Virus record (IMG/VR): IMGVR_UViG_3300005617_000005
Coordinates: 1 to 64,000 of that record
Strand: one strand, 5' to 3'
From: a virus
DNA length: 64,000 nucleotides
Within the stretch, counting starts at the first letter, position 1, and each line of letters opens with the position of its first letter. Below are positions 1 through 64,000 of this stretch, one piece after another. Under the pieces are notes generated by a model that was not told the DNA's origin, ran no database searches, and worked only from the letters and a program-made list of their open reading frames with translations. The position numbers and the translations under genes are program-made.

Positions 1-510
1 AGACAAGCGACGGCGACGCCGGTGTTCGACGCGTTCGGTCGCATCACCGCTGTCAACCTCACCGACATGGGCTCGGGCTACACGCGCATCCCGAACATCG
101 CGTTCATGGTGCGTAGCGGTGTACCGCCGCGAAAGATCGCGAAGGCGTTCGCCGTCATGGCGAATGGCACGCCGGCGCTCGCGCACGCAACACTCGCTGG
201 ACCCGCCGTCAACGCGGTGGTCCTCGACAGCCCCGGTCGTGGCTACGTCAACGTGCCGGATGTCGTTCTCACCGGTGGAGGTGGAACCGGTGCGGCGGCT
301 CACGCACGACTCGAGCTCGATCGCGTCGACGTCTTGTTCCGAGGCGCTGCGTACCCGCAAGTCGGAACGACCGTCGTCTTCACGACGTACTTCAAGAATC
401 TTTTCCCGAACGGACCCGCGCAGGCCGGCCCGTTCTCGCATCTGTTCAAGTCGCTGTTCAATGTCGGTGCGCGAGCGCCGATCATTGCTACGGCGCCCGT
501 TCTGGCCTGA
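1..510 (+). CDS. Spike/fibre-like protein, 5' truncated
   Basis: The frame is open from base 1, so the gene begins before the window and only about the last 169 residues are seen. They hold two copies of a glycine-rich beta repeat: SGYTRIPNIAF, and GRGYVNVPDVVL followed by a GGGGTGAAA turn. Such GxGYxxxPxV repeats are common in phage appendage and receptor-binding proteins. The C-terminal 60 residues are unlike the repeat and may be a trimerisation or attachment end. Role inferred from repeat type and from its place before the membrane-protein block; exact function unknown. Confidence 0.6.
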   Translation, partial: RQATATPVFDAFGRITAVNLTDMGSGYTRIPNIAFMVRSGVPPRKIAKAFAVMANGTPALAHATLAGPAVNAVVLDSPGRGYVNVPDVVLTGGGGTGAAAHARLELDRVDVLFRGAAYPQVGTTVVFTTYFKNLFPNGPAQAGPFSHLFKSLFNVGARAPIIATAPVLA

Positions 511-524
511 TCGACACCTAGGGG

Positions 525-2126
525 ATGCACATGTCTGACATCGACGATGACGACCGCCCGCAAAACGAAGACGACCTCGACGAGGACGAGGAAGAGGAAG
601 AGGAAGAAGAGGTAGCGGAAACCGCTCCTGCGCAACCAGCGCCGGCGGCGCCGAATCCTGTTCCTCCCGCCTCGGTCGGTGTCGGAAAGCCTGTCGATCG
701 CAACGGGCAACCAAGAAAGCGCAAGAAAAAGAAGCGCGGCGAGCAAGAACCGCGTGAGGCAAAACCACAAGATCCCGCAAAGCCAAAAGAGGGCGATCTC
801 ATGTGGGAGTGGGTCATTGACAAGTGCACCGAGCGGGGCATCTACCCCGGTCACGTCAACATCCGCATCGCACGCATCGATGTTGGGCGCGAGGTGACCG
901 TCGGCAACCTGCAAGGCGACCGCGTTCTTGGCGACGACAACCAGACGGCCGCCGAAGCGCTCTACGAAGCAATCGTCGAGTCCTTTCACATCCCCGCGCA
1001 GCTTCGCGGACCGATTCTTTACAATGTGATCTTCTCGATCAAAGGCGACCGCGGCTTCAGTCACCGCGGGCAGATCAATCTGCCTTCAGTCGAAGAGATC
1101 AACCGCCGCAGGCAGAGCGAGTGGTACCCCGGTGCGCCGCAAGCGCACCACGGCGGCTACGTTCCTCCGCCGCCGCGCTACTCTCGCAGCGACCGCGATC
1201 GCGAAGGGCCACGCGGTTATGGTCGCCGCGATCGTGACGACCGCGATCGCGATTACGACGATCGTGATCGTTATGATGATCGGCGCGATGCACGTCGCGG
1301 TGTTGGCGCGCCGCCGCCGGCGACCCATTCACAACCGTACCCGCCGCAATACGGACCGCCGCCGGGCTACTACGACGATCGCTACGATCGTGGCCGCCGA
1401 CGTGATCGGCTCGAGCGCGAGATCGACGATCTCAAAGACCTCGTGCGCGATTTCATCCGTGGCGGCGGCAATGCCCAACCGCAACAGCAACAAGGACCCG
1501 ACTTCGCTGCGCTTCAAGCACAAATCCAACATCTCGAAAAGACGTTCGGTGTGAAGTTCACCGTCGCTGGTCTGGGAGCACCTCCCGCACCCGCACAACT
1601 TCCGCAACAAGCGCGCGATCCCGAGAGCCAAGAGTTCGAGCAGGTCATCGCTCGAAAGGTCCGAACTGGCGTCGGCAAGCGCATCGATACGCTCCTCGAA
1701 GAAATTCTCGATCCTGAAACCGCAGAGAAGAGGCGCGCTAGGCGCCAAGCTGAGGAAGAAGACGAGGAGGACGAAGACAAGCCGGAACAAGACATCGACG
1801 TCGTCGATCTACCGGTGCCCTTTCCCGGTACGGAAGTTCCGCTTCGCTATGCGAAGAGCAGAGAGACCGGTGAATTCTCCATTTGGCCAAGCATCGGTCT
1901 CAACTTGCCGGTCGTCATGGATCGACACGGCGACAAACTGATCGATCTCCTGTCGCAGTTCGCGAAGGGCGGCTTTGCCGGGCTCGGTGGAAGGCCGCAA
2001 CCCCCACAACAAATGCCTCCACGGCAGAACGTGAACGGCAGCGGAGTCGGGCACGCGCCTCCACCACCCGCTCACGAGCCGCCACCGCCTCCGCCGAGGG
2101 ATGACGACGACGATTTCCGGCTCTAG
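525..2126 (+). CDS. Large disordered acidic/basic protein, candidate scaffold or virion protein
   Basis: 533 residues in clear layers: an acidic N-terminus (runs of D and E up to about residue 30), a Pro/Lys-rich linker, a compact domain at about 90-190 (starts LMWEWVIDKC, ends near SEWYPG), an Arg/Asp/Tyr-rich low-complexity stretch, a coiled coil near residues 290-310 (LEREIDDLKDLVRDF), another acidic patch near 410, and a Pro-rich C-terminus ending in DDDDDF. Two GLG tripeptides followed by Pro-rich sequence occur near residues 347 and 484. The start is GGGG-ATG at 525; ATG at 531 is possible. Family not recognised; scaffolding or genome-packaging assistance is a guess from composition and position. 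Confidence 0.7.
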   Translation: MHMSDIDDDDRPQNEDDLDEDEEEEEEEEVAETAPAQPAPAAPNPVPPASVGVGKPVDRNGQPRKRKKKKRGEQEPREAKPQDPAKPKEGDLMWEWVIDKCTERGIYPGHVNIRIARIDVGREVTVGNLQGDRVLGDDNQTAAEALYEAIVESFHIPAQLRGPILYNVIFSIKGDRGFSHRGQINLPSVEEINRRRQSEWYPGAPQAHHGGYVPPPPRYSRSDRDREGPRGYGRRDRDDRDRDYDDRDRYDDRRDARRGVGAPPPATHSQPYPPQYGPPPGYYDDRYDRGRRRDRLEREIDDLKDLVRDFIRGGGNAQPQQQQGPDFAALQAQIQHLEKTFGVKFTVAGLGAPPAPAQLPQQARDPESQEFEQVIARKVRTGVGKRIDTLLEEILDPETAEKRRARRQAEEEDEEDEDKPEQDIDVVDLPVPFPGTEVPLRYAKSRETGEFSIWPSIGLNLPVVMDRHGDKLIDLLSQFAKGGFAGLGGRPQPPQQMPPRQNVNGSGVGHAPPPPAHEPPPPPPRDDDDDFRL

Positions 2127-2137
2127 AGGAGATCGAG

Positions 2138-2143
2138 TACACT
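2138..2143 (+). promoter_or_regulatory. -10-like hexamer TACACT for leaderless start
   Basis: TACACT ends six bases before the ATG at 2150. No clear -35 box. Part of the window-wide TANNNT-N5-7-start pattern. Confidence 0.5.
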
Positions 2144-2149
2144 CGCGGC

Positions 2150-2491
2150 ATGAGCCGTAAGCGCCGACGACGCAACCCCATCACGGGTTCAGCCAAAGTT
2201 CGCTGGAATCCCATCGACACGAAAAAAGTCGTGTGGGCGGTTGGCATCCTCGCCGGCGCCGGCGCCCTCGGCACCATCATCTACTTTGCAACGAAGAAGA
2301 AAGAGCCCGAGCTCACGACGAACGAGGCGACACCTCCGACCCCCTCGACGGTCACGCCCGCAAAAGATTCGCACGCCGTAGCACCGACGCGATCGACCCC
2401 CCAGGGAGCAGCATCCGAAGCGCCGATGGCGTTCGCGCAGGCTCTTCGCTACTCGCCGCCGCCACTCAATCCTGACACCGGCGATTACTGA
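2150..2491 (+). CDS. Small basic membrane protein (RRRRNP type)
   Basis: 113 residues. The N-terminus MSRKRRRRNP is very basic. A glycine-rich membrane span follows at about residues 27-46 (VVWAVGILAGAGALGTIIYF), closed by ATKKKE. The rest is Pro/Thr-rich and probably disordered. The span end GTIIYFATKKKE closely matches GTIVYFATRKKE in the next gene, so the two share a membrane module. By the positive-inside rule the Arg cluster faces the cytoplasm, or the virion interior if the membrane is viral. Structural virion membrane protein inferred. Confidence 0.75.
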   Translation: MSRKRRRRNPITGSAKVRWNPIDTKKVVWAVGILAGAGALGTIIYFATKKKEPELTTNEATPPTPSTVTPAKDSHAVAPTRSTPQGAASEAPMAFAQALRYSPPPLNPDTGDY

Positions 2492-2500
2492 GGCGCGCCC

Positions 2501-3544
2501 GTGCGGCTGCCGCGAATCGTCAACCGTCTTCGCTGGTCGCGCTTGTCGCCGACTGAGAAGAAAGTTGCGATCGGTCTGGGTGCCGCCAGTGTACTTGGTA
2601 CGATCGTGTACTTCGCTACGCGAAAGAAAGAGCTGACGTTCGCCGAGCTCGCGGCAGCGGTCCCGAACGATCAGCGCATCGCCTACGGAAGCACCATCCA
2701 CGGACAGATGGTGTTCAACGACGCGATCGGGCGCCTCGCACCGCTTCTCGGACAAATGCTCGAAGGCAACATCATCATCATGCAAGATGCTTCGGCGCTG
2801 CGGCGCATCGTCGAGCACCAAGGTGTAAAGGCGTTCAACCTGGCAGTCGGCGCGTTCTATCCCAGCGGCACCTACTCGACGGACGAATTGGCGAATCAAG
2901 CGCACTGCCAAACGATCGCAGCGCAGCTCGTGACCTTGCACGACGATTGGCTCTGGCCGTTCGAGCACACCGTGTATCGCGAGCCGGACATCGTGCAGCC
3001 GCAAACAGGAGCGCGCTACGCCGGCAATCCGATTCCGGTCGATGATCCGCGGTGGCATGAAGCGCGACAAGTGGCGATCAATGCGAGCGTCAACAAGACG
3101 ATGCACGCAATGGACTTCGGCACGGCTGTCGACACGTACAAGGCGCTCACCGGCACGCCGAACCCAGCACCGATGGGCTACCTCTACGTGATGAAAGTGC
3201 CCGCCGAGACACGCGATGCGCTCGCGCGGCTCGCGCGTGACATGGCGGCGAAGAACAACAAAACGCTTCCGACGGTAGACGCCAACAACAAACCGATCCT
3301 CGAGCCGCAACTCACGATCATTCACGCATCAGTCGGTGCGGTGATCGCATCGCAGATGATTGATTTGCTCGAAGGCCCAAACAGCCCGTGCATCCGCAAG
3401 CTCACGCCAGAACTCGTCTTCTCGATGTTCGCCGCAACGCTCGGAACGGTGCTTGGACTCGCGTTCGGGCCCGCTTTGTCCGCAGTCAGCGTTGCGGTTC
3501 AGATCGTGTCGACGATCAACAAGCTCGCGAACCTCTCGAAGTAG
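2501..3544 (+). CDS. Membrane-anchored protein with soluble C-terminal domain
   Basis: 347 residues from a GTG start ten bases after the previous stop. A basic N-terminus (NRLRWSRLSPTEKK) leads into one span at about 23-40 that resembles the preceding protein. A roughly 290-residue soluble domain follows (starting LTFAELAAAVPNDQR), with a hydrophobic helix near the C-terminus (LGLAFGPALSAVSVAVQIV). The domain is not recognised; no catalytic motif is evident. Context suggests an integral virion protein. Confidence 0.7.
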   Translation: MRLPRIVNRLRWSRLSPTEKKVAIGLGAASVLGTIVYFATRKKELTFAELAAAVPNDQRIAYGSTIHGQMVFNDAIGRLAPLLGQMLEGNIIIMQDASALRRIVEHQGVKAFNLAVGAFYPSGTYSTDELANQAHCQTIAAQLVTLHDDWLWPFEHTVYREPDIVQPQTGARYAGNPIPVDDPRWHEARQVAINASVNKTMHAMDFGTAVDTYKALTGTPNPAPMGYLYVMKVPAETRDALARLARDMAAKNNKTLPTVDANNKPILEPQLTIIHASVGAVIASQMIDLLEGPNSPCIRKLTPELVFSMFAATLGTVLGLAFGPALSAVSVAVQIVSTINKLANLSK

Positions 3545-3547
3545 CGA

Positions 3548-3553
3548 TAGGCT
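3548..3553 (+). promoter_or_regulatory. -10-like hexamer TAGGCT for leaderless start
   Basis: TAGGCT seven bases before ATG 3561. The surrounding GATAGGCTC is repeated exactly at 4136-4144. Confidence 0.5.
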
Positions 3554-3560
3554 CTCGCAC

Positions 3561-4121
3561 ATGCCCCTCAGGAGTGGCTCGAGCCGGAAGACCATCAGCT
3601 ACAACATCCGGAAGCTACGCCACGAGGGCTACCCCCAGAAGCAAGCGGTGGCAATCGCGATGAACAATGCACGAAGACACCCGACGCGGCGCCGACGCGC
3701 GCGCGAAAACCCGATCAAGAAGACGACGCTCTACTGGATTCTCGGCGGCGTCGGCGTCGTCGGCGTGGGCGGCCTCATCTACTGGCTCGCAACGCGCAAC
3801 AAAACGGCCGCGATGCAGGGCGGCGGAGGCGCACCCCTTCCTCCCCCGCAAGGCGGAGGCGGTGGTGGCGGAGGTGGCGGTGGCGGAGGTGGCGGCTCAC
3901 CGACTCCTGCGGGCCCACCACCGAATCCAGCGAACTACAACGGCGGCGCGAACAACCCGAACTTCGCGAACGACATCAACAAATGGGTGCAAAGCGCGGT
4001 CGGCATCCTCAACACAATCAAAATGGGGAGCGAGACGTTCAACGTTCTCTACTCCACGATCCAAGGCGTGATCGCGCAATTCGGCTTCCTGCTCCCGGCC
4101 AATCCGCTCCCGGTTTTCTGA
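3561..4121 (+). CDS. Basic membrane protein with phage 'YPQKQAVAIA' N-terminal motif
   Basis: 186 residues. The N-terminus carries ISYNIRKLRHEGYPQKQAVA, a short motif I know from many small phage proteins of unknown function. Then comes an Arg cluster ending in RRRRARENP, one span at about 54-72 ending GGLIYWLATRNK (shared with the protein at 4386), a Gly-rich linker (about 15 consecutive Gly) and a C-terminal amphipathic region. The start is set by the TANNNT box; the frame stays open upstream into the previous gene. Likely a virion membrane protein. Confidence 0.75.
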   Translation: MPLRSGSSRKTISYNIRKLRHEGYPQKQAVAIAMNNARRHPTRRRRARENPIKKTTLYWILGGVGVVGVGGLIYWLATRNKTAAMQGGGGAPLPPPQGGGGGGGGGGGGGGGSPTPAGPPPNPANYNGGANNPNFANDINKWVQSAVGILNTIKMGSETFNVLYSTIQGVIAQFGFLLPANPLPVF

Positions 4122-4137
4122 TCGCCAAACGGCGTGA

Positions 4138-4143
4138 TAGGCT
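4138..4143 (+). promoter_or_regulatory. -10-like hexamer TAGGCT for leaderless start
   Basis: TAGGCT six bases before GTG 4150; same octamer context as at 3548. Confidence 0.5.
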
Positions 4144-4149
4144 CGTCTC

Positions 4150-4386
4150 GTGCGTCGACGAAGGCGTAAGCGCAATCCCAGCGACCATTCGTTTCGCGCG
4201 ATCGCGTGGACGATCGGAATCACCGCGCTCACGGCCGCGACCGGCGCGGTCGTCGTCTGGTACATCAACAAACGGCTCTCGCCGCCTCCGGAAAAACCGG
4301 CGATCGACGTCGAAGTCGGCGGTAAAATTCCCGAAGACATCAAGAACTGGTGGGCACGACAGCCGCCGGGATCACAGGTGGCGTGA
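4150..4386 (+). CDS. Small basic membrane protein (RRRRRKRNP type)
   Basis: 78 residues from a GTG start. MRRRRRKRNPSD, then one span at about residues 17-37 (IAWTIGITALTAATGAVVVW), then a short polar tail ending with PPGSQVA. Same architecture as the neighbours at 2150 and 4386. It overlaps the next gene by one base (TGATG), so they are probably co-translated. Confidence 0.75.
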   Translation: MRRRRRKRNPSDHSFRAIAWTIGITALTAATGAVVVWYINKRLSPPPEKPAIDVEVGGKIPEDIKNWWARQPPGSQVA

Positions 4387-4724
4387 TGCGACGCAAACGA
4401 CGACGAGCTCGACACAACCCGATCCCGACCTACGCGTATTGGATCGCCGGCGCCGTTGGCGTTTCAGCGGTCGGCGGCCTGATCTATTGGCTCGCTACGC
4501 GCAATAAAGCGCCTCAGCTCACCACCCCGAAGAGCACGCCAGCGACATCTTCACCGTCACCGTCGCCGTCGCCTCCGCCCCAAGTACCACCGCAAACCAT
4601 TCCGTCGTCACCGAGCCCGTCACCATCACCGTCGCCTACTCCACCACCATCGCCGTGGGCGGAAGCGCAGTCTCCAGATGTGGGCATGTGGCGCCTCGCA
4701 ACGGCAACTCAATTCTCGCAGTAA
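4386..4724 (+). CDS. Small basic membrane protein with Ser/Pro-rich tail
   Basis: 112 residues. N-terminus MRRKRRRARHNP, span at about 15-34 ending GGLIYWLATRNK (the same end as the 3561 product), then a long PSPSPSP-type disordered tail. ATG overlaps the preceding TGA. Likely a paralogue of the 3561 membrane module with a different exposed tail. Confidence 0.75.
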   Translation: MRRKRRRARHNPIPTYAYWIAGAVGVSAVGGLIYWLATRNKAPQLTTPKSTPATSSPSPSPSPPPQVPPQTIPSSPSPSPSPSPTPPPSPWAEAQSPDVGMWRLATATQFSQ

Positions 4725-4733
4725 GAGGGCAAT

Positions 4734-6353
4734 TTGTTCACCGCAGCCGACGACGCAAAATTGGGCGTGAAGGTGGTGCATTCGCGGTACCCCGACGGCG
4801 AAGAGGGCATCCAAAAGTCGCTCGCGACGATCTGCCAAAAGATTCGCGACGGCGCACCGACCGCTGCGATGAAGAGCTTTGCAGCAAACGTCATGCGGGA
4901 GTACGGACTCCCGACGGGCGCCCGAGCGCAGGGTGCAGCCGCGCTCGATCACATCCGAAAAAACGTGCTCTACGCACCGGACGCGCTCGGGACGGAGCAG
5001 ATTCAAAGCGCCAACATCACACTTTGCGTAGAAGGTGCACCGATCTGCATTCCATGCGGCGACTGCGATGATCTCGTCACGGCGCTCGGCACCGAGCTCG
5101 CTGCGCTCGGGCTCGAGGTCCGCGTCGTGCGCCAGATTTTCGGCGGCGGCCACCAGCAACACGTGCTCATCGAGGTCAAAGACGAGGACGGGATGTGGTT
5201 CCCGCTCGATCCTTCGAGCAAGACGATGCCGGCGGGCCAGAAGGTTCCTGCACAAGAAGAGACGTACCACTCACCGTTCGACGACGCGCCGCCGGGCGCG
5301 CAGTTCGTCGGCATCGGCGCTCTACCGATGTTCCGAGCTGTCGGGCGTTTCGAGGACGATGGATCACAACAGGTCTGGAAACACGAGCGGTGGGAGCAGA
5401 TCGGGCTCGGAGCACCGCTCGAACAGGTCGCGGCTTCGTGCTGCTCCGCGTGTGATAAGAAGAAGGAAGACGCGATGACGCATCACGAGCAGCGACCGCA
5501 CTTCAGCCGACCGAGCAGCGGATTCGGCGCACCGTGGCCGGGCGTGACGGCGTTCGTGCCGCAATGGGCATGGCTCCGGCAGTTCTGGCCCGCGTTCGAT
5601 GCGCAAAGTCGCTCGTGGGAGGACACGATTCACGCCGCGTACCTGCGCGGCGAGGCAAAGAAGTGGGTCCCGAACGATCCGGTCTCGCGAAGCGATCTCA
5701 CCGCGTTGATTCTCGCGTCGGCATTCTCGGCTCGAGCCGTCTCCACGATGCCCGACCAGGGTCTCCGCGCATCAGATGCGTTGAACCGCACCTGGTACAT
5801 CATCGCCGAGAAGCTCGGGTACACGCCCGACACGACGATCGACTCGCTCAAGTCGCGCGTCCAGAAAGAGCAAAACCCAACGACGGCCGCGGCGCAGATC
5901 GCTCTCTTCGAGCTCCTCATCATCGTCGTCTACGTTGCAGCGCTCGCGGTCGTGTACTGCTTCGCCATCTACTTCGCGGCGAAGATCATTGACTCGCTAC
6001 TCGCGCGAATCGTTGCGTTCGCCGAGCTGATCTATCTCCAGATCCAGGTGCAGAAGATCGTCGATCGGCATCTTGCTGATCCGAACCTTCCGTGGACCGA
6101 CGCTGAAAAGAAGATGCTCGACAACCTCGAAGCATTGCAGCGCGGCGCGCACAACGCGGTGACCGCTGCACCCGCGCTCACACCACCGGGCAGTGACGAA
6201 ACACCGGCGTGGGTCTGGATCGGTGGCGGTGTCGTGGTCGTCGGCGGCGTGCTCGCGATCGTCTACAGAGACGAGATCAAGCGTTGGCTCAACAGGTCCT
6301 CGCACAAACAGCTATCGGCGGGCGAAGCGCGTCGACGCAGGAGAGCAGCATGA
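4734..6353 (+). CDS. Transglutaminase-like cysteine protease fused to membrane domain
   Basis: 539 residues, TTG start five bases after AGAGGG. Residues about 70-165 match a transglutaminase-like cysteine peptidase core: PCGDCDD with Cys111, QHVLIEV with His143 and WFPLDPSS with Asp159 form a plausible C-H-D triad in the expected order. A hydrophobic segment with two likely spans lies at about 380-420, and a third span near 485-505 (VWIGGGVVVVGGVLAIVY) is followed by an Arg-rich tail (GEARRRRRAA). GLG occurs at 224-226. Possible roles are virion protein maturation or cell-wall penetration; the triad is seen, the role is inferred. Confidence 0.7.
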   Translation: MFTAADDAKLGVKVVHSRYPDGEEGIQKSLATICQKIRDGAPTAAMKSFAANVMREYGLPTGARAQGAAALDHIRKNVLYAPDALGTEQIQSANITLCVEGAPICIPCGDCDDLVTALGTELAALGLEVRVVRQIFGGGHQQHVLIEVKDEDGMWFPLDPSSKTMPAGQKVPAQEETYHSPFDDAPPGAQFVGIGALPMFRAVGRFEDDGSQQVWKHERWEQIGLGAPLEQVAASCCSACDKKKEDAMTHHEQRPHFSRPSSGFGAPWPGVTAFVPQWAWLRQFWPAFDAQSRSWEDTIHAAYLRGEAKKWVPNDPVSRSDLTALILASAFSARAVSTMPDQGLRASDALNRTWYIIAEKLGYTPDTTIDSLKSRVQKEQNPTTAAAQIALFELLIIVVYVAALAVVYCFAIYFAAKIIDSLLARIVAFAELIYLQIQVQKIVDRHLADPNLPWTDAEKKMLDNLEALQRGAHNAVTAAPALTPPGSDETPAWVWIGGGVVVVGGVLAIVYRDEIKRWLNRSSHKQLSAGEARRRRRAA

Positions 6354-6604
6354 ATCACGTCGGAGCACTCGCCGCTGTCGCACGAGCACATCCACGCGCA
6401 GGGCTCGGTGCCAACCTCCCCGCGGAGATCGTGCAGGGCGTGAAAGAGCTGATCACGCTGCAAACCGACACCACGAAGGCCGAGATCAAGGCCGAGGTCG
6501 ACAAGAAGGGCGAAGAGGCCAAGACGCGAGCTACCTATGTCGCGTTCGGCTTCGGCGCCGCCGGCGTCGTCGTAGGTGCGCTCATCATGCGCGCGGTGCG
6601 ATGA
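6350..6604 (+). CDS. Small tail-anchored protein with N-terminal ARAHxxxGLG motif
   Basis: 84 residues; AGGAG six bases upstream and an ATGA overlap with the previous gene. The N-terminus MNHVGALAAVARAHPRAGLG is related to that of the 14565 product (MNRVAALHQLARAHHGLG). A helical Lys/Glu region follows, then a C-terminal span (ATYVAFGFGAAGVVVGALIM) ending RAVR. The shared N-terminus may be a propeptide or targeting signal. Function unknown. Confidence 0.75.
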   Translation: MNHVGALAAVARAHPRAGLGANLPAEIVQGVKELITLQTDTTKAEIKAEVDKKGEEAKTRATYVAFGFGAAGVVVGALIMRAVR

Positions 6605-6720
6605 GCGAGCAGCCCAAAACTGATTTTGGATCGTGGGCTCCGTTCGCGTGGGCCGCAGTCGTCACAACCACGTTCGGCATCTTTCTCGGCACGCTCTACC
6701 TGAAGAAGAAGTCGCAATGA
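6601..6720 (+). CDS. Very small membrane protein (39 aa)
   Basis: MSEQPKTDFGSW, then a single span (APFAWAAVVTTTFGIFLGTL), then YLKKKSQ. Start overlaps the previous stop (ATGA) and its stop overlaps the next start. Typical of small virion membrane proteins; no family recognised. Confidence 0.65.
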   Translation: MSEQPKTDFGSWAPFAWAAVVTTTFGIFLGTLYLKKKSQ

Positions 6721-7355
6721 ACCCGATCGAACAGCTCGCGCGCGGACTCGGCGCAGGACCCTTCCAGCGAATCCCATCAGCCGGAACGATCGCGCCGCCG
6801 CAACCGCGTGTCGGCCCATCACCGATGGCGACTGCGACACCGCCCGTGCTGACGTCGGAGGGAACGAGCCGTCGGATGCGCATGGAGCAAGCCCTACCGA
6901 CGAACCAATCGTCGGTCGGCTCCAACTATCAGTGGGCGATCTTGAACGTGGCGGCGAACATCGGCGGTCACACGTTCCAGGCTGGCACACGGATCGCGGT
7001 CGCACCGTCACAAACGTCGACGAGCGGCGGCGGAAAAGCGCACACGACGTCCATCGTGACGAAAGTTTGGGCCAAATTCGGCCAGACGTTCGACGCCTCA
7101 AGCTGGGTCGAGGGCGCGATCTCCTCAAGCTTGTACACGCTCACCGGGCAGACGGCGACGTGGAGCACCTCGACTGGATTTGGCGCGATCGACGAAGGCG
7201 CGAAAACCGCAGCGGTTGGCGGACTCGGATTCGCCGGCGGTTTTCTCATCGGTGCGGCCGTCGGCGCGGTTGCGCTCTTGATCGGCGCGGACATCTATTA
7301 CACACGAAAAGAGCAGAACGAGCGCTACCGACGCGCCGGCTACAGCGGCCGTTGA
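6717..7355 (+). CDS. C-terminally membrane-anchored protein with RMEQALP motif
   Basis: 212 residues. The N-terminus MNPIEQLARGLGAGPF carries GLG at 10-12. A motif RMRMEQALP then, about a dozen residues on, YQW recurs in the 13568 product. The middle is Ser/Thr/Gly-rich, and a C-terminal span (GFAGGFLIGAAVGAVALLIG) is followed by a charged tail with several Arg. Likely a virion membrane protein. Confidence 0.7.
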   Translation: MNPIEQLARGLGAGPFQRIPSAGTIAPPQPRVGPSPMATATPPVLTSEGTSRRMRMEQALPTNQSSVGSNYQWAILNVAANIGGHTFQAGTRIAVAPSQTSTSGGGKAHTTSIVTKVWAKFGQTFDASSWVEGAISSSLYTLTGQTATWSTSTGFGAIDEGAKTAAVGGLGFAGGFLIGAAVGAVALLIGADIYYTRKEQNERYRRAGYSGR

Positions 7356-7357
7356 TG

Positions 7358-7363
7358 TAGACT
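7358..7363 (+). promoter_or_regulatory. -10-like hexamer TAGACT for leaderless start
   Basis: TAGACT six bases before ATG 7370; it lies just after the previous stop. Confidence 0.5.
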
Positions 7364-7369
7364 GCGCTC

Positions 7370-7846
7370 ATGCTCTTGTGCATGGGCAGAGACGTCGCGT
7401 TCCTGATGCGCAGCGGCCACGAGTTCGAGGCCAAGCGCAAACGAGACGGCATGTTGTACGACTCGACCGGCAAACACTGGTCGAAAGACAGCCTGCTCAT
7501 CGCGCCGTTCGAGCAAGGCGAAGACGAGGTCGAGCACGACGGCGCGCGCGACTACTTCGGTTCCGACTACGCGATCTTCCGCGGCGGCATGATCCCACCA
7601 CCGCGTTCTTTGAAAGATGGCTGGCGCAACCTCGGCGAAGTGAAAGAGATCTACTACGACCGCGCCGGCAAGTACGAAGGGCCGTTCAAGCATGCGTTCA
7701 ACAGACCGCGCGGAATGTGGCGTCTGATTTTCCCGTTCTCGCGCCGCGCGAAAGGGCCCGCGCTGCTCTACGCGCGCAAAGGTTGCTACCGCGTCGAATT
7801 TCCCGAAGGCGCGCTCATCGACACACGCGGAATCGTTTTGCCCTAG
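7370..7846 (+). CDS. Hypothetical soluble protein
   Basis: 158 residues without a membrane span or signal peptide. Beta-rich, with paired aromatic/charged stretches (YFGSDYAIFRGGMIPPP, GMWRLIFPF). It starts a new transcription unit by its TANNNT box. Its stop shares the four bases CTAG (7843-7846) with the stop of the convergent gene. Family not recognised. Confidence 0.7.
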   Translation: MLLCMGRDVAFLMRSGHEFEAKRKRDGMLYDSTGKHWSKDSLLIAPFEQGEDEVEHDGARDYFGSDYAIFRGGMIPPPRSLKDGWRNLGEVKEIYYDRAGKYEGPFKHAFNRPRGMWRLIFPFSRRAKGPALLYARKGCYRVEFPEGALIDTRGIVLP

Positions 7847-8136
7847 CGCTTCTTGCGCGGCCAGAGCGTGTAGACCGCAAGGCTCGTGCTGATCAGCGAA
7901 CCGATCCCGAAGACGAGTGCTGCCCGACGATACGACGTCGCAGCTTCGTCGTACTTGTTCGCGGAAGACAAAAGAAGCGCGCGAGAATCCGGATCGGCTC
8001 GAGGTGCCATGTCGCGAGCAGCATTCGCGTCTTGTGACGCCGCCGATGCCTTCGTGTAGTCGTCGTACGCTTTGTACCCCGTGAGGCTCGCGGCAACGAG
8101 ACTGCTCACACCGAAGACCCACTTCTCGGCTGCCAT
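7843..8136 (-). CDS. Two-span membrane protein with coiled-coil core
   Basis: 97 residues. MAAEKWVFGVSSLVAAS forms the first span and VFGIGSLISTSLAVYTLW the second, ending PRKKR. The central 50 residues are Ala/Asp-rich helical. The start is the ATG seven bases downstream of a minus-strand TACTCT; a longer frame upstream is probably not used. Confidence 0.7.
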   Translation of the reverse strand: MAAEKWVFGVSSLVAASLTGYKAYDDYTKASAASQDANAARDMAPRADPDSRALLLSSANKYDEAATSYRRAALVFGIGSLISTSLAVYTLWPRKKR

Positions 8137-8143
8137 GCTCGCG

Positions 8144-8149
8144 AGAGTA
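8144..8149 (-). promoter_or_regulatory. -10-like hexamer TACTCT for leaderless start (minus strand)
   Basis: Reads TACTCT on the minus strand, seven bases before ATG at 8136. Confidence 0.45.
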
Positions 8150-8169
8150 ACGCGCAGGCGGTGCAATTT

Positions 8170-8337
8170 CTATGTGGGCGAACCCGAAGCGCCACCGGCG
8201 GCGCCGCCTTGCGCGATGCCCTTGGCCGTATCCGACGTCGGAAGGCTCTTCGGGCGGATGAAGAGAAAGTAGACGGCCGTCCCTACAATTCCGAGGCCGC
8301 CAACCACCAAAAGTGCCTTCTTCGTCGACTTCTTCAT
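8170..8337 (-). CDS. Small membrane protein (55 aa)
   Basis: Starts MKKSTKKALLVVGGLGIVG and continues TAVYFLFIRPKS into a Gly/Ala/Ser tail: a short basic N-terminus, one glycine-rich span, and a basic stop-transfer end. The gene is supported by a minus-strand TAGTGT six bases before the ATG and by its resemblance in layout to other one-span proteins of the virion block. It sits upstream of the 7843 gene on the same strand. Confidence 0.7.
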   Translation of the reverse strand: MKKSTKKALLVVGGLGIVGTAVYFLFIRPKSLPTSDTAKGIAQGGAAGGASGSPT

Positions 8338-8343
8338 TCCCTG

Positions 8344-8349
8344 ACACTA
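8344..8349 (-). promoter_or_regulatory. -10-like hexamer TAGTGT for leaderless start (minus strand)
   Basis: Minus-strand TAGTGT six bases before ATG at 8337; diverges from the plus-strand promoter at 8403-8432. Confidence 0.5.
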
Positions 8350-8402
8350 CCACGGGTGGAAATTGCACCGCATCGCCTGGGACGAAGTCTCTGCGCCAGT
8401 GA

Positions 8403-8432
8403 TTGCATCGGTGCCCGATCCGCGCGTACACT
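8403..8432 (+). promoter_or_regulatory. Promoter TTGCAT-N18-TACACT, leaderless
   Basis: TTGCAT at 8403-8408, 18-base spacer, TACACT at 8427-8432, then seven bases to GTG 8440. Confidence 0.5.
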
Positions 8433-8439
8433 CCCCGGT

Positions 8440-10083
8440 GTGGCCAGCTACAGCGAGATCATGGCAAAGCAGCGTGACGCTGCACCCGATCACGCCGCAG
8501 CGTCGCGCAAACGCGTACCGGTCCTTCATGCAGACGAGAGGAAAAAAATGAAGCGCAAGCGACGAGCAACGAAAGCCCAGCTTCGGGCGCTCAAGAAAGC
8601 TCGAGCGGCGAAGCGCCGCAAGCACGCCGGCGAGGGCGTCGTCCGTCGCGCGAAGAGCGGCAAGTTCTCGAAGCGCGGCAAACACATTGCCGGTCGCGTC
8701 GGTGCGGAAGCACGTCGTCGTCGGCGAGGAAAGAAGCGTCGTCGCAGCGCGCGCGAGGCAGCACCGCCGCGCACGAAGCGAAACCGCGCAGCCACGAAGG
8801 CGCAGAAGCGCTATTTGCGCGCCGCACGCAAGGCGAAAAAGCGCCGGAACACGTCGTCGCAGAAGGAGCTTCTGGCCGCGATCCGCGGATTGAAGCCCTA
8901 CGCACCTCGTCGCAAGAAGCGAAAAAAGGGCAAGCGACGCAGTGGCAAGAGCACCAAGCGCTTGACGAAGCGCACGAAACGCGCTTCGCTACGGAAAGCG
9001 AGCACTCGTGCGGGGATGTCGAGGCGTTCAGCGAAAAAGAGGAAGAGCATGGCCCGCAAGAGGAAAAAGTCAGGTCGTCGTCGCAAGGGACATCGTCGCG
9101 CCACGAAGAAACAACTTCGTGCGCTCTCGAAGGCGCGTGCTCAGCGCAAGCGCAACTTGCGCCGCGGTCGTGGCCGTCGCCATCGAGTGAAGGGCTACGT
9201 CGCTCGTCGGCGCAAGTCGCGTTGGCGAGTTCCGTCGCACCTCTCGCGAGAGGCGCGTCGTCGTCGCCACGCGCACGCATTCGACAACCCGATGGACGGG
9301 ATCGAGTTCGGCATCGCGCTCTTCACCGGTCTCATCGGCTACGGCGCGATGAGCTTCGGTCGCCGCTACCTCGCTGCTCACCGACCGGAGGCGAGCGGAT
9401 CGCTTTCGGGCGTGATGGCGATGGAGCTCGCACCGATGGATTGGAAGCAGTGGTTGCTCGGCGCCGTTCTCACGATCGGTCCGACAGTCGGCGGCCACTT
9501 CATCAAGAACAAACCGCTTCGCAGCGTCGTCCAGGGCTTCGGCTTTGGCGCCGGCATCGCGACCGCGGGCAAAGCGCTCGACGACGGCATCGCCATGCTC
9601 ACGAAGAAGACCGAGCTCGGCGCGCTGCTCTACGCGCCGGAAGTTTCGGCGCAGGCGTACACCAAGCCGCAAGGCACGGGCGCCGGCGCTCTTCCGGAAG
9701 GCGAGTGCGAAACGTGCGGGCGCAGCGACGGTCTCGGCAAGTGCTGCCGTTCGTCGTACACGGGCGCACCGAACCGCATGGACGTGCGAGACAACCCGCC
9801 GTCCGTTCCTCCGGCGCAAGCCCAACCCCCGATCGAGGCACCGCCGCCCGTCGTCAACAACATGACGCCGCGTGACATCCCCGTGCCGCCGGCGCCTCCT
9901 CCGCCGCCGCAGATCGCGCAACCGCAGACGCCGACGTTCACGCCGCAAGTGCCCATCGGGCAAGCGTCGCCGAGCCCGGTGCCCGCAGCACCGATGCCGC
10001 AATCGCCGATCGTCGGCGTGCGTGGCTTCCCGAACAGGATCGCCGGACCCAACTACAACTGGGGCAACCCGAGCGACAACTGA
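8440..10083 (+). CDS. Histone-H1-like basic repeats fused to membrane domain and Pro-rich tail
   Basis: About 547 residues. After roughly 36 ordinary residues, a stretch of about 245 is extraordinarily rich in Lys and Arg, with three copies of a motif like RRATKAQLRALKKARA. An R/H-rich end (ARRRRHAHAFDNP) leads into hydrophobic segments (IEFGIALFTGLIGYGAMSF; WLLGAVLTIGPTVGGHF), a CETCGRSDGLGKCC cysteine cluster and a Pro-rich C-terminus. It probably binds DNA and sits in a membrane, perhaps tethering or condensing the genome. GTG 8440 has the TANNNT box; ATG 8548 has GAGAGG six bases upstream and is a credible alternative start. Confidence 0.75.
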   Translation: MASYSEIMAKQRDAAPDHAAASRKRVPVLHADERKKMKRKRRATKAQLRALKKARAAKRRKHAGEGVVRRAKSGKFSKRGKHIAGRVGAEARRRRRGKKRRRSAREAAPPRTKRNRAATKAQKRYLRAARKAKKRRNTSSQKELLAAIRGLKPYAPRRKKRKKGKRRSGKSTKRLTKRTKRASLRKASTRAGMSRRSAKKRKSMARKRKKSGRRRKGHRRATKKQLRALSKARAQRKRNLRRGRGRRHRVKGYVARRRKSRWRVPSHLSREARRRRHAHAFDNPMDGIEFGIALFTGLIGYGAMSFGRRYLAAHRPEASGSLSGVMAMELAPMDWKQWLLGAVLTIGPTVGGHFIKNKPLRSVVQGFGFGAGIATAGKALDDGIAMLTKKTELGALLYAPEVSAQAYTKPQGTGAGALPEGECETCGRSDGLGKCCRSSYTGAPNRMDVRDNPPSVPPAQAQPPIEAPPPVVNNMTPRDIPVPPAPPPPPQIAQPQTPTFTPQVPIGQASPSPVPAAPMPQSPIVGVRGFPNRIAGPNYNWGNPSDN

Positions 10084-10100
10084 TCTCCGAGATTTCGAGA

Positions 10101-10140
10101 TGCTTGAGCCCCAACGACGAAAGTCCGAGGGGCTGAGGCA
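10101..10140 (+). promoter_or_regulatory. Structured RNA element, copy A, before capsid candidate
   Basis: A 40-base element that folds as an outer stem (TGC/GCA), an AGCCCC/GGGGCT stem, a small internal loop, and an apical GAC-GAAA-GTC hairpin. The copy at 11733 keeps the layout while the apical pairs change to GGA-GAAA-TCC. Not a normal terminator: no T-tract follows. Confidence 0.55.
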
Positions 10141-10206
10141 TTGAAAAGACCAGAGTCGCTCGTCATACAGGTCTAGGAACTACCGAGCGAAAAGAAAGAA
10201 GAAGAC

Positions 10207-11673
10207 ATGCAGAAGATCACGCAAGAGCGCAGCCGTCCCGAGCCGACCCGAAGCATCAACCGCACCCCGATCGTCAATCGGATCAAGGTCGACAAGGACC
10301 TTCGTGACCGACGCACGATCGGTCTCGGCGTGCGCCCCGACGAGAGCAAGCTGAAGGCGGCGAACGCCGGCCTCGGCAAGCTCAAGGACGGACACATGCC
10401 CGATCCGAAGGAGCTCGGACTCGGCGCTCCGTTCAAGGGCGGCGAAGGCGCGCCCCCGATCGCGTCGCAGATCGTTCGTCGTGGCCTCGGCGATTTCGTC
10501 GACGCCATCCGCAACTCGGTCGCGTGCCCGATCTGGAACATGCCGGTCGTCGAGAGCTCGCGCGGCACCTTCGGTGGCCCGCTGCTCGACACGGACATCA
10601 CCCGCCTCTTCGGAGCGAGGATCAATCCGTTCGGCTGGAACGACACGACCGAGGGTCTCGACTCGTTCGACACCACGCTCGCGGAGAACGGCAAGACGCA
10701 GACGGCGATGCTCGTTTGCGCGGTCGGCTGGAAGCTCCAGCCCGAGCCGCTCTGCTTCACGCAGGAGATCAACGCGTGGACGGCGCCGGAGTCGACGGCG
10801 ACGCAGCCGTTCTCGCCGAACAACTTCACCACGAACGACCTCGCTGCGATCCTCGGCCAAGCCGTGGACACGCAGGACTTCGAGCCCGCCGTGCTCGAGT
10901 GGGGCTGGCCGCAGAACTACGCGTGCTGGCACATGGTCCGTGGCTACCACCTCCGCTGGATGGTCGGTCAGCACACGAACATCTTCGACGAGTCGCTCCG
11001 CAACACCGCGGTGATGCCGACGAACGCGCAAGAGGGCTCGGCGTCCTCGAGCGAGGTCGACATCAACGAGTTCATCCGTCGGGTGAACGACCGGTACACG
11101 GGTACCGGCGGTCTCGGCAGCAACATGGTCGCCCTCAAGTTCGACACGATCCGCCTCGGCGTCGTGGCGGGCGGTGGCAACGTCGGTCGCTTCGCTCCGT
11201 CGCGTACGGGCGAGCTCGCTGGCGCGACCTACGGCGGCATGGACCTCCGCAGCTTGCTCAAGAACAACGACGAGTTCCGCAAGCTCACGATCCCGTACTT
11301 CCTCAACGCGGCGATCCCGATCGGGCTCTTCGCGCAGGAGTCGGACAAGTTCCAGGCGGACATCATGCGCGCGTACCTCTCGGCGACCCAGTCGCCGGGC
11401 AACGCGGGCGGAACCGTTCCCCCGGCGATCGTCGACGCGGCGAACATCGCGCTCGGCCCGACGTCGGCGTTCCTCGAACGCACGATGGATGGCGCTGCGG
11501 ACGTCTCGCAGACCGTCTTCTCGCAGCGACGCCTGTTCAAGGGTGGCGATCTCAAGGTCGAGGTCGACATCAAGGGCTTCGAGGTCGACGAGGACTGGTA
11601 CAACGTCCTCAAGAACAACCCGGAGCTCCGGGACGCGTTCATGTGCGAGTGCGGCTGCGGCTGGCCGAAGTGA
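10207..11673 (+). CDS. Major capsid protein candidate
   Basis: 488 residues, soluble, no spans. The first 95 residues are basic and contain four GLG tripeptides (39-41, 55-57, 71-73, 93-95), as if a flexible or cleaved N-terminus. The rest is beta-rich (TAMLVCAVGWKLQPEP; YHLRWMVGQH; VALKFDTIRLGVVAG) and ends in a Cys-rich tip (CECGCGW). It is a long protein in the centre of the virion block and is followed by two smaller beta-rich proteins. I see nothing typical of the HK97 fold; a double-jelly-roll fold is possible but unproven. AAGAAAGAAGAAG precedes the ATG. Confidence 0.5.
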   Translation: MQKITQERSRPEPTRSINRTPIVNRIKVDKDLRDRRTIGLGVRPDESKLKAANAGLGKLKDGHMPDPKELGLGAPFKGGEGAPPIASQIVRRGLGDFVDAIRNSVACPIWNMPVVESSRGTFGGPLLDTDITRLFGARINPFGWNDTTEGLDSFDTTLAENGKTQTAMLVCAVGWKLQPEPLCFTQEINAWTAPESTATQPFSPNNFTTNDLAAILGQAVDTQDFEPAVLEWGWPQNYACWHMVRGYHLRWMVGQHTNIFDESLRNTAVMPTNAQEGSASSSEVDINEFIRRVNDRYTGTGGLGSNMVALKFDTIRLGVVAGGGNVGRFAPSRTGELAGATYGGMDLRSLLKNNDEFRKLTIPYFLNAAIPIGLFAQESDKFQADIMRAYLSATQSPGNAGGTVPPAIVDAANIALGPTSAFLERTMDGAADVSQTVFSQRRLFKGGDLKVEVDIKGFEVDEDWYNVLKNNPELRDAFMCECGCGWPK

Positions 11674-11732
11674 TTCGGCACGAAGCAGATTGACGGCGCG
11701 CGAGCGCAATCTTTTCGCTTCGACATTCTAAC

Positions 11733-11772
11733 TGCCTGAGCCCCGACGGAGAAATCCCGAGGGGCTAAGGCA
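11733..11772 (+). promoter_or_regulatory. Structured RNA element, copy B, before second capsid candidate
   Basis: Same 40-base length and fold as 10101-10140, with compensating changes in the apical stem (GGA/TCC for GAC/GTC) and T to C opposite G in the outer stem. Both copies are followed by TTGAA(A/G)AG. Here the element ends 13 bases before the ATG. Confidence 0.55.
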
Positions 11773-11785
11773 TTGAAGAGGCCCG

Positions 11786-12532
11786 ATGCCGAAGCTGACA
11801 GAAGAAGAGACCGAACGCCTCCTGGACAAGATGGTCGAAGACCGCATCAAAGCGGTCGGCCTCGGTGGTCTCGGACAGCATTCGCCGATCGTCTCGCCGT
11901 CCGGCCTTGGAGCTGCACCGCGCGTCGGGCTCGGCTGCGGTGAAGATGCGGTCGTCCAGATGCTCCACCACGGCTACCCGCGGCTCGCGCTCGTTCGCGC
12001 GCTCGGCGTGCCGCTCGCTCCGTGGGTCATCAGCATCCCCTTCACGTTCGACACGCCAGAAGCAGAGCAGACGCTCGCGAACCAGGGCACGGACGGCACG
12101 ATCACGCAGGATGTGTTCGTCGAGGCAATGGTCACACGCGTGACCATCGATCGCGTGCCCGTCAGCCCGTTCGATGCTCCGGGCGACTACGCCTACAACT
12201 TCACGTCCGGCATCGAAGCAACGCTGCAAGTCGACGGGACGCCGCGCTACGAAGTCACGACCGACTTCACGCCGCTCTCGACGCTCACCGACGTGTTCAA
12301 CGGCAACTCGAAGTGGCCGTTCTCGTGGTGCTTCACGTACATGCAGCAACTCAAGATGCAGCTCCGGAATCGCATCCAGCTTCCGGATGCGCCGGTGACC
12401 GTGATCATCAGCTTCCGCGGTTGGCAGCCGGTGACCGATCTCCTCGTCAACATGACGAACCGAAACGCCGTCGAGCGTTTGCGGCAACTCGGCTACACCG
12501 TTCCGGACAGCTATCTCGACTACTTGCGCTGA
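11786..12532 (+). CDS. Capsid-associated beta protein (vertex or minor capsid candidate)
   Basis: 248 residues. A helical N-terminus (TEEETERLLDKMVEDR) is followed by four GLG tripeptides within the first 50 residues. The remainder looks like a single beta sandwich (VFVEAMVTRVTIDRVPV; SGIEATLQVDG; VTVIISFRGWQPV). It directly follows the main capsid candidate and has the same RNA element upstream. Jelly-roll vertex protein is an inference. Confidence 0.5.
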   Translation: MPKLTEEETERLLDKMVEDRIKAVGLGGLGQHSPIVSPSGLGAAPRVGLGCGEDAVVQMLHHGYPRLALVRALGVPLAPWVISIPFTFDTPEAEQTLANQGTDGTITQDVFVEAMVTRVTIDRVPVSPFDAPGDYAYNFTSGIEATLQVDGTPRYEVTTDFTPLSTLTDVFNGNSKWPFSWCFTYMQQLKMQLRNRIQLPDAPVTVIISFRGWQPVTDLLVNMTNRNAVERLRQLGYTVPDSYLDYLR

Positions 12533-12551
12533 TGGGCGCTGAAGGGCGCTC

Positions 12552-13571
12552 ATGAGTGACGACGAGAAAAAGGAGCTGAGAGGACGAATCGAGGTGCTCG
12601 AGCGCCGCCTCGTTGGTCTCGGCGATCGTCCGAGCCCGACGTCGTCGTTGTTCGGCAGCAAGATTCTCTCAGCGGCCAAGCCGAAGAGCATCGAGTTCAC
12701 GTCGAAGGGCGTCGACGAGGCGCTTCAAGGCATCGCGTCCGATGCGTGGGGCGGTCTACTCTGGCCGGGCCTTCGCGTGCCGACGCTGCCAACGCCGGAC
12801 CCGGAGCATCGCTATCTCTTTCTGCTCTGCTCGTTCACGATGTCCGCCGGCGACACCGCGCGCATCGACGGTCTCCGCAACGGCTGGTCGATGGGCTTCG
12901 ATCAAGTCACAAATCCGGGACAACAGGGGGAAACGCACCGCATCGTTGAGCAATGGATCAAGAGCCCGCTCTACAAAGGGCCGGACTTCAACGTGCTCTT
13001 CCACTTGCGCAAGCTCACGATCAACGAGCCACGACGCCCGAACCCGAGTGCCGTCGTCGATCCCGTGACGGGCTTTCTCGTTAGCACGGCGTTCAAGACG
13101 TCGGACACGCCCGCGCTGCTCTACAACACGATCGGCGGCGCCGTCGGCAACCCGTTCTACACCGGCCTCACCGGCTACGTGCCGCCGAACCGCGGACGTC
13201 CGTGGGGAAAACCTCTCGGCGGTCTCGGATCGTTTCAGGACATCAAGGCCGATTGGAGCAACCCCGGCGCGTGGCACGCGCTCGACATTCCGCTCAGGGG
13301 CCCGTGCCGCGTCGCGCTCTACGCGAGCGTGCAGCAAGGCAACCCCGCGACGCGCACGTTGCTCGACGTGCCGGGTGGGTCGATGGCGGATTTCCCGCTC
13401 GGACTTTCGGCCGAGGAGCAGTTCCTCGCGAAGTGGAGCGTCGCGCCGCTGACAGCGCAGCGACCGGGCCCGATCGCGTGGCGCGTCGCCGGCGCGCTTC
13501 GAGTGAAGTTCGAGGACATCACTCCGGGCTCGTCGATGTTCCGGAACTTCGTCATGGACGGTGAGAAATGA
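12552..13571 (+). CDS. Third capsid-block protein, beta-rich
   Basis: 339 residues. Short N-terminal coiled coil (DDEKKELRGRIEVLERRL) ending VGLGDRPSP, with GLG at 22-24 as in the neighbours. The body is beta-rich, with aromatic strands (RYLFLLCSFTMSAG; WRVAGALRVKFED). No membrane span. Probably a virion protein, for example a second capsid or vertex component. Its stop overlaps the next start (ATGA). Confidence 0.5.
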   Translation: MSDDEKKELRGRIEVLERRLVGLGDRPSPTSSLFGSKILSAAKPKSIEFTSKGVDEALQGIASDAWGGLLWPGLRVPTLPTPDPEHRYLFLLCSFTMSAGDTARIDGLRNGWSMGFDQVTNPGQQGETHRIVEQWIKSPLYKGPDFNVLFHLRKLTINEPRRPNPSAVVDPVTGFLVSTAFKTSDTPALLYNTIGGAVGNPFYTGLTGYVPPNRGRPWGKPLGGLGSFQDIKADWSNPGAWHALDIPLRGPCRVALYASVQQGNPATRTLLDVPGGSMADFPLGLSAEEQFLAKWSVAPLTAQRPGPIAWRVAGALRVKFEDITPGSSMFRNFVMDGEK

Positions 13572-14560
13572 GACGCAATCTTCTTGCGCTGGTTCGTGAA
13601 CCCGTTTTCCGGACGCCGGCGATCGACCAGAACGCGCCGCTTCCGACGCCGGCGCCGGGTGAAGCACTGCCCGGCGAGTACGGAGCCGCGGAGATCGCTC
13701 GTCGAGCTCGAATGGAGCAAGCGCTTCCGTCCGGTGAGAAAAAGTCTCCGCCGTATCGTCCGCCGCCGTACCAGTGGGGCGGCCTCCACGGAATCTCGAA
13801 GCAGAACCACGTCGCTGCGCTGAAACACCTCGCCGGTCTCGGTGGTGTGTGGTGCATGCACAAAGACAATCCGCCGCAGCGCGCGCCGCGCGGGTTCGGC
13901 GCCGGCGGCGCATCGGCGTTCACGATGACGGCCGCGCAAGCGCTCAACGATCATCTCGATACGAACAACTGCGCCGGCTGCAACGACATGACGTCGCAGC
14001 TTCGACAGCTCACGTTCGCGTTCAAGGCCGCGTACCTCACGGACACGGGGATCGCGCCGCAGGTGAACCTCAACATGAGCAGCGCGCTCGCGATGACGGC
14101 CTACGGGCCGGGCACCGATCAAGCGCTCGCGCTCGTTCTCGGCGCTGCGAAGTCGTACACGAACGGTCCGTGCACCGACGACAGCGGCAACTGCCTCGGA
14201 AAAACCCCGACGCCGATCATCCCGCCGGCGGTCTCGGCGCTCGAGCAGCAAATCGTCAAAGCGATCATGAGCGCGATCCAGCAAGCGCAATTCCTTCCGC
14301 AGCCCGAGCTCGTGAACGGGCTCGTGCAGGGCTTCGCCGCGCTGGTCAACCAGATCGGATTCGAGCTCGCGAAGCTCAATCAGCCGAAGGACGGCCCGAC
14401 GTTGATCGTCGACAAAACCGATCCGACCAAGACCGTCGTCGTGACAACGCCCCCGAAAGAGGGCTGGACTACGGGCGAGAAGATCGCCGCCGGCGTCGGC
14501 GCCGGCGTCGCGCTCACGGCAGTGGCGCTTCTCGTGTACAATGTCGCCAAAAGGAGCTGA
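13568..14560 (+). CDS. C-terminally membrane-anchored virion protein candidate
   Basis: 330 residues. RARMEQALP then PYQW echoes the 6717 product. A helical region contains HVAALKHLAGLGGVWCMHKD. The middle part is Ala-rich helix, and the C-terminus has one span (IAAGVGAGVALTAVALLVY) ending NVAKRS. Isolated Cys pairs (CAGCND) may bind metal. Family not recognised. Confidence 0.65.
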   Translation: MRRNLLALVREPVFRTPAIDQNAPLPTPAPGEALPGEYGAAEIARRARMEQALPSGEKKSPPYRPPPYQWGGLHGISKQNHVAALKHLAGLGGVWCMHKDNPPQRAPRGFGAGGASAFTMTAAQALNDHLDTNNCAGCNDMTSQLRQLTFAFKAAYLTDTGIAPQVNLNMSSALAMTAYGPGTDQALALVLGAAKSYTNGPCTDDSGNCLGKTPTPIIPPAVSALEQQIVKAIMSAIQQAQFLPQPELVNGLVQGFAALVNQIGFELAKLNQPKDGPTLIVDKTDPTKTVVVTTPPKEGWTTGEKIAAGVGAGVALTAVALLVYNVAKRS

Positions 14561-14564
14561 GACT

Positions 14565-15209
14565 ATGAACCGTGTAGCGGCACTTCACCAATTGGCTCGA
14601 GCGCATCACGGGCTCGGGCGTGCGCGCGGAGAAGGTCTCGGCATTCCTGGTCCGTGGGGCAACGTTCCGGGGCAAGCGATCGCCGCTGGCACGTACGAGA
14701 TCAGCGGCACGCAGGTCTACCTGCGCGAGCAGCCGTCGACGTCGTCGGCCGACAAGGGCGCGTTCAACGCCACGTACGGCGACAACGGCGGGAAGGTCGT
14801 CGGCGAGCCGGATCAGGTCGACTTCGATGGTCAGACCGGCGATCAGGGCGGTCTGCGCTTCGCTTCCGTCACCGTGAAGACCGGCGCGCTCGCCGGCAAG
14901 AGCGGTTTCGTCGCGATGAAGTACATGGCGCCGGTCGGTTGGACCGCGTCGCACGGCGGAACGGGCTCTGCACCCGCGGCACCGCCGCCGGTCGATCAGG
15001 GCGGTGGGGGTGGAGGCTCGACGCCGCCGCTCGCAATGACGGGCGACGCGTCCGAGAAGTGGAAGCCGTGGCTCATCGGCGGGATCGCGGCGCTCGGCGC
15101 CGGCGGTCTCCTCTATCTGCTCTTCGGCACGAAGACAGGCAAGAAAGCTCGCCGGCGCGGCAAAGCACGCAGGCGTTTGCGCCGCATCCGTCGCGGCCGG
15201 AAGCGCTAG
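14565..15209 (+). CDS. SH3-like domain protein with C-terminal membrane anchor
   Basis: 214 residues; AAGGAG eight bases upstream. N-terminus MNRVAALHQLARAHHGLG matches the 6350 product. Residues about 45-125 resemble a bacterial SH3 domain (TYEISGTQVYLREQPS to GFVAMKYMAPVGW), a fold often used to bind peptidoglycan. A Gly linker leads to one span (WLIGGIAALGAGGLLYLLF) and a long Arg/Lys tail. Possible role: a virion membrane protein touching the cell wall during entry. Confidence 0.7.
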   Translation: MNRVAALHQLARAHHGLGRARGEGLGIPGPWGNVPGQAIAAGTYEISGTQVYLREQPSTSSADKGAFNATYGDNGGKVVGEPDQVDFDGQTGDQGGLRFASVTVKTGALAGKSGFVAMKYMAPVGWTASHGGTGSAPAAPPPVDQGGGGGGSTPPLAMTGDASEKWKPWLIGGIAALGAGGLLYLLFGTKTGKKARRRGKARRRLRRIRRGRKR

Positions 15210-15385
15210 TTCAGTTTCTTCCTGAACGGCGACGTGCCCGTCTTGTCGTAGTACGCCGTCTCCCACGCGTGCATCGCGTCGCGAAGCGTCGTTTCGAGCG
15301 GAAGCGCGTCGACCGCCTCGTCAGCCGCGCGCCGGCCGCGAGGATCAGGAAAAATCTGCTCGATCGTTTGGCCCTTGCGACTCAA
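15206..15385 (-). CDS. Small hypothetical protein (59 aa)
   Basis: TTG start overlapping the upstream stop (TTGA). Body AVDALPLETTLRDAMHAWE looks helical. The stop shares CTAG with the convergent gene. The start choice rests on the overlap pattern of this operon; a longer frame upstream is mostly out-of-frame sequence of the neighbour. Confidence 0.45.
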   Translation of the reverse strand: MSRKGQTIEQIFPDPRGRRAADEAVDALPLETTLRDAMHAWETAYYDKTGTSPFRKKLN

Positions 15386-15672
15386 CCGAGCCGACTCCTG
15401 CCAGGGCCGGGCTTTTGGAGCGGTGGCGGTGCGGACGGTGCGGGCGGAGGCGTTCGATAAGGGCCAGTGAACAATCCGGGATCGCACAACGGACACGGCA
15501 CCGGTATTTTCCCGTGCGTCTCGCACTGAATGCTCCCCGCTTCGCGGCTCGCTTCTAGGTTGAGCTTTTTGGTCATGCGAAGCGTTGCGCGAAGACTCCA
15601 CACCTCGATCGTTTGCATGACGGCGTACACCGCGATGGCGGCGAGCGAGTAGACGAGCCACTGATCGGTCAT
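15382..15672 (-). CDS. Small membrane protein with Cys pair and Pro-rich tail
   Basis: 96 residues. N-terminal span (LVYSLAAIAVYAVMQTIEVW), then a basic segment, a C-x11-CPLC metal-site candidate (CETHGKIPVPCPLC) and a Pro-rich tail. ATGA overlap with the gene upstream. Function unknown. Confidence 0.6.
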   Translation of the reverse strand: MTDQWLVYSLAAIAVYAVMQTIEVWSLRATLRMTKKLNLEASREAGSIQCETHGKIPVPCPLCDPGLFTGPYRTPPPAPSAPPPLQKPGPGRSRLG

Positions 15673-15836
15673 GCCGGTTTCGCTTCGAGCGCAGCGTCGC
15701 GGATGCGCAGCCACGCTTCGATGTTGGCTGTTCGACCCGTTTCCTTCGCGTACTTTTCGGCTGCGTCGACGAAACGTCGCGCCGAGTCGATGATGAACTT
15801 CGCGTCTTCTGCATCGAGCTCGATCTTCACTTTCAT
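15669..15836 (-). CDS. Small helical protein (55 aa)
   Basis: Starts MKVKIELDAEDAKFIID and is helical throughout, with no metal site or span. Overlaps both neighbours by four bases. No family recognised. Confidence 0.6.
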   Translation of the reverse strand: MKVKIELDAEDAKFIIDSARRFVDAAEKYAKETGRTANIEAWLRIRDAALEAKPA

Positions 15837-16138
15837 TCTTCCCACCGTTCCGGATGCTCTGGAATCCAGTCTTGAATTGGTACGCGCTCGGGGTCGCTCT
15901 CGAACGTGTTGATGCAGCGTCCGTCCGGCAATGTGATCTCTTTGATGTAGTCCCACTCACCGACGTCCCAGAAAATCTCGACGACCCACCCGTTGCCGAG
16001 CTTGTAGTGTTCGTACCTCAGCTTCGTGATCGAAATCTCGCCGCGATCGACAGCGTTGAGCACGGCGAGAATCTCAGCGTCCGTGATCCCTTCGCGTTCG
16101 TCTCGCGCGAGAATCTTTTTGTCGAACCAGTCGGTCAT
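15833..16138 (-). CDS. Hypothetical protein (101 aa)
   Basis: Soluble, acidic. WFDKKILARDEREGITDAE is helical; WVVEIFWDVGEWDYIKEITL is beta-rich. Part of the overlapping operon 15206-16320. No family recognised. Confidence 0.6.
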   Translation of the reverse strand: MTDWFDKKILARDEREGITDAEILAVLNAVDRGEISITKLRYEHYKLGNGWVVEIFWDVGEWDYIKEITLPDGRCINTFESDPERVPIQDWIPEHPERWEE

Positions 16139-16320
16139 TTCGCATCTCCGACGCGTGTGGCGCCGTTCGCTGACGCCATGAACATGTGGCCATCACAATA
16201 GTTCGCATGGTCGTACGCATCGTTTCGACCGTCAGCGGCAGCGCGATGCCATTTCGCGTGATGCTTCGCCGGCTCGGTGCATCGTTCCCACTCGCACTGC
16301 GGTTTTTTCTCGTCTGTCAC
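16135..16320 (-). CDS. Small zinc-binding protein candidate
   Basis: 61 residues from a GTG start. CEWERC, two spaced His, then YCDGH make a likely zinc site. First gene of the leftward operon; its promoter region faces the GroES transcript. Confidence 0.6.
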   Translation of the reverse strand: MTDEKKPQCEWERCTEPAKHHAKWHRAAADGRNDAYDHANYCDGHMFMASANGATRVGDAK

Positions 16321-16345
16321 GGGATGCGCTAGAGCATAGAACTAC

Positions 16346-16375
16346 TTGCGCTTGAGCACAACTCTGGCGTATCGT
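16346..16375 (+). promoter_or_regulatory. Promoter TTGCGC-N18-TATCGT, leaderless
   Basis: TTGCGC 16346-16351, 18-base spacer, TATCGT 16370-16375, seven bases to ATG 16383 of the GroES-like gene. Confidence 0.5.
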
Positions 16376-16382
16376 TGGGCCC

Positions 16383-16745
16383 ATGAAAAAGAAGAGGCTC
16401 AAGCCCCTCGGTGATCGCATCATCGTCAAGCGGGCGGAAGCAGAGAAGACGTCGCGAGGCACGCACGGCTCGCCCATCATCATCCCGGACAGCGCTCTCG
16501 AAAAGATGTCCGAGGGTGTCATCATCCGAATCGGCCAGGGCAAAACCCAAGAGGACGGCTACGTGCGTCCGTTGGATGTGGCGGTTGGCCAAACCGTGCT
16601 CTTCAGCAAGCACGCTGGCACCGACGTCAAGGTCAACGGCGAGGAGCTGCTCATTCTTCACGAGGAAGACCTCTTCGGCGTGCTCGAGGAGTTCGACGAC
16701 GAGGAAAAAGAAGCACCGACCGCGGACGCTACTGCTCCCTCATGA
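16383..16745 (+). CDS. GroES-like co-chaperonin (Cpn10)
   Basis: 120 residues. It follows the Cpn10 pattern: LKPLGDRIIVKR at the start, IIIPDSALEK in the position of the family motif, G.VIIRIGQG, VGQTVLFSKHAGTDVKV, NGEELLILHEEDLFGVL, then an acidic tail. It should cap the host GroEL ring and tune it for a viral client, as T4 gp31 does; PRD1 also encodes a GroES-like factor (P33). ATGA overlap with a second, more divergent Cpn10 next door. Confidence 0.9.
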   Translation: MKKKRLKPLGDRIIVKRAEAEKTSRGTHGSPIIIPDSALEKMSEGVIIRIGQGKTQEDGYVRPLDVAVGQTVLFSKHAGTDVKVNGEELLILHEEDLFGVLEEFDDEEKEAPTADATAPS

Positions 16746-17143
16746 GCGTCGCGTACGCATCCGTCACGCACGTTGAAGCGGCAGGGCTGCACGCGCTGCA
16801 CGATCGTTTTTTGATCCTGCCCGACCCCGAAGAGAAGCGGTTGATCTGGCTTCCCGAGGACAAGTTCGCGAAGAACCGCACCGGCCACATCGTTTCGATG
16901 GGCAAGGGCATGAAGGTCAACGGCAAGGGCACGATCTCTTGGGGCCATCGCGTCTTCAAGTGGAAGGGCGCGCTCGACGAGCTCGGCTTCAACCGCTGGA
17001 AGATGCCGCCCGTGAACATCGGCGACCACGTTGTTTATCTGACGTGGAGCTTGCACGTCATCTATATCAGCGGGGTCGAACACCATCTCGTTCGCGATAC
17101 GTCGATCGAGGCTACGATCGAAGAGGAAGAAGAGAGCACATGA
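16742..17143 (+). CDS. Second, divergent Cpn10-like protein
   Basis: 133 residues. Aligns by eye to the Cpn10 fold: LHDRFLILPDPEEKR, TGHIVSMGKGMKVNGKG, VNIGDHVVYLTWS, EHHLVRDTSIEA, acidic tail. The mobile-loop region is replaced by EEKRLIWLPEDKFAK. The two Cpn10 genes overlap by four bases, so a mixed heptamer or division of labour is plausible. Confidence 0.7.
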   Translation: MSVAYASVTHVEAAGLHALHDRFLILPDPEEKRLIWLPEDKFAKNRTGHIVSMGKGMKVNGKGTISWGHRVFKWKGALDELGFNRWKMPPVNIGDHVVYLTWSLHVIYISGVEHHLVRDTSIEATIEEEEEST

Positions 17144-17307
17144 GCGGATCACGTCCTGCATACCGAAAACCGATTCGTCGCAAACCGGCGGTGTGCAAAA
17201 CCAAAGGTTGCGGCAAACTCTGCACGAAGGGCGAGCGTCTCTGCAACGGGTGCAAGCTCGACATCGAGCACGGTCGCTACGGCAAGAAGAAACCTACGAA
17301 GGCATGA
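17140..17307 (+). CDS. Small zinc-finger protein (55 aa)
   Basis: Basic N-terminus, then CKTKGCGKLC and LCNGCK: a four-to-five Cys metal site. ATGA overlap with the Cpn10-like gene. Function unknown. Confidence 0.65.
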   Translation: MSGSRPAYRKPIRRKPAVCKTKGCGKLCTKGERLCNGCKLDIEHGRYGKKKPTKA

Positions 17308-17573
17308 GCAAAGCTACGTGCGCTTTCAAGGGATGCTCTTGTCCGGGAAAATACACCGAGCAGAGCAAGACCTGGTGCGGCTACCACCGCCCCTCGAAGC
17401 CGAAACGCGGCTTTGCGCTGGTCTCTCCCGCGAAGCGCTCGTCGTACGGCCGCAAGGGCGCGAAGAAAGCACACGCGACGGGCCGCGCGCATCGATGGAC
17501 GCAACGTGAAGCGTCGAAAGCGGCGCGAACGGGTTGGGACAAGACACCGAGACGAAGAAGGAGAAAATCATGA
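17304..17573 (+). CDS. Basic zinc-finger protein
   Basis: 89 residues. CAFKGCSC and WCGYH form a likely zinc knuckle, followed by a strongly basic C-terminus (RRRRRKS) suited to nucleic-acid binding. ATGA overlaps on both sides. Confidence 0.65.
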   Translation: MSKATCAFKGCSCPGKYTEQSKTWCGYHRPSKPKRGFALVSPAKRSSYGRKGAKKAHATGRAHRWTQREASKAARTGWDKTPRRRRRKS

Positions 17574-17731
17574 CGCTACAAATTCTACCGGTCGTTGCTG
17601 TCATCCTTGGCCTGATCCTCTACTACCCGGACAAGCTCGGCGGAAAAACGAACGCGGTCGGTCTGAAACTTTTCTTCGCCGGGGTCCTTGCATTCTTGTT
17701 CTCGGGTGCGCATAGCATCTCGATTCACTGA
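17570..17731 (+). CDS. Small two-span membrane protein (53 aa)
   Basis: AAGGAG with six-base spacing before ATG. Spans LPVVAVILGLILYY and VGLKLFFAGVLAFLFSG separated by PDKLGGKTNA. Holin-like by size, but no direct evidence for that role. Confidence 0.6.
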   Translation: MTLQILPVVAVILGLILYYPDKLGGKTNAVGLKLFFAGVLAFLFSGAHSISIH

Positions 17732-17741
17732 GGAGACCGCG

Positions 17742-18047
17742 ATGGATTTCGGGGATGCAATTCGCGCATTGAAAAGTGGAAAGCGCGTTTCGCGCACTGG
17801 CTGGAACGGCAAAGGCATGTACCTGTTCTGGGGGCGTGCAATCGCGCTTGAACATCTGCCGCACGGCGTGAAAATCAATACAGGGGCGTACGGCCATCCA
17901 CCTCCCGAAGAAGTCGTGAAGATCATGGACAACGAGGGCCCCACGCCATCGATCTGCATGAAGACAGCGCAGAACACGATCACCGTCGGCTGGCTTGCGT
18001 CGCAGACCGACATGCTCGCTGAGGATTGGGAGGTCGTCGATGGCTAG
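17742..18047 (+). CDS. DUF2829 / Tad2-like anti-Thoeris candidate
   Basis: 101 residues, GAGGAG six bases upstream. The family signature is clear: DFGDAIRALKSGKRVSRTGW at the start, GKGMYLFWG, PSICMKTAQN and VGWLASQTDMLAEDW. DUF2829 includes Tad2, a phage protein that sequesters the signalling nucleotide of Thoeris defence. Not every member need be active. Whether this one has the ligand-binding residues cannot be judged from sequence alone. Confidence 0.85.
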   Translation: MDFGDAIRALKSGKRVSRTGWNGKGMYLFWGRAIALEHLPHGVKINTGAYGHPPPEEVVKIMDNEGPTPSICMKTAQNTITVGWLASQTDMLAEDWEVVDG

Positions 18048-18513
18048 CGGAAGAATGCATCCAGTCGCCGAGCGTGCGCTTCACGCACTCGGCAAAGCCG
18101 GCCGGAAGGCGCTCGAGCGCGCCGGCGTCGAAGCAGCAACCACGCTCGCCGACAGTCTGCTCGAAGACGTCGAGCAGAGCAGCGGCGGGCTTTCGGAGAG
18201 AGCACGCGACGCACGCGCGAAGATCAACGACAGAAAAGAGGAGCACATGGGGAAACGATCGAAGAAGCGAGCAGCCGACGAAGAAGATGACGACGACGTC
18301 GAAGAGGAAGAGGTCGAAGAGGACGAAGACGAGGACGAAGACGACGACGAGGAGCTCGACGCTACCGAGTTGATCGACGACGCCGAGGTCATGGTCCGCA
18401 ACGCGCTCTACATCCTCGAAGCCGGCATCAAGACCGGCAAGGTGTCCAAGAAGCTCGTGGCCAAGCTCGGCGACGTGCACGAAGAAATCATCGAGTTGCT
18501 CGAAGACGAATGA
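18040..18513 (+). CDS. Protein with very acidic central linker
   Basis: 157 residues. N-terminal helix (VAERALHALGKAGRKALERA), a basic patch KRSKKR, then about 35 residues almost all Asp/Glu, then a helical C-terminal domain (ATELIDDAEVMVRNALYIL). It overlaps the Tad2-like gene by eight bases. Acidic linkers of this kind occur in DNA mimics and assembly proteins; function unknown. Confidence 0.65.
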   Translation: MASGRMHPVAERALHALGKAGRKALERAGVEAATTLADSLLEDVEQSSGGLSERARDARAKINDRKEEHMGKRSKKRAADEEDDDDVEEEEVEEDEDEDEDDDEELDATELIDDAEVMVRNALYILEAGIKTGKVSKKLVAKLGDVHEEIIELLEDE

Positions 18514-18725
18514 TCGACGTACCCGACGAGAAGACCATCACGGGGCTCACGCGAAGCGAGCTGATCGCGATGGTCTACTCGTTGAAGAACGAACGTGACG
18601 AGAAAGAGCGCACGATCGTCAACTTTGGAAGCTGGATTGACCGTACAGGGTTTCGCACCGTGTATTCGCCCGGCGAGGTCGTTGGCGCTTGGGACGACGC
18701 GCGCGAGAAAGCAAAAACGCCGTGA
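18510..18725 (+). CDS. Small hypothetical protein (71 aa)
   Basis: Begins MIDVPDEKTITGLTRSELIA with a helix ending KNERDEKERT; the C-terminus is Trp-containing (VVGAWDDAREK). Four-base overlaps on both sides. Confidence 0.6.
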   Translation: MIDVPDEKTITGLTRSELIAMVYSLKNERDEKERTIVNFGSWIDRTGFRTVYSPGEVVGAWDDAREKAKTP

Positions 18726-19093
18726 GCTTCGCCCGCAAAGTCGCACGCCGCGCGCTTCGCAAAGAGTTGAAGAAGCCCGGCATCGGCAACCAGCGCGTCA
18801 TCTGCAAAGAACACGGCAAGAAGCCGTGGCGCGGTGATCTCGTTTGTGGGAAGTGCGGCAAGATTCACTTCATCGTCGAGGAAACCGGCGAGCATCCGTC
18901 GATGCCCGACGATGTCTGCCCGTGCGGCGCGATCATGTTTCCGGTGCGCAACGAAGCGGGCGAGTTGTTGAAGGACATTCCATTCTTCGGCCGCGTCGCT
19001 TGTCGACAATGCGCGTTGGCAGAAGCAGAGAAACAGAAAAATGCCGAAGCCGACGCCAAAAAACTCATCGAGCTCAAACTCGAACCGCCCTAG
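18722..19093 (+). CDS. Zinc-ribbon protein
   Basis: 123 residues from GTG overlapping the previous stop. CKEHGK, CGKCGK, CPCG and CRQC give two probable zinc sites, and a Lys/Ala helix ends the protein. Nucleic-acid or protein binding is likely; nothing more specific. Confidence 0.6.
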   Translation: MSFARKVARRALRKELKKPGIGNQRVICKEHGKKPWRGDLVCGKCGKIHFIVEETGEHPSMPDDVCPCGAIMFPVRNEAGELLKDIPFFGRVACRQCALAEAEKQKNAEADAKKLIELKLEPP

Positions 19094-19304
19094 CCAGTGG
19101 CAGCGCTGGCGGAAGAGCACGCCGAAGAGTCGCATCGCAGCGGACAAGGCGATGATCGATGCCATCCGCGAGCTTTTCAAGATGGTGCCCCTCTACGACA
19201 GCGATCCGCTTTGCAGCGATCGAAAAGTGGGCGAGCGCTTCGAGCGACCGATCTACACCGAGATTCGCGGTCGTGGCATGCGCACGCGCTATGAGCTGTC
19301 TTGA
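19041..19304 (+). CDS. Hypothetical protein overlapping its neighbour
   Basis: 87 residues if the ATG at 19041 is used, which overlaps the previous gene by 53 bases. The C-terminal half (KAMIDAIRELFKMVPLYDSD to RTRYELS) looks like real protein. ATG at 19152 would avoid the overlap. Start uncertain. Confidence 0.45.
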   Translation: MPKPTPKNSSSSNSNRPSQWQRWRKSTPKSRIAADKAMIDAIRELFKMVPLYDSDPLCSDRKVGERFERPIYTEIRGRGMRTRYELS

Positions 19305-19326
19305 CGCGTCAGGTGCGCATCGCTAG

Positions 19327-19533
19327 ATGAGTCGTTGGGGCATGATCGATTCCGACGTTCCGACGAAGCCGAGCGAGCACGGTCCGTGCGACCATCGCGA
19401 CATGGCCGGTGATTCCCTCGTCGAGTCGAGAGGCAACAGGCACCGCTGTACGTCGTGCTCGGCGGAGTGGACCGTTGGACCGCACGAGGTCGTCATCGTG
19501 AACGACGAAACGATCGATACGAGGGCTGCATGA
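19327..19533 (+). CDS. Small zinc-ribbon protein (68 aa)
   Basis: CDHRD, then HRCTSCSAEW: one likely zinc site. No good Shine-Dalgarno; start overlaps nothing. Its stop overlaps the next start (ATGA). Confidence 0.55.
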   Translation: MSRWGMIDSDVPTKPSEHGPCDHRDMAGDSLVESRGNRHRCTSCSAEWTVGPHEVVIVNDETIDTRAA

Positions 19534-19736
19534 CGGACAAGAAAATTATCGGCGGTGAAGATCTACGAGCACTTCTCGTCTTCAAGCCCAAAGCCATTCA
19601 CGGAGCCTTCGGCTCGTTGTACGCGTGTGGCGGCACGCGTGAGATTTGGAGCGAAGACGAGCAGAAGAATGTGGTGTGCAGCGGTTGCTGCGATTGCCGT
19701 GAGGAGCCACTCGACGTCGACGAGAAGATCTCGTAA
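19530..19736 (+). CDS. Small Cys-rich protein (68 aa)
   Basis: ACGGTREIW and CSGCCDC form a metal-site candidate; the C-terminus is acidic. Coupled to the previous gene. The following 103 bases (19737-19839) show no gene I can support. Confidence 0.55.
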   Translation: MTDKKIIGGEDLRALLVFKPKAIHGAFGSLYACGGTREIWSEDEQKNVVCSGCCDCREEPLDVDEKIS

Positions 19737-19839
19737 AGTGCTTCTCTAGGCCCGTCCGACCAGCGCGAACAAGCAAGAGGCGCAAGCCTCACCAACGCCA
19801 TTGGGTACTCCTGCGTTGGTCACTCGGGCCGCATTCTTC

Positions 19840-20289
19840 ATGCCCACGCAAATCGTTCCGCACCTCTGGCAAGGATCGCAGCCCATCGAGGGCACGGCGG
19901 TATCGAAAGCTGGTTACCGCGTGCTCGTGCTCTGCGCAGACGAGTACCAACCGCCGATGGATCGCTTCGTCGGGCTCGAGGACGTCATCTACGCGCCGAA
20001 CGACGACGGTTTCAGACCGTTCTCGCCGCTCCAAAAGGTCACCGCGCAGATGGCCGCAGGTCGCGTCGCCGACTACATCCGTCAGGGCAAGAATGTTCTC
20101 GTGACGTGCATGCAGGGGCGCAACCGCAGCGGGCTCGTCACCGCGCTCGCGCTCCACAATCTCTACGGGTGGGGCGGGACGCGGTGCGTCGACCACGTGC
20201 AATCGCGTCGTGCAAACGCGCTCACGAACGATGAATTCACGCGCTACCTGCGCTCGATCCCGGCAAAACAGTTCGCTCGGACCGGCTGA
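19840..20289 (+). CDS. Dual-specificity/tyrosine phosphatase-like protein
   Basis: 149 residues. VTCMQGRNRSG contains the CX5R(S/T) loop, with Cys90 and Arg96. The upstream fold also fits a cysteine phosphatase (VPHLWQGSQPIEG, VLCADEYQPP, VADYIRQGKNVLV). The usual His before Cys is Thr. ATG 19840 chosen; TTG 19801 would add 13 residues. May dephosphorylate host proteins or nucleotides; substrate unknown. Confidence 0.7.
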   Translation: MPTQIVPHLWQGSQPIEGTAVSKAGYRVLVLCADEYQPPMDRFVGLEDVIYAPNDDGFRPFSPLQKVTAQMAAGRVADYIRQGKNVLVTCMQGRNRSGLVTALALHNLYGWGGTRCVDHVQSRRANALTNDEFTRYLRSIPAKQFARTG

Positions 20290-20295
20290 TCCGGG

Positions 20296-20301
20296 TAGCA
20301 T
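20296..20301 (+). promoter_or_regulatory. -10-like hexamer TAGCAT for leaderless start
   Basis: TAGCAT six bases before ATG 20308; TTCGCT lies 18 bases further upstream. Confidence 0.45.
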
Positions 20302-20307
20302 GCACCC

Positions 20308-20508
20308 ATGAAGCTTGTGGCCCTGAAAACGCCCGCGATCGTGCTCGTCGACGGGCACCACGGGCGGCAGTGGACCGCTCAAGACGTCGAGACCGGTGCC
20401 GTCGTGCGCGTTACGCTCGTCGATCGCGGGCAAGCCTCTGAAAACGAGCCCGAAACGATCGAGATCGACGTCGAGGAGCTTGCGCTTCCCGGAAAGGCGA
20501 AGCCGTGA
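20308..20508 (+). CDS. Small beta-rich protein (66 aa)
   Basis: Begins MKLVALKTPAIVLVDGH and reads as a small beta barrel (GAVVRVTLVDRG; TIEIDVEEL). First gene of the appendage operon. ATG/GTG overlap into the next gene. Function unknown. Confidence 0.6.
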   Translation: MKLVALKTPAIVLVDGHHGRQWTAQDVETGAVVRVTLVDRGQASENEPETIEIDVEELALPGKAKP

Positions 20509-21083
20509 AATTCAGCCGACTGCGTGAAATCGTCCGCTCCTTCTTCGGCGCCGGCGCGGAGCTCGCGAAGGATGCCGACACCAAGCACTCCGTCTCGATC
20601 GAGCACCACTACCACGTCGAATGTCTCGATCGAGACGGCAACCTGAAGTGGGAGGCGGACTTCGACAATCTCGTCGTCACCGCCGGCTTGAACAAATACC
20701 TCGACGCGACGTTGAAGACCGGTCTCGCGTCGCCGTCCTGGTTCGTTTTCCTCGTCACGGGCCCCGGCGGCAGCAACACATACGCGCCCGCGGACACGAT
20801 GGCGTCGCACGCGGGTTGGGCGGAGAACACAACGTACTCGCAAGGCACGCGCCCCGCGTTCACTCCCGGCTCGATCGCCGCTGGCTCCGTCGACAACAGC
20901 GCCGCGAAGGCCAGCTTCAGCATCACCGGCACTGTCACGATCGCTGGCGCGGGCATGGTCGACAACTCGACGAAGGGCGGCTCGACGGGCACGCTCCTCG
21001 GCGTCGGAAACTTCACCGGTGGTGACCGCGCCGCCGCGAACGGTGACACGATCAACGTCACCGTCACGGCCTCGATCGCGTAA
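20505..21083 (+). CDS. Phage structural/appendage protein
   Basis: 192 residues. HYHVECLDRDGNLKWEADF, then NLVVTAGLNKYLDATL, is a recurrent pattern in virion-associated proteins of diverse phages. The C-terminus is a Gly/Thr/Ser beta region (SITGTVTIAGAG; GDTINVTVTASIA). It heads a three-gene set of appendage-type proteins. Exact location in the particle unknown. Confidence 0.65.
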   Translation: MKFSRLREIVRSFFGAGAELAKDADTKHSVSIEHHYHVECLDRDGNLKWEADFDNLVVTAGLNKYLDATLKTGLASPSWFVFLVTGPGGSNTYAPADTMASHAGWAENTTYSQGTRPAFTPGSIAAGSVDNSAAKASFSITGTVTIAGAGMVDNSTKGGSTGTLLGVGNFTGGDRAAANGDTINVTVTASIA

Positions 21084-21088
21084 GCGCC

Positions 21089-21910
21089 GTGGGCTTCCAG
21101 AACCAAAACGATCTCATCGCGGGCCTCATCAACGGTCAGCGCTTCAACATCTTCAAGGCATCGCAGACGTCCGAGGGCGCAGGCACATGGCACTCGCTCT
21201 GGAAAGCGATTGGCTCGCCCGCGGCCGGTGCGAACCCGCCGGCGTTCACTGCGGGCTCGGGCTACACGCCGACGCGCACGACGACGGGCGCCGTTCCGTT
21301 TACGAACCCCGCGAATCCAAAGATTTCAGCGCTCGGACGGCTTGGGCTCGCCGGCGCGACGGTTGGAGCGCTCACAATCTACGATCGTCTTTGGGCGTGC
21401 AGCGGTTTCGACACGACGGTGACGACCGCGCAAAACGTCACGACGCCGGGCAATCTCCCGAGCGGTCGCGATCCGAACACGGGCGGCGACGTCGAGCCGT
21501 GGCTTGAGGTCTACACGGCACCGGGCGCTACCGGCGCGACGTGGACGCTCACGGGCGTCGACGGCGCTGGCAATACCGGCCGCACGTGGACGTACACGCA
21601 CCCAGCGAACGCGGAGAGCGTTGGGCAAATGGCTCCGTTCGTTCCCGGAACCGCGGCAGTGCTCGGGTGCCGCCAAGTGACATCGCTCACGTGCAGCGTT
21701 TCGAGCGGCACGGCCGGAAGCGTCGGCATCACGCTCTTGCGTCGCCTCGCGGACATTCCACTCACCGCCGCGAACATCGAGCAGGTTCTCGACGCGTACG
21801 GGCTTGGGCTTCCGCAAGTCTTCGATGATTCGTGCCTCGCGTTCCTCGTTCTCTGCTCGGCGACCAACACCGGCATCATCCAAGGGCTTCTTTCGCTCCC
21901 GCAGAACTAA
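21089..21910 (+). CDS. Phage structural protein, large beta-rich
   Basis: 273 residues from GTG. FQNQNDLIAGLINGQRFNIF and WHSLWKAIGSPAAG resemble conserved phage structural hypotheticals. The central part is Thr/Gly-rich beta and the C-terminus is DSCLAFLVLCSATNTGII. It sits between the previous appendage protein and a repeat fibre. Confidence 0.6.
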   Translation: MGFQNQNDLIAGLINGQRFNIFKASQTSEGAGTWHSLWKAIGSPAAGANPPAFTAGSGYTPTRTTTGAVPFTNPANPKISALGRLGLAGATVGALTIYDRLWACSGFDTTVTTAQNVTTPGNLPSGRDPNTGGDVEPWLEVYTAPGATGATWTLTGVDGAGNTGRTWTYTHPANAESVGQMAPFVPGTAAVLGCRQVTSLTCSVSSGTAGSVGITLLRRLADIPLTAANIEQVLDAYGLGLPQVFDDSCLAFLVLCSATNTGIIQGLLSLPQN

Positions 21911-23020
21911 ATGGGCACGCCGGCGCTTTCTCGACGCTATCCAATGAACGGCGGCGCGAGCGCCATGTACATCGGCGTCGACAAATTCACGCGGTGGCAA
22001 TTCTCGCAGAGCCCAGAAGCGCAGCCCGAGTTCTTCGGCAACATCTACGAGGACTCCGAAACGCTGTCCGCAACCGCGACGATGACCGAAACGTCAGAGC
22101 GTGTGGTGGAAACTGCACTGCCGCTCGTGTCAACGGCCGCGATCACAGAGAGCTCGATTGCCACAAGAGAGGCGACGCAGCCGCTCGCCGCCACGAGCGG
22201 CTTTGCTCCGGCCGCGATCGAGACCATCGAGGTCGCCGAAACGCTTGCGGCGACCTCGAGCTTCTCGCCGGCGGCCACGCGCACCCAAGATGCCGCCGTT
22301 CCGCTCGCTGCGACAGCCGCGATCGCGGAGTCCGCAACGCGAACGCAGGACGTCGGCGTCCCGTTGGCGGGCACATCGACGTTTTCACCGTCGGCGGTCA
22401 AGACGATCGAGGCGTCGCAGGTGCTTTCGGCCACGTCCGTGCTCGCCGTCGCCGCCGTGATGGTCAAAGAGCCCACTCAAACGCTCGCAGCAACAGCCGC
22501 GATCGCGCTCGGTGCGAGCACCACACGCGACGCCGGCGTTGCACTCGCGGCCACGAGCGGTCTCTCACTGCTCGCGCAACGCGTGATCGATGCACTGCAA
22601 CCGCTTTCGGCCGTCGCCGGCGTCGCTTTCGACGGCGCGAAGGTCACCGAGGCGATTCAGGCACTCGCCGCGACCGCCGGATACAGCGCGCACGGCTACG
22701 CCGGCGCCGATCAAGACGTGGAGCTCGACGCGATCGCGGACATCGACGTCGAGCAACAGCTCGTTCTCGACGCGATCGCCGCGCTGGTCTGTACCGCGAC
22801 GTTCTCCCCAGAAGATCCGCCCGCGCCGCCGGCGGGACCACCGGTCGAACTCGTCGCGCAGGTGTACGCACTCGCTGCGTCGTGGCGAAAAATGTCGACG
22901 CCGGCGGTGCTCGCCGACCTAGAACAGCTCGAGCAGCTCGCGCGCCAGGCCGGCTACGCCGCGATCCCCGTTCTTCCCATCCTGATCGAACTCCGCGCAC
23001 GAATTCGCCGCCGGAAGTAG
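21911..23020 (+). CDS. Repeat-containing fibre or stalk protein
   Basis: 369 residues. From about residue 45 to 260 it is made of roughly a dozen degenerate units of 18-20 residues, such as VAETLAATSSFSPAATRT, alternating hydrophobic AATA cores with polar turns. This suggests a beta-solenoid or stacked-repeat stalk. The last 60 residues are helical (LADLEQLEQLARQAGY) and end RIRRRK. Only one base separates the stop from the TANNNT box of the next unit. Confidence 0.65.
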   Translation: MGTPALSRRYPMNGGASAMYIGVDKFTRWQFSQSPEAQPEFFGNIYEDSETLSATATMTETSERVVETALPLVSTAAITESSIATREATQPLAATSGFAPAAIETIEVAETLAATSSFSPAATRTQDAAVPLAATAAIAESATRTQDVGVPLAGTSTFSPSAVKTIEASQVLSATSVLAVAAVMVKEPTQTLAATAAIALGASTTRDAGVALAATSGLSLLAQRVIDALQPLSAVAGVAFDGAKVTEAIQALAATAGYSAHGYAGADQDVELDAIADIDVEQQLVLDAIAALVCTATFSPEDPPAPPAGPPVELVAQVYALAASWRKMSTPAVLADLEQLEQLARQAGYAAIPVLPILIELRARIRRRK

Positions 23021-23023
23021 AAT
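23018..23023 (+). promoter_or_regulatory. -10-like hexamer TAGAAT for leaderless start
   Basis: TAGAAT, whose TAG is also the stop of the previous gene, lies seven bases before ATG 23031. Confidence 0.55.
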
Positions 23024-23030
23024 CACGGGC

Positions 23031-23654
23031 ATGCCTACCGCGCTCATCATCGGTGACAGCCACGTCGATCACAGTCCGATGGCGGCCGAATTGAAGCGGC
23101 TTCTTGAAGCGGACGGCTTCACGGTCACTGTCGGCGGCGTCGGAGGCTCGACGGCGAAGCAGTGGCTCACGACGAATCCTGTCTGCCGGCCGAAAAACGA
23201 CTGGTGCGTCGACGCAAACACGCTTCCGCAACGTCCCGATCTGCTTCTCGTGTCGCTCGGCAGCAACGACATCGCGAACATGGCCTTGAACAAACAGCGC
23301 CCCGAGCCGATCGTCGCCGACGTCGTCAAGCTCATCGCTCGCTTCGCGCCGAAAACGTCGATGTGGATCGGTCCGCCGTGGTTCCGCGACTACGGTTGGT
23401 ACAAAAATCAGTACAGCAAGCAGCTCTACGACGCCGCGCGCGCCGCCGACGTTCCGATTTTCGACTCGTGGTCGCCGACGCGCGCCGCTGTCGACGCAGG
23501 ATCAGGCGACGGCGTGCACCTCGGCGCTGAAGGATCGAAGGTCTGGGCCGCGGCTGTTGTGAAAGCGGCCAAGAAATCATTCCCGTGGCTCGCGCTCGTC
23601 GCGATCGCGGGTGCTGCGGCCGTGGCTGCGGTGGTCATTTCGCGTCGTCGCTGA
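23031..23654 (+). CDS. SGNH/GDSL hydrolase with C-terminal membrane anchor
   Basis: 207 residues. IIGDSHVDHS is block I (catalytic Ser in GDSH), VSLGSNDIANM is block III (Asn), and DGVHLGAEGSKVWA is block V (Asp/His). The C-terminus is one span (LALVAIAGAAAVAAVVI) with SRRR. Family members remove acetyl or other ester groups from glycans. A membrane-held esterase could trim cell-surface polysaccharide during entry. The enzyme class is clear; the substrate is not. Confidence 0.8.
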   Translation: MPTALIIGDSHVDHSPMAAELKRLLEADGFTVTVGGVGGSTAKQWLTTNPVCRPKNDWCVDANTLPQRPDLLLVSLGSNDIANMALNKQRPEPIVADVVKLIARFAPKTSMWIGPPWFRDYGWYKNQYSKQLYDAARAADVPIFDSWSPTRAAVDAGSGDGVHLGAEGSKVWAAAVVKAAKKSFPWLALVAIAGAAAVAAVVISRRR

Positions 23655-23661
23655 CGGGCAA

Positions 23662-23961
23662 CTAGCGCTTGAAGCCGCGCGTTGCGCGTTTGTGCCGCAC
23701 TTTTTTCTCGTCCGGCAGCGTGTCAGTGTCTACATCGTCAGCATCGTCGACCACGCCGTACGATGTCTTCACCGGCGAGAAGTATTTGTTCAAGACCCAC
23801 TCGACGAAATCGATCGCGACGTTCTCGTTCTTTGCGGGAACGAGCAGCACCGTGCGAACGTGGATGTAGTGACCCTCGACCCCCCACTTCTCTTTCGAGT
23901 TGTTCCCTGCCCGCGCGACAACCTTTCCACGTTTCTTCGTCTTCTTCTTCGACATGCTCAT
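23662..23961 (-). CDS. Small basic protein downstream of integrase
   Basis: About 99 residues. Lys-rich N-terminus (SKKKTKKRGKVVARAG), a middle with HYIHVRTVLLVPAKNENVA, and a basic end RHKRATRGFKR. ATG 23961 overlaps the integrase stop; ATG 23955 has GGAG six bases upstream. An excisionase-like accessory role is conceivable from size and place only. Confidence 0.55.
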   Translation of the reverse strand: MSMSKKKTKKRGKVVARAGNNSKEKWGVEGHYIHVRTVLLVPAKNENVAIDFVEWVLNKYFSPVKTSYGVVDDADDVDTDTLPDEKKVRHKRATRGFKR

Positions 23962-25124
23962 CTCCATTCAATTCGACGTGCTGGATCACTTCGTTCGCCG
24001 CCCTTGCACTCGCCACGGCAACAGAAAAGGCCGACCTCTTTGCTCGTGTAGACGTGCCCGCGCGCGCACGCCGGCGGCGCCGCAGGCTCGCCGTCTGGAA
24101 GCGCGACCAGGCCCGCCAGACGACCACCTTCGTCGCGGCGGTTGTCGTCGTAGAGCGTGACCGTTTGGATGCTTCGATGCCGACTGAAGCGCTGTACGGC
24201 GCGTACGTCGCCGCCGGTTTTGTCGAGAGCGGCCGTGATCGCAGAGTGCCGAAGGCCGTGCGGGCGCGCTTTCACACCCACATCCAGACCGAGCGCCACG
24301 ATCACCGAGTAAAGGCCCTCGCCCGACAGCCGATGACCGCGGTGATTGTCGTCGAGCGCAGTGAAAAGGGGCCCTGGCGACGCTCCACGGACCGCCAGCC
24401 ACGCTTCGAGGGCCTGTTTGGTCGCCGGCGGCAGCGTGATCCACTGGCGCTCGTGGCGGCCTTTTCCGAGGATCGCCAGACCGCGCATGGCGTTGTAGTG
24501 CTTTCGATCGAGCTCGAGCACCTCTGACCGCCGTAGCGCGCAGTCGAAGAGCAGACGAACGAGCGCCGCGTCGCGCAAACCCTTGGGATCACCCCGCTCG
24601 GTAACACGTTGTAACATCGCCGAAATAGCCGCGGCACCTGGACCACGTGTGTCGCGGTACTGATCGGAGCGGATCCGGTCTACTTCGATCGACCACGCGC
24701 AGAGGCCCAGCATGCGCCCCAACTTGAGCAAAGCCTTCAGCGCAGACAAACGGCGGTTGATCGTGGCCGGTGTGAGCCGATCTTCGACCATGACGCTGCG
24801 ATAACGGAGCACGAGCGCGTTTCCGTCGCCGCTGTCGCACGCGAGCAGTCTGCGCGCCGCTTCCTCGGCGGTTGGTAACTTGAGGAATGCAGTGAAATTT
24901 TCGATGTCGCGCGTGTACGCCCGCAGTGTGTTCGGGTTTCGGCCGCGAAAGAACGCCTCCAGGAGCTCGCGCGCGCCGTTTCGCGGCGGTGCAACGCTCG
25001 GCGCTGCTATTTCCACCGCCGTCGGCACTGTTATCGCGTGATCGGACCGCGGTGAACCGCCGTCGACGGTTGCTCGAGCGAGCTCGCCGCCAGTGTTTTC
25101 GCGCAAATCCCCATCGCGCATCAC
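23958..25124 (-). CDS. int: Tyrosine recombinase / integrase
   Basis: 388 residues. N-terminal SAM-like core-binding region (NPNTLRAYTRDIENFTAF), then the catalytic domain: Arg in FDCALRRSEVLELD, Lys region LAILGKGRHERQW, HGLRHSAIT (His-x-x-Arg), then RFSRHRSIQTVTLYDDNR with the second His and the nucleophile Tyr. All catalytic positions seem present. It could integrate the genome or resolve multimers. The only tRNA-like attachment candidate I see is far away (54393). Confidence 0.9.
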   Translation of the reverse strand: MMRDGDLRENTGGELARATVDGGSPRSDHAITVPTAVEIAAPSVAPPRNGARELLEAFFRGRNPNTLRAYTRDIENFTAFLKLPTAEEAARRLLACDSGDGNALVLRYRSVMVEDRLTPATINRRLSALKALLKLGRMLGLCAWSIEVDRIRSDQYRDTRGPGAAAISAMLQRVTERGDPKGLRDAALVRLLFDCALRRSEVLELDRKHYNAMRGLAILGKGRHERQWITLPPATKQALEAWLAVRGASPGPLFTALDDNHRGHRLSGEGLYSVIVALGLDVGVKARPHGLRHSAITAALDKTGGDVRAVQRFSRHRSIQTVTLYDDNRRDEGGRLAGLVALPDGEPAAPPACARGHVYTSKEVGLFCCRGECKGGERSDPARRIEWR

Positions 25125-25238
25125 GGATCACGGTACCGATAACAGTTATTTCTGCAAGCGCAGCAGTGTTTGAAGTTGACGTAACTACTTGAAATCATTG
25201 ATGAATTCGACGAAAACGACGTGATCTCTCACGGATCG

Positions 25239-25258
25239 CGACGATCGCGCGATCGTCG
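25239..25258. promoter_or_regulatory. 20-base perfect palindrome, operator candidate
   Basis: CGACGATCGCGCGATCGTCG reads the same on both strands. It lies mid-way between the integrase and the rightward promoter; a repressor site is the natural guess. Confidence 0.4.
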
Positions 25259-25408
25259 TTTGCGCCAGCACAAATGCTGCGCGCCCAGTGCGCGCGGCGT
25301 GCGAAACGCCAGCACGGAGCAACGCGCGGATCGGGTCACGGATGGATCGGCCAGTCCGCGCGCAATGTGGGGGCCTGTTTTCAGGGTCGAAAAAAGAGCG
25401 CGGCAACG

Positions 25409-25437
25409 TTGACAGATACGCTAGAGTGCATTAGTAT
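25409..25437 (+). promoter_or_regulatory. Near-consensus promoter TTGACA-N17-TAGTAT, leaderless
   Basis: TTGACA 25409-25414, 17-base spacer, TAGTAT 25432-25437, then seven bases to ATG 25445. It is the strongest promoter seen in the window and drives the long rightward cassette. Confidence 0.75.
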
Positions 25438-25444
25438 GCACTCA

Positions 25445-25642
25445 ATGAGCCAGCATCCCCCACACCGGAAAGCTACGCACGTAGCCACGGACCTTGGACG
25501 GGATGAAAGCGGATCGTTTCGTGCCGTCACTTTGGAGTGTGGGCACGTCCTAAAACTGAACGCGATCTACGCCTACCGGACGGGAGACCAGCACGTGTGC
25601 TGGGAATGCCTCAAAAAAGAATCTTCAAAAAAGAGTGCATAA
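25445..25642 (+). CDS. Small zinc-ribbon protein, first gene of the cassette
   Basis: 65 residues. LECGHVLKLNAIY and VCWECLKK form a CxH...CxxC zinc site, a pattern common in small phage proteins. The start is fixed by the promoter: the mRNA should begin at about the ATG. Upstream in-frame codons are probably untranslated. Confidence 0.65.
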   Translation: MSQHPPHRKATHVATDLGRDESGSFRAVTLECGHVLKLNAIYAYRTGDQHVCWECLKKESSKKSA

Positions 25643-25690
25643 CAACGCACGGTGCTACGTCTGACTTTGAAACCAGGGAGAATCGAGACG

Positions 25691-26362
25691 ATGAAACGGA
25701 AAATCACGCGAGAAAAGGACGGGCGCTTCTGTACCGTCGAAATCGAGATCACGGACGGTCGCCTGTCCGTGTGCGGCGAGGAGGGGCGGATCGTGTCCTC
25801 GCGCGTGGCAAAGAAGCAAGCGTTGGAATACTGGCGCTCATTCTTCGAGGACAGCCCCGAAGAAATGATCGCGATGAACAAGCGTTGCGGTACGCGGTTC
25901 ACTTCGCCCACGAGTGCAGCGCGCTACGTGCTGAACACGGACGGAGAATTCCACGGCTTGGACGCACGCGAAGCGCCCGACGGTAGGATTCGGCTGCTCG
26001 AATCGTGCGGACAGATCCGCGAAACGATCGTCGAGTGGTTTCCGGAAGTAGCGCCGCTGCTTCCGTGGCACCTGAACGACATGAAAGCCGCGTGCGAGCA
26101 TCAGGAAGCGGAGGGTTGGGACAAGCGCCCGATCGATTCGTCCAAGCCGCTGAACGCATACGGACGTTTTTTCGACGGACAGAAACAAGACTCTTGGAAC
26201 ATGCTCGCGTGGATCCGTCGCGACGAGCATCCCGAAGGTTTGCTTAGCGAGCCGTGCCCTACGTGCGGGTACCGCTACGGGACGGCATGGCTAAAGCGCG
26301 ATCTTCCATCCGAGATCATCGCGCTCGCTGGATCGGTTTGCAAAGACGATCGCGCGGCTTAG
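25691..26362 (+). CDS. Hypothetical protein (223 aa) with CxxC end
   Basis: Starts MKRKITREKDGRFCTVEIEI. It contains a helical middle (ASRVAKKQALEYWRSFFED-like region) and closes with a CPTCGYRYGTAW zinc hairpin. AGGGAG precedes the ATG by ten bases. No family recognised. Confidence 0.65.
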   Translation: MKRKITREKDGRFCTVEIEITDGRLSVCGEEGRIVSSRVAKKQALEYWRSFFEDSPEEMIAMNKRCGTRFTSPTSAARYVLNTDGEFHGLDAREAPDGRIRLLESCGQIRETIVEWFPEVAPLLPWHLNDMKAACEHQEAEGWDKRPIDSSKPLNAYGRFFDGQKQDSWNMLAWIRRDEHPEGLLSEPCPTCGYRYGTAWLKRDLPSEIIALAGSVCKDDRAA

Positions 26363-26382
26363 TTCGCGGCTCGACACACGGC

Positions 26383-26402
26383 GCGCGATCCATCGATCGC
26401 GC
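26383..26402. repeat. 8-bp hairpin GCGCGATC-CATC-GATCGCGC
   Basis: Perfect inverted repeat in the gap before the 26451 gene. No T-tract follows, so it is not a standard terminator; it may be an mRNA-end or regulatory hairpin. Confidence 0.35.
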
Positions 26403-26450
26403 TCCGTAGTCGGTTCACGAAGTGTGAAACGAAACCAGGGAGACACGGGG

Positions 26451-26687
26451 ATGCGTTGGTCAATCTACAATCCAAAGGGGCGTTGCATTGCGAAAGTCAT
26501 GCACGCCGAAGACGCGGCGATGTTCGTCGGGTCTCTTGGCGCGAACTACACCGTCCGGAACGGGCGCACGATCGTGTGGCATGAAGGCCACGAGACGATT
26601 AGCGCGTGCGAAAGTTTCGACGCGTGCGCGGACGTCATGATCCAGCGCGCGGGTAACCCCTACCTCCGTCACGTGGTGACGTCATGA
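26451..26687 (+). CDS. Small hypothetical protein (78 aa)
   Basis: Begins MRWSIYNPKGRCIAKVM and continues HAEDAAMFVGSLG, a pattern seen in small conserved phage proteins. GGGG directly precedes ATG and AGGGAG lies eight bases upstream. Overlaps the next gene. Confidence 0.65.
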   Translation: MRWSIYNPKGRCIAKVMHAEDAAMFVGSLGANYTVRNGRTIVWHEGHETISACESFDACADVMIQRAGNPYLRHVVTS

Positions 26688-27316
26688 ATTGCCAGATCCA
26701 ATGGATCGATTGTGACGGGCGCAGCACTGCGCACGACGCGCAAGCCGTGGCCTACGCGGTTCACAAGGGGAAGCGCTATCCGATCTGCGCGGCTCACCTG
26801 GAGACCTTGAAGGGTCGCCGATCGCATCACTCGCCCGATTGCCCACACCTTGGCGGTTTCTACTTCGCCGGTCTCTGGGACGTTGAGCCGTTGGTCGATC
26901 CCGACCTTGCGAAGCGCTACCGCTTCTTCGTCGAGCACGCGGGCTACTGCTCGCCTCCCGGTCGCGTTGCATGCGCGCTGGCGCTCGCGAAAGCAGAGCA
27001 GGCGGCAGAGCGCCGCGGCTTGAAGGTGCAATGGGAGGAAGAGTGCATGCCGTGGGATGGCGATTGCCCACCCCCGAAGGTGCACCTGATGGCCAGCATC
27101 TACCACCCCGATCGCTCGCCGACTGCTCGCCTAGGTGACGCGCACTATTTCGTGCTGGCGCACCTTGGATCCATCGGGCTCGATTCGTGGCGCGATCCGT
27201 ATATGCGCGTTGTAGCCGCTGAATTGTTCAGCGAAGCGCTTGGCGTGCTCGACGACGAGGACAGCGAAAAAGCCGAAACGCTGGCGCAACGCGCGACCTA
27301 CGCGGGGGTTTTCTGA
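26684..27316 (+). CDS. Hypothetical protein with Cys/His-rich N-terminus
   Basis: 210 residues. IQWIDCDGRST, YPICAAHLETLKGRR and SPDCPHLGG suggest a zinc site in the first 60 residues. The rest is mixed alpha/beta with a helical end (DDEDSEKAETLAQR). No family recognised. Confidence 0.6.
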   Translation: MNCQIQWIDCDGRSTAHDAQAVAYAVHKGKRYPICAAHLETLKGRRSHHSPDCPHLGGFYFAGLWDVEPLVDPDLAKRYRFFVEHAGYCSPPGRVACALALAKAEQAAERRGLKVQWEEECMPWDGDCPPPKVHLMASIYHPDRSPTARLGDAHYFVLAHLGSIGLDSWRDPYMRVVAAELFSEALGVLDDEDSEKAETLAQRATYAGVF

Positions 27317-27591
27317 TGGGCCTCGAAGTGATTCGCGATCTTTGGTTCTGCGTCGACTGCACGATCGCCGAAGTGAATGGCGATTGGTCGGGGGTCGAAG
27401 GTGAGGAGCGCGTTGCACAAATGGACGCTGGGTTCAAAAGGCTTGGCGAGCAATACGGCCACGTGTCCGCGAATTTCGACAGTGAGACCGAGGAAGGGAT
27501 CCGCGAATTCTCCTCGTGCGGCTGCGATTGTTGCGGCTCGCGTCTCGCTGGAACGTTCCACCGCTTCGCTGTCCTGGGGGAAAAGTCATGA
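27316..27591 (+). CDS. Conserved small phage-type Cys-rich protein
   Basis: 91 residues. LWFCVDCTIAEVNGDWSG and SCGCDCCGSRLAGTFHRFAV match a pattern I associate with small phage proteins of unknown role; a zinc site is likely. Confidence 0.65.
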   Translation: MGLEVIRDLWFCVDCTIAEVNGDWSGVEGEERVAQMDAGFKRLGEQYGHVSANFDSETEEGIREFSSCGCDCCGSRLAGTFHRFAVLGEKS

Positions 27592-28568
27592 GCCGCGAAA
27601 CGATCCTGGACGGCATGGCGACGATCCTTTGGGGATCGGCGTGGGCCGATCACGCCGACGAGTGCAAATGCACGAACCTCTCCGGCTGCGAAATCACGGA
27701 GATCATGCCGGCGATCCCCAAGGAAGCGCGCGAGCATGCCGAGCGCATCGCGAGCACGTACGAAAAAATGAATGAGTGCAGTCTCGAAGCGCTCTACCAG
27801 CGCGCGCTCGACGCGGATGCGAAGGAAGGCATCGAAGCGTGCGACGAAAATGCGAGCCTGGAACGGTTCGGGGAATGTCTCGCGTGGGAAGCGATGGGCG
27901 CTGGCGTCTCGTGGGAAGACGATCACGCGGAGTATGAACACGACTACCCGCACGACGCTGGCGTCGCCGCGTGCGAATTGATGTACCTCGCCGAAACCAC
28001 GTGCGACGAGTGCAAGGCGAAGCGCCGGAAATACACCGTGCTCTCCCTGGATATGTGGGGCCACGTCCCGGCCGACTGCCATAAGCACGGCTGCCCGTGC
28101 ATGCTCACCACGGACGAACGGGGCCCGTTCCACGACGACGATGCGTGCGAGTGCCACGAGGATTGCAACAATCAGCACAAGGTCGGCACGATCGAGACGC
28201 GTAACGACGAGGACAAGACGATCTTGGAAGCGCTACTCGACGCGGAATTTCTGTCTGCCGAGGGGCGCGAGAAATGTGAAATCGACGACTACACGGACGG
28301 CACGATGCTGGACGTGCTCGACGACGACGGGCGGCGAGTGTTCGCTCTGCACTTGGTCGAGGAAGATGAGGAAGATTCGACGACGGTCCCGTCCGATTTT
28401 GTCGTGCGTCCCCTCGCGACGGACCAAGAGAAAAAGAACGCCAAGGATCTGGTTACGTGCGGGACGTGCGGTCGATCATGGGACGATGCCGTCCCGACTG
28501 CCTACACGCCAGCACCAAGCGCGCGCTGTCCATTCGAGGCGTGGCACGCAGAAAGCAAGGAGCCGTGA
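27588..28568 (+). CDS. Cys-rich composite protein
   Basis: 326 residues, many Cys. Residues 1-30 (ETILDGMATILWGSAWADHA) resemble one small phage family; the last 45 (LVTCGTCGRSWDDAVPTAYT, then SARCPFEAWH) resemble another, a zinc-binding tail. Between them are several CxxC and His groups (ETTCDECKAKRRKY; CPCMLTTDERG). It looks like a fusion of units usually found separately. Confidence 0.6.
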   Translation: MSRETILDGMATILWGSAWADHADECKCTNLSGCEITEIMPAIPKEAREHAERIASTYEKMNECSLEALYQRALDADAKEGIEACDENASLERFGECLAWEAMGAGVSWEDDHAEYEHDYPHDAGVAACELMYLAETTCDECKAKRRKYTVLSLDMWGHVPADCHKHGCPCMLTTDERGPFHDDDACECHEDCNNQHKVGTIETRNDEDKTILEALLDAEFLSAEGREKCEIDDYTDGTMLDVLDDDGRRVFALHLVEEDEEDSTTVPSDFVVRPLATDQEKKNAKDLVTCGTCGRSWDDAVPTAYTPAPSARCPFEAWHAESKEP

Positions 28569-28792
28569 GCAAGCCCAAACGCAAAAAAGCCGGACCGCAC
28601 ACGTGGGCGATCCCGTTCACGATTACCGTGACTGGCCACGTCTACATCACAGGCTCGCGCAAGGCTGCCGAAGCAAAGGCGCGCGAAATGGACGAACACG
28701 GTTTCGACCTACGCGCCGAAGGACAGAACGTCGAAATCGACGAGTGGACGGAAGTGCACCAAGACCGCATCGAAGACATGGGAGAATACTGA
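28565..28792 (+). CDS. Small hypothetical protein (75 aa)
   Basis: GTG start overlapping the previous stop. Beta-strand core (HTWAIPFTITVTGHVYI) followed by a helix (SRKAAEAKAREMDEHG), a fold seen in small phage proteins. Function unknown. Confidence 0.6.
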   Translation: MSKPKRKKAGPHTWAIPFTITVTGHVYITGSRKAAEAKAREMDEHGFDLRAEGQNVEIDEWTEVHQDRIEDMGEY

Positions 28793-29133
28793 TGAGCAAC
28801 GGCACGCAATTGGTTCAGGTGATTGGAGTCGACGGGCGCGCGTTCAGCGTAGTGCTCGTGCAAAAGGGCGAGCGCTACGGGCTCAACGATTGTCTCGTCC
28901 ACGATCGGAACGATCCGCTCGTGGAATTCTGGGACGATTCGGCAGACCGCAAGAAATTCCCCGCGCGTGGACAGTTCGTCTCGCGCTACTACCTCAACAC
29001 GCTTCTGCAAAGCCCCAAGACCGCGGGGCTCGATCTGGTCGGCTACGTCGCCGCGTGGAAGATCGACGCGCCGGAAATGGCGAAGGTTCGCGCCGCGCTC
29101 GAAACGTGGTGCCTCGCGAAAGGAGCAGCATAG
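28792..29133 (+). CDS. Conserved small phage-type protein (113 aa)
   Basis: VQVIGVDGRAFSVVLVQKGE, DPLVEFWDDSAD and SRYYLNTLLQ, with a C-terminal VAAWKIDAPEMAKVRAAL, match a pattern of conserved phage hypotheticals. TGATG overlap upstream. Confidence 0.65.
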   Translation: MSNGTQLVQVIGVDGRAFSVVLVQKGERYGLNDCLVHDRNDPLVEFWDDSADRKKFPARGQFVSRYYLNTLLQSPKTAGLDLVGYVAAWKIDAPEMAKVRAALETWCLAKGAA

Positions 29134-29143
29134 AAAAATTACT

Positions 29144-29229
29144 GGCCCATTCGTGGGCCGGACTAGTCGCGCGATTGGTGGACGGAGGTTCCCTCCCTGG
29201 TTCCCCGGTCAATCGCGCGCCTAGTCCGG
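29144..29229. other. Strong intergenic RNA/DNA structure
   Basis: Immediately after a stop codon lies GGCCCA-TTCG-TGGGCC (29144-29159). Next comes a 20-base arm (29158-29177) complementary, with one mismatch, to 29210-29229. Its 32-base loop holds a GGAGG-TTC-CCTCC hairpin. No T-tract follows. Confidence 0.6.
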
Positions 29230-29261
29230 CGCATGACGCGACGGACAACAAGGAAACGGGG

Positions 29262-29480
29262 ATGCAAGAGACGAGCGTGACAATGACGTGGACGTGCGAC
29301 GTGTGCGGCGGTACCGCCACGACGCCGCGCGGTCTGCCGGACGGGTGGCGCGAAGTGCGCATCGCTCAGTGGAACAACGCGGGTCACGAAGGTGACAAGC
29401 ATCACGTCTGCGGCAGCGACGAGCCGTCGTGCTTTCGACGGTTGCTGATCAAGCTCGCGAACGAGGACAAGCGGAAATGA
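29262..29480 (+). CDS. Zinc-ribbon protein (72 aa)
   Basis: WTCDVCGGTATTPRGLPDGW, HHVCGSDEPSCF: four-Cys/His ribbon. GGGG precedes the ATG. The DGW-x-phage zinc-ribbon pattern is widespread; role unknown. Confidence 0.65.
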   Translation: MQETSVTMTWTCDVCGGTATTPRGLPDGWREVRIAQWNNAGHEGDKHHVCGSDEPSCFRRLLIKLANEDKRK

Positions 29481-29722
29481 CCGCGCTCGCCGACGCCATG
29501 TGGGCCGGAGACGTTGACTTGCTCAACGAATTGGCTCCGTGCCAGTGCTGTTGCGACGAGCACACGTACGGCGAGGGTTGCCCCGCCTATCAGTGGGGCG
29601 GCTGCCGTGGCCAAGGGGCCATGACGCGCGCAGAAGAAGCTTCGTGGAAACGGCACTACATGCAGCACCACGGAATGACTGAGAACGAATTCTACGGTTA
29701 CGAACAAGGAGAACGGGGATGA
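29477..29722 (+). CDS. Small Cys-rich protein (81 aa)
   Basis: CQCCCDEHTYGEGCPAYQWG and a His-rich helix (KRHYMQHHGM) suggest metal binding. ATGA overlap upstream; the next gene overlaps its end. Confidence 0.6.
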   Translation: MTALADAMWAGDVDLLNELAPCQCCCDEHTYGEGCPAYQWGGCRGQGAMTRAEEASWKRHYMQHHGMTENEFYGYEQGERG

Positions 29723-29880
29723 ACACTGCACGATTGCGTGAGCACGTTCGCATGATCGCAGATCACGCGAAGGAAACCGAAGAAGCCGGCACGCCGGACG
29801 TTGGAGCGGCGCTCGCTGACATCGCCGATCTTCTCGAAGATCTGGAACGGCGCGTCGAGCGCTTGGAGAAACGATCGTGA
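29719..29880 (+). CDS. Small coiled-coil protein (53 aa)
   Basis: Starts MNTARLREHVRMIADHAKE; its end (IADLLEDLERRVERLEKRS) has a heptad pattern. GGGG precedes the ATG. The stop overlaps the methyltransferase start. Confidence 0.6.
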   Translation: MNTARLREHVRMIADHAKETEEAGTPDVGAALADIADLLEDLERRVERLEKRS

Positions 29881-31460
29881 AAACACGAGCGACCAAGATC
29901 ACTCTCAGCCGCGAATTGATCGTCGACAACTTCGCCGGTGGTGGTGGCGCATCCGAAGGCATCGAAATGGCGCTCGGCTACTCGCCGGACGTCGCGATCA
30001 ATCACGACGCGGAAGCCATCGCGATGCACGAGACGAACCATCCCGAGACCGCGCACTACACGGCAGACGTGTGGGACGTCGATCCGTCCGAAGTGTGCGA
30101 CGGTCGTTTCGGCTCGCGCAAGGTCGGGCTCGCGTGGTTCTCGCCCGACTGCAAACACCACTCGAAGGCCAAAGGCGGCAAGCCCTTGGACAGCAAGCTT
30201 CGCGGGCTCGCGTGGGTCGTCGTCAAATGGGCGCAGAAGGTTCGCCCGCGCGTCATCATTCTCGAAAACGTCGAGGAGTTTCAGGACTGGGGCCCGCTCA
30301 ACAACGCGGGACGTCCGATCGAGGAGCGCAAGGGCGAGACGTTCAAGAAATGGTGGAACGATCTCAAGGCGTGCGGCTACGAAATCGAGGCGCGCGAGCT
30401 TCGCGCATGCGACTACGGCGCGCCGACGACGCGAAAGCGTCTCTTCATCATCGCGCGCTGCGACGGACAGCCGATCGTGTGGCCCGAACCGTCGCACGGT
30501 CCTGGACGCAAGCCGTACCGCACTGCCGCAGAGATTGTGGACTGGGACCAACCGATCCTGTCGATCTTCGCGACGCGCGACGAGGCAAAGGCTTTCGCGA
30601 AGAAGCATGATCTCGACGGCACGCCGCAACGGCCCCTCGCCGAGAAAACGCTCGCGCGCGTTGCTCGCGGCGTCGATCGCTACGTCCTGAACGCGGCGAA
30701 GCCGTGGATCGCGCCGACGCGCGGGTTCATCGCGCCGACCGCGCACGGTGGCGTCGGCCGGAAAGATCACCGCGTGCATTCTCTCGACGAGCCGCTTCGC
30801 ACCGTGACAGGTGGAAGCCGTGGCGATCACGCTCTCGTGATCCCGTCGCTCATCCAAACGGGCTACGGCGAGCGCAAGAGCACGAAGCGCGCGCCGAAGG
30901 CTCAAGAGCCGCGCATCCTCGACATCCACGCGCCGCTCGGGACCGTCGTCGCCGGTGGACAGAAGCACGGGCTCGTCGCGGCCTTCCTCTCGAAGCACAA
31001 CGGAGGCCACGAGCCGACCGGCACGCAGCTACACAACCCGATGGACACCGTGACGGCTCGCGACTCGCACGCGCTCACGACGGCCTTCCTGTCAAAGTAT
31101 TACGGCACGTCGACGGGCTCGTCGATGAACGAACCGGTCGCGACGATCACGGCAGAGGGCAATCACCTCGCGCTTGTGCGCGCCTTCCTCAAGAAGTTTC
31201 GAGGCAGCGCGAAGAACACGATCAAGATCGGGGGCGACGTCTACGCCATCGTCGACATCGGGATGCGCATGCTCCAACCGCGCGAGCTTTTCCGCGCGCA
31301 GTCGTTCGGCGACCACTACCGCATCGAGCACGATGCGTACGGCACGCCACTGACCAAAGGCGCGCAGATCAAGATGGCTGGCAACAGCGTGCCGCCCGAA
31401 ATGGCGTGCGCACTCGTTCGTGCCAACTACAGCTCGCGCTCCGAGCGGAGGGCAGCATGA
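29877..31460 (+). CDS. C5-cytosine DNA methyltransferase
   Basis: 527 residues from GTG. Motif I FAGGGGASEG (19-28), motif IV SPDC with catalytic Cys92, motif VI ENV (130-132), motif VIII TRKRLFIIA, and motif X GNSV (about 502-505). Between VIII and X lie four repeats like NPMDTVTARDSHAL (also EPLRTVT, APLGTVV, EPVATIT), a feature of some phage enzymes. It likely protects viral DNA from restriction; no partner endonuclease is seen beside it. Confidence 0.92.
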   Translation: MKTRATKITLSRELIVDNFAGGGGASEGIEMALGYSPDVAINHDAEAIAMHETNHPETAHYTADVWDVDPSEVCDGRFGSRKVGLAWFSPDCKHHSKAKGGKPLDSKLRGLAWVVVKWAQKVRPRVIILENVEEFQDWGPLNNAGRPIEERKGETFKKWWNDLKACGYEIEARELRACDYGAPTTRKRLFIIARCDGQPIVWPEPSHGPGRKPYRTAAEIVDWDQPILSIFATRDEAKAFAKKHDLDGTPQRPLAEKTLARVARGVDRYVLNAAKPWIAPTRGFIAPTAHGGVGRKDHRVHSLDEPLRTVTGGSRGDHALVIPSLIQTGYGERKSTKRAPKAQEPRILDIHAPLGTVVAGGQKHGLVAAFLSKHNGGHEPTGTQLHNPMDTVTARDSHALTTAFLSKYYGTSTGSSMNEPVATITAEGNHLALVRAFLKKFRGSAKNTIKIGGDVYAIVDIGMRMLQPRELFRAQSFGDHYRIEHDAYGTPLTKGAQIKMAGNSVPPEMACALVRANYSSRSERRAA

Positions 31461-31708
31461 AGCAGTGGCTTGTACTGGAGCGTCGCCCATTGGAAGTGCG
31501 CGCGCGGAAGGTCTCAATCTTTCGCTACACCGTGATCGCGGAGACGCCCGAGGAGGCGGTGCAGATCGTGAAAGACGATCACGGATCAACGCGTGCCTCG
31601 AAGTGGAGCGCGCGACCTATTGACGGATCGTTGTGCTGGGGGTGCGAGCTGCACGAGCCGACGCCCGAAGAGAAAAAAGAGCAGCGCGCGAAAGGTTGGA
31701 CGCCATGA
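31457..31708 (+). CDS. Small hypothetical protein (83 aa)
   Basis: Begins MKQWLVLERRPLEVRARKV; beta strands followed by a helix ETPEEAVQIVKDD. Overlaps the methyltransferase stop (ATGA). Unknown. Confidence 0.6.
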   Translation: MKQWLVLERRPLEVRARKVSIFRYTVIAETPEEAVQIVKDDHGSTRASKWSARPIDGSLCWGCELHEPTPEEKKEQRAKGWTP

Positions 31709-31950
31709 AACGACAAAAGCACGACGAAGTGATCACGGTCCGCAACGCTGATGGGGAGTTGATCGCGCTCGTCGAGCCCGAATCGAGCGAGCCGCTTCTC
31801 ACGCGAACGCGCTTGAAGAAGTTTCTCCCGCGCGGGTGGATCGTCGAAGTCAAAAACGTTGTCGAAGTGACGCGCTTCGAGGAGTGGGCGCTCGAAAAAG
31901 GCTTGGCGGTTCACGGCCAACGGCTCATCGAAGAGCAAGAGAAGCGATGA
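31705..31950 (+). CDS. Small hypothetical protein (81 aa)
   Basis: Begins MKRQKHDEVITVRNADGEL; ends in a Glu/Lys helix (GQRLIEEQEKR). Four-base overlaps both sides. Confidence 0.6.
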   Translation: MKRQKHDEVITVRNADGELIALVEPESSEPLLTRTRLKKFLPRGWIVEVKNVVEVTRFEEWALEKGLAVHGQRLIEEQEKR

Positions 31951-32156
31951 GCCTCACCAAGATCCGAGCGCTCACGCCCGAGCAGCAAGAGACCCTTCGC
32001 ACGGCGCGGGAGATCATCCGCGCCGCGTACTACGGAGAATTCGCGCCGCACGCGAGCAACGCGCATTCGGTCTGCGACAAACTTTCCGCGCTCATCGGCG
32101 AGCGCTACAGCTTTCGTTCTGGCGAAGTGCTCGAACCCCCGAGGCCAAGACGATGA
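31947..32156 (+). CDS. Small helical protein (69 aa)
   Basis: TPEQQETLRTAREIIRAAYY forms a helix; C-terminus Pro/Arg-rich. No motif. Confidence 0.6.
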   Translation: MSLTKIRALTPEQQETLRTAREIIRAAYYGEFAPHASNAHSVCDKLSALIGERYSFRSGEVLEPPRPRR

Positions 32157-32371
32157 CGCACATCCCGAAGCCCGACGGGCGAACCTACTGCGGACGTCTC
32201 GTGGCCAAGGTCACATGCGTCAACCTCGCGAAGGACGCGATCGACGACGCCACGTGTCGAAGCTGCCAACGTAGCGACGACCGGCGCACGCGCGAGGAGT
32301 ACAAGAAGACCGACGAGTACAAGAAACAGCGCGAGCTCCTTGCGACCGATACGGGTTGGGAGCCGACATGA
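32153..32371 (+). CDS. Small zinc-binding protein (72 aa)
   Basis: TYCGRLVAKVTCVN and ATCRSCQRSDDRR give a four-Cys site, followed by a charged Tyr/Lys helix. This H/C pattern is common in small actinophage- and myxophage-type proteins; function unknown. Confidence 0.6.
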   Translation: MTHIPKPDGRTYCGRLVAKVTCVNLAKDAIDDATCRSCQRSDDRRTREEYKKTDEYKKQRELLATDTGWEPT

Positions 32372-32622
32372 CCCGCAAAGAAATCTACGCGGCCGTACTC
32401 GAGGCGATGCAACCCGCCGAAGAACTCAACGGACCCGAGGGCGACGAGTACCTCAGGCTGATGGCCGACATCGCTTGTGAGGCGACCAAACGCATCACGA
32501 CGCAACTCGAACGCGGCTACGCGCCCAAGGTCACGATCTTCTTTCACGACCCGCTCTGCGGCATGAGCACGTGCTTCGGGCCGCCGGCGTGCAACTGCGC
32601 GTGCCACGAGGCAAAGCCGTGA
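32368..32622 (+). CDS. Small protein with Cys-rich end (84 aa)
   Basis: Helical first half (EIYAAVLEAMQPAEEL), beta strand VTIFFHDPLCG, then CFGPPACNCACHEAKP, a possible metal or redox site. Confidence 0.6.
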   Translation: MTRKEIYAAVLEAMQPAEELNGPEGDEYLRLMADIACEATKRITTQLERGYAPKVTIFFHDPLCGMSTCFGPPACNCACHEAKP

Positions 32623-32906
32623 GCCGCCATCGCGTTTGGGTTCACGATAGCGCCGGCGTTCACACGCCAAGCCACCCGCTCGGCTCGCGCCGCGCCGCGG
32701 AAGTCTTCGCCGCGAACCGTTCGCGCTTCCGGCGTGACTGCTTCGTGGTCGTCATCGTCGACGGCCAACAGCAAAAGCTCGTCGCCTACCGCAACGGGCG
32801 TCTCAGCGGATCGGTGTTCGACAATTCGTTCGATCCCGAACCGGTCATCGTGCAGGTTTCAGCCGATGGCCTCGTCTATGCTCTAGCGCAAAAGGTTTCC
32901 GCATGA
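32619..32906 (+). CDS. Small beta/alpha protein (95 aa)
   Basis: GTG start in the TGA overlap. Repeated strands (HRVWVHDSAGVH; FVVVIVDGQQQKLVAYRNG) and a helix AAEVFAANRSRF. No family. Confidence 0.6.
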   Translation: MSRHRVWVHDSAGVHTPSHPLGSRRAAEVFAANRSRFRRDCFVVVIVDGQQQKLVAYRNGRLSGSVFDNSFDPEPVIVQVSADGLVYALAQKVSA

Positions 32907-33289
32907 AAAAGCAGATCGCACAAGCACGGGCCACGCCCGAACAACTCGCCGCGCTTCAACGTGCTCGCGACAAGAAGCACGGCATCGTCAAAGCCCGCGT
33001 CGAAGAAAACGTCTGGTGCCCGGTTCACGGGCTACTGAGAGACGAAACGAAGAAGTGCGACTGCAACGTCGTCGTGTCGAGTGACATCATCAAACGCTGC
33101 CCGAAGTGCGACAAGGAATTCACGAAGCTCACGTGGAAGCTTCTCGACTTCGCCTACTACATGGACGACGACGCGCCGGCGGACCCGGAGCATCCGGAGT
33201 GGGGCGAGCCGCAAGGCAGGCTCGAATTCCGCAACTGCGAGTGCGGCTCGACGATCGCCATTCCGACGAAACAACTGGAGGAGCCGTGA
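32903..33289 (+). CDS. Multi-zinc-ribbon protein
   Basis: 128 residues. N-terminal helix TPEQLAALQRARDKKHG, then three Cys groups: VWCPVHG with KCDC, RCPKCDKEF, and NCECGSTIAI. At least two zinc sites. May act in transcription or as an adaptor; unproven. Confidence 0.65.
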   Translation: MKKQIAQARATPEQLAALQRARDKKHGIVKARVEENVWCPVHGLLRDETKKCDCNVVVSSDIIKRCPKCDKEFTKLTWKLLDFAYYMDDDAPADPEHPEWGEPQGRLEFRNCECGSTIAIPTKQLEEP

Positions 33290-33591
33290 ACCCCGAAGAT
33301 TGGAAGAGCATTCACGACGAAGTCGACAAGGCGATCGACGCGTGCACGAACTTCAAAAAGACCCCGCCGCCGCCCGGCGCTGTCTTGTACGACGGCACGT
33401 CGAACGGCTGGCGCATCCTCGTGATCTCGTTCCCAATGCCCGGCCGCAACGGTAATGGGTACGACGGCTCAGCGAGCGGCATCCGGCAATGTGAGCTCGC
33501 GCTCGCTGCCCCGAAGCTGACCATCTACCGTCTCCCGCGCGAGATGGCAGAGAAAGCGTTCAAGCTCGCGGAAAGGCTGACGCACTCATGA
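33286..33591 (+). CDS. Hypothetical protein (101 aa)
   Basis: GTG start in overlap. Pro-rich centre (TPPPPGAVLYDG), strand WRILVISFPMPG, and a C-terminal helix EMAEKAFKLAERLTH. Unknown. Confidence 0.6.
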   Translation: MNPEDWKSIHDEVDKAIDACTNFKKTPPPPGAVLYDGTSNGWRILVISFPMPGRNGNGYDGSASGIRQCELALAAPKLTIYRLPREMAEKAFKLAERLTHS

Positions 33592-34034
33592 TCAGCGTCG
33601 GCGAAGCCATCGCAGCCATGACGTTCGTCACGTCGACTTCCTTGTGGCAGTGGTACAAGGCGCGACGCGCGCTCGCGAAAGCAAACAAGCGCATCGAGTG
33701 CTTGGAAGAACAACAGGGAGAGCCCAAGAGCGAGTCGTTGCCGGGCAGTGGTCCGTTCCGCACGAACGTGTTCGCACCGCACGAGTTCCCGCCGCGGCTT
33801 GAAAGCTCGAAACGGCTGTACCCGTACGCACCGGGCAGCAACAAGACCATCCACGTTTGCTGTCCGATGTGCGGCGGCATGGGCTTGCCGAAGGCGTGCC
33901 AGTGCAGCGATCACGCCGAGCCGCACCTTCACCAGAAGTGTGACAACGGCGGCTGCGGTTTTCGCTACGCGATGCAGAGCAGAATCGCATCCGAACGAGA
34001 AAAAGCCGAACGAGAGAAAGCGCAGAAAAAATGA
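33588..34034 (+). CDS. Membrane-associated zinc protein candidate
   Basis: 148 residues. Hydrophobic N-terminus (AIAAMTFVTSTSLWQWY), a helix ANKRIECLEEQQG, then CCPMCGGMG, ACQC, CDNGGCGFRY: two metal sites. Charged helical C-terminus. Function unknown. Confidence 0.6.
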   Translation: MISVGEAIAAMTFVTSTSLWQWYKARRALAKANKRIECLEEQQGEPKSESLPGSGPFRTNVFAPHEFPPRLESSKRLYPYAPGSNKTIHVCCPMCGGMGLPKACQCSDHAEPHLHQKCDNGGCGFRYAMQSRIASEREKAEREKAQKK

Positions 34035-34264
34035 GAGGCAACCCGAACGCAGAACGACTCTCCGCGAGGCTCCGCCTCACCGACAGGGAGGGCGCTCTCA
34101 AAGAGATCACCGACGCGATCAACAAGGCCGGCGGCAACGTTCAGGGCGCGGCCGACGAGCTTGGCATCGCGCGACGAACGCTCTTCATGTGGGCGAGCGA
34201 GTACAGCGAGATTTCCAACGCGCTGAAGAAGGCACGACGCAAGAAGGCGAAGGAGGCAACGTGA
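34031..34264 (+). CDS. Small helix-turn-helix DNA-binding protein
   Basis: 77 residues. GGNVQGAADELGIARRTLF is a Fis-like helix-turn-helix: helix, Gly-type turn, and recognition helix with ARRTLF. The C-terminus is basic (KKARRKKAKEAT). Likely a transcription regulator of this cassette or of the host. Confidence 0.7.
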   Translation: MRGNPNAERLSARLRLTDREGALKEITDAINKAGGNVQGAADELGIARRTLFMWASEYSEISNALKKARRKKAKEAT

Positions 34265-34479
34265 AAACTTTCTCAAAAATACTCGACGACCTCACCTCGT
34301 ACATCGGCGTCGAGATTGTGGTCAATCACGTGCCGCCGGACGACATGATCAAGGCCGTGCTCTTTCAAGCGGTCGCGGGTTGCTACACCCGCGGCGAAAG
34401 CAAAGAGCAGTTTCTCGAACACTGCGCGACTTCTTGGGATCACGCGGTGTCGCTGGAAGAGAGAAAGAAGCTTTCATGA
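34261..34479 (+). CDS. Small hypothetical protein (72 aa)
   Basis: GTG start in overlap; ILDDLTSYIGVEIVV then Cys-containing AVAGCYTRG. No motif. Confidence 0.55.
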   Translation: MKTFSKILDDLTSYIGVEIVVNHVPPDDMIKAVLFQAVAGCYTRGESKEQFLEHCATSWDHAVSLEERKKLS

Positions 34480-34703
34480 TCGCCAAGCTCATTCTCTGGC
34501 TGTACTCGGTGATTTTTCCGCAGTGCATGGTCCACGTCTACACCGGCCCGATGCACGACTACACTGACGAATACTTCAGCGAGCAGCTCAACGCGGATTC
34601 ATTCGCGCGGCGCGACATCGTTTTCAAACGCGACTTCAAGCGCGAGATGCGCATGCTCAGCATGCCGTTCGTATACGGCGTCGCGTGCCGGGAGACGCCA
34701 TGA
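34476..34703 (+). CDS. Small protein with hydrophobic N-terminus (75 aa)
   Basis: MIAKLILWLYSVIFPQCMVH could be a short membrane helix; the rest is Arg/Phe-rich. Unknown. Confidence 0.55.
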   Translation: MIAKLILWLYSVIFPQCMVHVYTGPMHDYTDEYFSEQLNADSFARRDIVFKRDFKREMRMLSMPFVYGVACRETP

Positions 34704-34885
34704 ACCTGCAACTAGGCGAGCGAGAAATCACCGTCACCGTCGCCCGAACCGACCGAATCGCCGGAGGTGTCTCCATAGAATTTCGTGAGGTAACAAGCCC
34801 GAACTCGGCCATCGTGCAGTGCGTTCACCTCTCGAAAGATGAAGCCGAAAAATTGCTCCTCGATCTCAAGGAGATCCTCACATGA
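34700..34885 (+). CDS. Small hypothetical protein (61 aa)
   Basis: Beta strands REITVTVARTDRIAGGVSIE, then a helix KDEAEKLLLDLKEIL. ATGA overlaps both sides. Confidence 0.55.
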   Translation: MNLQLGEREITVTVARTDRIAGGVSIEFREVTSPNSAIVQCVHLSKDEAEKLLLDLKEILT

Positions 34886-35130
34886 GCCGCGAAGCATTCC
34901 AGATCGCGCTGCTCCGAGCGCGCTACGAAGCGTGGGAGCGCATCGGCGAGGCCGTGCGCGAGCTCGCCGACACCGGCACGTGCGAAGAAGCGAAAGTCGT
35001 CGCCGCAGAGAACGCCGTCGCGATCCACAACGAAATCGCCAGCGCAGGAGCCGCGGAGTACGTGGGGTACAACATGTCGGTCGAGAAAAAAGTCATCGAG
35101 GCTTTTCAGCGCTTCCCGGAGCGGTCGTGA
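34882..35130 (+). CDS. Small helical protein (82 aa)
   Basis: Helical throughout (EAFQIALLRARYEAWERIGE), no Cys sites. TGATG overlap into the next gene. Confidence 0.55.
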   Translation: MSREAFQIALLRARYEAWERIGEAVRELADTGTCEEAKVVAAENAVAIHNEIASAGAAEYVGYNMSVEKKVIEAFQRFPERS

Positions 35131-35372
35131 TGCCGGCGTGGGGATGGATCGTGCTCTGCATCGGAGCGTTCTGCTTCGGCTGGACGCTCGGCGCCGACTG
35201 GCTTCGGAATCGCGGGCCGTTTCTCAAGTTTCGTCTGGCTGGCGAACGCATCAAGCCGTACCGAGACGACTATTTCGTTTGTGCCGAGCGCGGCGATGAC
35301 GAAACCGGCGACGGCTCGAAAGAGAAACCGTTCAAGACACTGGCGCGACTCAAAAAGGAATTCGAGAAATGA
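35130..35372 (+). CDS. One-span membrane protein (80 aa)
   Basis: MPAWGWIVLCIGAFCFGW is a likely span; the tail holds GDGSKEKPFKTLARL, a turn motif more usual in beta-helical proteins. GTG 35127 is an alternative start. Confidence 0.6.
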   Translation: MPAWGWIVLCIGAFCFGWTLGADWLRNRGPFLKFRLAGERIKPYRDDYFVCAERGDDETGDGSKEKPFKTLARLKKEFEK

Positions 35373-35746
35373 ACCGAGTTGAAGCAGCGGTCGCACTCAT
35401 CACGCGATCCGACACCAAGATCCTCGTCGTGTGGAACAAGCGCTACGGGCGATGGGCGATGCCCGGCGGACGGGTCGAAGACGGCGAGACCCCGGTCGAT
35501 GCCGTTTGCCGCGAGGTCACCGAAGAGACCGGCCTCGAAGTCAGAAATCTGATCCACATCTATGAAGGACCTCACAATGAAAGCGTCGCGTCGACGCGCG
35601 GTTCGTACGTGCACGTTTTTGCGGTGACGCCGATCGGCGAGCCACGCGAGCGCGAAGAGGGGTGTCCGATCACGTGGTTCTCGCGCGAAGAATTCCTGAA
35701 GTGGGGCCTCGCGCCGGACTTCTACCGAAAGATGTTCGACCGATGA
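35369..35746 (+). CDS. Nudix hydrolase
   Basis: 125 residues. Complete Nudix box: G34-x5-E40-x7-R48-E49-V-x-E52-E53-x-G55 (GGRVEDGETPVDAVCREVTE). Single domain of usual length. Likely clears a nucleoside-diphosphate derivative (oxidised nucleotides, caps or signalling nucleotides); substrate not predictable here. Sits in the nucleic-acid half of the cassette. Confidence 0.92.
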   Translation: MNRVEAAVALITRSDTKILVVWNKRYGRWAMPGGRVEDGETPVDAVCREVTEETGLEVRNLIHIYEGPHNESVASTRGSYVHVFAVTPIGEPREREEGCPITWFSREEFLKWGLAPDFYRKMFDR

Positions 35747-35958
35747 GCGTGGTCAACCAAGCGCCCCCGCCCCCGTGGCTCAAGCCGGTCTACCTCGGAC
35801 CTGAGGAGCCGCCGATACCGCTAATCACTTCGATGGTGGGACACTTCCCGCGTGAAGCTCGATACGACGCGACGATCACGCCCGAGGTGATCGTGTACGT
35901 GCAATGTGGGGGCGAACGCCGAACGTTCCTCTCGACGGGCTGGAAGAGGATTCGATGA
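35743..35958 (+). CDS. Small hypothetical protein (71 aa)
   Basis: Pro-rich start (QAPPPPWLKPVYLGPEEPP) and a beta end (EVIVYVQCGGERR). Overlaps the Nudix stop and the helicase start. Confidence 0.55.
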   Translation: MSVVNQAPPPPWLKPVYLGPEEPPIPLITSMVGHFPREARYDATITPEVIVYVQCGGERRTFLSTGWKRIR

Positions 35959-37286
35959 CCGACAAGAACCTCAAGCGCACCGACCTCTCACGCGATCAAG
36001 CGGAGGTCTACGACGCGATTCTCGAATGGACGCGCGGTCGGCTCAAGACCAAGCCCGCGCCGAAGAAGAAGCAGCTCTCGTTCGACTTCGATCAACCGCA
36101 GCGCTTGCTCACCGTCGGCGGCTACGCCGGCACCGGCAAGACGAGCCTGCTCGGCGTGTTCGCGAGCGACACGAAGATGCTCGTCGCGTACGTGACGTAC
36201 ACGGGCCGCGCGTCGAGCATTCTCCACCGCAAGCTCAAGGCGTCGGGCGCGAAGACGACGGGCCTCCAGCGTCCGAGCGAAAGCAACGACGACTACGACG
36301 ATCGCTACTACGACGCGTCGCTTCCTCGCCGCGGCGGTCCGTCGTTCGTCGGAACGATCCATCGACTGCTCTACTCGCCGATCATCAACAAGCACGAAGA
36401 GCTGATCGGCTGGCGAAAGCGCGAAGAACTCGACCGCGAGTACGATCTCATCGTCGTCGACGAGGCGTCGATGGTCGGCGACGAGCTTCTCGAAGACCTC
36501 CAGAAGCATCGCGTGCCGATCCTCGCGGTCGGCGACCACGGTCAGCTTCCGCCGGTGATGGCGTCCGGTGAGCTGATGAAAGACCCCGAGCTCCGGCTGG
36601 AAAAGATCCATCGACAGGCCGAGAAGAACCCGATCATCGCGCTCTCGAAGGTCATCCGCGAAGACGGATTCCTCGACGACACGTTCGCGGACGGCAAACA
36701 CATTCGCTTCCGGCCGAAGAAGAAGATCAAGGGCGTGCTCCGCAAGGCGTACAACAACCACCCGCCGATCCACGTTGGCATCATCTGCCACACGAACCGC
36801 CGGCGCATCCAACTCAACATGGCGGCTCGAGCCGCGCTCGGCTACAGCGGCGTGCCCTCCGGCGGCGAGATCGTGCTCTGCCTCAAGAACAACCCGCCTG
36901 TCTTCAACGGCATGCGCGGCATCGTCACGAAAGACGGCGCGGAGGACGAGGAGAGCCCGTGGTTGCTCCGCACGGCGGTGCAATTTCTAGATGAGAAGAT
37001 CAACACCGGCGACATCGACATGTGCTGCGCGACGTTCAACCGCGAGCGGACCTTCTCTTCTATCGAGGAGATCCAAGCGCTCGGTATTCCGGTCAAGAAG
37101 TTCGGTGAAGCCGGTCTTCCGTACGACTTCGGCTACGCGATGACCTGCCACAAGGCGCAGGGCTCGCAGTTCAAACACGCGATCCTCTACCTCGATCGTC
37201 GTCCCGATCCGAACAGCGAAGACTGGCGCCGCTTCGCGTACACGGCCGTAACCCGCGCGTCAGAGAAGCTCACGGTGCTCGAATGA
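35955..37286 (+). CDS. SF1 helicase, RecD/Dda-like
   Basis: 443 residues. Walker A GTGKT (59-63 within GYAGTGKTSLL), Walker B VVDEASM (Asp169-Glu170), motif III VGDHGQLPPV, and the C-terminal UvrD-type block MTCHKAQGSQ with FAYTAVTRASEKL. A phage Dda-type accessory helicase for replication or recombination is the best match. ATGA overlap upstream. Confidence 0.9.
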   Translation: MTDKNLKRTDLSRDQAEVYDAILEWTRGRLKTKPAPKKKQLSFDFDQPQRLLTVGGYAGTGKTSLLGVFASDTKMLVAYVTYTGRASSILHRKLKASGAKTTGLQRPSESNDDYDDRYYDASLPRRGGPSFVGTIHRLLYSPIINKHEELIGWRKREELDREYDLIVVDEASMVGDELLEDLQKHRVPILAVGDHGQLPPVMASGELMKDPELRLEKIHRQAEKNPIIALSKVIREDGFLDDTFADGKHIRFRPKKKIKGVLRKAYNNHPPIHVGIICHTNRRRIQLNMAARAALGYSGVPSGGEIVLCLKNNPPVFNGMRGIVTKDGAEDEESPWLLRTAVQFLDEKINTGDIDMCCATFNRERTFSSIEEIQALGIPVKKFGEAGLPYDFGYAMTCHKAQGSQFKHAILYLDRRPDPNSEDWRRFAYTAVTRASEKLTVLE

Positions 37287-37513
37287 AGAACGTCGCAAAA
37301 CCCGTATGGGGCTCACGCTCCGGTTGGCGTTCACGTCTCTACGCGATCTGGAACATTATTTTGGGCCGCAGTGTAATGTTCAATTGTTGGATCGAGTTCG
37401 ACGCTCGTGGCGCGATCGGCTTCGACAAAAAAGTGTACATCGTCGCCGGCGGCTTTCGTCCGCGCCCGATCCCCGTGTACGCATCACCCGGCAACGACTG
37501 GTTCAAGCCATGA
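37283..37513 (+). CDS. Small hypothetical protein (76 aa)
   Basis: Trp/Arg-rich (VWGSRSGWRSRLYAIW) with later beta strands VYIVAGGFRPRP. Coupled to the helicase stop. Confidence 0.55.
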   Translation: MKNVAKPVWGSRSGWRSRLYAIWNIILGRSVMFNCWIEFDARGAIGFDKKVYIVAGGFRPRPIPVYASPGNDWFKP

Positions 37514-37869
37514 GCGACGACATCGACAAGGCGACACGAGCGTTTCTGCTCGACATCGCAGAGTTCGACGGTACGCCGGACGAAGCGAAGAAGTTCGACG
37601 AGCTCGTCGAGATGACGGCCAAGTTCGTGAGGGAACAAATCAAGATCGCTTCGACACCGGCAGTCCCGGACGTGGTCTTCACCGTTCTATTTCACAAAGA
37701 CCTCTTTCAAGAGGACGCGATCGACATTGACAGCGCGATCAAGACGCTCGCGGTCATCGCGGCGCGTCGTGGTGGCGGCATCATCATCAAGTCGAGCAAA
37801 GCAGACGGCACACAAGCCAGTGTGCCCGTGTTGGTCCCGATGCTCGCACCCGACAAGAGCGTCAACTGA
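37510..37869 (+). CDS. Small hypothetical protein (119 aa)
   Basis: Helical N-terminus (DIDKATRAFLLDIAEF), then strands VPDVVFTVLFHKD and GGGIIIKSS. No recognised family. Confidence 0.6.
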   Translation: MSDDIDKATRAFLLDIAEFDGTPDEAKKFDELVEMTAKFVREQIKIASTPAVPDVVFTVLFHKDLFQEDAIDIDSAIKTLAVIAARRGGGIIIKSSKADGTQASVPVLVPMLAPDKSVN

Positions 37870-38030
37870 TGGTCATGTACATTCGAGAGATCAAAGTTCG
37901 CGTCTACATCGACACGAACAAGGACACGCACGACGAGGAGCATCGACCGCAAGAGGACGAATCCCTTCCCGACATGCTTCGTCGCCTCGCCGACGAATAC
38001 GAAGAACACTGGATGGTCCGGAGAGATTGA
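37869..38030 (+). CDS. Small hypothetical protein (53 aa)
   Basis: Begins MVMYIREIKVRVYIDTNKD and ends in an acidic helix with HWMVRRD. Its TGATG overlaps on both sides tie it to the neighbours and support it. Confidence 0.55.
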   Translation: MVMYIREIKVRVYIDTNKDTHDEEHRPQEDESLPDMLRRLADEYEEHWMVRRD

Positions 38031-39712
38031 TGGAGATCATCCGCTACGACCGCTATTCGTACGGCATCCACGCCGACTACTCGAACGCCCTTCGCGAGAT
38101 CGCGCGCGGGACGCCGGGCATGCAGTGGGATGGCACAAAGCGTGCGTGGGTCGGATGGCCCGATGCCGTGCGCGCGTGTGCTCGTCGACTTCAAAAAGAG
38201 ACGACACTCGAAGTTGAGGGCAAGCTTCCGAGTAGAAAATACACCGCGCGCGTTATCGACCCGGCGCTCACCTCCGATCTGCGGGGGTACCAGAAGGTTG
38301 GCGTCGACTTCCTCGTGCGCCACGCTTCGGGCGGCGCGCTGCTCGCCGACGACCTCGGACTCGGCAAGACGGTGCAGACGTGTCGTTCGTTGATGGCGTT
38401 TCGTAAAGACGCGGTCGTCGTCTGTCCGATGTTCGTGCGCGACACGTGGCTTCGCGAGATCAAGAAGTGGATGGGCGACGACGTTCGCGTCATCGAGCTC
38501 GATGGCACGAAGCCGAAGCGGCCCGTGTGCCCTGTACCTTGCGAGATCTATCGCGGTAAAAAGGAATGCCCCGCGCACGGCAGCGAGCCGTGTCCGTACT
38601 GCTCCTGCGCTGGTCGCCAGACGATCTACCTCGTGCACTACGACATCGTCTACGCGTGGACCGATGTTCTTCGAGAGTCGACGGTGAAAGCGCTCGTGCT
38701 CGACGAGATCCAGATGCTTCAGTCGGCAGACAGCCGGCGGAGTCAGTCGTGTCGCAGCATCGCGATGGGCTGCAAGTACCGCATCGGGCTCTCGGGCACG
38801 CCGATGACGAATCGCCCGGCCGATCTCTGGAATCCGATCGACGTGCTCAGCCCCGGTCGCTTCGGGCGCGATTGGGACTTCTACCGTCGCTACTGCGATG
38901 CGAAGCAAATCACGATCGAGACGCGCTCGCAGGGTCAGATCACGGTGTGGAACAAGGACGGTGCGTCGCACCTCAAGGAGCTTCGCAGCCGGCTGAAGTT
39001 CTTCATGCTCCACCGAACGAAGAGCGACGTGCGCATGGAGCTTCCGCCGCGCACGAGGCAGATGGTCGGCGTGACCGTCGCCAAGAACTACCAAGCGCTG
39101 CCGTCGAAGGCGATCAAGGGCTCGAAGAAGTGGCTGCGCCGAGCGTTCGCGATCGCGGCTGACGGGAAGATTCCGCAAGCGGTCGATCTCATCGAGAGCC
39201 ACGTCAGGAACGGCAGCAAGGTCGTCGTCTACTCGCACCGCAAGGTCGTCGCCGAACTAGTGACGGCGATGCTGATGAAGAAGAAGATCGACGCGCGCAC
39301 GATCACGGGCAAGCTCAATCGCCGGCAGCGCACGAAGTTCATCGACGAGCGGCACGACGTGCTCTCGTGCACGATGGACTCGGTGCAGGTCGGTATCGAT
39401 CTGAGTTACGCCGACGTCGCCGTGTTCGTCGAGCTCGACTACGTGCCGAGCAAGCTCTTGCAGTGCGAAGGCCGCGTCTACCGCTTCGGACAGAAGAAGC
39501 GGACGCTCGTCCAGTACGTGATCGCGAAGGACACCGCCGACGAGACGGTGCGCGACGCCGTGCTTCTCAAGCTGGAGAACTTCGAGAAGGTCATCGGCGA
39601 GACCGACGACGAGCTCGAGGAGGATCTCGCGGCGACGAAGCTCTCGACACCGAAGCAGCTTCGGTCGCTGGCGATGAAGGTGAAGGAACAATCAAGAAAG
39701 TGGGCAGCATGA
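38030..39712 (+). CDS. SNF2-like SF2 helicase with HARP-like N-terminus
   Basis: 560 residues. Residues 1-60 (YSNALREIARGTPGMQWDGT, then RAWVGW) look like the HARP motif of annealing helicases. The ATPase core has DLGLGKT (108-114), DEIQ (225-228, in place of DEAH), LSGTPM, and a C-lobe with VVVYSHRKVV and GRVYRFGQKKRT. An inserted Cys/His region (PCEIYRGKKECPAHG, CPYCSC) probably binds zinc. It may remodel forks or displace proteins during replication. Confidence 0.88.
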   Translation: MEIIRYDRYSYGIHADYSNALREIARGTPGMQWDGTKRAWVGWPDAVRACARRLQKETTLEVEGKLPSRKYTARVIDPALTSDLRGYQKVGVDFLVRHASGGALLADDLGLGKTVQTCRSLMAFRKDAVVVCPMFVRDTWLREIKKWMGDDVRVIELDGTKPKRPVCPVPCEIYRGKKECPAHGSEPCPYCSCAGRQTIYLVHYDIVYAWTDVLRESTVKALVLDEIQMLQSADSRRSQSCRSIAMGCKYRIGLSGTPMTNRPADLWNPIDVLSPGRFGRDWDFYRRYCDAKQITIETRSQGQITVWNKDGASHLKELRSRLKFFMLHRTKSDVRMELPPRTRQMVGVTVAKNYQALPSKAIKGSKKWLRRAFAIAADGKIPQAVDLIESHVRNGSKVVVYSHRKVVAELVTAMLMKKKIDARTITGKLNRRQRTKFIDERHDVLSCTMDSVQVGIDLSYADVAVFVELDYVPSKLLQCEGRVYRFGQKKRTLVQYVIAKDTADETVRDAVLLKLENFEKVIGETDDELEEDLAATKLSTPKQLRSLAMKVKEQSRKWAA

Positions 39713-40176
39713 AAGCGTTTTTCTTCGGGTATCGAAAAGGCTCGGGTCACGTTTTGATCGTGCCGGGTGGCCAGTCGGCGTTTCACGCGGGCTTTCAAGA
39801 AGAAGATCGCACCATCGTTCACGTGTTCAAGGGGCACGTCGATGGCGGCCTCGCGCCGAAGTGGTCCGGCACGAAAGAGACGATCACGTTCACGGCGAAC
39901 TGGGATCACGCCAGCGACGAGTATCGCCGCGTCGAGTACCGCCTCACGGAGATGCCTCAAGGGCACTACTTGATCCATCACGCGAACGGCTACACGTACA
40001 TGTCGTGGTGGGATCGTACGCAGGGCGACACGCGCGGAGCGTGCAACAGCAACTTCATTCTCGAAGGCACGCACGACGCGGTGAAGATGTTCGACGAGCT
40101 CGTCGTTCACTTTCCACACGTTGTGGAGAACCTGCGGAAAGCCGAAGTCTCGCTTCGTCAGGTGGTGCTGCCGTGA
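39709..40176 (+). CDS. Hypothetical protein (155 aa)
   Basis: Beta-rich (MKAFFFGYRKGSGHVLIVPG; YTYMSWWDRTQGDTRG). No motif. ATGA overlap with the SNF2 gene suggests a linked function. Confidence 0.6.
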   Translation: MKAFFFGYRKGSGHVLIVPGGQSAFHAGFQEEDRTIVHVFKGHVDGGLAPKWSGTKETITFTANWDHASDEYRRVEYRLTEMPQGHYLIHHANGYTYMSWWDRTQGDTRGACNSNFILEGTHDAVKMFDELVVHFPHVVENLRKAEVSLRQVVLP

Positions 40177-40349
40177 GCGAGAAAATCGCCGTGCGCGTGC
40201 TGCGTTGTCTTTGCGGCAAGCGCGGGAAATACATCAATGGGTGGTGCGGCGCGTGCCACTACGGCTACATGATGACGCTCACGTATGCCGAACGGACGCG
40301 CGGCATCCGATGGGGATTCGGCGAGCCGCCGAAGGAGAACGACCGATGA
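40173..40349 (+). CDS. Small zinc-binding protein (58 aa)
   Basis: RCLCGKRGKYINGWCGACHY: four Cys and one His. GTG start in overlap. Confidence 0.6.
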   Translation: MSEKIAVRVLRCLCGKRGKYINGWCGACHYGYMMTLTYAERTRGIRWGFGEPPKENDR

Positions 40350-40558
40350 TCGCTACGATCATCATCGCGGCGGTGTTTTTCGTGTCGGGCTTTGGCTTCG
40401 GCTGGTGCCTTCGTGGCGATCGTCGCTACGTGGTGCGCGAGCGCGACATCACGCGAAGGGTTTGGCCCGAGATCGAGCGGGAGATTTTCGAGGGGCTTGC
40501 ACGTGAACGTGCAGCGCTGCAACAGAAGAAGGACAAGGAGAGAAGTCGATGGAATTGA
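40346..40558 (+). CDS. Small membrane protein (70 aa)
   Basis: N-terminal span (MIATIIIAAVFFVSGFGFGW), then a basic and helical cytoplasmic-type tail (ERAALQQKKDKERSRWN). Overlaps the lipoprotein gene by ten bases. Confidence 0.6.
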   Translation: MIATIIIAAVFFVSGFGFGWCLRGDRRYVVRERDITRRVWPEIEREIFEGLARERAALQQKKDKERSRWN

Positions 40559-41034
40559 AGGGGATGTTTCTGCTCTTGCTCACCGCGTGCGGCCCGGACG
40601 CATTCTTCACCATTGGGCCGCTCGTGCCCAACGACGCCGGCGATGCCGAAACGAGCGCGCCTGATCTCGACGCCGGCGACGCGCGCGTCGATGTGCAAGG
40701 CGACTCGAGTGCCGAGGCCGCGGTCGACGCCGGCGACGGCTCGTGTCTCGATGGTACCGAGGCGTGCACCGACGCGTGGATGTCGTACTGCGCGCGCGTG
40801 AAGACGTGCTGCAACGGAGGATGCGCGAATTCGTGGCAGAACAACGGCGGCGCCGAGTGCTACCAGAACTTTTTCGGTGGAAGTGGCATCGCGTGGTGCT
40901 CGAACAATCGGAGCTCGGACATGCGGTGCGCCGAGAAGTGCATCAGCGACATTCAGAACGTGAGCTGCACGACGATCAAGTCGACCAACGGGCTCTGGAT
41001 GGTCTCATCGACCTGCAATACGTACTGGCAGTGA
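40549..41034 (+). CDS. Secreted lipoprotein with Cys-rich domain
   Basis: 161 residues. Signal peptide MELKGMFLLLLTAC with lipobox LLTAC-G, then a linker rich in Asp-Ala-Gly (NDAGDAETS, DLDAGDAR, VDAGDGS), then a Cys-rich domain (about 12 Cys; CNGGCANSW, RCAEKC). DAG linkers after a lipobox are frequent in Myxococcota lipoproteins. Possible superinfection exclusion or lysogenic conversion factor; inference only. Confidence 0.75.
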   Translation: MELKGMFLLLLTACGPDAFFTIGPLVPNDAGDAETSAPDLDAGDARVDVQGDSSAEAAVDAGDGSCLDGTEACTDAWMSYCARVKTCCNGGCANSWQNNGGAECYQNFFGGSGIAWCSNNRSSDMRCAEKCISDIQNVSCTTIKSTNGLWMVSSTCNTYWQ

Positions 41035-41222
41035 TGCCAAAGCCGATTCCGCTTCACTTCGAGTGCGTCGCTTGTCAGGCGGAGATCAACGAAGCCGAAG
41101 GGGCTCAAGGCGCGCTCGCCGTGTTGATTTTGGTCACCGAGTTCGATGCGGAAACTATCGTGAAGCAGCTTTGCTTTTCACATCGCCGGCAGTTCGAGCG
41201 CGCGAAAGCCGAAAAGGGCTAG
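41034..41222 (+). CDS. Small Cys-containing protein (62 aa)
   Basis: Starts MPKPIPLHFECVACQAEIN and ends with CFSHRRQFERAKAEKG: one metal-site candidate. Stop shares CTAG with the convergent gene. Confidence 0.55.
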   Translation: MPKPIPLHFECVACQAEINEAEGAQGALAVLILVTEFDAETIVKQLCFSHRRQFERAKAEKG

Positions 41223-41755
41223 TCGTCGCAGCGATACGGCCACTCGACTTTTTCGTAGAGCTTGATCGCGAGGTTGTACCGCTTTCGTGCGGGGCCAGCG
41301 GTACCGGCGTAGCTGAAAAGAGGCTCGTCTTTGTTGGCCTTCAACGAGTCCCGCATGATCTCGCGACCCGCGCGAGCGCACGCGAGCGGATCCTTCATCA
41401 GCTCCTCGGGGGTGTACCCCTTTACCCGGTCGATGCCGTCCGCGAAGTGCACCTGGAGAAAGCAGAAAGAGGTCGGTTTGCTCCCTTCTTCCTTGCCGCA
41501 CCCCGGCCAACCCGGCGGCTTGTCCTTACAATCGCCCGCGATTTGCTTGTAGCCGCTCTCGAAGACGCCAATCGCCGTCATCAGAGCCGCCGTTCGGCGC
41601 TCGTTGTTGCCGCCCTTGAATTCCAGCGGTTTTTCATTGCTGGCAGTCGCGATCGCGACGGCGATGTCCTTCGGCGTCACACCGACAATCGTCCCAACCG
41701 ACAGCCATGCGACGACCATCGCCTTCAAAGTCCAGGTGGTGAGCTGTTCGATCAT
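41219..41755 (-). CDS. Membrane-anchored lytic transglycosylase candidate
   Basis: 178 residues. An N-terminal span (KAMVVAWLSVGTIVGV) is followed by AALMTAIGVFESGYKQIAGD (catalytic Glu candidate in FESG), a short Cys/Gly insert, and CFLQVHF, in the position of the usual G-x-x-Q motif. The C-terminal helices fit the fold. Likely peptidoglycan cleavage at entry or lysis. The substituted Q-x-H region lowers certainty. Confidence 0.65.
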   Translation of the reverse strand: MIEQLTTWTLKAMVVAWLSVGTIVGVTPKDIAVAIATASNEKPLEFKGGNNERRTAALMTAIGVFESGYKQIAGDCKDKPPGWPGCGKEEGSKPTSFCFLQVHFADGIDRVKGYTPEELMKDPLACARAGREIMRDSLKANKDEPLFSYAGTAGPARKRYNLAIKLYEKVEWPYRCDD

Positions 41756-41761
41756 GCCCGG

Positions 41762-41790
41762 ACCCTAATCCAGCCTTGCGTGCGGCGCAA
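41762..41790 (-). promoter_or_regulatory. Promoter TTGCGC-N17-TAGGGT, leaderless (minus strand)
   Basis: TTGCGC (41790 to 41785), 17-base spacer, TAGGGT (41767 to 41762), then six bases to ATG 41755. It interleaves with the divergent plus-strand promoter. Confidence 0.6.
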
Positions 41791-41805
41791 AAGTGCGCGT
41801 ATTCT
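41776..41805 (+). promoter_or_regulatory. Promoter TTGCGT-N18-TATTCT, leaderless
   Basis: TTGCGT 41776-41781, 18-base spacer, TATTCT 41800-41805, six bases to ATG 41812. Confidence 0.55.
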
Positions 41806-41811
41806 CTCGCC

Positions 41812-42579
41812 ATGGGTAGCCCGTCCGAAAAAGAAGCCGATCTCCAAGCACGTGTCGAACGCCTCGAGCAACTGCTCGCGATCTTGCAAGGCCAGAGCGG
41901 TGCTCTCGGATTGCAAACGCCCGGCGCGGCGCGCAACGTCATCAACTCCGCACTGCCCGCGTACACGTACTCGAACGGTGTGATCACCGGCAACGCAGTC
42001 GGCGCGATGGGCGCGAAGGACGGCGTGCTCAACGTCGCGAACGACGTCGTCTTCCTCCCTGGAGGAATCGCGGTCGTCGCATCGCAGCAAGGTGCGTACG
42101 TCGTCACCAACCCCGGAAGCGCGACCGAAGCGTTCGTGCTCACGCGCGTTTCGTGGATGCCCGAGGGCGCCACCATCAAAACCGGCTACCTCGTCCGCAT
42201 GGGCGGTGAGGGCACCGTCTTCCAGAACACCGTTTGGGAGTCGATGGCCGTTGCAGAAGAGTTCGTGGTCGGCGCGATCGACTCGCAGTTCTTCCCGCAG
42301 AAGGTCGAGATTCGAGCGCAGCTCGTGGGTGGACAAATCGCCGGTCTCGCGACCGTGCCGATTCTCTCGACGAGCAGCTACATCGGCCTCACGCGCGCGG
42401 TGTTCGACACCGGCGCGGCGACGGTCATGTACGCCGCAACTGTCGGTGGCGTCGAAGGCATCACGCCCGGCTATCTCGGAACCGCAGCGCTCACCGTCCA
42501 AGCGGTCATCGCGGCAGGCACGATCAACGCGGCCGACGTTTCGACGCTGCACATCCTGATCACCAACGGCCAGCGCTAA
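41812..42579 (+). CDS. Spike/fibre protein A with N-terminal coiled coil
   Basis: 255 residues. Residues 1-30 form a coiled coil (EADLQARVERLEQLLAILQG) shared with the next protein and, more weakly, with the 45823 product. The body is beta-rich (VTNPGSATEAFVLTRVSWMP; VRMGGEGTVFQNTVW). The layout fits an appendage whose N-terminus docks to the virion and whose C-terminus varies. Start set by TATTCT. Confidence 0.65.
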   Translation: MGSPSEKEADLQARVERLEQLLAILQGQSGALGLQTPGAARNVINSALPAYTYSNGVITGNAVGAMGAKDGVLNVANDVVFLPGGIAVVASQQGAYVVTNPGSATEAFVLTRVSWMPEGATIKTGYLVRMGGEGTVFQNTVWESMAVAEEFVVGAIDSQFFPQKVEIRAQLVGGQIAGLATVPILSTSSYIGLTRAVFDTGAATVMYAATVGGVEGITPGYLGTAALTVQAVIAAGTINAADVSTLHILITNGQR

Positions 42580-42581
42580 CG

Positions 42582-42611
42582 TTGCTCTTACCGTGGGTCA
42601 GCGTGTAAGCT
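42582..42611 (+). promoter_or_regulatory. Promoter TTGCTC-N18-TAAGCT, leaderless
   Basis: TTGCTC 42582-42587, 18-base spacer, TAAGCT 42606-42611, six bases to ATG 42618. Confidence 0.55.
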
Positions 42612-42617
42612 GACGCC

Positions 42618-44360
42618 ATGGGCGCACCGAACGAGAAAGAATCCGACCTCCGAGCTCGTGTCGAACGGCTCGAGCACCTCCTCGCCATGTTGCAGGGAGG
42701 CAGTGCACCGGGTCAGACCTTTGCCGGTCCCATCGTCGCGAACGAAGCGGCAATGGTCGCGCTCACCGGCATTCAAGACGGTGAGCAGGTCTTCGTTCTG
42801 AGCCACCGCTCGATCTGGACGAAGCGAAACGGCGTCGCCGGCACACAAGGTGTCCCGCCGCTCTTTCCACACGAGGTCGATCAAGCCACCGACCTCACCG
42901 GCGTCTTTGCCCGAACGCCATATTCCGATCCCGCGCTCCGTACCGGCATCAACGACGTCTTCATCGATCCGGCGAATCCAGCGGCAGACGATGAGAATGA
43001 TGGCCTCACTGCGCTGACACCGCTCGCGACAGGCTACGAGCTTTTCCGCCGCTGGGGTTGGGGCGCATCGAAACCGATCGTTGGACCAAACCTCGCGACG
43101 TCGCCCGACGGTTTCACAAACGTCCACATTCAAAGCGCCATCCTTTCGCCCGACACGCTTCCGGTGCGCATCACGATCGCGACCAACGGCAGCATGCGCT
43201 TCATTGGCGGCGCGCCGACGACGATTCGCGCGGGAACACTCACCGCTGCGAGCGTCGCAATGAATGCGGCAGTACCGCTCGGGGGAACGCGCCTTCGACT
43301 CACCGACGCCGCTGTCGTTTCGTGGGTCCCGGACATGGCCCCGAATCGTCGCGGTCGAATCACAACGGGGGCGCAAGCCGGCGCGACCTTCCAACCACAA
43401 AGCAATGTCGGAGCTGGCGGCGCTGTCGATTGCAGCGCAGCGCAAACAACCAACGAGCCGGGCTTCAGCCAAGTGCCGACGACCGTCACGCCGGCTGCGG
43501 GCAGTGCCTACGTGATCGAAGCGCTCGTGCAGTGCAACTTCGGTCAAGTGGAGATCACGCAAGAGCAAAATCCTGATTTCGGTGGGTTCAACAGCTTCAT
43601 CAACTTCATCGATCTGAATTTCCCCGTCATCGGAACAAACGCTGTCGGGTGGGAACCCGTCACGGCAGCGGGCACATTCAGCCAACCGTTCTTCAATTTC
43701 TACCAGTGCACGTTCGAGCGAAACCTCGATGTCACCTCGTGCTCCTCCGTGCAGCTCATCGCTTGCTACTTCTTCAACATGCTCGTGCTCAACTACTGCA
43801 CGGGCGGCATTCAAGCGGTCAACGGCGGTGGGATGAATTCCATCGCGCCTGGCGTCTCGGGCGTCAAATGGGCGGCGGTCAGTGATCAGAGCTTGCTCGA
43901 TTTCAACTTCGTCGCGAACCACTCCCTGATCAACCTGATGGGGAATTCGGTCGGAGGCGGGTTCGCGTCGTGGAACGCTGACACTCTTGCCGGGTACAAC
44001 ACCGCAGGGCACGGCGTGATCGTCGGCGTTCGAGGCTTCGCAGGAATGCGCGCGCAAGTCACCTTCGCCAGACTCGTTTGGGGAAACGGCAACGCTGGCG
44101 CCGGTCTTCTCATCGGTGCGAATTGCAATGGAACCGGCGCGCCACAAAACATCACCGGGGTACAGAGCGACTTCAAGCTCGGCAACAAGCTCGTCGGTTG
44201 GTGGTTCAACGATGCGACGGCGGCGTACAATCCGATCGGCGGTAGCGTCGCGACGACATGGGCAGCTCTCGCAGCGGCCGAAGGTGCAGCGGGCTTCGGC
44301 GGAAACGCCCACGAGCTCGACTCGAACAGCCACTTTGCCGCAGCCGAGACGACAGCGTAA
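42618..44360 (+). CDS. Spike/fibre protein B, large beta-helix type
   Basis: 580 residues. N-terminal coiled coil (ESDLRARVERLEHLLAMLQG) nearly identical to that of protein A. Then a long beta-rich body rich in Asn, Gly and Ala with the look of a right-handed beta helix (FYQCTFERNLDVTSCSSVQL, then NYCTGGIQAVNGGG). Such folds are typical of tailspike depolymerases and receptor-binding spikes. No catalytic residues can be assigned by eye. Confidence 0.65.
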   Translation: MGAPNEKESDLRARVERLEHLLAMLQGGSAPGQTFAGPIVANEAAMVALTGIQDGEQVFVLSHRSIWTKRNGVAGTQGVPPLFPHEVDQATDLTGVFARTPYSDPALRTGINDVFIDPANPAADDENDGLTALTPLATGYELFRRWGWGASKPIVGPNLATSPDGFTNVHIQSAILSPDTLPVRITIATNGSMRFIGGAPTTIRAGTLTAASVAMNAAVPLGGTRLRLTDAAVVSWVPDMAPNRRGRITTGAQAGATFQPQSNVGAGGAVDCSAAQTTNEPGFSQVPTTVTPAAGSAYVIEALVQCNFGQVEITQEQNPDFGGFNSFINFIDLNFPVIGTNAVGWEPVTAAGTFSQPFFNFYQCTFERNLDVTSCSSVQLIACYFFNMLVLNYCTGGIQAVNGGGMNSIAPGVSGVKWAAVSDQSLLDFNFVANHSLINLMGNSVGGGFASWNADTLAGYNTAGHGVIVGVRGFAGMRAQVTFARLVWGNGNAGAGLLIGANCNGTGAPQNITGVQSDFKLGNKLVGWWFNDATAAYNPIGGSVATTWAALAAAEGAAGFGGNAHELDSNSHFAAAETTA

Positions 44361-44368
44361 GGAGAGTC

Positions 44369-44845
44369 ATGGGTACCTATCGAGAAGCAATTCAGCATGC
44401 GCGCGTAGGCGGTACGGCGCGCTGCGGCGGCAAAGAGATTCGGTTTCTCACCTTCGAGGAAGCGGAGCCGATCATCTTGGATGCAATCCCATCGCGTCGA
44501 ACGGTTATCGGCGCAAATGGAAAACCGCTTATCGAGGACACCAAGATCGTGGTCGAGACGTTCGCTGACCCGAACTTCGACACGAAGAAGTTCGGTCTCT
44601 ACGACGTTGGCGTACACCCTGCCGCTCCGTTCACTCCAAGCGACGAGGACATCTACCTTCCCCTCGAGCACGATGACGAGGGCAATCCGAAGCCGCGCGC
44701 GCTTCGAGCCGACTGGGAGCTTCTCAGCGACGAAAAACCTGAAGTCGTCGAGCCCGAAGTCGTCGCACCCGAAGTCGTCGACGAGGCGCTCAGCGAAACG
44801 ATCCCCGAAACACTCGGCGCGATCGACACGGAGCCACCGCAATGA
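44369..44845 (+). CDS. Hypothetical protein with acidic VEPEVV repeats
   Basis: 158 residues; GGAG five bases upstream. Ordered first 120 residues (GKEIRFLTFEEAEPIILDAI), then an acidic tail with VVEPEVVAPEVV repeats. It could be a chaperone or attachment factor of the adjacent fibre, by position only. Confidence 0.6.
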   Translation: MGTYREAIQHARVGGTARCGGKEIRFLTFEEAEPIILDAIPSRRTVIGANGKPLIEDTKIVVETFADPNFDTKKFGLYDVGVHPAAPFTPSDEDIYLPLEHDDEGNPKPRALRADWELLSDEKPEVVEPEVVAPEVVDEALSETIPETLGAIDTEPPQ

Positions 44846-45213
44846 TTCAGGTCGGCGACATACTTCTCCTCACGGACACGGCCACACTCGTCCAAGTCAT
44901 CGACGGCAACGATGACGACGGATGGGATTGTCTCAACGAGCAGCACGGCGTGCTCTTCAAGATCGGCGACACCGCTGCACTGCAAGCGCAAGCCACTTTC
45001 GGTGCAACGCCCGAGGCCGATCGCCCGGCGCCCGGCACGCTCGTTTGCACGTTTGCGTCGAAGCCTACCGCGAAGTGGAACCTCGACGGCTACGCGACAA
45101 CCCCCGCATTCGGCCCCGGTCAGATTTGGGCCGTTCTCACCAACATCGACGACCCCACGATCTCGTGCTTCGTCGATCAAAACAGCATTTTCCTTCCATC
45201 CGGTGCGCCATGA
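44842..45213 (+). CDS. Hypothetical beta-rich protein (123 aa)
   Basis: Begins MIQVGDILLLTDTATLVQVI and ends FVDQNSIFLPSGAP. ATGA overlap upstream. Perhaps a fibre accessory; unknown. Confidence 0.6.
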   Translation: MIQVGDILLLTDTATLVQVIDGNDDDGWDCLNEQHGVLFKIGDTAALQAQATFGATPEADRPAPGTLVCTFASKPTAKWNLDGYATTPAFGPGQIWAVLTNIDDPTISCFVDQNSIFLPSGAP

Positions 45214-45377
45214 ACGACAAACAGAAAAAGTGCTCTGGCTTCCCCGGCAAGCCGGGCGAATGCAAAGCGGCAGCGACCGCCGTGGTGATCCGCGCGCGCC
45301 AGCACGTGTGTGAGGAGCACGCGAAGCAGGCCGAAGCCAAAAAGTTCCAAGCGCAGCGCGCGGAGAAAAAGTCATGA
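45210..45377 (+). CDS. Small zinc-binding protein (55 aa)
   Basis: KKCSGFPGKPGECKAAA and HVCEEHAKQAE: Cys-x8-Cys ... CxxH site, with a basic C-terminus. Overlaps both neighbours. Confidence 0.6.
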   Translation: MNDKQKKCSGFPGKPGECKAAATAVVIRARQHVCEEHAKQAEAKKFQAQRAEKKS

Positions 45378-45826
45378 CCACGCTTGGACAGTTCGTAGGC
45401 TTCGCGGGACGAAGCGTCGGTTCCGTGATCGACGGATCGGGCACGGACGCTGATCCGTGGAAGTTCGAGTTTCAGAGCAAGGACGGCGGCTCCACCTCCG
45501 TGGAGGTCCGCGACGAGACGGGCTTCTACTTCGAGTACATTCCGCTGCTCGACACGCCAGCCGGCTATCACGCCGCAGGTGATCTCGTCGACTTCAGGCC
45601 CGTCGAAGCAGTCTTTCAAGGCTTCGTCGGCGGTCCCTACCCCAAGGGCGTCGTCTCGCGAACGCTTCAGGTCTTCGGCTGGGTGAACTACACCTTCCAC
45701 TACAACGGCGAGGCGTATCCGAACACGACCGATCCGTACGCTGTCCTCGCAGATCCCGACAACGCGGGCTGCTACATTCTCGCCAATCTCCTCGAGCTCG
45801 AAAATCTCACGCCCGTCGCCGCATGA
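45374..45826 (+). CDS. Hypothetical beta-rich protein (150 aa)
   Basis: GSGTDADPWKFEFQSKDGG resembles a repeat-domain entry; YFEYIPLLDTP and VNYTFHYNGEAYPNTTD are beta-rich. Likely appendage-associated by position between fibre genes. Confidence 0.6.
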   Translation: MTTLGQFVGFAGRSVGSVIDGSGTDADPWKFEFQSKDGGSTSVEVRDETGFYFEYIPLLDTPAGYHAAGDLVDFRPVEAVFQGFVGGPYPKGVVSRTLQVFGWVNYTFHYNGEAYPNTTDPYAVLADPDNAGCYILANLLELENLTPVAA

Positions 45827-47214
45827 TGACCCCCAACGAGCTCGCCAGGCTCGAGCGGCTCGAGTTGCTCGTTGGCCTTCTCCAGAATTCATCTGGAATC
45901 GAGCCGCTCATCGGCGACGTCAACGGCCCGAGCAACGCGAACGCGCTCACGCAGATTGCCGCTCTCGCCGGCGGCGGCAACCAGCTCGTCGGCGTGGACA
46001 ACGCCGGCTTCATCACTGTCGGTGTCGTCCCGCCGCCCGGCCCACAAGCAATGGGTGGCGACGTCACGGGCACCACGGCTGCCAGCGTCATCTCGAAAAT
46101 CCAAGCGCTCGCGGGCGGTGGTGTTCGCTTCGTAGCGGTCGACAACGCCGGCAACGTCGGCACGGCGGTTCCGCCCGCGCCGCCGGCGAACTACCCGATG
46201 GGTGGCGACGTCACGGGCACCACCAGCGCCTCCACCGTCGTGAAGATCAACGGCGCTTCCGTACCTGTTTCCGGCGCGCTCACGACAGGCAATCTTCTGC
46301 AAGTCACGGGAGCAGCGGCACTCGGCTACGCGGCGCTCAACCTTGCAGGCGGAGCCAACTTCGTCACCGGCGTTTTGCCGGAAGCGAATCAAGCCGATCA
46401 GACCATGGGCGGCGACGTCACTGGCTCGACGAGCGCTGCGACCGTCGTCAAGGTCAACGGTGCGACCGTCCCGGCAGCCGGCGCACTGACTCCTGGCAAC
46501 TCGCTGCTCGTCACGGGTGCAGGCGCGCTCGGCTACGGCGCAGTGAATCTCGCTGGCGGTGCAGCGTCCGTCACCGGCGTCCTTCCCGAGGCGAACCAGG
46601 CCGACCAAACGATGGCCGGCGACGTCACGGGTTCAACAGGCGCGAGCGTTCTCTCGAAGATTGCGGCACTCGGTGGAAGCGGCACGGTTGCCGTCAACGT
46701 AGACAACGCAGGCAATGTCATCTCGGGCGGCGCGCCGGCGACGGCCGATCCGTTTGCTTTTCTCTCGACAACCACGGACAACCTCGTCGCATCGTCGGCG
46801 GTGAAGAACTACGACTTCGATCTCTCGGGCGCTGCGTTCACGAACAAGCTGATCCGCATGCGTGCGCGTGGCTACGCGACGACGAAAGACACGGGCGGCG
46901 TTGCGGGTGCGAACCTTACGGGCAGCGCGCACGTGCAGACCGATGCGGTCTACGAGAACAAGAACGGCACGGTGACGTTCGTGTCGGCTGCCGCCGGCGG
47001 CGCCGCGAACCCGATGCCGGCAGTCAACAACGAGATGACCCTTCAACCGCAAGCATGCGATGCGGCGCTTCAGTCGGGCGGCGGCGCGCCTCCCAACCTC
47101 GCGTGGACGGTAACGGGCGGAACGACCGCGCGCTTACAGCTCACGGCTACGAACAACGTGAACCGCGGAAGCTGGGAGATCGACGTATACCAACGCGTGA
47201 AGGCGGCTCCATGA
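45823..47214 (+). CDS. Spike/fibre protein C with GGDVTG repeats
   Basis: 463 residues. A short N-terminal coiled coil (ARLERLELLVGLLQN) is related to proteins A and B. Then three to four repeats beginning GGDVTGTTSASTVVKI and containing NLAGGAxxVTGVLPEANQAD, a fibre repeat known from many phages. The C-terminus is a compact beta domain ending in WEIDVYQRVKAAP. Probably a third interchangeable receptor-binding fibre. Confidence 0.7.
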   Translation: MMTPNELARLERLELLVGLLQNSSGIEPLIGDVNGPSNANALTQIAALAGGGNQLVGVDNAGFITVGVVPPPGPQAMGGDVTGTTAASVISKIQALAGGGVRFVAVDNAGNVGTAVPPAPPANYPMGGDVTGTTSASTVVKINGASVPVSGALTTGNLLQVTGAAALGYAALNLAGGANFVTGVLPEANQADQTMGGDVTGSTSAATVVKVNGATVPAAGALTPGNSLLVTGAGALGYGAVNLAGGAASVTGVLPEANQADQTMAGDVTGSTGASVLSKIAALGGSGTVAVNVDNAGNVISGGAPATADPFAFLSTTTDNLVASSAVKNYDFDLSGAAFTNKLIRMRARGYATTKDTGGVAGANLTGSAHVQTDAVYENKNGTVTFVSAAAGGAANPMPAVNNEMTLQPQACDAALQSGGGAPPNLAWTVTGGTTARLQLTATNNVNRGSWEIDVYQRVKAAP

Positions 47215-47513
47215 AGTGCGATTGGTGCGGAAAAAGCGTCGACAGCCTCGCGGCAACCCTTCTGGATGCGCTCGATGGCGGCCCGTGGCGCTGCGACGAA
47301 TGCCGCATGCGTGGTCACTGCAACGATTGCGGGGGCCCGTGCAAAGGCCACACGCGCGATTTCTGCGACGCCCGCTGGCCAGAAGTGAAGTGCACGCATC
47401 CACCGGGCTCGCGGCGATGCGACCACACGACGCTTCACGATGACGACGAGACGTCGGAGCAAGCGCGCGAAGCCAAGAGGCTGAAAACGCGCCGATACTC
47501 GAAAGACGCCTAG
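47211..47513 (+). CDS. Cys-rich zinc protein (100 aa)
   Basis: KCDWCGKSVDS, RCDECRMRGHCNDCGG and KCTHPPGSRRCDHTTLH give up to three metal sites. Overlaps the fibre stop. Stop shares CTAG with the convergent gene. Confidence 0.6.
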   Translation: MKCDWCGKSVDSLAATLLDALDGGPWRCDECRMRGHCNDCGGPCKGHTRDFCDARWPEVKCTHPPGSRRCDHTTLHDDDETSEQAREAKRLKTRRYSKDA

Positions 47514-47746
47514 TCGTCGGGATCGTCGATCGCTTCCATCACGATTGTGTCGAGGTCTTCGAGTCTCGGACCCGCCGCGGGCTCCGTGATGACGTTCGCA
47601 TCCTGAACCGTCTTCTCGATGTCGGCCGAGATTTTCAAAAGTTCATCGCCAGACATCTTGAGGAGTTTTTCGAGTGTCAGTCCTGACACCGTACCGCGCA
47701 CTTCCAACAGAGCGCGGATGACGCAACGACGTCGATGCGGACTCAT
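47510..47746 (-). CDS. Small helical regulator-like protein (78 aa)
   Basis: MSPHRRRCVIRALLEVRGTV then SGLTLEKLLKMSGDELLKIS: two to three helices reminiscent of a small HTH, but not certain. Start chosen at ATG seven bases after minus-strand TATGAT; a longer frame exists upstream. Confidence 0.55.
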   Translation of the reverse strand: MSPHRRRCVIRALLEVRGTVSGLTLEKLLKMSGDELLKISADIEKTVQDANVITEPAAGPRLEDLDTIVMEAIDDPDD

Positions 47747-47753
47747 GGGTCGG

Positions 47754-47759
47754 ATCATA
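47754..47759 (-). promoter_or_regulatory. -10-like hexamer TATGAT for leaderless start (minus strand)
   Basis: Minus-strand TATGAT (five of six consensus bases) seven bases before ATG 47746. Diverges from TAGATT at 47772. Confidence 0.55.
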
Positions 47760-47771
47760 CCTGCCGCATGG

Positions 47772-47777
47772 TAGATT
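47772..47777 (+). promoter_or_regulatory. -10-like hexamer TAGATT for leaderless start
   Basis: TAGATT five bases before ATG 47783; five-base spacing is the shortest in the set. Confidence 0.45.
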
Positions 47778-47782
47778 GAACC

Positions 47783-48139
47783 ATGCCGCCGACGTCGCCC
47801 TGGGACAAACTTCTCGAACACGGCGTTCTGGGAATTGTCCTCCTGATTGCGCTCTACGTGATCTCGTACCTTTGGCGACGACTCAATCAAGAGCGCGATG
47901 CGAAAGACGAGATGCAAAAAGCGCACGCCGCTGCAATGTTGGCGCAGCAAAAAGAGCACACTGCGACGATCGCGGCGCTTCAAGAGCAACGGCTTCAGAG
48001 CACGGAAAAAATAACCGGGGCGCTCATCAATGCGACCGCTGCCGTGAACAAATCGGCTGAAACCGGTAGCGAGACCAACGATCTCTTGCGTTCGATCGCG
48101 AACGACTATCAGAATAGGCATCGGGGGCCACCACGATGA
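47783..48139 (+). CDS. Membrane protein with coiled-coil tail, holin-region candidate
   Basis: 118 residues. One span (GVLGIVLLIALYVISYLW) followed by RR and a long coiled coil (NQERDAKDEMQKAHAAAM). Positive charges after the span put the coil in the cytoplasm, which argues against a spanin. Its place just before lipoprotein and lysozyme genes suggests a lysis-region role. Not certain. Confidence 0.6.
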   Translation: MPPTSPWDKLLEHGVLGIVLLIALYVISYLWRRLNQERDAKDEMQKAHAAAMLAQQKEHTATIAALQEQRLQSTEKITGALINATAAVNKSAETGSETNDLLRSIANDYQNRHRGPPR

Positions 48140-48366
48140 CGCAACAACAGCCACCAAAAACACCGAGTCTTCCACCGAAGTCAAAGGAAGAAGAAGACGC
48201 GGAAGCGAAGCTCGACGCCGCGTGCGCCGACCTGGACAAGGGTGCGCAAAAACTCGATGCATCCGCGACGAAAATTCGTCGAACGATCTCCGACTCGAAG
48301 ATGCGCGCCGTTCGGCTGCCAACACCGAGCCAGATCGAGCTCGATCCCAAGCCTCTGCCGAAGTGA
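48136..48366 (+). CDS. Small charged helical protein (76 aa)
   Basis: Pro-rich start, then a Lys/Glu/Asp helix (SKEEEDAEAKLDAACADLDK). No span. Overlaps the previous stop. Confidence 0.55.
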   Translation: MTQQQPPKTPSLPPKSKEEEDAEAKLDAACADLDKGAQKLDASATKIRRTISDSKMRAVRLPTPSQIELDPKPLPK

Positions 48367-48368
48367 TG

Positions 48369-48374
48369 TAACCT
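48369..48374 (+). promoter_or_regulatory. -10-like hexamer TAACCT for leaderless start
   Basis: TAACCT six bases before ATG 48381. Confidence 0.45.
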
Positions 48375-48380
48375 AGGTGC

Positions 48381-48605
48381 ATGCGCACCTTGTTCATCCC
48401 GCTCCTCGCCTTCTCCACGGCGTGCCACGACGAATCGAAACCTGTCGTTACGCCAAACGGCCCCTCGGCAGATTGCAGCGCTGAGCGTATCCAGCAAGAG
48501 CTGGAGTGCGTGAAAACGAACTCGACGCGCGCCGGCGCCGACAAGTGCATCGCCGATCTACCGAAGAAGGACTGCACGAAGCTCGCGCCTGACGGAGGTG
48601 CGTGA
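48381..48605 (+). CDS. Small lipoprotein (74 aa)
   Basis: Signal MRTLFIPLLAFSTAC with a lipobox-like end; the mature part has a DESKP linker and three more Cys in a helical unit (CSAERIQQELECVK), and ends in DGGA. Could be an outer-membrane spanin-type partner or an immunity lipoprotein; size fits, no proof. Confidence 0.6.
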   Translation: MRTLFIPLLAFSTACHDESKPVVTPNGPSADCSAERIQQELECVKTNSTRAGADKCIADLPKKDCTKLAPDGGA

Positions 48606-48841
48606 TGGGACTCCTTGATCCGAAAGACATCATCGAGATGATCCCGGTGGCGATCGGCACGGCGCAAAAACTCGTCGGTTTGATCTCGCCCAAGGCGGCT
48701 TCGGCAGTCGGCTTCGGCGGCCAAGTCGCGCTCTACGTCATCGACGCGGAGCAGAAGGGCATGACGCCCGAGGCGATCGTCGCCGGCGTGGGCGAGTTGT
48801 ACGTCGGGCTCGTCGAGGATTTGAAGTACGGAGTCCCGTGA
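48605..48841 (+). CDS. Small hydrophobic protein (78 aa)
   Basis: Ala/Gly/Val-rich (MIPVAIGTAQKLVGLISPKA; VGFGGQVALYVID), may be membrane-associated. ATG overlaps the lipoprotein stop (TGATG); GTG 48602 is also possible. Confidence 0.55.
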   Translation: MGLLDPKDIIEMIPVAIGTAQKLVGLISPKAASAVGFGGQVALYVIDAEQKGMTPEAIVAGVGELYVGLVEDLKYGVP

Positions 48842-49221
48842 GCGAGAAGCGCCCGTGGTCGACGAAGAGTGCGGCGCATCGCTTCGGGTTCGTGGCGTGC
48901 CCGAACTGCAACCCGAAGGGCTTGCCGTCCGGCGAGATTTTCATCATGTGCGCGGTCTGCTGGGAGCCGGAAGAGAACACCCATCGACGCTTCATCCTGC
49001 GCGAGAAAGCCGAAGAGTGGGCGCGCGATCGCGGGCTTTCGGAGGACGACATCACGACGTCGCCCGAAGCGCGAAGCGCCATGTCGAATCCGCCGGCGCT
49101 TCCCGGCTCCGGCGATCGCATCCCCGACACGGAGCCAGCACCGTTCAAGCCGCCAATTCCGCGTGAGGACGACGAATACCACGAGCTCATCGACTCCGAT
49201 CCCGTCCCGAAGAAGTGGTAG
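48838..49221 (+). CDS. Cys-containing soluble protein (127 aa)
   Basis: FVACPNCNPKGLPSGE and MCAVCWEPEE form a zinc ribbon; the C-terminal 50 residues are Pro/acidic and disordered. GTG start in overlap. Confidence 0.6.
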   Translation: MSEKRPWSTKSAAHRFGFVACPNCNPKGLPSGEIFIMCAVCWEPEENTHRRFILREKAEEWARDRGLSEDDITTSPEARSAMSNPPALPGSGDRIPDTEPAPFKPPIPREDDEYHELIDSDPVPKKW

Positions 49222-49224
49222 TCT
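49219..49224 (+). promoter_or_regulatory. -10-like hexamer TAGTCT for leaderless start
   Basis: TAGTCT uses the stop TAG of the previous gene and lies six bases before ATG 49231. Confidence 0.5.
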
Positions 49225-49230
49225 TCGGCC

Positions 49231-49818
49231 ATGGCCAAGTTCGACTCGAAGGACTTCTGGATCGCCGCCGGCGGTGCGCTGGCATTTCTACTTGGCTGGC
49301 GTCGCCTCTCCGGCGTGATCTGGGGCATCGGCGGCATCTACGAGTACAGCAAAGGCCACAAGGTCGCCGGCAGTCTCGGCATGGCGGGCGGTGCCTCCTT
49401 CGTGCTCTTCCCGGATTGGCCGGGATCGCTCGCGGACTTCGCGCGCGCGAAGTTGAGCAGTTCGGGCTCGAGCTCGTCGGCGCCCAAGCAATTGCCCGCG
49501 CCCCAAGAGCTTCAGATCCAACCGTTCCAGCGCACGAGCTACCCCACCCTCGATCGTGATCTCGACGGCGACTGGCGCATGCTCGACGTGCGCGACATCC
49601 GCGACAAGTCCGTCAAGGAACGCGCGAACGGTCTCAAGCCCGGCGACGTCGCGAGCCTGGTGCTCCAAAACAAGAACGGTCCATACATGGTCTTCAACGC
49701 GCGCGTGATCAGCGGCGGCAACGGCATCATGTACGCTGGACAGTGGGCCTCCGGACCGCCCAAGAGCGGACCGCAAATGGCAGAGTTCGGACCCGAGCAC
49801 ATCTTCACTATTCACTGA
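49231..49818 (+). CDS. Membrane protein with C-terminal beta domain
   Basis: 195 residues. Hydrophobic N-terminus (FWIAAGGALAFLLGW, VIWGIGGIYEYSKG, SLGMAGGASFVLFPDW) with two or three spans, a Ser/Pro linker, and a soluble beta domain (WRMLDVRDIRDKSVKERANG, YMVFNARVISGGNG). Likely virion or lysis-region membrane protein. Confidence 0.6.
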   Translation: MAKFDSKDFWIAAGGALAFLLGWRRLSGVIWGIGGIYEYSKGHKVAGSLGMAGGASFVLFPDWPGSLADFARAKLSSSGSSSSAPKQLPAPQELQIQPFQRTSYPTLDRDLDGDWRMLDVRDIRDKSVKERANGLKPGDVASLVLQNKNGPYMVFNARVISGGNGIMYAGQWASGPPKSGPQMAEFGPEHIFTIH

Positions 49819-50744
49819 TGCGATCCGCGCAGTCACCGCAAAAGAGCGTGTTGGCACCGAGAGTCATCGAGAACTTCGAGGACATCGAGACCGAGGCCGA
49901 TGCACTCGTGTGGCTGAATGACAACGAAGACATCGCGTACGGCGAAGCGGACGATCTCATCAAGTCGTTCCCGGAAATGTTTCGGCTCGTGCCGTACATG
50001 GTAGAAAACGAGTACGAAACGGATCTCGCGCTCACGTCGAATCGACGTAGCTGGATCCGCGAGTACGAAAAGACCAAGGGCGTCAACTGGTGGGAAGACG
50101 ACGACGGCCGCTTCTTCGTGCGCATTCTCGATGACGACGGCGCAACAACGTCCGAAGCCGACGACGCCGAGAAGCTCGATGACTACCCCCTTTTCGATGA
50201 GGAGGATCACTCCAATCTGGAGATGGAGACGCAGGCCGAGAATTGGAACGACTACGGACGACAAGAGCTACGCGACAAAATCGAAGAGGAAGCGAACGAA
50301 GTCGACGCCGAAGCGATCGAGCGGTTGATGCTCACCATCGACGACGAAACGCTCGACAAGTACGTCCACGCGATTTGGGAAGACAAGGGTCAATACCCCG
50401 AGCAAGAGCAGGGCGGCGGCACTATCTTCCCGAAGATCCTCGCGAACTGGGATGGCTCCGTCCTCGAGCTCGGCGATCTGTTCAGCCTTGCGGATCACGG
50501 CTACACCGTCGCGATACAACTGACGCCAGCCGCGTTCGACCGCAACGGCCGGCTCTTGTTGCGTCCGCAAGACGTTCCGCGCTCGATGCGCGCGCTCATC
50601 GACAATCCGAAGTCCACGCTGGAGATACCCTACGAGGGCGCGATCTGCGACTCGCCGTACTTCGCGTGCACGTGGACGGGCGGGAAGGAAGAACCGCAGC
50701 TAAAATTACCGGGCGTGGCCGAACGACGAAAGAGGCGGGCATGA
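49818..50744 (+). CDS. Large acidic hypothetical protein (308 aa)
   Basis: Asp/Glu-rich helical first half (EDIETEADALVWLNDNEDIA, RQELRDKIEEEANEV), mixed C-terminal half, and a basic end AERRKRRA. Overlaps the lysozyme gene by four bases. No family recognised. Confidence 0.6.
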   Translation: MRSAQSPQKSVLAPRVIENFEDIETEADALVWLNDNEDIAYGEADDLIKSFPEMFRLVPYMVENEYETDLALTSNRRSWIREYEKTKGVNWWEDDDGRFFVRILDDDGATTSEADDAEKLDDYPLFDEEDHSNLEMETQAENWNDYGRQELRDKIEEEANEVDAEAIERLMLTIDDETLDKYVHAIWEDKGQYPEQEQGGGTIFPKILANWDGSVLELGDLFSLADHGYTVAIQLTPAAFDRNGRLLLRPQDVPRSMRALIDNPKSTLEIPYEGAICDSPYFACTWTGGKEEPQLKLPGVAERRKRRA

Positions 50745-51499
50745 TTCGCGGACCAGACGTTTCAGCGTACCAACCGAACGTTCTCTGGAAGAAAGTTCGC
50801 GACGCCGGCGCCGAGTTCTCGATCATCAAAGTCACCGACGGCAACAACTACACGAACCCGCTCGCGAAGGCGCAAGTGCTCGGCGCGTTCGCGGTCGGCT
50901 TGCTGGTGATGCTTTATCACTTCGCGCAGCCCAACGGAAAACCGGGCGACCTCGAATCGTGGAAAGCGGACGCGCGCGCGGAAGCGAAGCGGCTCGATGA
51001 TCTCGCCGACGAGTTCGAGGGCGCACTCGGTACATATCCTGTCGGTCATCCGCGTCAGGGCGAAGCGATCAAGCTCTTCTGCTTTCTCGACGTCGAGCGC
51101 AACACACCGCTCACTGCGGAAGAGAGACCGTACTGGCGAGCGTGGTGCAACGAGTTCCGCCGGTGGTGCCGCGAAGAGGGCAAGCGCGTGATCGGCTTCT
51201 ACAGCGGGAAGTTCTTCACGATGGATCTCGGCTTCGACTCGAGCTGGTCGCAGACGATTCTCTGGGTCGCGCAATACCCACGCCCGTACAGAGAGGACGC
51301 GAACTACGGCTACTGGCCAAAAACGATTGTGCCGTGGTGGCGCGGGGACATCTGGCAGGACGGTGGGGGCATGTCGAACGCCGCCGGCGGCAACGAATCG
51401 AAGTGGCCCGGCGTCGGCGACGGCAGCACGTTTTCCGACGTCAATGTGTTCGCCGGTTCACGCTCGGAGCTCGAAGAATTGCTTCAAGCCGCCGCGTGA
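50741..51499 (+). CDS. GH25-type lysozyme (muramidase)
   Basis: 252 residues. Family landmarks: Asp6 in GPDVSAYQ, FSIIKVTDGNNY, MLYHFAQPNGK, FLDVE with Asp117 and Glu119 as catalytic pair candidates, VIGFYSGKFF, ILWVAQY, WQDGG and a C-terminal DVNVFAG. Hydrolyses the MurNAc-GlcNAc bond. No signal or anchor is seen, so it needs a holin or virion location. ATGA overlap upstream. Confidence 0.88.
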   Translation: MIRGPDVSAYQPNVLWKKVRDAGAEFSIIKVTDGNNYTNPLAKAQVLGAFAVGLLVMLYHFAQPNGKPGDLESWKADARAEAKRLDDLADEFEGALGTYPVGHPRQGEAIKLFCFLDVERNTPLTAEERPYWRAWCNEFRRWCREEGKRVIGFYSGKFFTMDLGFDSSWSQTILWVAQYPRPYREDANYGYWPKTIVPWWRGDIWQDGGGMSNAAGGNESKWPGVGDGSTFSDVNVFAGSRSELEELLQAAA

Positions 51500-51505
51500 C
51501 GCTGG

Positions 51506-51511
51506 TATAGT
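51506..51511 (+). promoter_or_regulatory. -10-like hexamer TATAGT for leaderless minigene
   Basis: TATAGT (five of six consensus bases) seven bases before GTG 51519; TTCAAG lies 17 bases further upstream. Confidence 0.5.
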
Positions 51512-51518
51512 TGGGCTG

Positions 51519-51533
51519 GTGCTCGACGACTGA
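51519..51533 (+). other. Four-codon leader minigene candidate
   Basis: GTG CTC GAC GAC TGA starts exactly where a leaderless start would be after TATAGT. Could be a leader peptide or chance. Confidence 0.25.
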
Positions 51534-51556
51534 GCCCGTGACCAAAAGGGGATGCA

Positions 51557-51595
51557 ATGAACAAGGAACCGCTTGCGCGCGGCGTGGTGCACTGA
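51557..51595 (+). other. 12-codon minigene in shared leader motif
   Basis: ATG-AAC-AAG-GAA opens a 12-codon frame whose TGA overlaps ATG 51595. The 5' part, GGGGATGCAATGAACAAGGA, recurs with small changes at 62214 and on the minus strand near 58230. Confidence 0.35.
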
Positions 51596-51966
51596 TGCCG
51601 CTCATCGAATCCGTTTTCACCACCGGACAAGACCCTGAGCAGCTTGTTGCGCGCGTACGTGTAGACCGCACTGAAGTCATCCGAAACGGTGACGTCTTTC
51701 CGCACTTCGCCGGCCACCAATACTACGCGCTCAGCACGATGCGACTGATCGACGGACCGGAGGGCGAGTGGCGCGGCTCTCCAACGGAGCACGAGCTCCC
51801 GTGGCCATCGGACACGAGGTTGGTCGAAGTCGTCGTGCGCCCCATCAACGGATCCGCACGAGTGTTCACCTCGCGTGCACCGGGACACGGAAAACGTGGG
51901 CCAAAGCCAAAATCCAACGGCGTGATCCCCCACGAGCCCTTTTCCAGCGACAAAGCAGCGGAGTAG
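51595..51966 (+). CDS. Hypothetical protein (123 aa)
   Basis: Beta-rich start (MPLIESVFTTGQDPEQLVAR), middle YYALSTMRLIDGPEGEWRG, and a basic tail HGKRGPKPKSNG. Translationally coupled (TGATG) to the minigene. No family. Confidence 0.6.
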   Translation: MPLIESVFTTGQDPEQLVARVRVDRTEVIRNGDVFPHFAGHQYYALSTMRLIDGPEGEWRGSPTEHELPWPSDTRLVEVVVRPINGSARVFTSRAPGHGKRGPKPKSNGVIPHEPFSSDKAAE

Positions 51967-51986
51967 CGACCTCGAGCGTGTTCGGC

Positions 51987-51992
51987 TAGTCT
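51987..51992 (+). promoter_or_regulatory. -10-like hexamer TAGTCT for leaderless start
   Basis: TAGTCT six bases before GTG 51999. Confidence 0.5.
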
Positions 51993-51998
51993 CGGCAC

Positions 51999-52526
51999 GT
52001 GGCCACCCCGCTCGCCTTCGCCGCGGCCGTTCTCGACCGGCTGGGGCTGTCCAGGACCGAAAACCGGCTCGTAGGGCTGGTTGCCTTCGTCGCCATCGAG
52101 GGCGGGCATTGGCACGACAGCGCGCGGTTCAACCCGCTCAACACCATGAAGAGCGCTCCGGGCGCGACCCAGGCGCCGGGGCTCCTCACGGGCATCAAGT
52201 CGTACCCGGATTGGCAGACGGGCATCAATGCGACCGCCGCAACGATCGTGCAAAGCAACATGCACTCGATCGCCCAAGCGTTGAAAGATGACGTCGACCC
52301 GCGATCGTTTCTCCGTGCCGTGACGCAGTCCGCGTGGTGTCCTGGGTGCGACTACACGCCGTTCGACCCGTACGCGCTCTACAAAGCGAAGGCGAACGAG
52401 AACGACTCCAGCGCTCTCGCGTACAGCGCGAGCGGCACGAACTGGAAAACCGTAGCGGTCGTCGGCGGCATCTTCGCCGGCGCCGGCGCGGCGGTGTGGT
52501 GGGTCAAGAAACGCTTTCTGAGGTGA
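51999..52526 (+). CDS. Lysozyme/glucosaminidase-like protein with membrane anchor
   Basis: 175 residues from GTG. AFVAIEGGHWHDSARFNPLN has a catalytic Glu candidate; TGIKSYPDWQTGINATAATI matches phage wall-lytic domains of the glucosaminidase/lysozyme-like class. The C-terminus is one span (VAVVGGIFAGAGAAVWW) with KKRFLR, so it is probably membrane- or virion-bound. Confidence 0.7.
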   Translation: MATPLAFAAAVLDRLGLSRTENRLVGLVAFVAIEGGHWHDSARFNPLNTMKSAPGATQAPGLLTGIKSYPDWQTGINATAATIVQSNMHSIAQALKDDVDPRSFLRAVTQSAWCPGCDYTPFDPYALYKAKANENDSSALAYSASGTNWKTVAVVGGIFAGAGAAVWWVKKRFLR

Positions 52527-52936
52527 TGACAATGCAAGGTCTTCAAAAAACAGTTCACGCCGACACGGAGTTCTGGTCCCTGCCGCCGAACTACCCGAAC
52601 GCGATCATGGCCTACAAGCTCCCGGCGGGAGTGAAGATTCGGCCCGACGCCCAAGGCACCGAGCGTGACGGCTACGCGCACGTGTACGATCCGGCGAACA
52701 AAGAAGGTTGGATCGCGGTCGGCGACCTCACACCGTTCGAGGACTCTGTTCGTACGCCGATTCCGACGCCGGCGCCCGCGCCGAAGCCGTCGACGCCACC
52801 GCCCGCGTCCAACAGCTCGATGATCGGCTCCGGCATCGACTGGAAGACCGTCGGTTACGCCGCTGGTGCGGTGGGCGGTGCGTTGCTGCTCTTCGGCGGC
52901 GCCGCGTACTACCTCAAGAAGCGCCGCCGGCGCTGA
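52526..52936 (+). CDS. SH3-like/linker protein with membrane anchor
   Basis: 136 residues. A small beta domain (TEFWSLPPNYPNAIMAYKLP, GYAHVYDPANKEGWIAVGDL) fits an SH3-type wall-binding fold. A Pro-rich linker and one span (GYAAGAVGGALLLFGGAAYY) are followed by LKKRRRR. Same layout as the 14565 product; coupled to the lytic gene. Confidence 0.65.
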   Translation: MTMQGLQKTVHADTEFWSLPPNYPNAIMAYKLPAGVKIRPDAQGTERDGYAHVYDPANKEGWIAVGDLTPFEDSVRTPIPTPAPAPKPSTPPPASNSSMIGSGIDWKTVGYAAGAVGGALLLFGGAAYYLKKRRRR

Positions 52937-53100
52937 GCCTTCTTTTTTCGTCGACGCCGCGGCTTCAACGCGTACATCGCATTGAGCAACTCTTCGAGCA
53001 CGAGCGACGGGGGCATCCTCGCGGGAAACGGGTGGATGCGCTTGAAGTCCTTGTCGAACTGATCGCGCTCCTTTTTCGTGAGCTTTACTCGTCGGTTCAC
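52909..53100 (-). CDS. Small basic protein (63 aa)
   Basis: KLTKKERDQFDKDFKRIHPF, then a helix LEELLNAMYALK and a poly-basic tail (RRRRKKKAQRRRR). Possible DNA binding. GTG start overlaps the upstream stop; the end overlaps the convergent gene by 28 bases. Confidence 0.55.
   Translation of the reverse strand: MNRRVKLTKKERDQFDKDFKRIHPFPARMPPSLVLEELLNAMYALKPRRRRKKKAQRRRRFLR
52920..52948 (+). terminator. Possible intrinsic terminator
   Basis: AGCGCC-GCC-GGCGCT hairpin, then five bases, then TTCTTTTTT. Short stem and the gap before the T-run weaken it; the region also codes on the minus strand. Confidence 0.35.
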
Positions 53101-53459
53101 GACGCTTCGCCGCGACGAATCAATGCCATGATTTGACTGTCGGGCCGTACCTTCGGTTTCATCCACTCGACGGTTTGCTGCCATGCGCTCGCGAGTGCGC
53201 TGTCAAAGTCGGCACCACCCGCTCTCACGATGACATCGAAGGTGACTTCCATGCGCGGACCAACACTTTTGTGCGCGCGGCGCAGCCACTTGTCCGTGAA
53301 TACTTCTCGGTGTGAAATCTCTTCGAGCACTACAACGTCGTAACCGATGATGGACGTACCGGCGCCACCAGGACGACGCCCGCTCGCGATGACGGAGTAG
53401 CGGTGCTTCTCGTCAGAAGCGTTGGTCCAAATCTCGACGAGCAATCCTACCGTTTTCAT
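53097..53459 (-). CDS. Hypothetical protein (120 aa)
   Basis: Begins MKTVGLLVEIWTNASDEKHR; strands TSIIGYDVVVLEEISHRE and MEVTFDVIVRAGGADF. ATGA/GTGA overlaps in the leftward operon. Unknown. Confidence 0.6.
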   Translation of the reverse strand: MKTVGLLVEIWTNASDEKHRYSVIASGRRPGGAGTSIIGYDVVVLEEISHREVFTDKWLRRAHKSVGPRMEVTFDVIVRAGGADFDSALASAWQQTVEWMKPKVRPDSQIMALIRRGEAS

Positions 53460-53728
53460 TCGTCCGTCCAGCGCTCGACCTCGCCGCTGGGCTTCGCGCA
53501 CTCGTGGTGCCCGTCGTGAAGCTTCCAGAGCGTACAGCGGACGTATTGCATGGGCTGAACCATAAGGGCCGGCATCATCTGCGCCACGCCCGCTCGATAG
53601 CGCGGCGTGTGACACGGCAAGCGAGCGAACGCATAGGCGACTTGCAAAATCGGACGTCCGAAGCGCTTCAGCACTCCGACGAAAATGCCGAGCAGCACGA
53701 ACATCAACACCCACTCGATCCAGCTCAT
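53456..53728 (-). CDS. Membrane protein with His/Cys tail (90 aa)
   Basis: N-terminal span (IEWVLMFVLLGIFVGVL), then a Cys/His-containing part (VRCTLWKLHDGHHECAK) that could bind metal. Function unknown. Confidence 0.6.
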   Translation of the reverse strand: MSWIEWVLMFVLLGIFVGVLKRFGRPILQVAYAFARLPCHTPRYRAGVAQMMPALMVQPMQYVRCTLWKLHDGHHECAKPSGEVERWTDE

Positions 53729-54096
53729 GATTTCTTCTCGCCTTCCGTGATTGTCATGACAGCGCACTCGCGACACATCGGCCGCATCGTGAAGTCCGAG
53801 CCGCCGAAGAGACGCTTGCCGCATTTGCACAAGCCCCTCGGGGGTGCCTGCGGGTAGAGGCGCTTGCGTTTGCCGGCCTCATCGACGGTGATGCCTTCGC
53901 AAAGGTAGATCTGTTTGCACTCCTTGCACACGACGTCGCCGCGCCACTCGACCACACCGTGAACGCCGCACGTCACGGTGAGAACGACGTAGAGCCGACC
54001 ACCGCATCCGCCGTGCTCTCCGGGCGTCGTGAGCATCAGATCGTCGTCAGCGACCTCGATGTCTTCGTCGCACTTCTCGCAGCGGAGCGTCTTCAT
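53725..54096 (-). CDS. Zinc-ribbon protein with three Cys pairs
   Basis: 123 residues. RCEKCDEDIEV, VCKECKQIYLC, LCKCGKRLFGG and CREC: two or more zinc ribbons. ATGA overlap upstream. Likely nucleic-acid or protein adaptor; not specific. Confidence 0.6.
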   Translation of the reverse strand: MKTLRCEKCDEDIEVADDDLMLTTPGEHGGCGGRLYVVLTVTCGVHGVVEWRGDVVCKECKQIYLCEGITVDEAGKRKRLYPQAPPRGLCKCGKRLFGGSDFTMRPMCRECAVMTITEGEKKS

Positions 54097-54320
54097 CGAT
54101 CCTTCGACACGGTGTACGTGCCGTCCACGAACCACTTCTCGATCTTGACGCCGTCCGTTGAAATCGTGATGACCAGCGCCATCAGATCGTCGGTGAGGGT
54201 CTCCGCGTTGCCCGTTTCGAGAAGGGCTTTGTCGCTCGCCGCTTTCGCGCGCGCAGCGTTCTCCGCGACGTCGTTCCACGAGTCGCCGCTCACATCGAGA
54301 TTGATCGCAAATCGTTTCAC
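54093..54320 (-). CDS. Small hypothetical protein (75 aa)
   Basis: GTG start four bases after GGAGG. Helix NDVAENAARAKAASDKALLE, then strands ALVITISTDG and IEKWFVDGTYTV. Unknown. Confidence 0.6.
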   Translation of the reverse strand: MKRFAINLDVSGDSWNDVAENAARAKAASDKALLETGNAETLTDDLMALVITISTDGVKIEKWFVDGTYTVSKDR

Positions 54321-54392
54321 GAGACCTCCAAGAGCGGGGATGCGGGAAGCCAACCCGCTGCTCGCCTTCCACCCGGCGAGCCCGTGCACCCC

Positions 54393-54423
54393 GGCACGAG
54401 AGGGACTCGAACCCTCGGACGCC
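54393..54423 (-). other. tRNA 3'-end-like fragment, attachment-site candidate
   Basis: On the minus strand GAGGG-TTCGAGT-CCCTC reads as a tRNA T-arm, followed by TCGTGCC where the acceptor 3' strand would be. The region upstream codes for a small protein, not the rest of a tRNA. A stranded tRNA 3' end is the usual form of an integrase core site. Confidence 0.4.
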
Positions 54424-54567
54424 TCATGCCCGCCCCGTGAGCTTCGTGTAGTACCCGCCGAGTCGATCGAGCAACGCGACGTACCAGGGATAGCCGACGC
54501 GATCGAGCCGCGCGGCCCAGCGCAGGAAGATGTTCATGTTCGTCTCGTGCTGCTCGAGCGCGCGCAT
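54424..54567 (-). CDS. Small hydrophobic protein (47 aa)
   Basis: Begins MRALEQHETNMNIFLRWAAR and continues VGYPWYVALLDRLGGYYTK. Amphipathic or membrane-surface helix likely. Start uncertain: ATG 54567, or the internal ATG 30 bases later. The stop abuts the tRNA-like fragment. Confidence 0.45.
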   Translation of the reverse strand: MRALEQHETNMNIFLRWAARLDRVGYPWYVALLDRLGGYYTKLTGRA

Positions 54568-54593
54568 CGTGAAGATACGCTAGAGCATCCGGC

Positions 54594-54824
54594 TTACGCC
54601 GTCAACGACTTACGCTTGAGTAGAAACTCTGCCATCGAGATGACATTCGGGAACAACGGCTTCCGCAGCGGAGGAGCCCCGATGCCGGTCTTCGCGCGGT
54701 CCTTGTCGCTCATGTTCTTGTAGGCCCAGATGGCGACGCCACCGACGACGATCGCGCTCAACACGATCCAGTACGTCACGGCCGGGTCACTCGGGTTGTG
54801 CCTTCGCTTGCGCCGATGCCTCAT
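54594..54824 (-). CDS. Small basic membrane protein (RRKRRHNP type)
   Basis: 76 residues. MRHRRKRRHNPSD, one span (VTYWIVLSAIVVGGVAIWAY), then KNMSDKDRAKTGIGAPP and a hydrophobic/basic tail. Same family layout as the proteins at 2150, 4150 and 4386, although it is encoded 50 kb away on the other strand. Confidence 0.75.
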   Translation of the reverse strand: MRHRRKRRHNPSDPAVTYWIVLSAIVVGGVAIWAYKNMSDKDRAKTGIGAPPLRKPLFPNVISMAEFLLKRKSLTA

Positions 54825-55018
54825 GAAGGGAGGCTAGCATGCTTCAGCCGCTCTTTGAGCGTGTCGATCGCTTGTTGCGTTTGCTTCGCGAGCGAATCGA
54901 GCTGAGGAGCGACGGGATCGGCTGGGCGCTCGCGGAGAAGCTCGTTCGCGGCTTCGTACAAACAACCCTTGGCGTCTTCGAGCTCGCGGATGGCCCACTC
55001 AATGGTTTGTTTTTTCAT
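54821..55018 (-). CDS. Small helical protein (65 aa)
   Basis: Starts MKKQTIEWAIRELEDAKG; helical with a Gln-rich part (LAKQTQQAIDTLKERL). ATGA overlap with the 54594 start, and 20-base overlap upstream. Confidence 0.55.
   Translation of the reverse strand: MKKQTIEWAIRELEDAKGCLYEAANELLRERPADPVAPQLDSLAKQTQQAIDTLKERLKHASLPS
54831..54836 (-). promoter_or_regulatory. -10-like hexamer TAGCCT for leaderless start (minus strand)
   Basis: Minus-strand TAGCCT six bases before ATG 54824, inside the end of the upstream gene. Confidence 0.5.
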
Positions 55019-55253
55019 TGTTACCCCACTCGTGGAGTGCTTCACGAAGAACGTTGAGCTTGGCCGGCACACCGCTCACGTTGCCGACAAGCGACGAGCC
55101 CGTGTGGTTGATGAGCACGATCACGATATCGGAGTGGCCCGACGCGTGCGGATCGACGCTAGTACGAACGATTTCAGCAATTCGCTCGGCAGCGCTCTCG
55201 CGATTGGCTTGGCAGTCGCACCGCTCGGCGAGTGAGTGACTCTTCTTTTTCAT
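54999..55253 (-). CDS. Small hypothetical protein (84 aa)
   Basis: N-terminus SLAERCDCQANRESAAE, then strands SDIVIVLINHTGSSLVG and a helical end ALHEWGNNEKTNH. Unknown. Confidence 0.55.
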   Translation of the reverse strand: MKKKSHSLAERCDCQANRESAAERIAEIVRTSVDPHASGHSDIVIVLINHTGSSLVGNVSGVPAKLNVLREALHEWGNNEKTNH

Positions 55254-55513
55254 CTGAACAACTTCCCCTGAAAATTGTGCGGTGGATGCTCGAATTCTTC
55301 TTCGTGTGTGACTGCTTCCGGGTTGTCGTACATGAACGCGGCAGCGCTGAGGACCTTCGCGGGCCCGAGTCCCGGATAGCGCTTGAAGAGCGTCTCGAAC
55401 GTCGTTCCGCGTCGATGCCACGTGTAGATCCGAAATACCGGCACCTTCGTGCCCTTCACGTACCAACGACCGTCGACGAACTCGACGTGCGGGTGCTCGA
55501 TGACGTTGCTCAC
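55250..55513 (-). CDS. DUF433-like small protein
   Basis: 87 residues. VKGTKVPVFRIYTWHRRG, then TTFETLFKRYPGLGPAKVLS resembles the DUF433 layout (VapB-like antitoxin HTH): a G-x-R-V-P-V type strand and two following helices. No toxin gene is seen beside it, so a regulatory protein is more likely here. Confidence 0.55.
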   Translation of the reverse strand: MSNVIEHPHVEFVDGRWYVKGTKVPVFRIYTWHRRGTTFETLFKRYPGLGPAKVLSAAAFMYDNPEAVTHEEEFEHPPHNFQGKLFR

Positions 55514-55836
55514 CGCATCCTCGCGCGTTGCAGCTTTCGCTTGAGCACCCGGACGCGCTCGTTCAAGCGCTCGTTCTCTTCCTTCAACCGAATCACTTCG
55601 TAGCCGGCGGCGGCGAAGCCGGCGGTGTTGATTCCTTGCACGACGCGCTCAATCGGCGCCGCCTTCCAGAACGAGACGACCTTTTCCTTCAGGCTGACCT
55701 CGGGCGCGTCGAGCAGCTTGTGCTGATGAATGAACAGGATCGCCTTGTGCGCGAACGAGCGCGCTTCCTCTTTCGTCACGCCGGGATCGACAGCTTGTGC
55801 GACAAGTTTGATTGCGGTCTCGCGAGGATCACTCAT
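55510..55836 (-). CDS. DUF2786-like N-terminus with coiled coil
   Basis: 108 residues. RETAIKLVAQAVDPGVTKEE then ARSFAHKAILFIHQHKLL matches the short helical DUF2786 motif. The C-terminal half is a coiled coil (LKEENERLNERVRVLKRKLQ). Function unknown. Confidence 0.6.
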   Translation of the reverse strand: MSDPRETAIKLVAQAVDPGVTKEEARSFAHKAILFIHQHKLLDAPEVSLKEKVVSFWKAAPIERVVQGINTAGFAAAGYEVIRLKEENERLNERVRVLKRKLQRARMR

Positions 55837-55991
55837 GTGCCACCGTAGAATTTGAGAAGACGGCCGCAGCGATGACACACGCTCCACGCCCGGATGGGCT
55901 CGTTGCGCGAGATCATGCCACGGAAAAACTGCCCGAAGTGGAGATAGCTCTTGTGGCCGATGAGGAAGCAAACGAAACGGCGAAGTCTCAT
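55833..55991 (-). CDS. Small Cys/His protein (52 aa)
   Basis: Begins MRLRRFVCFLIGHKSYLHFG and ends with VCHRCGRLLKFYGGT: a C-H...CxxC metal site. Four-base overlaps on both sides support it. Confidence 0.6.
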   Translation of the reverse strand: MRLRRFVCFLIGHKSYLHFGQFFRGMISRNEPIRAWSVCHRCGRLLKFYGGT

Positions 55992-56170
55992 TGGGCCATC
56001 ACCAATAGTTGGCGCTCGAGCTGATCGATCACGCCGTCACGAATGTCGAGACAGATCACGCACGCGCACGCCCCGAAGCAATGTGGGCACTTCACGGCTG
56101 GTCTCGCGGCGTGATTGCGCCGGATGTTCTTCAGATTCCGGATCCGTTGGATCGTTTCCATCAGAGTCAT
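55988..56170 (-). CDS. Small Cys-rich protein (60 aa)
   Basis: AVKCPHCFGACACVICLDIR has five Cys and a His, a likely zinc site; helices flank it (METIQRIRNLKNIRRNH; DGVIDQLERQLLVMAQ). Confidence 0.6.
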   Translation of the reverse strand: MTLMETIQRIRNLKNIRRNHAARPAVKCPHCFGACACVICLDIRDGVIDQLERQLLVMAQ

Positions 56171-56469
56171 CGAAGCGTCTCCCAAAGTTTGCCCACTCGC
56201 GAAGTGACGTGCACCTCTTCGTGCTCGTCGAAGTCGACGAGAACCCCGAAAACGGGATCGAAGTGATTGTCGACGATCTCGCGCGCGGCGTCGATAACCG
56301 CCGGCCCTTTCGACATGAACTCGATGAACTCGTCGACGAGCGCGTTCGGCACGTAGAGACATTGCTGCGCGCCGGGATCATCTTCCGTATCGAAGATGAT
56401 GCGGACCTGCGTCCACGTGTGCGTGCGGCCCTTGCGCTCGCCGAGCTTCTCGATCGCCCTGAACTTCAA
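56167..56469 (-). CDS. Hypothetical protein (100 aa)
   Basis: Strands MKFRAIEKLGERKG and TWTQVRIIFDTEDDPG, helix LVDEFIEFMSKG. Soluble; no motif. Confidence 0.55.
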   Translation of the reverse strand: MKFRAIEKLGERKGRTHTWTQVRIIFDTEDDPGAQQCLYVPNALVDEFIEFMSKGPAVIDAAREIVDNHFDPVFGVLVDFDEHEEVHVTSRVGKLWETLR

Positions 56470-56642
56470 GGCTTCACCAGGTGCGGCGCGCCGTAACGAC
56501 GCACGATGTCGTGGTCGTGATCCAACTTCACCAACATGCGAATCGCGTTCGCCACGCTGAGGCCATGTTTCTCGGCAACGGCCTCGAAGCGCGCGAGTTC
56601 CTCCTCGTTGACGCGAATGTTGATCTGTTTCACTCGACTCAT
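56466..56642 (-). CDS. Ribbon-helix-helix DNA-binding protein
   Basis: 58 residues. VKQINIRVNEEELARFEAVA is the beta-strand plus helix A; GLSVANAIRMLVKL is helix B. Classic MetJ/Arc-type layout. Likely a small repressor or antitoxin-type regulator in the leftward operon; no toxin partner seen. Confidence 0.75.
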   Translation of the reverse strand: MSRVKQINIRVNEEELARFEAVAEKHGLSVANAIRMLVKLDHDHDIVRRYGAPHLVKP

Positions 56643-57901
56643 CTGTCTCTCACCGCGATGAGCTCGTCGTAGGTGACGGTGTCGATCACGCCCTCTTTCT
56701 CTAGCTCCGCGATGCGCTTCGCGCCCTTCACGGGCCCGTACTTTCGCGTGACGCTCGCCATCGAGAGGTTGCGGCGGGTCTTCGGGCGCAAAATGACCAA
56801 CTCGCCGTCCGGTCGCTGCGCCGGCCCATGCGCGCGCACCCACGGTCGGATGATGGTCTCCTTGTACTGTCTCGCCCACGCCTCGAATCGAACGAGGGTC
56901 TCGTGCGCCGCGCCGATGCGCTTGCCGGTCATCGCCGAGCCCTTCATGTCGAACTTCTCGATCGCCGATGTGTAGATTGGGCACACGGCGAACGCCGGAC
57001 ACGCGGCGCCGGCCTTGTAGCACCACGGACCCGGCCGAAGAGCACCCGTCCCGATGCCACGCCACGCGCGCCGGATGGCATTCGCGTGATCCGACAGCTC
57101 ACCGCGCTCGAACTCCTCGGTGTAGAGATGCGGCGCGCCCTCGCGCGGCGCGTGAAAGATGCCGCCGACGACACGCTTCGCACCCGTGCGCTTGGCGGCG
57201 ACCATCATGAGCGACCGAAGCTGCGCCGAGTGCTTCGGCAAGTCGCAGTTCTCACCAGTCTTGTTGTCGATCACGATGAGATCGGGCGCGTCCTTCTTCG
57301 TGTTGATGTCGTCGATCGCGATGTCCGACGTGCCGGGAAATTCGTCGGGGCTCTTCAGACCCTTGTAGACGTGGCGGTTCCCGTCGAGGAGCACCGGGCG
57401 TTTCGACGGCCTCGCCTTCTTGCTCGTGACGTTCCAGATGTACGACTGCTCAACGTGAAGCTTGCTGCGCTTCGTGAAGTCGACCTTCCACACGTTGTCG
57501 CCACGCAGCCACTCGCGAAGGTATTCATCCGCGAGCCGCGAGTGACGTTTCAGCTCCCTCGAGTCGAGCTGAAAATCCTTCGTGCTCCAATTCTTGGCGG
57601 TCCTTCGAGCCGAGAACGGACGACCCGCGAGTCGCGCCGCGATCAACTCGTGGAACGCCGAGCCGTACGCTGCGGGCTCCTCTTGCGTTTCGACCGGGAG
57701 ACGCCGGCGGGCCCACCACTGACAGTTCAAGACGAGCTCGCTCTTGCTCATCGACGGATCGACCTCGACGAGTTCGATCTCTCCCGGCTGCTCGTCGTCA
57801 CCCTTTGATACGGCTCGATACGTATCGAGTCGGGGCTTCTTTTTCTTCTCCTCTTTGACGAGCTTGCCTGTCGCCGGATCGCGCTTCCAAAGCGTGCTCA
57901 C
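56639..57901 (-). CDS. PD-(D/E)XK nuclease, RecB/Cas4-like with Fe-S cysteines
   Basis: 420 residues from GTG overlapping the upstream stop. Nuclease landmarks: GSAFHELIA (His84), GTSDIAID (Asp193), VIDNKTG (Asp212, Lys214), AQLRSLM (Gln227). Cys60 together with Cys294, Cys301 and Cys307 (CYKAGAACPAFAVC) match the iron-sulphur staple of AddB/Cas4-type enzymes. Likely processes DNA ends for recombination with the Sak4-like protein. Motif order seen; activity inferred. Confidence 0.85.
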   Translation of the reverse strand: MSTLWKRDPATGKLVKEEKKKKPRLDTYRAVSKGDDEQPGEIELVEVDPSMSKSELVLNCQWWARRRLPVETQEEPAAYGSAFHELIAARLAGRPFSARRTAKNWSTKDFQLDSRELKRHSRLADEYLREWLRGDNVWKVDFTKRSKLHVEQSYIWNVTSKKARPSKRPVLLDGNRHVYKGLKSPDEFPGTSDIAIDDINTKKDAPDLIVIDNKTGENCDLPKHSAQLRSLMMVAAKRTGAKRVVGGIFHAPREGAPHLYTEEFERGELSDHANAIRRAWRGIGTGALRPGPWCYKAGAACPAFAVCPIYTSAIEKFDMKGSAMTGKRIGAAHETLVRFEAWARQYKETIIRPWVRAHGPAQRPDGELVILRPKTRRNLSMASVTRKYGPVKGAKRIAELEKEGVIDTVTYDELIAVRDR

Positions 57902-58230
57902 AAGAAGTTCTCCCATCCGCATCCGGCGAGAGCGATCGTCAAGCGCTGCCCCTCCGCGTCCATGTGCTTGAACCTGTCGGTGTCGTGAGCGAGCTCCGCC
58001 TTCGCTTTCGCGATCGCGGTTCGGTTCGACGGATCATCGACCACGCCGGCGAGCACCGTCCGAAGCGTCAAGATGCGCTTCTCCTGGTTTGCGGCCCTTC
58101 CCCACGTCGTCGCGACGTAATCGACAGCACGATCTATCTCGTGGCCACGGCCATCGCCGAAGTCTTTTTCGAGAAGCTCGTCGACAGCTTTTCGCAATCG
58201 CAGAAGCGACTCTCGTTGTTCCTTGTCCAT
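57898..58230 (-). CDS. Hypothetical helical protein (110 aa)
   Basis: Starts MDKEQRESLLRLRKAVDELL; helical throughout with AKAELAHDTDRFKHMDAEGQ. Coupled to the nuclease (GTGA). A GGGGATG lies just upstream, out of frame. Confidence 0.6.
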   Translation of the reverse strand: MDKEQRESLLRLRKAVDELLEKDFGDGRGHEIDRAVDYVATTWGRAANQEKRILTLRTVLAGVVDDPSNRTAIAKAKAELAHDTDRFKHMDAEGQRLTIALAGCGWENFL

Positions 58231-58247
58231 GTCATCCCCTACTTTCG

Positions 58248-58430
58248 TCACGTCTTGTCGTGCATTCGCCCACACTCTTTGCAGATCTTGCGGTCGAGAA
58301 CTTCGCGCGCTTCCTTGACTGCGGCCTCCTCGACGAACGCAGAGAACGTCACGTCCTTCTTGTTCGCCGCAGTCGTCACGATGCGCGCGCTCTCTTTCGA
58401 GAATTTGATCGAGTGCGATCGTTTCGGCAT
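58248..58430 (-). CDS. Small protein with RHH-like start and CxxC end
   Basis: 60 residues. KRSHSIKFSKESARIVTTAA then VTFSAFVEEAAVKEA looks like a ribbon-helix-helix variant, with ICKECGRMH as a zinc-type tail. Transcribed away from the helicase gene; it may regulate this divergent region. Confidence 0.6.
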   Translation of the reverse strand: MPKRSHSIKFSKESARIVTTAANKKDVTFSAFVEEAAVKEAREVLDRKICKECGRMHDKT

Positions 58431-58485
58431 TGACGTACCGACCACAGTAATGACAGGGTAATGCCTTCGTCAACTGAAAACGGGG

Positions 58486-60180
58486 ATGAAGAAAAAGAAA
58501 CGCAGGGAACGATCCCGTCGCGAACGCGCTGACACGGCTGACGCGACAGATCGCGTGACGTTCAACCTCACGGAGATGAGGAACGCCGAACGTCTGCTCG
58601 AATTCCGTGGCGATGATCTCCGCTACGTCGGCCCGTGGAAGATGTGGCTCACGTGGGACGGGCGACGCTGGAAACTCGACGAGGATGGGGGCGCGCTCCG
58701 CTACGCAAAGGAAAACGCGCAGGTCATGGCAGCCGAAGCCGACGTCGCGGTGAAGAACGCGCAATCGACCGTCGACGAGGAGATCGAAGAGGACGCCGAA
58801 TCGATCGCGAGCGAAGAGAAGAAGCGCGGTCGACCGCGAAAGCCGAAGGCGTCGACCGAAGCGCTCGGAATGCTCAAGGGCGCGTCCGCCTACAAGAAGT
58901 GGTGCGAGCAGAGCCAGAACTTCCGGAACCTCCAGAGCACGCTCTCCGTTGCGGCGTGCGACAAATCGGTCGCGCTCGTTCACGACCAACTCGACACGCA
59001 CCACTTTCTCTTCAACGTCGAGAACTGGACGATCAACCTGAAGACCGGCAAGAAGCAGCCGCAGTCGCGCGACGATCTCATCACGAAGGTCGCTGCCGTC
59101 GAGTTCCACTCGAAAGCGAAGTGCCCGCTCTGGGACAGGTTCGTGCGCGAGGCAATGGGCGGCGACATGGAGCTCGTCGGGTACCTGAAACGCTTCGTGG
59201 GCTACTCACTGACGGGCTCGACGGAGGAGCAAGCGCTCGTCTTCTTCTGGGGCTCGGGCAACAACGGCAAGAGCACGTTCCTCACGACGCTCTACAAAAT
59301 CTTCGGCGACTACGCCCTACGCGCCGCGCGCGGCATGCTCTTTCGCTCGAAGCACGGCGGCGAGCGCCATCCGACGACGCTCGTCAGCCTCCACGGCAAG
59401 CGCTTCGTGACGTGCAGTGAGATCGACGAGAACCAGGAGCTCGACGAGGGCCTCACGAAAGATCTCACCGGCAGCGATCCCATCAACGCGCGCCGCATGC
59501 GCGAAGACGAGTGGGTGTTCTTGCCGACGCACAAACTCTTTCTCGCCGGCAACCACAAGCCGCGCATCACGGGCACCGACAAAGGGATCTGGCGCCGAAA
59601 CAATCTCGTCCCGTGGACCGTCGCGGTCGCGAAGGACAAGGTGAACAAGAAGCTCGGCGACGAGCTGCTCGAAGAGGCCAGCGGCATCCTCAACTGGTGC
59701 ATCGAGGGCTGCATGGAATGGCAAGAGCGCGGACTTGATCCGCCCGAGGCCGTCATCGAAGCGACGAAGGAGTACCGCAAAGAGCAGGACGTCCTCGGTC
59801 AGTTCTTCGACGAGCGACTCGTGTTCGAGGAGAACGCACTGGCGGCTCGAGCCGACCTGCGAAAGATCTACGAGGACTGGTGCGAGGAGTTTGGCTACTT
59901 GCCCGTCGGCGCGCGGAAGTTCGCGCAGGCGCTCCGCGAGCTGAGCGTCGTTGATGGCTACGTGTGGGATCCGAACAAGGCCCAATCCGTCGACGGCTGG
60001 CGCGGCGTGCGCATCGCGACGAAGGCCGATCGCGCCAAGAAGGAGCTCGAGCGGCGCGGAAAACAGATGTCGAAGAAGGAACGGCGCGCGTTCAAGACGA
60101 TGGTGAAGAAGGCGAATAAAGGAGCAGTGAAGCTTCGGATCGTCCGGAACGACGAAACGAAGTCCCGAGGAGATCGCTAA
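58486..60180 (+). CDS. D5/P4-type SF3 replicative helicase
   Basis: 564 residues. A basic/helical N-terminus and D5_N-like region (WDRFVREAMGGDMELVGYLK), then an SF3 ATPase: Walker A GSGNNGKST (256-264), Walker B area CSEIDENQELD, and sensor LAGNHKPRITGTDKGIWRRN. The C-terminal winged-helix region is followed by a Lys/Arg tail. With the prim-pol next door it likely unwinds and primes at the origin. GGGG directly precedes the ATG. Confidence 0.9.
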   Translation: MKKKKRRERSRRERADTADATDRVTFNLTEMRNAERLLEFRGDDLRYVGPWKMWLTWDGRRWKLDEDGGALRYAKENAQVMAAEADVAVKNAQSTVDEEIEEDAESIASEEKKRGRPRKPKASTEALGMLKGASAYKKWCEQSQNFRNLQSTLSVAACDKSVALVHDQLDTHHFLFNVENWTINLKTGKKQPQSRDDLITKVAAVEFHSKAKCPLWDRFVREAMGGDMELVGYLKRFVGYSLTGSTEEQALVFFWGSGNNGKSTFLTTLYKIFGDYALRAARGMLFRSKHGGERHPTTLVSLHGKRFVTCSEIDENQELDEGLTKDLTGSDPINARRMREDEWVFLPTHKLFLAGNHKPRITGTDKGIWRRNNLVPWTVAVAKDKVNKKLGDELLEEASGILNWCIEGCMEWQERGLDPPEAVIEATKEYRKEQDVLGQFFDERLVFEENALAARADLRKIYEDWCEEFGYLPVGARKFAQALRELSVVDGYVWDPNKAQSVDGWRGVRIATKADRAKKELERRGKQMSKKERRAFKTMVKKANKGAVKLRIVRNDETKSRGDR

Positions 60181-60377
60181 ATTACCGATGTTTTTGGGGT
60201 GCCTCGGGACTTCAGAGGGTTTTCTGGGTTAGCACGCACACGAAACCAAAATAAATACCGATGCAGAATGCACACATGAATATTTCTCGTTTCTACAGAG
60301 CTGATATGCGGATCAAGTCCCGATGTCCCGAGACCCCTCAAAAACACCGAGAATTTGACGATCTCCTCGGGACTTCG
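60158..60377. other. Candidate replication origin (AT-rich, inverted repeats)
   Basis: A 19-base arm at 60158-60176 is perfectly complementary to 60359-60377. Inside are another CCTCGGGACTTC (60202-60213), a CAAGTCCCGA (60314-60323) and TCCCGAG (60326-60332), around an AT-rich core (60241-60310). TACCGATG also occurs twice. The region lies between the helicase and the prim-pol genes. Confidence 0.5.
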
Positions 60378-60379
60378 AC

Positions 60380-60634
60380 ATGAGCCGAACGCCTCGAAAG
60401 GTGCTCGCGCGTTGTAAAAGCCTCGTCGGCGCCCGCGTTCGACTCACGCGCGTCGTGACCACGAAGGGCGGAGAGTCGTACGAGATCGGCTCGCTTTGGC
60501 GCGTTTCTTCGACGTGGCGCGGGCGATTCACACTGATCGGCATCACCGCCAACGGCAGCGATCAAATGAAGAACGGCTGCATCGCGCGGTACGTTCGCTG
60601 CGTCGGCGAATACTCCTTCGAGCTCGTTTCATGA
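60380..60634 (+). CDS. Hypothetical protein (84 aa)
   Basis: Beta-rich (RVRLTRVVTTKGGESYEIGS; RGRFTLIGITANGS), reminiscent of a small SH3 or KOW-like barrel. The start lies two bases after the origin repeat. Unknown. Confidence 0.6.
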   Translation: MSRTPRKVLARCKSLVGARVRLTRVVTTKGGESYEIGSLWRVSSTWRGRFTLIGITANGSDQMKNGCIARYVRCVGEYSFELVS

Positions 60635-60876
60635 AGACGCACGTCTTGGCTCCGCACGGCCGGCACTCGGTGTGCGGCCTTCAGTGGATGCGAATGGGCG
60701 ATCTCTCGAAGGGGCGCTTTGTTGGAGAGAACGCTGCAACCTGCAACCTCTGTCGTCGCGGTCGACAGGGTCAACGCCGAAAAGAGGCGTGTGCTCTTTG
60801 CAACGAACCGAGCAGCGCGCATCCGGTCGGCGAGGGCGTGTTCCAGCATGACTTCAAAGCTAAGGAACCCGAATGA
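60631..60876 (+). CDS. Small zinc-binding protein (81 aa)
   Basis: VCGLQWMRMG, ATCNLCRRG and CALCNEPSSAH: two Cys/His sites. Sits between the origin region and prim-pol; a DNA-binding role is plausible. Confidence 0.6.
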   Translation: MKTHVLAPHGRHSVCGLQWMRMGDLSKGRFVGENAATCNLCRRGRQGQRRKEACALCNEPSSAHPVGEGVFQHDFKAKEPE

Positions 60877-61988
60877 AGCGCGACGCTCTCCGCTACGCCC
60901 GCGAACTCGAGTGGCCGATCTTTCCGATCTACGCCCCGCTCGAAGACGGATCCTGCTCCTGCGGCAAGCGTCACAAATCCGCCGGCAAGCATCCGCGAAC
61001 GTGGCGTGGTGTGAAAGCGGCGACGACGAACGTGAAACAGATCAAGAAGTGGTGGCGCTTGTGGCCTGACGCGAACATCGGTCTGTCGACGGACAACGGT
61101 CTTGTGCTCGACATCGACGGCCCGAAAGGCGAACGCGATCTGCGGCGACTCGAAAAGAAGTACGGCAAGCTCCCAAAGACCGTCGAGGCTGTCACGCGCA
61201 AGGGTCGACATCTGTTCTTCGGCGTTCGCAAACGTGTTCCGTGCGGCACGCACGTGCTCGGCTCTCTACAGATCGACGCGCGCGGCAAGGGCGGCTACGT
61301 GCTCCTCGCGCCGTCGCGGCATGCGAGTGGCTTCTGCTACCGCTGGAAGCGTTCGCCGTTCGATTGCGCTCTGGCGGATGCTCCACGATGGCTGGAGAAG
61401 CGGCTGCGGTGCAATTTCAACAAGCAGACATCGAAGAAGAAGCTCAAGGATCGAAAGGCACTGCGTCTGGGCGCGTCCGGGGCCAGAGATCAATCACGGT
61501 CCGGTGTAGACGCCCGCAACGTGCTCGCGCTGATGCGACAGGGCGCGAGCGACGACGAGGCGCGCGACATGCTGCTCAAGTCGTCGAGCAAAGCGCGTGA
61601 GGAGGGCGATCGCTACATCGATCTCACCATCGAATGGGCTCGCAGCTTCCATCAAGAGGGCTTGGCGCGCGTGCGTGTGCTCTCTGCGCGGATCGAACGC
61701 CTGGGGGCCACTGCGGCGCAGGGCCGACTTGTGCGGATCGTGCTCATCACGACGACGCGCTTCTGGAAGCGCATCAAGTTGCAGGTCGTCGTACCGTCGA
61801 AATCCTACTGCTCGAAGAAGATCAAAGACACGTTTCGCGCGGTCGTCGGCAAGCGCGCAAAGCCCCGTGAATTGCGGCGCTTTGCGCACGGCCGCGACGT
61901 TCTATTTTTGTTCCCTACAGAGCTGCGTTTCGACGTTGCGCGCGATCGTTTCGGCAATGTGCGCTTTGTGCGCGCTCTGGCGCAGTGA
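60873..61988 (+). CDS. Archaeo-eukaryotic prim-pol (primase/polymerase)
   Basis: 371 residues. Residues 1-175 match the bifunctional prim-pol N-domain: LEWPIFPIYAP, AGKHPRTW, ANIGLSTDNGLVLDIDG with the metal site D80-I-D82, RKGRHLFFGV with His113, and DARGKGGYVLLAPS. The C-terminal half is a separate alpha domain (LMRQGASDDEARDMLLKSSS). Primes, and may extend, viral DNA alongside the D5 helicase. ATGA overlap upstream. Confidence 0.9.
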   Translation: MKRDALRYARELEWPIFPIYAPLEDGSCSCGKRHKSAGKHPRTWRGVKAATTNVKQIKKWWRLWPDANIGLSTDNGLVLDIDGPKGERDLRRLEKKYGKLPKTVEAVTRKGRHLFFGVRKRVPCGTHVLGSLQIDARGKGGYVLLAPSRHASGFCYRWKRSPFDCALADAPRWLEKRLRCNFNKQTSKKKLKDRKALRLGASGARDQSRSGVDARNVLALMRQGASDDEARDMLLKSSSKAREEGDRYIDLTIEWARSFHQEGLARVRVLSARIERLGATAAQGRLVRIVLITTTRFWKRIKLQVVVPSKSYCSKKIKDTFRAVVGKRAKPRELRRFAHGRDVLFLFPTELRFDVARDRFGNVRFVRALAQ

Positions 61989-61989
61989 T

Positions 61990-62008
61990 TGCGCCAATCA
62001 TTGGCGCA
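61990..62008. repeat. 19-base palindrome TGCGCCAAT-C-ATTGGCGCA
   Basis: Two 9-base arms about one base, one base after the prim-pol stop. Operator or RNA-end hairpin. Confidence 0.4.
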
Positions 62009-62064
62009 GAGACCGAAAACAGAAGCACTTGCACACAGTCAAGATCTTGTTGTACATTTCATCC

Positions 62065-62147
62065 TGTCACGGCGACGCCAGTTCTCCTTGGATGGCGAAA
62101 CCTCGAAACGGCCTGCTCACATCCCCGAGCGGGCCGTTTCCCTTTTT
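62065..62147 (+). ncRNA. Possible small RNA between prim-pol and Sak4 genes
   Basis: TTGCAC (62029-62034)-N18-TACATT (62053-62058) could start a transcript near 62065 that ends at the strong terminator at 62105-62147, giving about 80 bases with no reading frame. Promoter is weak; the terminator may simply end the prim-pol mRNA. Confidence 0.25.
62105..62147 (+). terminator. Intrinsic terminator
   Basis: A 14-bp hairpin with one G-U pair (arms 62105-62118 and 62127-62140, loop ACATCCCC), followed by CCTTTTT. It is the clearest rho-independent terminator in the window. Confidence 0.85.
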
Positions 62148-62149
62148 GG

Positions 62150-62178
62150 TTGCCGACAAGTTCACGCCTGAGTATAAC
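62150..62178 (+). promoter_or_regulatory. Promoter TTGCCG-N17-TATAAC
   Basis: TTGCCG 62150-62155, exact 17-base spacer, TATAAC 62173-62178. A leadered start, about 35-60 bases ahead of the Sak4 region, in contrast to the leaderless units. Confidence 0.65.
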
Positions 62179-62217
62179 GGTGGGGCTCGATCGATTTCAT
62201 TCGTCGATCTAGCGGGG

Positions 62218-62262
62218 ATGACAATGAACAAGGAAAAGGCACATGGCGCGCGCCGCCAGTGA
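62218..62262 (+). other. 14-codon minigene overlapping Sak4 start
   Basis: After GGGG, ATG-ACA-ATG-AAC-AAG-GAA opens a 14-codon frame ending in TGA 62260-62262, which overlaps the Sak4-like start at 62243 in another frame. Its opening matches the minigene at 51557. AAAAGG inside it can serve as ribosome site for ATG 62243. Confidence 0.35.
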
Positions 62263-62965
62263 GCTGAAGCGATCACGTTTCATCAAGGTCTTGCTGATGG
62301 GACCGCCCAAAATCGGCAAGACGACAATGGCCGTCGCCACGGCCCCGAAGCCCGTTCGGTGCTTTCTCTGCGAAAGCGACAGCGCGCTCCATAGCGCGCG
62401 CCGGTACGTCGGCGACAATTTCACGTTCGAGCGCACGCGCACGCACAAACGGATGCTTAGCGCTCTGCACGAAGCGCGCACCGACGTGAAAAAGGGGCGG
62501 CTCAGGACGATTGTGGTCGATCCGCTGTCGCTTCTCGCGGCGAACATCGAGGAGCACTGCCTGAAAGCTCACAACCAGAACACGTACAAGGCGTACCCGA
62601 TGTACGGCCGGCTGATCCGCCAAGTGATCGAGCAACTTCTTGATCTGAAGTGCCACGTCATCGTCGTGACGCACTACATCGAGACTGGCGGCGAGATGCC
62701 TGAGGGCACCGCGCACACGGGTGAAGGCATCGTTCCCATGCTCGCCGGCAAGGCGCGCGCGACGGTCTCTGCGCTCTTCCCGGACGTCGTGTGGATGGAC
62801 TACTACAAGGGCAAGCGCATCTTGGTCACCGGACCGCAAGGAGCCTGGGGACCCGGCTGCCGAAGCACGAACGGCACGCGGGTCATCCCCGCGGACATAG
62901 AGCTCGATGAGGGCCGCATTGGTGTGCGCGCTCTCATTCGCGAGTTCCGCTCGACGAAAAATTAG
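62243..62965 (+). CDS. Sak4-like RecA-fold ATPase / single-strand annealing recombinase
   Basis: 240 residues. Walker A GPPKIGKTT (20-28), Walker B-type strand RTIVVDPLSLL, sensor HVIVVTHYIET, and C-terminal RATVSALFPDVVWM. The size and motifs fit the compact phage Sak4 family (AAA_24-type), which usually lies beside an SSB, as here. It would anneal or pair ssDNA during replication and repair. Start chosen with AAAAGG three bases upstream. Confidence 0.82.
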   Translation: MARAASELKRSRFIKVLLMGPPKIGKTTMAVATAPKPVRCFLCESDSALHSARRYVGDNFTFERTRTHKRMLSALHEARTDVKKGRLRTIVVDPLSLLAANIEEHCLKAHNQNTYKAYPMYGRLIRQVIEQLLDLKCHVIVVTHYIETGGEMPEGTAHTGEGIVPMLAGKARATVSALFPDVVWMDYYKGKRILVTGPQGAWGPGCRSTNGTRVIPADIELDEGRIGVRALIREFRSTKN

Positions 62966-63015
62966 CTCGCCTCGTCAACGAGCAGAAAGACACCGCGGCT
63001 GCCTGAAGGGCCGTT

Positions 63016-63029
63016 GTGATTGCAATCAC
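63016..63029. promoter_or_regulatory. 14-base palindrome GTGATTGCAATCAC
   Basis: Perfect palindrome in the gap before the SSB candidate; operator candidate. Confidence 0.35.
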
Positions 63030-63051
63030 GTCACGCAAGGAGAATCGAACA

Positions 63052-63762
<711 letters not shown>

Positions 63763-63801
63763 TCGTCACGGGCTCGAGTGCCGCTTCGGCGGCGCTCGCA
63801 G

Positions 63802-63890
63802 CTCGAACGATGCGCACGTCAACCTGGAGGGCAACGGCCCCTCGAAAGAGGATGTGAATCCTCCGGGTCAATGCGTGCGCATCGTTCGAG
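63802..63890 (+). promoter_or_regulatory. Large structured RNA element before the adenine methylase
   Basis: A 17-bp outer stem (63802-63818 with 63874-63890, perfect), an inner 8-bp stem (63823-63830 with 63860-63867, one G-U), and a CCTC-GAAA-GAGG hairpin (63840-63851). The joining loops look conserved-type (TCAA/TCAATG). The element ends nine bases before ATG 63900. Confidence 0.6.
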
Positions 63891-63899
63891 GTGCGAGGG

Positions 63900-64000
63900 A
63901 TGAAGAAAGAATCGTGTTTGCCGGCCGTGAAGTGGGCAGGAGGAAAGCGTCGGCTTCTGCCGGAGCTACTCAAGTACGTGCCGAAGAAAATCGACATGTA
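63900..64000 (+). CDS. DNA adenine methylase, 3' truncated
   Basis: Only the first 33 residues are in the window. LPAVKWAGGKRRLLPELLKY is the N-terminal AdoMet-binding motif (KWAGGK) of Dam-type N6-adenine methylases. GCGAGGG precedes the ATG. With the cytosine enzyme at 29877 it gives the virus two DNA-modifying activities. Confidence 0.85.
   Translation, partial: MKKESCLPAVKWAGGKRRLLPELLKYVPKKIDM

Follow-up and report, generated by a model that had tools for sequence, protein, structure and literature searches.

A short, stable hairpin that stands twice in the window (the whole stretch of DNA analysed here, i.e., positions 1 to 64,000 of IMG/VR virus record IMGVR_UViG_3300005617_000005) appears, by computation, to recur in dozens of uncultured bacterial viruses, usually between two virion-protein genes. 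Sequence comparison strongly supports its being a conserved structured RNA, and most likely it would tune the amounts in which the neighbouring proteins are made. Two forms are distinguished, namely form A, which is present in the window, and a sister form, A'. The window copies and their surroundings are as follows.

8161–10083, + strand: upstream ORF of 640 aa, function unknown; its stop lies 17 nt before copy 1
10101–10140, + strand: hairpin A, copy 1, in the leader of gene 1; identified by sequence, fold and covariance model (72.9 bits, as a training member)
10141–10148, + strand: purine-rich tail TTGAAAAG, adjoining copy 1; conserved beside the hairpin when tails are compared
10156–10190, + strand: possible second leader hairpin between copy 1 and gene 1, with a 7-bp stem (CGCTCG/CGAGCG side)
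10207–11673, + strand: gene 1, 488 aa, conserved in 37 IMG/VR loci; putative capsid gene
11733–11772, + strand: hairpin A, copy 2, directly 5' of gene 2; identified by sequence, fold and covariance model (71.8 bits, as a training member)
11773–11781, + strand: purine-rich tail TTGAAGAGG after copy 2; plausible, putative Shine-Dalgarno sequence of gene 2
11786–12532, + strand: gene 2, 248 aa, with a beta-rich, low-confidence structure model; putative capsid gene

An earlier note on this DNA had described the two hairpins as equal in length and fold, and sequence and folding bear this out. Each copy spans 40 nt and consists of a 5-bp outer stem, a single mismatch, a six-pair AGCCCC/GGGGCU stem, a 3x3 internal loop (RAC/CGA), a 3-bp apical stem and a closing GAAA loop; the internal loop and the tetraloop are present in both copies, as the note had it. 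Both adopt the same fold, with energies of -23.1 and -24.2 kcal/mol (z about -4.6), and none of 200 shuffles was as stable. Where three apical pairs had been said to change, only two of the three do: between copy 1 (GAC/GTC) and copy 2 (GGA/TCC) an A-U pair becomes G-C and a C-G pair becomes A-U, the changed positions still pair, and the first G-C pair is the same in both. The outer stem contributes a further U-G to C-G change. A consensus pattern allowing up to three mismatches matched the window exactly twice and 100 dinucleotide-shuffled versions not at all, and in the whole 77,874-base virus record hairpin A was found only at these two sites.

Form A is also present in relatives. In L127, whose gene 1 protein is 42% identical to that of the window, it precedes both gene 1 and gene 2, and in L124 (58% identical) it precedes gene 2. 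The apical stems of these copies read GGC-GCAA-GCC, GCC-GAAA-GGC and GGUC-GAAA-GACC, and their outer stems carry U-A/C-G and G-C/C-G swaps, with the RAC/CGA loop kept and the tetraloop always GNRA. Across the five form A sequences, standard pairs fill 95.7% of the pair cells, and both partners are replaced in four pairs as against a mean of 1.1 in column shuffles (reached in 2 of 500), figures that come from only five copies in alignments fitted to the model and from shuffles that ignore relatedness. The elements are 74–88% identical to one another, and their 50-nt flanks 38–62%, which is about the level of shuffled sequence. The possibility, raised in the earlier note, that relatives might have no conserved structure was checked, and the fold was found to be kept at homologous sites through compensating changes. 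Pattern searches of IMG/VR gave at least 120 matches to a loose pattern (CCCCRACG...CCGAGGGG) and nine stretches with a tighter AGCCCC pattern; seven of the latter (L017, L040 and L281–L285) differ in their loops, lack a matching outer stem and were excluded as unrelated. A BLASTN search of the form A element against INPHARED returned only partial matches (best E 0.1). A weak match to the form A model (E 0.005) at L335:1501-1549, in record G042 of a close relative (the virus of L160) and far from gene 1, is possibly another copy.

More distant relatives carry hairpin A' at the same position, 5' of gene 1; it comprises an outer stem, a CCCCGG/CCGGGG helix, a UA bulge and GGC-NNCGA-GCC. When the form A covariance model was run over the gene 1 family, its four best forward-strand matches outside the training set were the A' sites of L150, L133, L143 and L151 (E 0.1–0.6), and over whole records it also picked up the A' copies of L203. 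Each match is weak alone, and the argument is that the matches coincide with A' sites; because of the shared place and the model score, and not from a tree, A and A' are probably one motif. Beyond the gene 1 family, the A' core pattern and model found 23 further IMG/VR loci (E 1e-15 to 1e-5), and the strict core pattern 32 stretches across all of IMG/VR, most records holding a single copy. At eleven loci A' adjoins a gpT-like major head gene, recognised in nine by Pfam PF10124, in L181 by PHROG and in L263 by identity (its head protein is 52% identical to the L217 protein), and in L234 it adjoins a PF09950 major capsid gene. The association with virion genes has its exceptions, as several other sites lie beside genes without a known function. 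These neighbours were surveyed as the nearest sense ORFs under simple ORF rules, a greedy gene caller being misleading in the GC-rich contigs.

Among 31 copies of A', both bases are exchanged in 7 of the 16 pairs, which lie mainly in the outer helix, and the inner core hardly varies. The covariation score, from an alignment fitted to the model, is 0.178 as against 0.095 in column shuffles, which ignore relatedness and of which none in 500 reached it. Between viruses the hairpins are 70–91% identical and their flanks mostly 36–64% (one pair at 70); at the sequence level, the hairpin is an island of conservation amid unrelated flanks. In 257 billion bases of GTDB, 14 core matches were found, all truncated to the core; because they lack the outer helix they were judged to be chance, and the hairpin is counted as virus-specific. 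For A', BLASTN against INPHARED likewise aligned only parts of the element (best E 8). One 49-kb contig (record G009, loci L203 and L258) holds three A' copies; two of them are identical and inverted relative to each other, one near 9.2 kb and one towards the far end, which may reflect a terminal inverted repeat or the assembly.

The hairpin starts 11–18 nt after the upstream stop codon at 23 of the 38 sites measured; the other 15, copy 2 among them, lie at other distances. A purine tract follows it, often the likely Shine-Dalgarno sequence of the next gene. Outside gene 1 leaders the start codon often comes 6–14 nt past the hairpin, and in most gene 1 leaders it is 50–77 nt away with a second hairpin in between (in the window, 13 nt separate copy 2 from the gene 2 ATG and 66 nt separate copy 1 from that of gene 1); consequently, no one function beside the start codon can account for every site. 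The candidate second hairpin of the window is weak by itself (z -0.5), and relatives have hairpins in a similar position. In 24 distant relatives (L133:5910-5945, L131:5934-5970, L137:5821-5857 and 21 other loci) a second conserved hairpin precedes gene 1, with a covarying 6-bp stem and a constant loop, GKCKGMCC..GAAACG; it was not found in the window's close clade, which has a differently looped hairpin at the same place.

Genes 1 and 2 had been called capsid candidates in the earlier note, and both copies do precede them; their identity as capsid genes is putative, since searches of Pfam and PHROG gave no family match for either and the structure models are weak. Gene 1 matched no PDB sequence, and its model reached a pLDDT of 29 with three input sequences, a failure probably due to so few having been used. 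The gene 2 model is beta-rich and weak (pLDDT 54), matched no PDB fold at E <= 0.001, and gave two matches of TM about 0.3 in a viral structure library. Gene 1 as a remote homologue of gpT received no support from hhalign, and no relation was detectable. Its homologues in IMG/VR often lie on contigs of 60–125 kb, and none was found in GTDB genomes or INPHARED phages. The window virus belongs to a large, unclassified virus group. A scan of the window ORFs revealed no clear capsid, terminase or tail family, but did give two Cpn10 (GroES) matches, a Prim-Pol, a D5-like primase-helicase and an SNF2 helicase. Elsewhere in the window there is a long inverted repeat (60158–60213 and 60322–60377; 56-nt arms, 84% complementary, 108 nt apart) and a 97-nt direct repeat (41795–41891 and 42601–42697; 77% identical) spanning the starts of two successive genes, which are probably paralogues.

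The hairpin is tentatively read as acting in cis, as an intercistronic mRNA element by which the messages of adjacent virion genes are stabilised or insulated; this interpretation is favoured here, though at slightly less than even odds. Its placement after the stop codon, together with the purine tract, suits an intercistronic element behind a terminating ribosome. The hairpin would fold just past the ribosome that terminates on the upstream gene, block 3'-to-5' decay of the upstream message, and separate the two cistrons or their translation; decay block and separation together would lead to neighbouring virion proteins being made in fixed, unequal amounts, akin to what is described for the intercistronic hairpin of the puf operon. 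As a guess, the nearly invariant core may mean that a protein or nuclease also recognises the hairpin. Position and sense orientation agree with the class of element proposed in the earlier note (processing, stabilising or translational control) and do not tell these three apart.

One alternative is a protein operator, i.e., a viral or host RNA-binding protein sitting on the hairpin and controlling translation of the next gene, e.g., in feedback by a virion protein. This is rather unlikely: no binder of the hairpin is known, the start codon lies far off in gene 1 leaders, and the presence of the same hairpin in viruses with unrelated head proteins speaks against feedback by the capsid protein itself, even though the A' core (CCCGG-UA-GGC..GCC-CCGGG) is nearly invariant while the outer helix covaries, form A keeps its RAC/CGA and GNRA loops, and the hairpin often ends close to a start codon. 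Described phage processing sites are intercistronic, with an internal loop or bulge interrupting their two stems. The hairpin resembles them in its position and in its two interrupted stems, and cleavage by an RNase III-like or other endonuclease would separate the messages; with only 14–16 base pairs, short for RNase III, a processing site is judged an unlikely identity.

Two further explanations carry less weight. It is improbable that the hairpins are a palindrome acting at the DNA level (for protein binding or packaging) or a small mobile repeat that spreads without RNA function. Paired positions covary in DNA palindromes as well, the counts of G-U versus A-C show no strand bias, and near-identical cores in unrelated viruses could reflect horizontal spread; against this, the hairpin, whose strand of action was assigned from its orientation to genes, has the same orientation as its neighbours wherever these are identifiable, GNRA tetraloops and bulges are typical of RNA, and there is mostly one copy per genome, at gene boundaries. 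Transcription termination was considered because a GC-rich hairpin of high stability comes shortly after a stop codon. An intrinsic terminator, with a T-run behind the hairpin, was rejected: no T-run follows the window copies (TTGAAAAG, TTGAAGAG) and a terminator scan of both sites was empty, so the earlier note's view that these are not ordinary terminators holds. A weak terminator or attenuator without a U-tract is highly improbable, given that the tails of other copies lack T-runs too and that distant relatives have separate T-run hairpins between genes 1 and 2. In the gene 1–gene 2 spacers of L130, L131, L137, L139 and L146, a GC-rich hairpin is followed by a T-rich tail, a terminator-like arrangement. 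No sigma-70 promoter pattern was found in a scan of either hairpin site.

A broader proposal can be formulated, which is conceivable though doubtful: the nearly invariant-core hairpin, common to Mu gpT-like phages and the large unclassified group, whose head proteins are unrelated, would be recognised by a single widespread host factor and act as a transferable expression-control module at the virion-gene boundaries of late mRNA. If true, very different uncultured viruses share one RNA module beside virion genes that is absent from Rfam 15, which would offer a testable handle on how late viral messages set virion protein ratios and possibly a marker for finding clusters of virion genes in viral dark matter, of which the window's own virus group is a part.

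The hairpin is classed here as a structured cis RNA of phage mRNA, an element of a known kind that is not listed in Rfam. The window had no match in Rfam 15 at the curated gathering score, permissive searches gave only sub-threshold matches, and no Rfam family reached its cut-off at ten A' loci; a RAGATH-10 match in L139 (E 0.35) was dropped, as it was not seen in L137. The Mu-gpT-DE RNA motif (RF03012), named in PMC7657543, is a conserved RNA whose name places it 3' of Mu gpT-like head genes, and A' lies downstream of such a gene in L172, L214, L217, L184, L257, L274, L229, L237 and L249; its model, at 53 positions, is of similar length. The window copies differ in location, gene 1 not being detectably related to gpT. 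In 8 + 16 records nothing scored above the 49-bit cut-off of the RF03012 covariance model, its weak matches, with E relaxed to 10, lay elsewhere than the hairpin sites, and a search of 274 genomes of one class found no example. The hairpin was accordingly rejected as Mu-gpT-DE; a distant tie may exist, the two being set apart by the covariance model with no RF03012 example alongside.

Two bacterial elements offer further parallels. The L17 downstream element (RF01708) is a conserved hairpin RNA with GNRA loops whose function is only inferred (PMC2864571); like the viral hairpin it stands just 3' of a highly expressed gene, but it belongs to ribosomal-protein genes of Firmicutes, and the window has no match to it. 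The hairpin of the Rhodobacter puf operon serves bacterial photosynthesis genes and has no sequence or covariation tie to the viral one, whose role is proposed by analogy; it is likewise a stable hairpin between two genes of one message, and it is described as contributing to unequal product amounts via segmental mRNA stability (PMC6238624).

Follow-up and report, generated by a model that had tools for sequence, protein, structure and literature searches.

A predicted replication origin of inverted iterons directly behind a D5-type helicase gene in a 77.9-kb phage record

We propose that a 220-bp element at positions 60158-60377 of the phage DNA analysed here (the window: bases 1-64,000 of a virus record of 77,874 bp) is the replication origin of this phage, of the kind opened by a self-loading SF3 helicase, and we put the probability of this reading at roughly 0.8. 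The anatomy of the element, its position, its gene neighbours, the predicted fold of the adjacent helicase and a layout shared far above chance with distant relatives together make an origin the best supported interpretation. An earlier note on the same DNA had already suggested an origin, and comparison now supports that prediction: the position, the inverted iterons, the easily melted core and the predicted winged-helix C-terminus of the helicase match those of Streptococcus thermophilus phage Sfi21 and of the SaPI, SCCmec and PICI systems. Known phage origins are few, and a simple scan behind D5-type helicase genes recovers the annotated origin of Sfi21 and proposes one in 21 of 55 clusters of relatives. 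A single protein and a short piece of DNA would suffice to test each origin predicted in this way.

The element is framed, as the earlier note had described, by a perfect 19-bp inverted repeat enclosing 182 bp (Table 1). This is the longest perfect inverted repeat in the record at gaps of up to 400, and it exceeds the longest one in every one of 60 dinucleotide shuffles of the record, which ranged from 12 to 17 bp. The 19 bp are the tip of an imperfect inverted repeat with 56-nt arms that are 84% complementary and stand 108 nt apart, and each of these arms is bounded at its own ends by a 12-bp inverted repeat. When inverted repeats were scored with +1 for a match and -2 for a mismatch at loops of 15-300, the region reached 29, while shuffling these 500 nt 300 times gave no score above 12; the region ranked first among 310 windows of the record, all others scoring 21 or less. 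The DNA between the arms is indeed AT-rich: the inner 182 bp have a GC content of 45.6% and positions 60214-60321 one of 43.5%, against 62.0% for the record, and the stability minimum of the record falls inside the element whether stretches of 60, 100 or 180 bp are compared. Both ends fall where the note had put them, the left arm overlapping the C-terminus of the helicase gene (stop codon 60178-60180) and the right arm ending two bases before an ATG at 60380. Measured from the last base of the helicase gene, the element starts 22 bp before it and ends 197 bp beyond it.

Within this frame lie five strong copies of an iteron, AAGTCCCGAGG, which is GGGACTT on the opposite strand. Three inner copies face the AT-rich core from both sides, the right-hand pair being arranged in tandem, and two outer copies face outward; the inward-facing iterons thus flank the least stable DNA of the record on both sides, with a left inner set of one strong copy. 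Three additional core copies reported inside the repeat are present, one exact on the minus strand (60202-60210) and two with one mismatch each (60317-60325 and 60325-60333). Across the whole window, core matches with at most one mismatch number 25, compared with 25.5 expected by chance, and five of the 25 sit in the 220-bp element. An iteron matrix gives a score of at least 11 at just one place in the record outside the element, five of the six high-scoring matches lying inside it. The order of the copies in this phage, + - + - with outward-pointing outer copies, departs from the usual layout among relatives, which is ++|--.

Table 1. Features of the proposed origin and its gene neighbourhood (window positions unless stated otherwise).
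Feature	Position	Strand	Remarks
D5-family (SF3) helicase gene, proposed initiator	58486..60180	+	winged helix predicted at residues 436-510; Pfam, AlphaFold2 model, PDB matches
Proposed origin of replication, whole element	60158..60377	.	repeat scores and class comparison
Left 56-nt arm	60158..60213	+	perfect 19-bp tip at 60158-60176; 12-bp inverted repeat within the arm, 60159-60170/60202-60213
Outer left iteron copy, AAGTCCCGAGG	60160..60170	+	GGGAC directed away from core
Inner left iteron copy	60202..60212	-	GGGAC directed into core
AT-rich core, proposed melting region	60214..60313	.	the 60- and 100-bp stretches of lowest stability in the record begin at 60248 and 60208
Inner right iteron copy 1, AAGTCCCGATG	60315..60325	+	GGGAC directed into core
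Right 56-nt arm	60322..60377	-	perfect 19-bp tip at 60359-60377; near-perfect 12-bp inverted repeat within the arm
Inner right iteron copy 2, ATGTCCCGAGA	60323..60333	+	8 bp from copy 1
Outer right iteron copy	60365..60375	-	GGGAC directed away from core
Small ORF, 84 aa	60380..60634	+	no family match
Small ORF, 81 aa	60631..60876	+	no family match
Prim-Pol gene, proposed primase at the origin	60873..61988	+	Pfam Prim-Pol 8e-39; separate from helicase gene
Sak4-like gene, same replication module	62243..62965	+	AAA_24; phrog_124
PolA-type polymerase gene	64891-67401 of record		further downstream

The protein encoded immediately upstream carries the Pfam domains D5_N (1.5e-25), DUF5906 and Pox_D5, and its solved relatives by sequence are AsfvPrimPol chains and the SaPI5 primase 7OLA (3.7e-9). 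Its AlphaFold2 model (mean pLDDT 91.7) is matched best by the SaPI5 primase-helicase 7OM0 (Z 30.1 over 390 residues), followed by AsfvPrimPol (Z 28.8), vaccinia D5 (28.1) and NrS-1 (20.4). In the predicted fold, residues 436-510 follow the winged-helix order of helix, strand, helix, helix, strand, strand, and the C-terminus modelled alone matches RFX winged-helix domains (E 1.1e-3, with a probability of 1.00, and 7e-3) as well as AsfvPrimPol and, weakly, Orc1/Cdc6 initiators. On the strength of these models the helicase is predicted to have a C-terminal winged-helix domain, which may bind DNA; the final ~50 residues of the protein are an extension missing from most relatives. The earlier note had placed the site between the D5 helicase and prim-pol genes. 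The helicase gene does lie directly upstream, but Prim-Pol is not the next gene on the other side, as two small ORFs come first.

We propose a mechanism in which the C-terminal winged helix of the helicase recognises the GGGAC iterons, and two hexamers assemble face to face on 60202-60212 and 60315-60333, where the iterons point inward. The facing hexamers would melt the AT-rich core between them, and the Prim-Pol of the same gene cluster would then prime the DNA strands so exposed, serving the phage's own PolA-type polymerase. The two outer copies, which point outward, would make each flank a palindrome capable of forming a hairpin; they probably help assembly or limit firing, and hairpin extrusion is a further possibility.

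Sfi21 was picked as a control because its origin is known. The record of this phage annotates an 'origin of replication, 302 bp non-coding region, phage inhibitory sequence'. The experimental claim (Foley 1998) is taken here as given in PMC6356513, where a plasmid with the Sfi21 element is reported to replicate only on infection and to reduce the yield of phage. The annotated origin begins 28 bp before the end of a D5-type helicase gene, compared with 22 bp in the window. The same scan found there CTTTAGTTACTTAGTTAC and its exact complement, an iteron-built inverted repeat of 18 bp without mismatch that encloses 71 nt of AT-rich core; no further repeat in the 10.7-kb stretch scanned scored 12 or more. 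Like the element in the window, the Sfi21 origin sits directly behind the helicase gene, begins in its last codons and consists of a perfect inverted repeat of iterons around an AT-rich core; its neighbours are Sak4, SSB and a separate Prim-Pol gene, the first and last of which the window shares. It differs in its iteron (GTTACT), in its arms, which are tandem where those of the window are palindromic, in its shorter core, and in the Prim-Pol gene, which lies upstream of the helicase gene.

According to PMC7581432, SaPI Rep and SCCmec Cch2 use their C-terminal domain to recognise repeats that directly follow their own genes; the isolated domain also binds the repeats, and binding by Cch2 required direct repeats and not inverted repeats. 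As in the window, the iterons of the SaPI/PICI rep-ori module and of the putative SCCmec Cch2 origin lie immediately 3' of rep, and in PICIs they form two sets flanking an AT-rich region; their initiator is a self-loading helicase with C-terminal DNA binding, of which the window encodes a predicted counterpart. These systems reside in genomic islands, whereas the window comes from a phage record of 77.9 kb that encodes its own polymerase, and the window differs from them in its outward-facing copies, which form palindromes. According to PMC4234260, the plasmid pRN1 depends on a 100-bp stem-loop located behind the prim-pol/SF3 gene; the authors suggest the same for phage BIP-1. In pRN1 a large inverted repeat (21-nt stem) thus encloses a long loop (58 nt) behind a prim-pol/SF3 helicase gene; the window resembles it in this arrangement, and its repeat has stem-loop potential. 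The pRN1 site is described as being without iterons, which are present in the window, and its primase and helicase are united in one protein.

For a survey of helicase relatives we sampled IMG/VR (528 confirmed, 80 of them kept) and GTDB genomes (80 retained out of 377) and added four named phages. Eight of the 164 loci with a helicase stop had less than 300 nt downstream and were omitted, and the other 156 fell into 55 clusters; one 40-aa stub (L094) was excluded from protein alignments. The scan ran from -100 to +400 around the helicase stop with a score threshold of 14. The cut-offs of this first survey were set before the result was seen, and 14 was then retained for a fresh set. A score of 14 was reached behind the helicase in 21 of 55 clusters. 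Among random windows from these loci 5 of 660 did so, and among intergenic windows 1 of 108 (Fisher p 1e-10 for the latter comparison). The four named phages (L005-L008), which make up four of the 55 clusters, were all above the threshold, and without them the count is 17 of 51. Relatives above the threshold include phi105, AcaML1, ZoeJ and Methanoculleus virus L4768. The fresh set of 17 named phages was more distant and its rate was lower, with 4 at score 14 against none of 204 control windows (p 2e-5). Since 34 of the 55 clusters and 13 of the 17 fresh phages fall below the threshold, the layout is common, not universal.

Where the layout occurs, it is tied to the end of the gene: in 18 of the 21 the first base of the repeat falls between -30 and +100 relative to the helicase stop, and the GC content of the core is below that of its own locus in 15. 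The arms of many relatives are tandem units of ~9 bp followed by a T run toward the inside. An 8-mer in at least four copies is found in 21 of 55 clusters compared with 9 of 550 controls, and the window also has four; a criterion of at least three copies was dropped, as 91 of 550 controls have it. In the six of 26 members with at least three copies in the element, GGAC points inward in 30 of 30 cases, and the inner set of the window does likewise. Covariation between iterons and the domain was not detected among the 26 members when arm similarity was compared with C-terminal-domain identity (Mantel r 0.07, with 397 of 2000 permutations as high). Single-protein scans of IMG/VR returned no close relative for the helicase or the Prim-Pol and one weak partial match for the Sak4-like protein, and the highest identity in alignment scans was 40% in IMG/VR and, over part of the protein, 44% in GTDB genomes. 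As a separate observation, the core in the window contains GCACGCACACG, and the cores of the predicted origins L006, L010, L063, L142 and L164 hold alternating purine-pyrimidine runs such as CACGCGCGTG.

The survey also bears on other explanations of the element. It is possible to see in it an operator or autoregulatory site, where a phage regulator or the helicase itself would bind the palindromes and control the small ORFs and Prim-Pol downstream; the closeness of the right arm to the ATG and the palindromic arms, like those of many operators, fit this idea, which could coexist with an origin. We nonetheless consider it unlikely, for a search for promoters of the sigma-70-like type found none in 60000-60500, the motif is not spread over the other promoters of the record, and in the class survey the layout goes with the end of the D5 helicase gene whatever gene comes next, with an iteron sequence that varies between members. 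Alternatively, a long hairpin in the transcript might end helicase transcription or hide the start of the next gene, whose ATG has no obvious ribosome-binding site, and as RNA the region does fold far better than shuffles (z -6.8). Such folding is expected of any long inverted repeat, however, 60000-60500 yielded no intrinsic terminator, and Rfam gave no match at the gathering threshold, one sub-threshold microRNA match being taken as chance. The arms of relatives are tandem direct repeats around AT-rich cores, so protein-binding DNA fits better than an RNA fold, and we regard an RNA element as very unlikely.

A MITE-like remnant, that is, a 220-bp insertion whose terminal inverted repeats are the 19-bp perfect ends, is hardly credible and already disfavoured, as the record has no second copy, phage and plasmid records gave no match, IMG/VR gave no exact match to the arm pattern, no target duplication was seen at the element's ends, and relatives with different sequences have the same layout in the same place. 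Inverted binding sites around an AT-rich core occur in recombination and partition sites too, but we give almost no weight to a site of that kind (attP, resolvase or par-like), since the 36 proteins scanned against PHROGs, a subset of the ORFs, included no member of an integrase or partition family and the position is tied to the helicase gene.

GC skew was a further line of comparison for the proposed origin. The raw cumulative minimum lies at 58,398, 1.8 kb from the site, and coincides with a switch in gene strand, so that it is confounded by gene direction. Among plus-strand genes the change point falls at 52.5 kb when the whole record is used (3 of 1000 permutations as good) and at 47.7 kb for 41-78 kb (0 of 1000 as good), and strand-normalised skew has no switch at 60158-60377. 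Skew therefore does not locate the origin and neither favours nor disfavours the site. Points that weigh against an origin are this missing switch, the + - + - order of the copies, the lack of covariation between arms and C-terminal domain, the relatives below the threshold and the need of Cch2 for direct repeats.

Our survey extends to ordinary phages an origin layout once called unique to PICIs, and the wide use of this layout by ordinary phages that the sequences suggest bears on the source of PICI replicons. A D5-type helicase is carried by 1429 phage records. Beyond the works cited, the literature searched, mostly outside subscription journals, showed no paper recognisable as linking D5 helicases to 3' origins in phages as a general rule, although one may exist elsewhere. 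We tentatively suggest, as something a little short of an even bet, that D5-helicase phages in general use inverted iteron arrays directly behind the gene as their default origin, and that such arrays are not a PICI trait, such that origins would be predictable from sequence for a large share of the 1429 records. This phage would then represent a nested form, in which outward copies fold each flank into a hairpin and so unite the iteron type of SaPIs with the stem-loop type of pRN1.

Several other features of the DNA deserve mention. The sole other place with 108-bp stretches as GC-poor as the origin core is an AT-rich gap of 662 nt at 25029-25690 with divergently placed genes on either side, likely a divergent promoter region. 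Downstream of the replication genes, 63052-63762 is a gene with a long Asp/Glu-rich tail whose weak PHROG match to a head maturation protease (6.7e-6) is probably due to this low-complexity acidic tail. Between it and a DNA methyltransferase gene, the non-coding stretch 63763-63905 has a very stable RNA fold (z -8.5), the strongest among 34 intergenic gaps scanned, with a 17-bp perfect stem (63802-63818/63874-63890), a CUCGAAAGAG cap and a side hairpin; it has no Rfam match and is a candidate structured RNA. A second structured intergenic stretch, 29134-29262 (fold z -2.9), contains a 20-nt inverted repeat with one mismatch, beginning CCGGACTAG. Finally, the presumed structural region (1-15200) includes six large genes without a PHROG match, which suggests unusual virion proteins.
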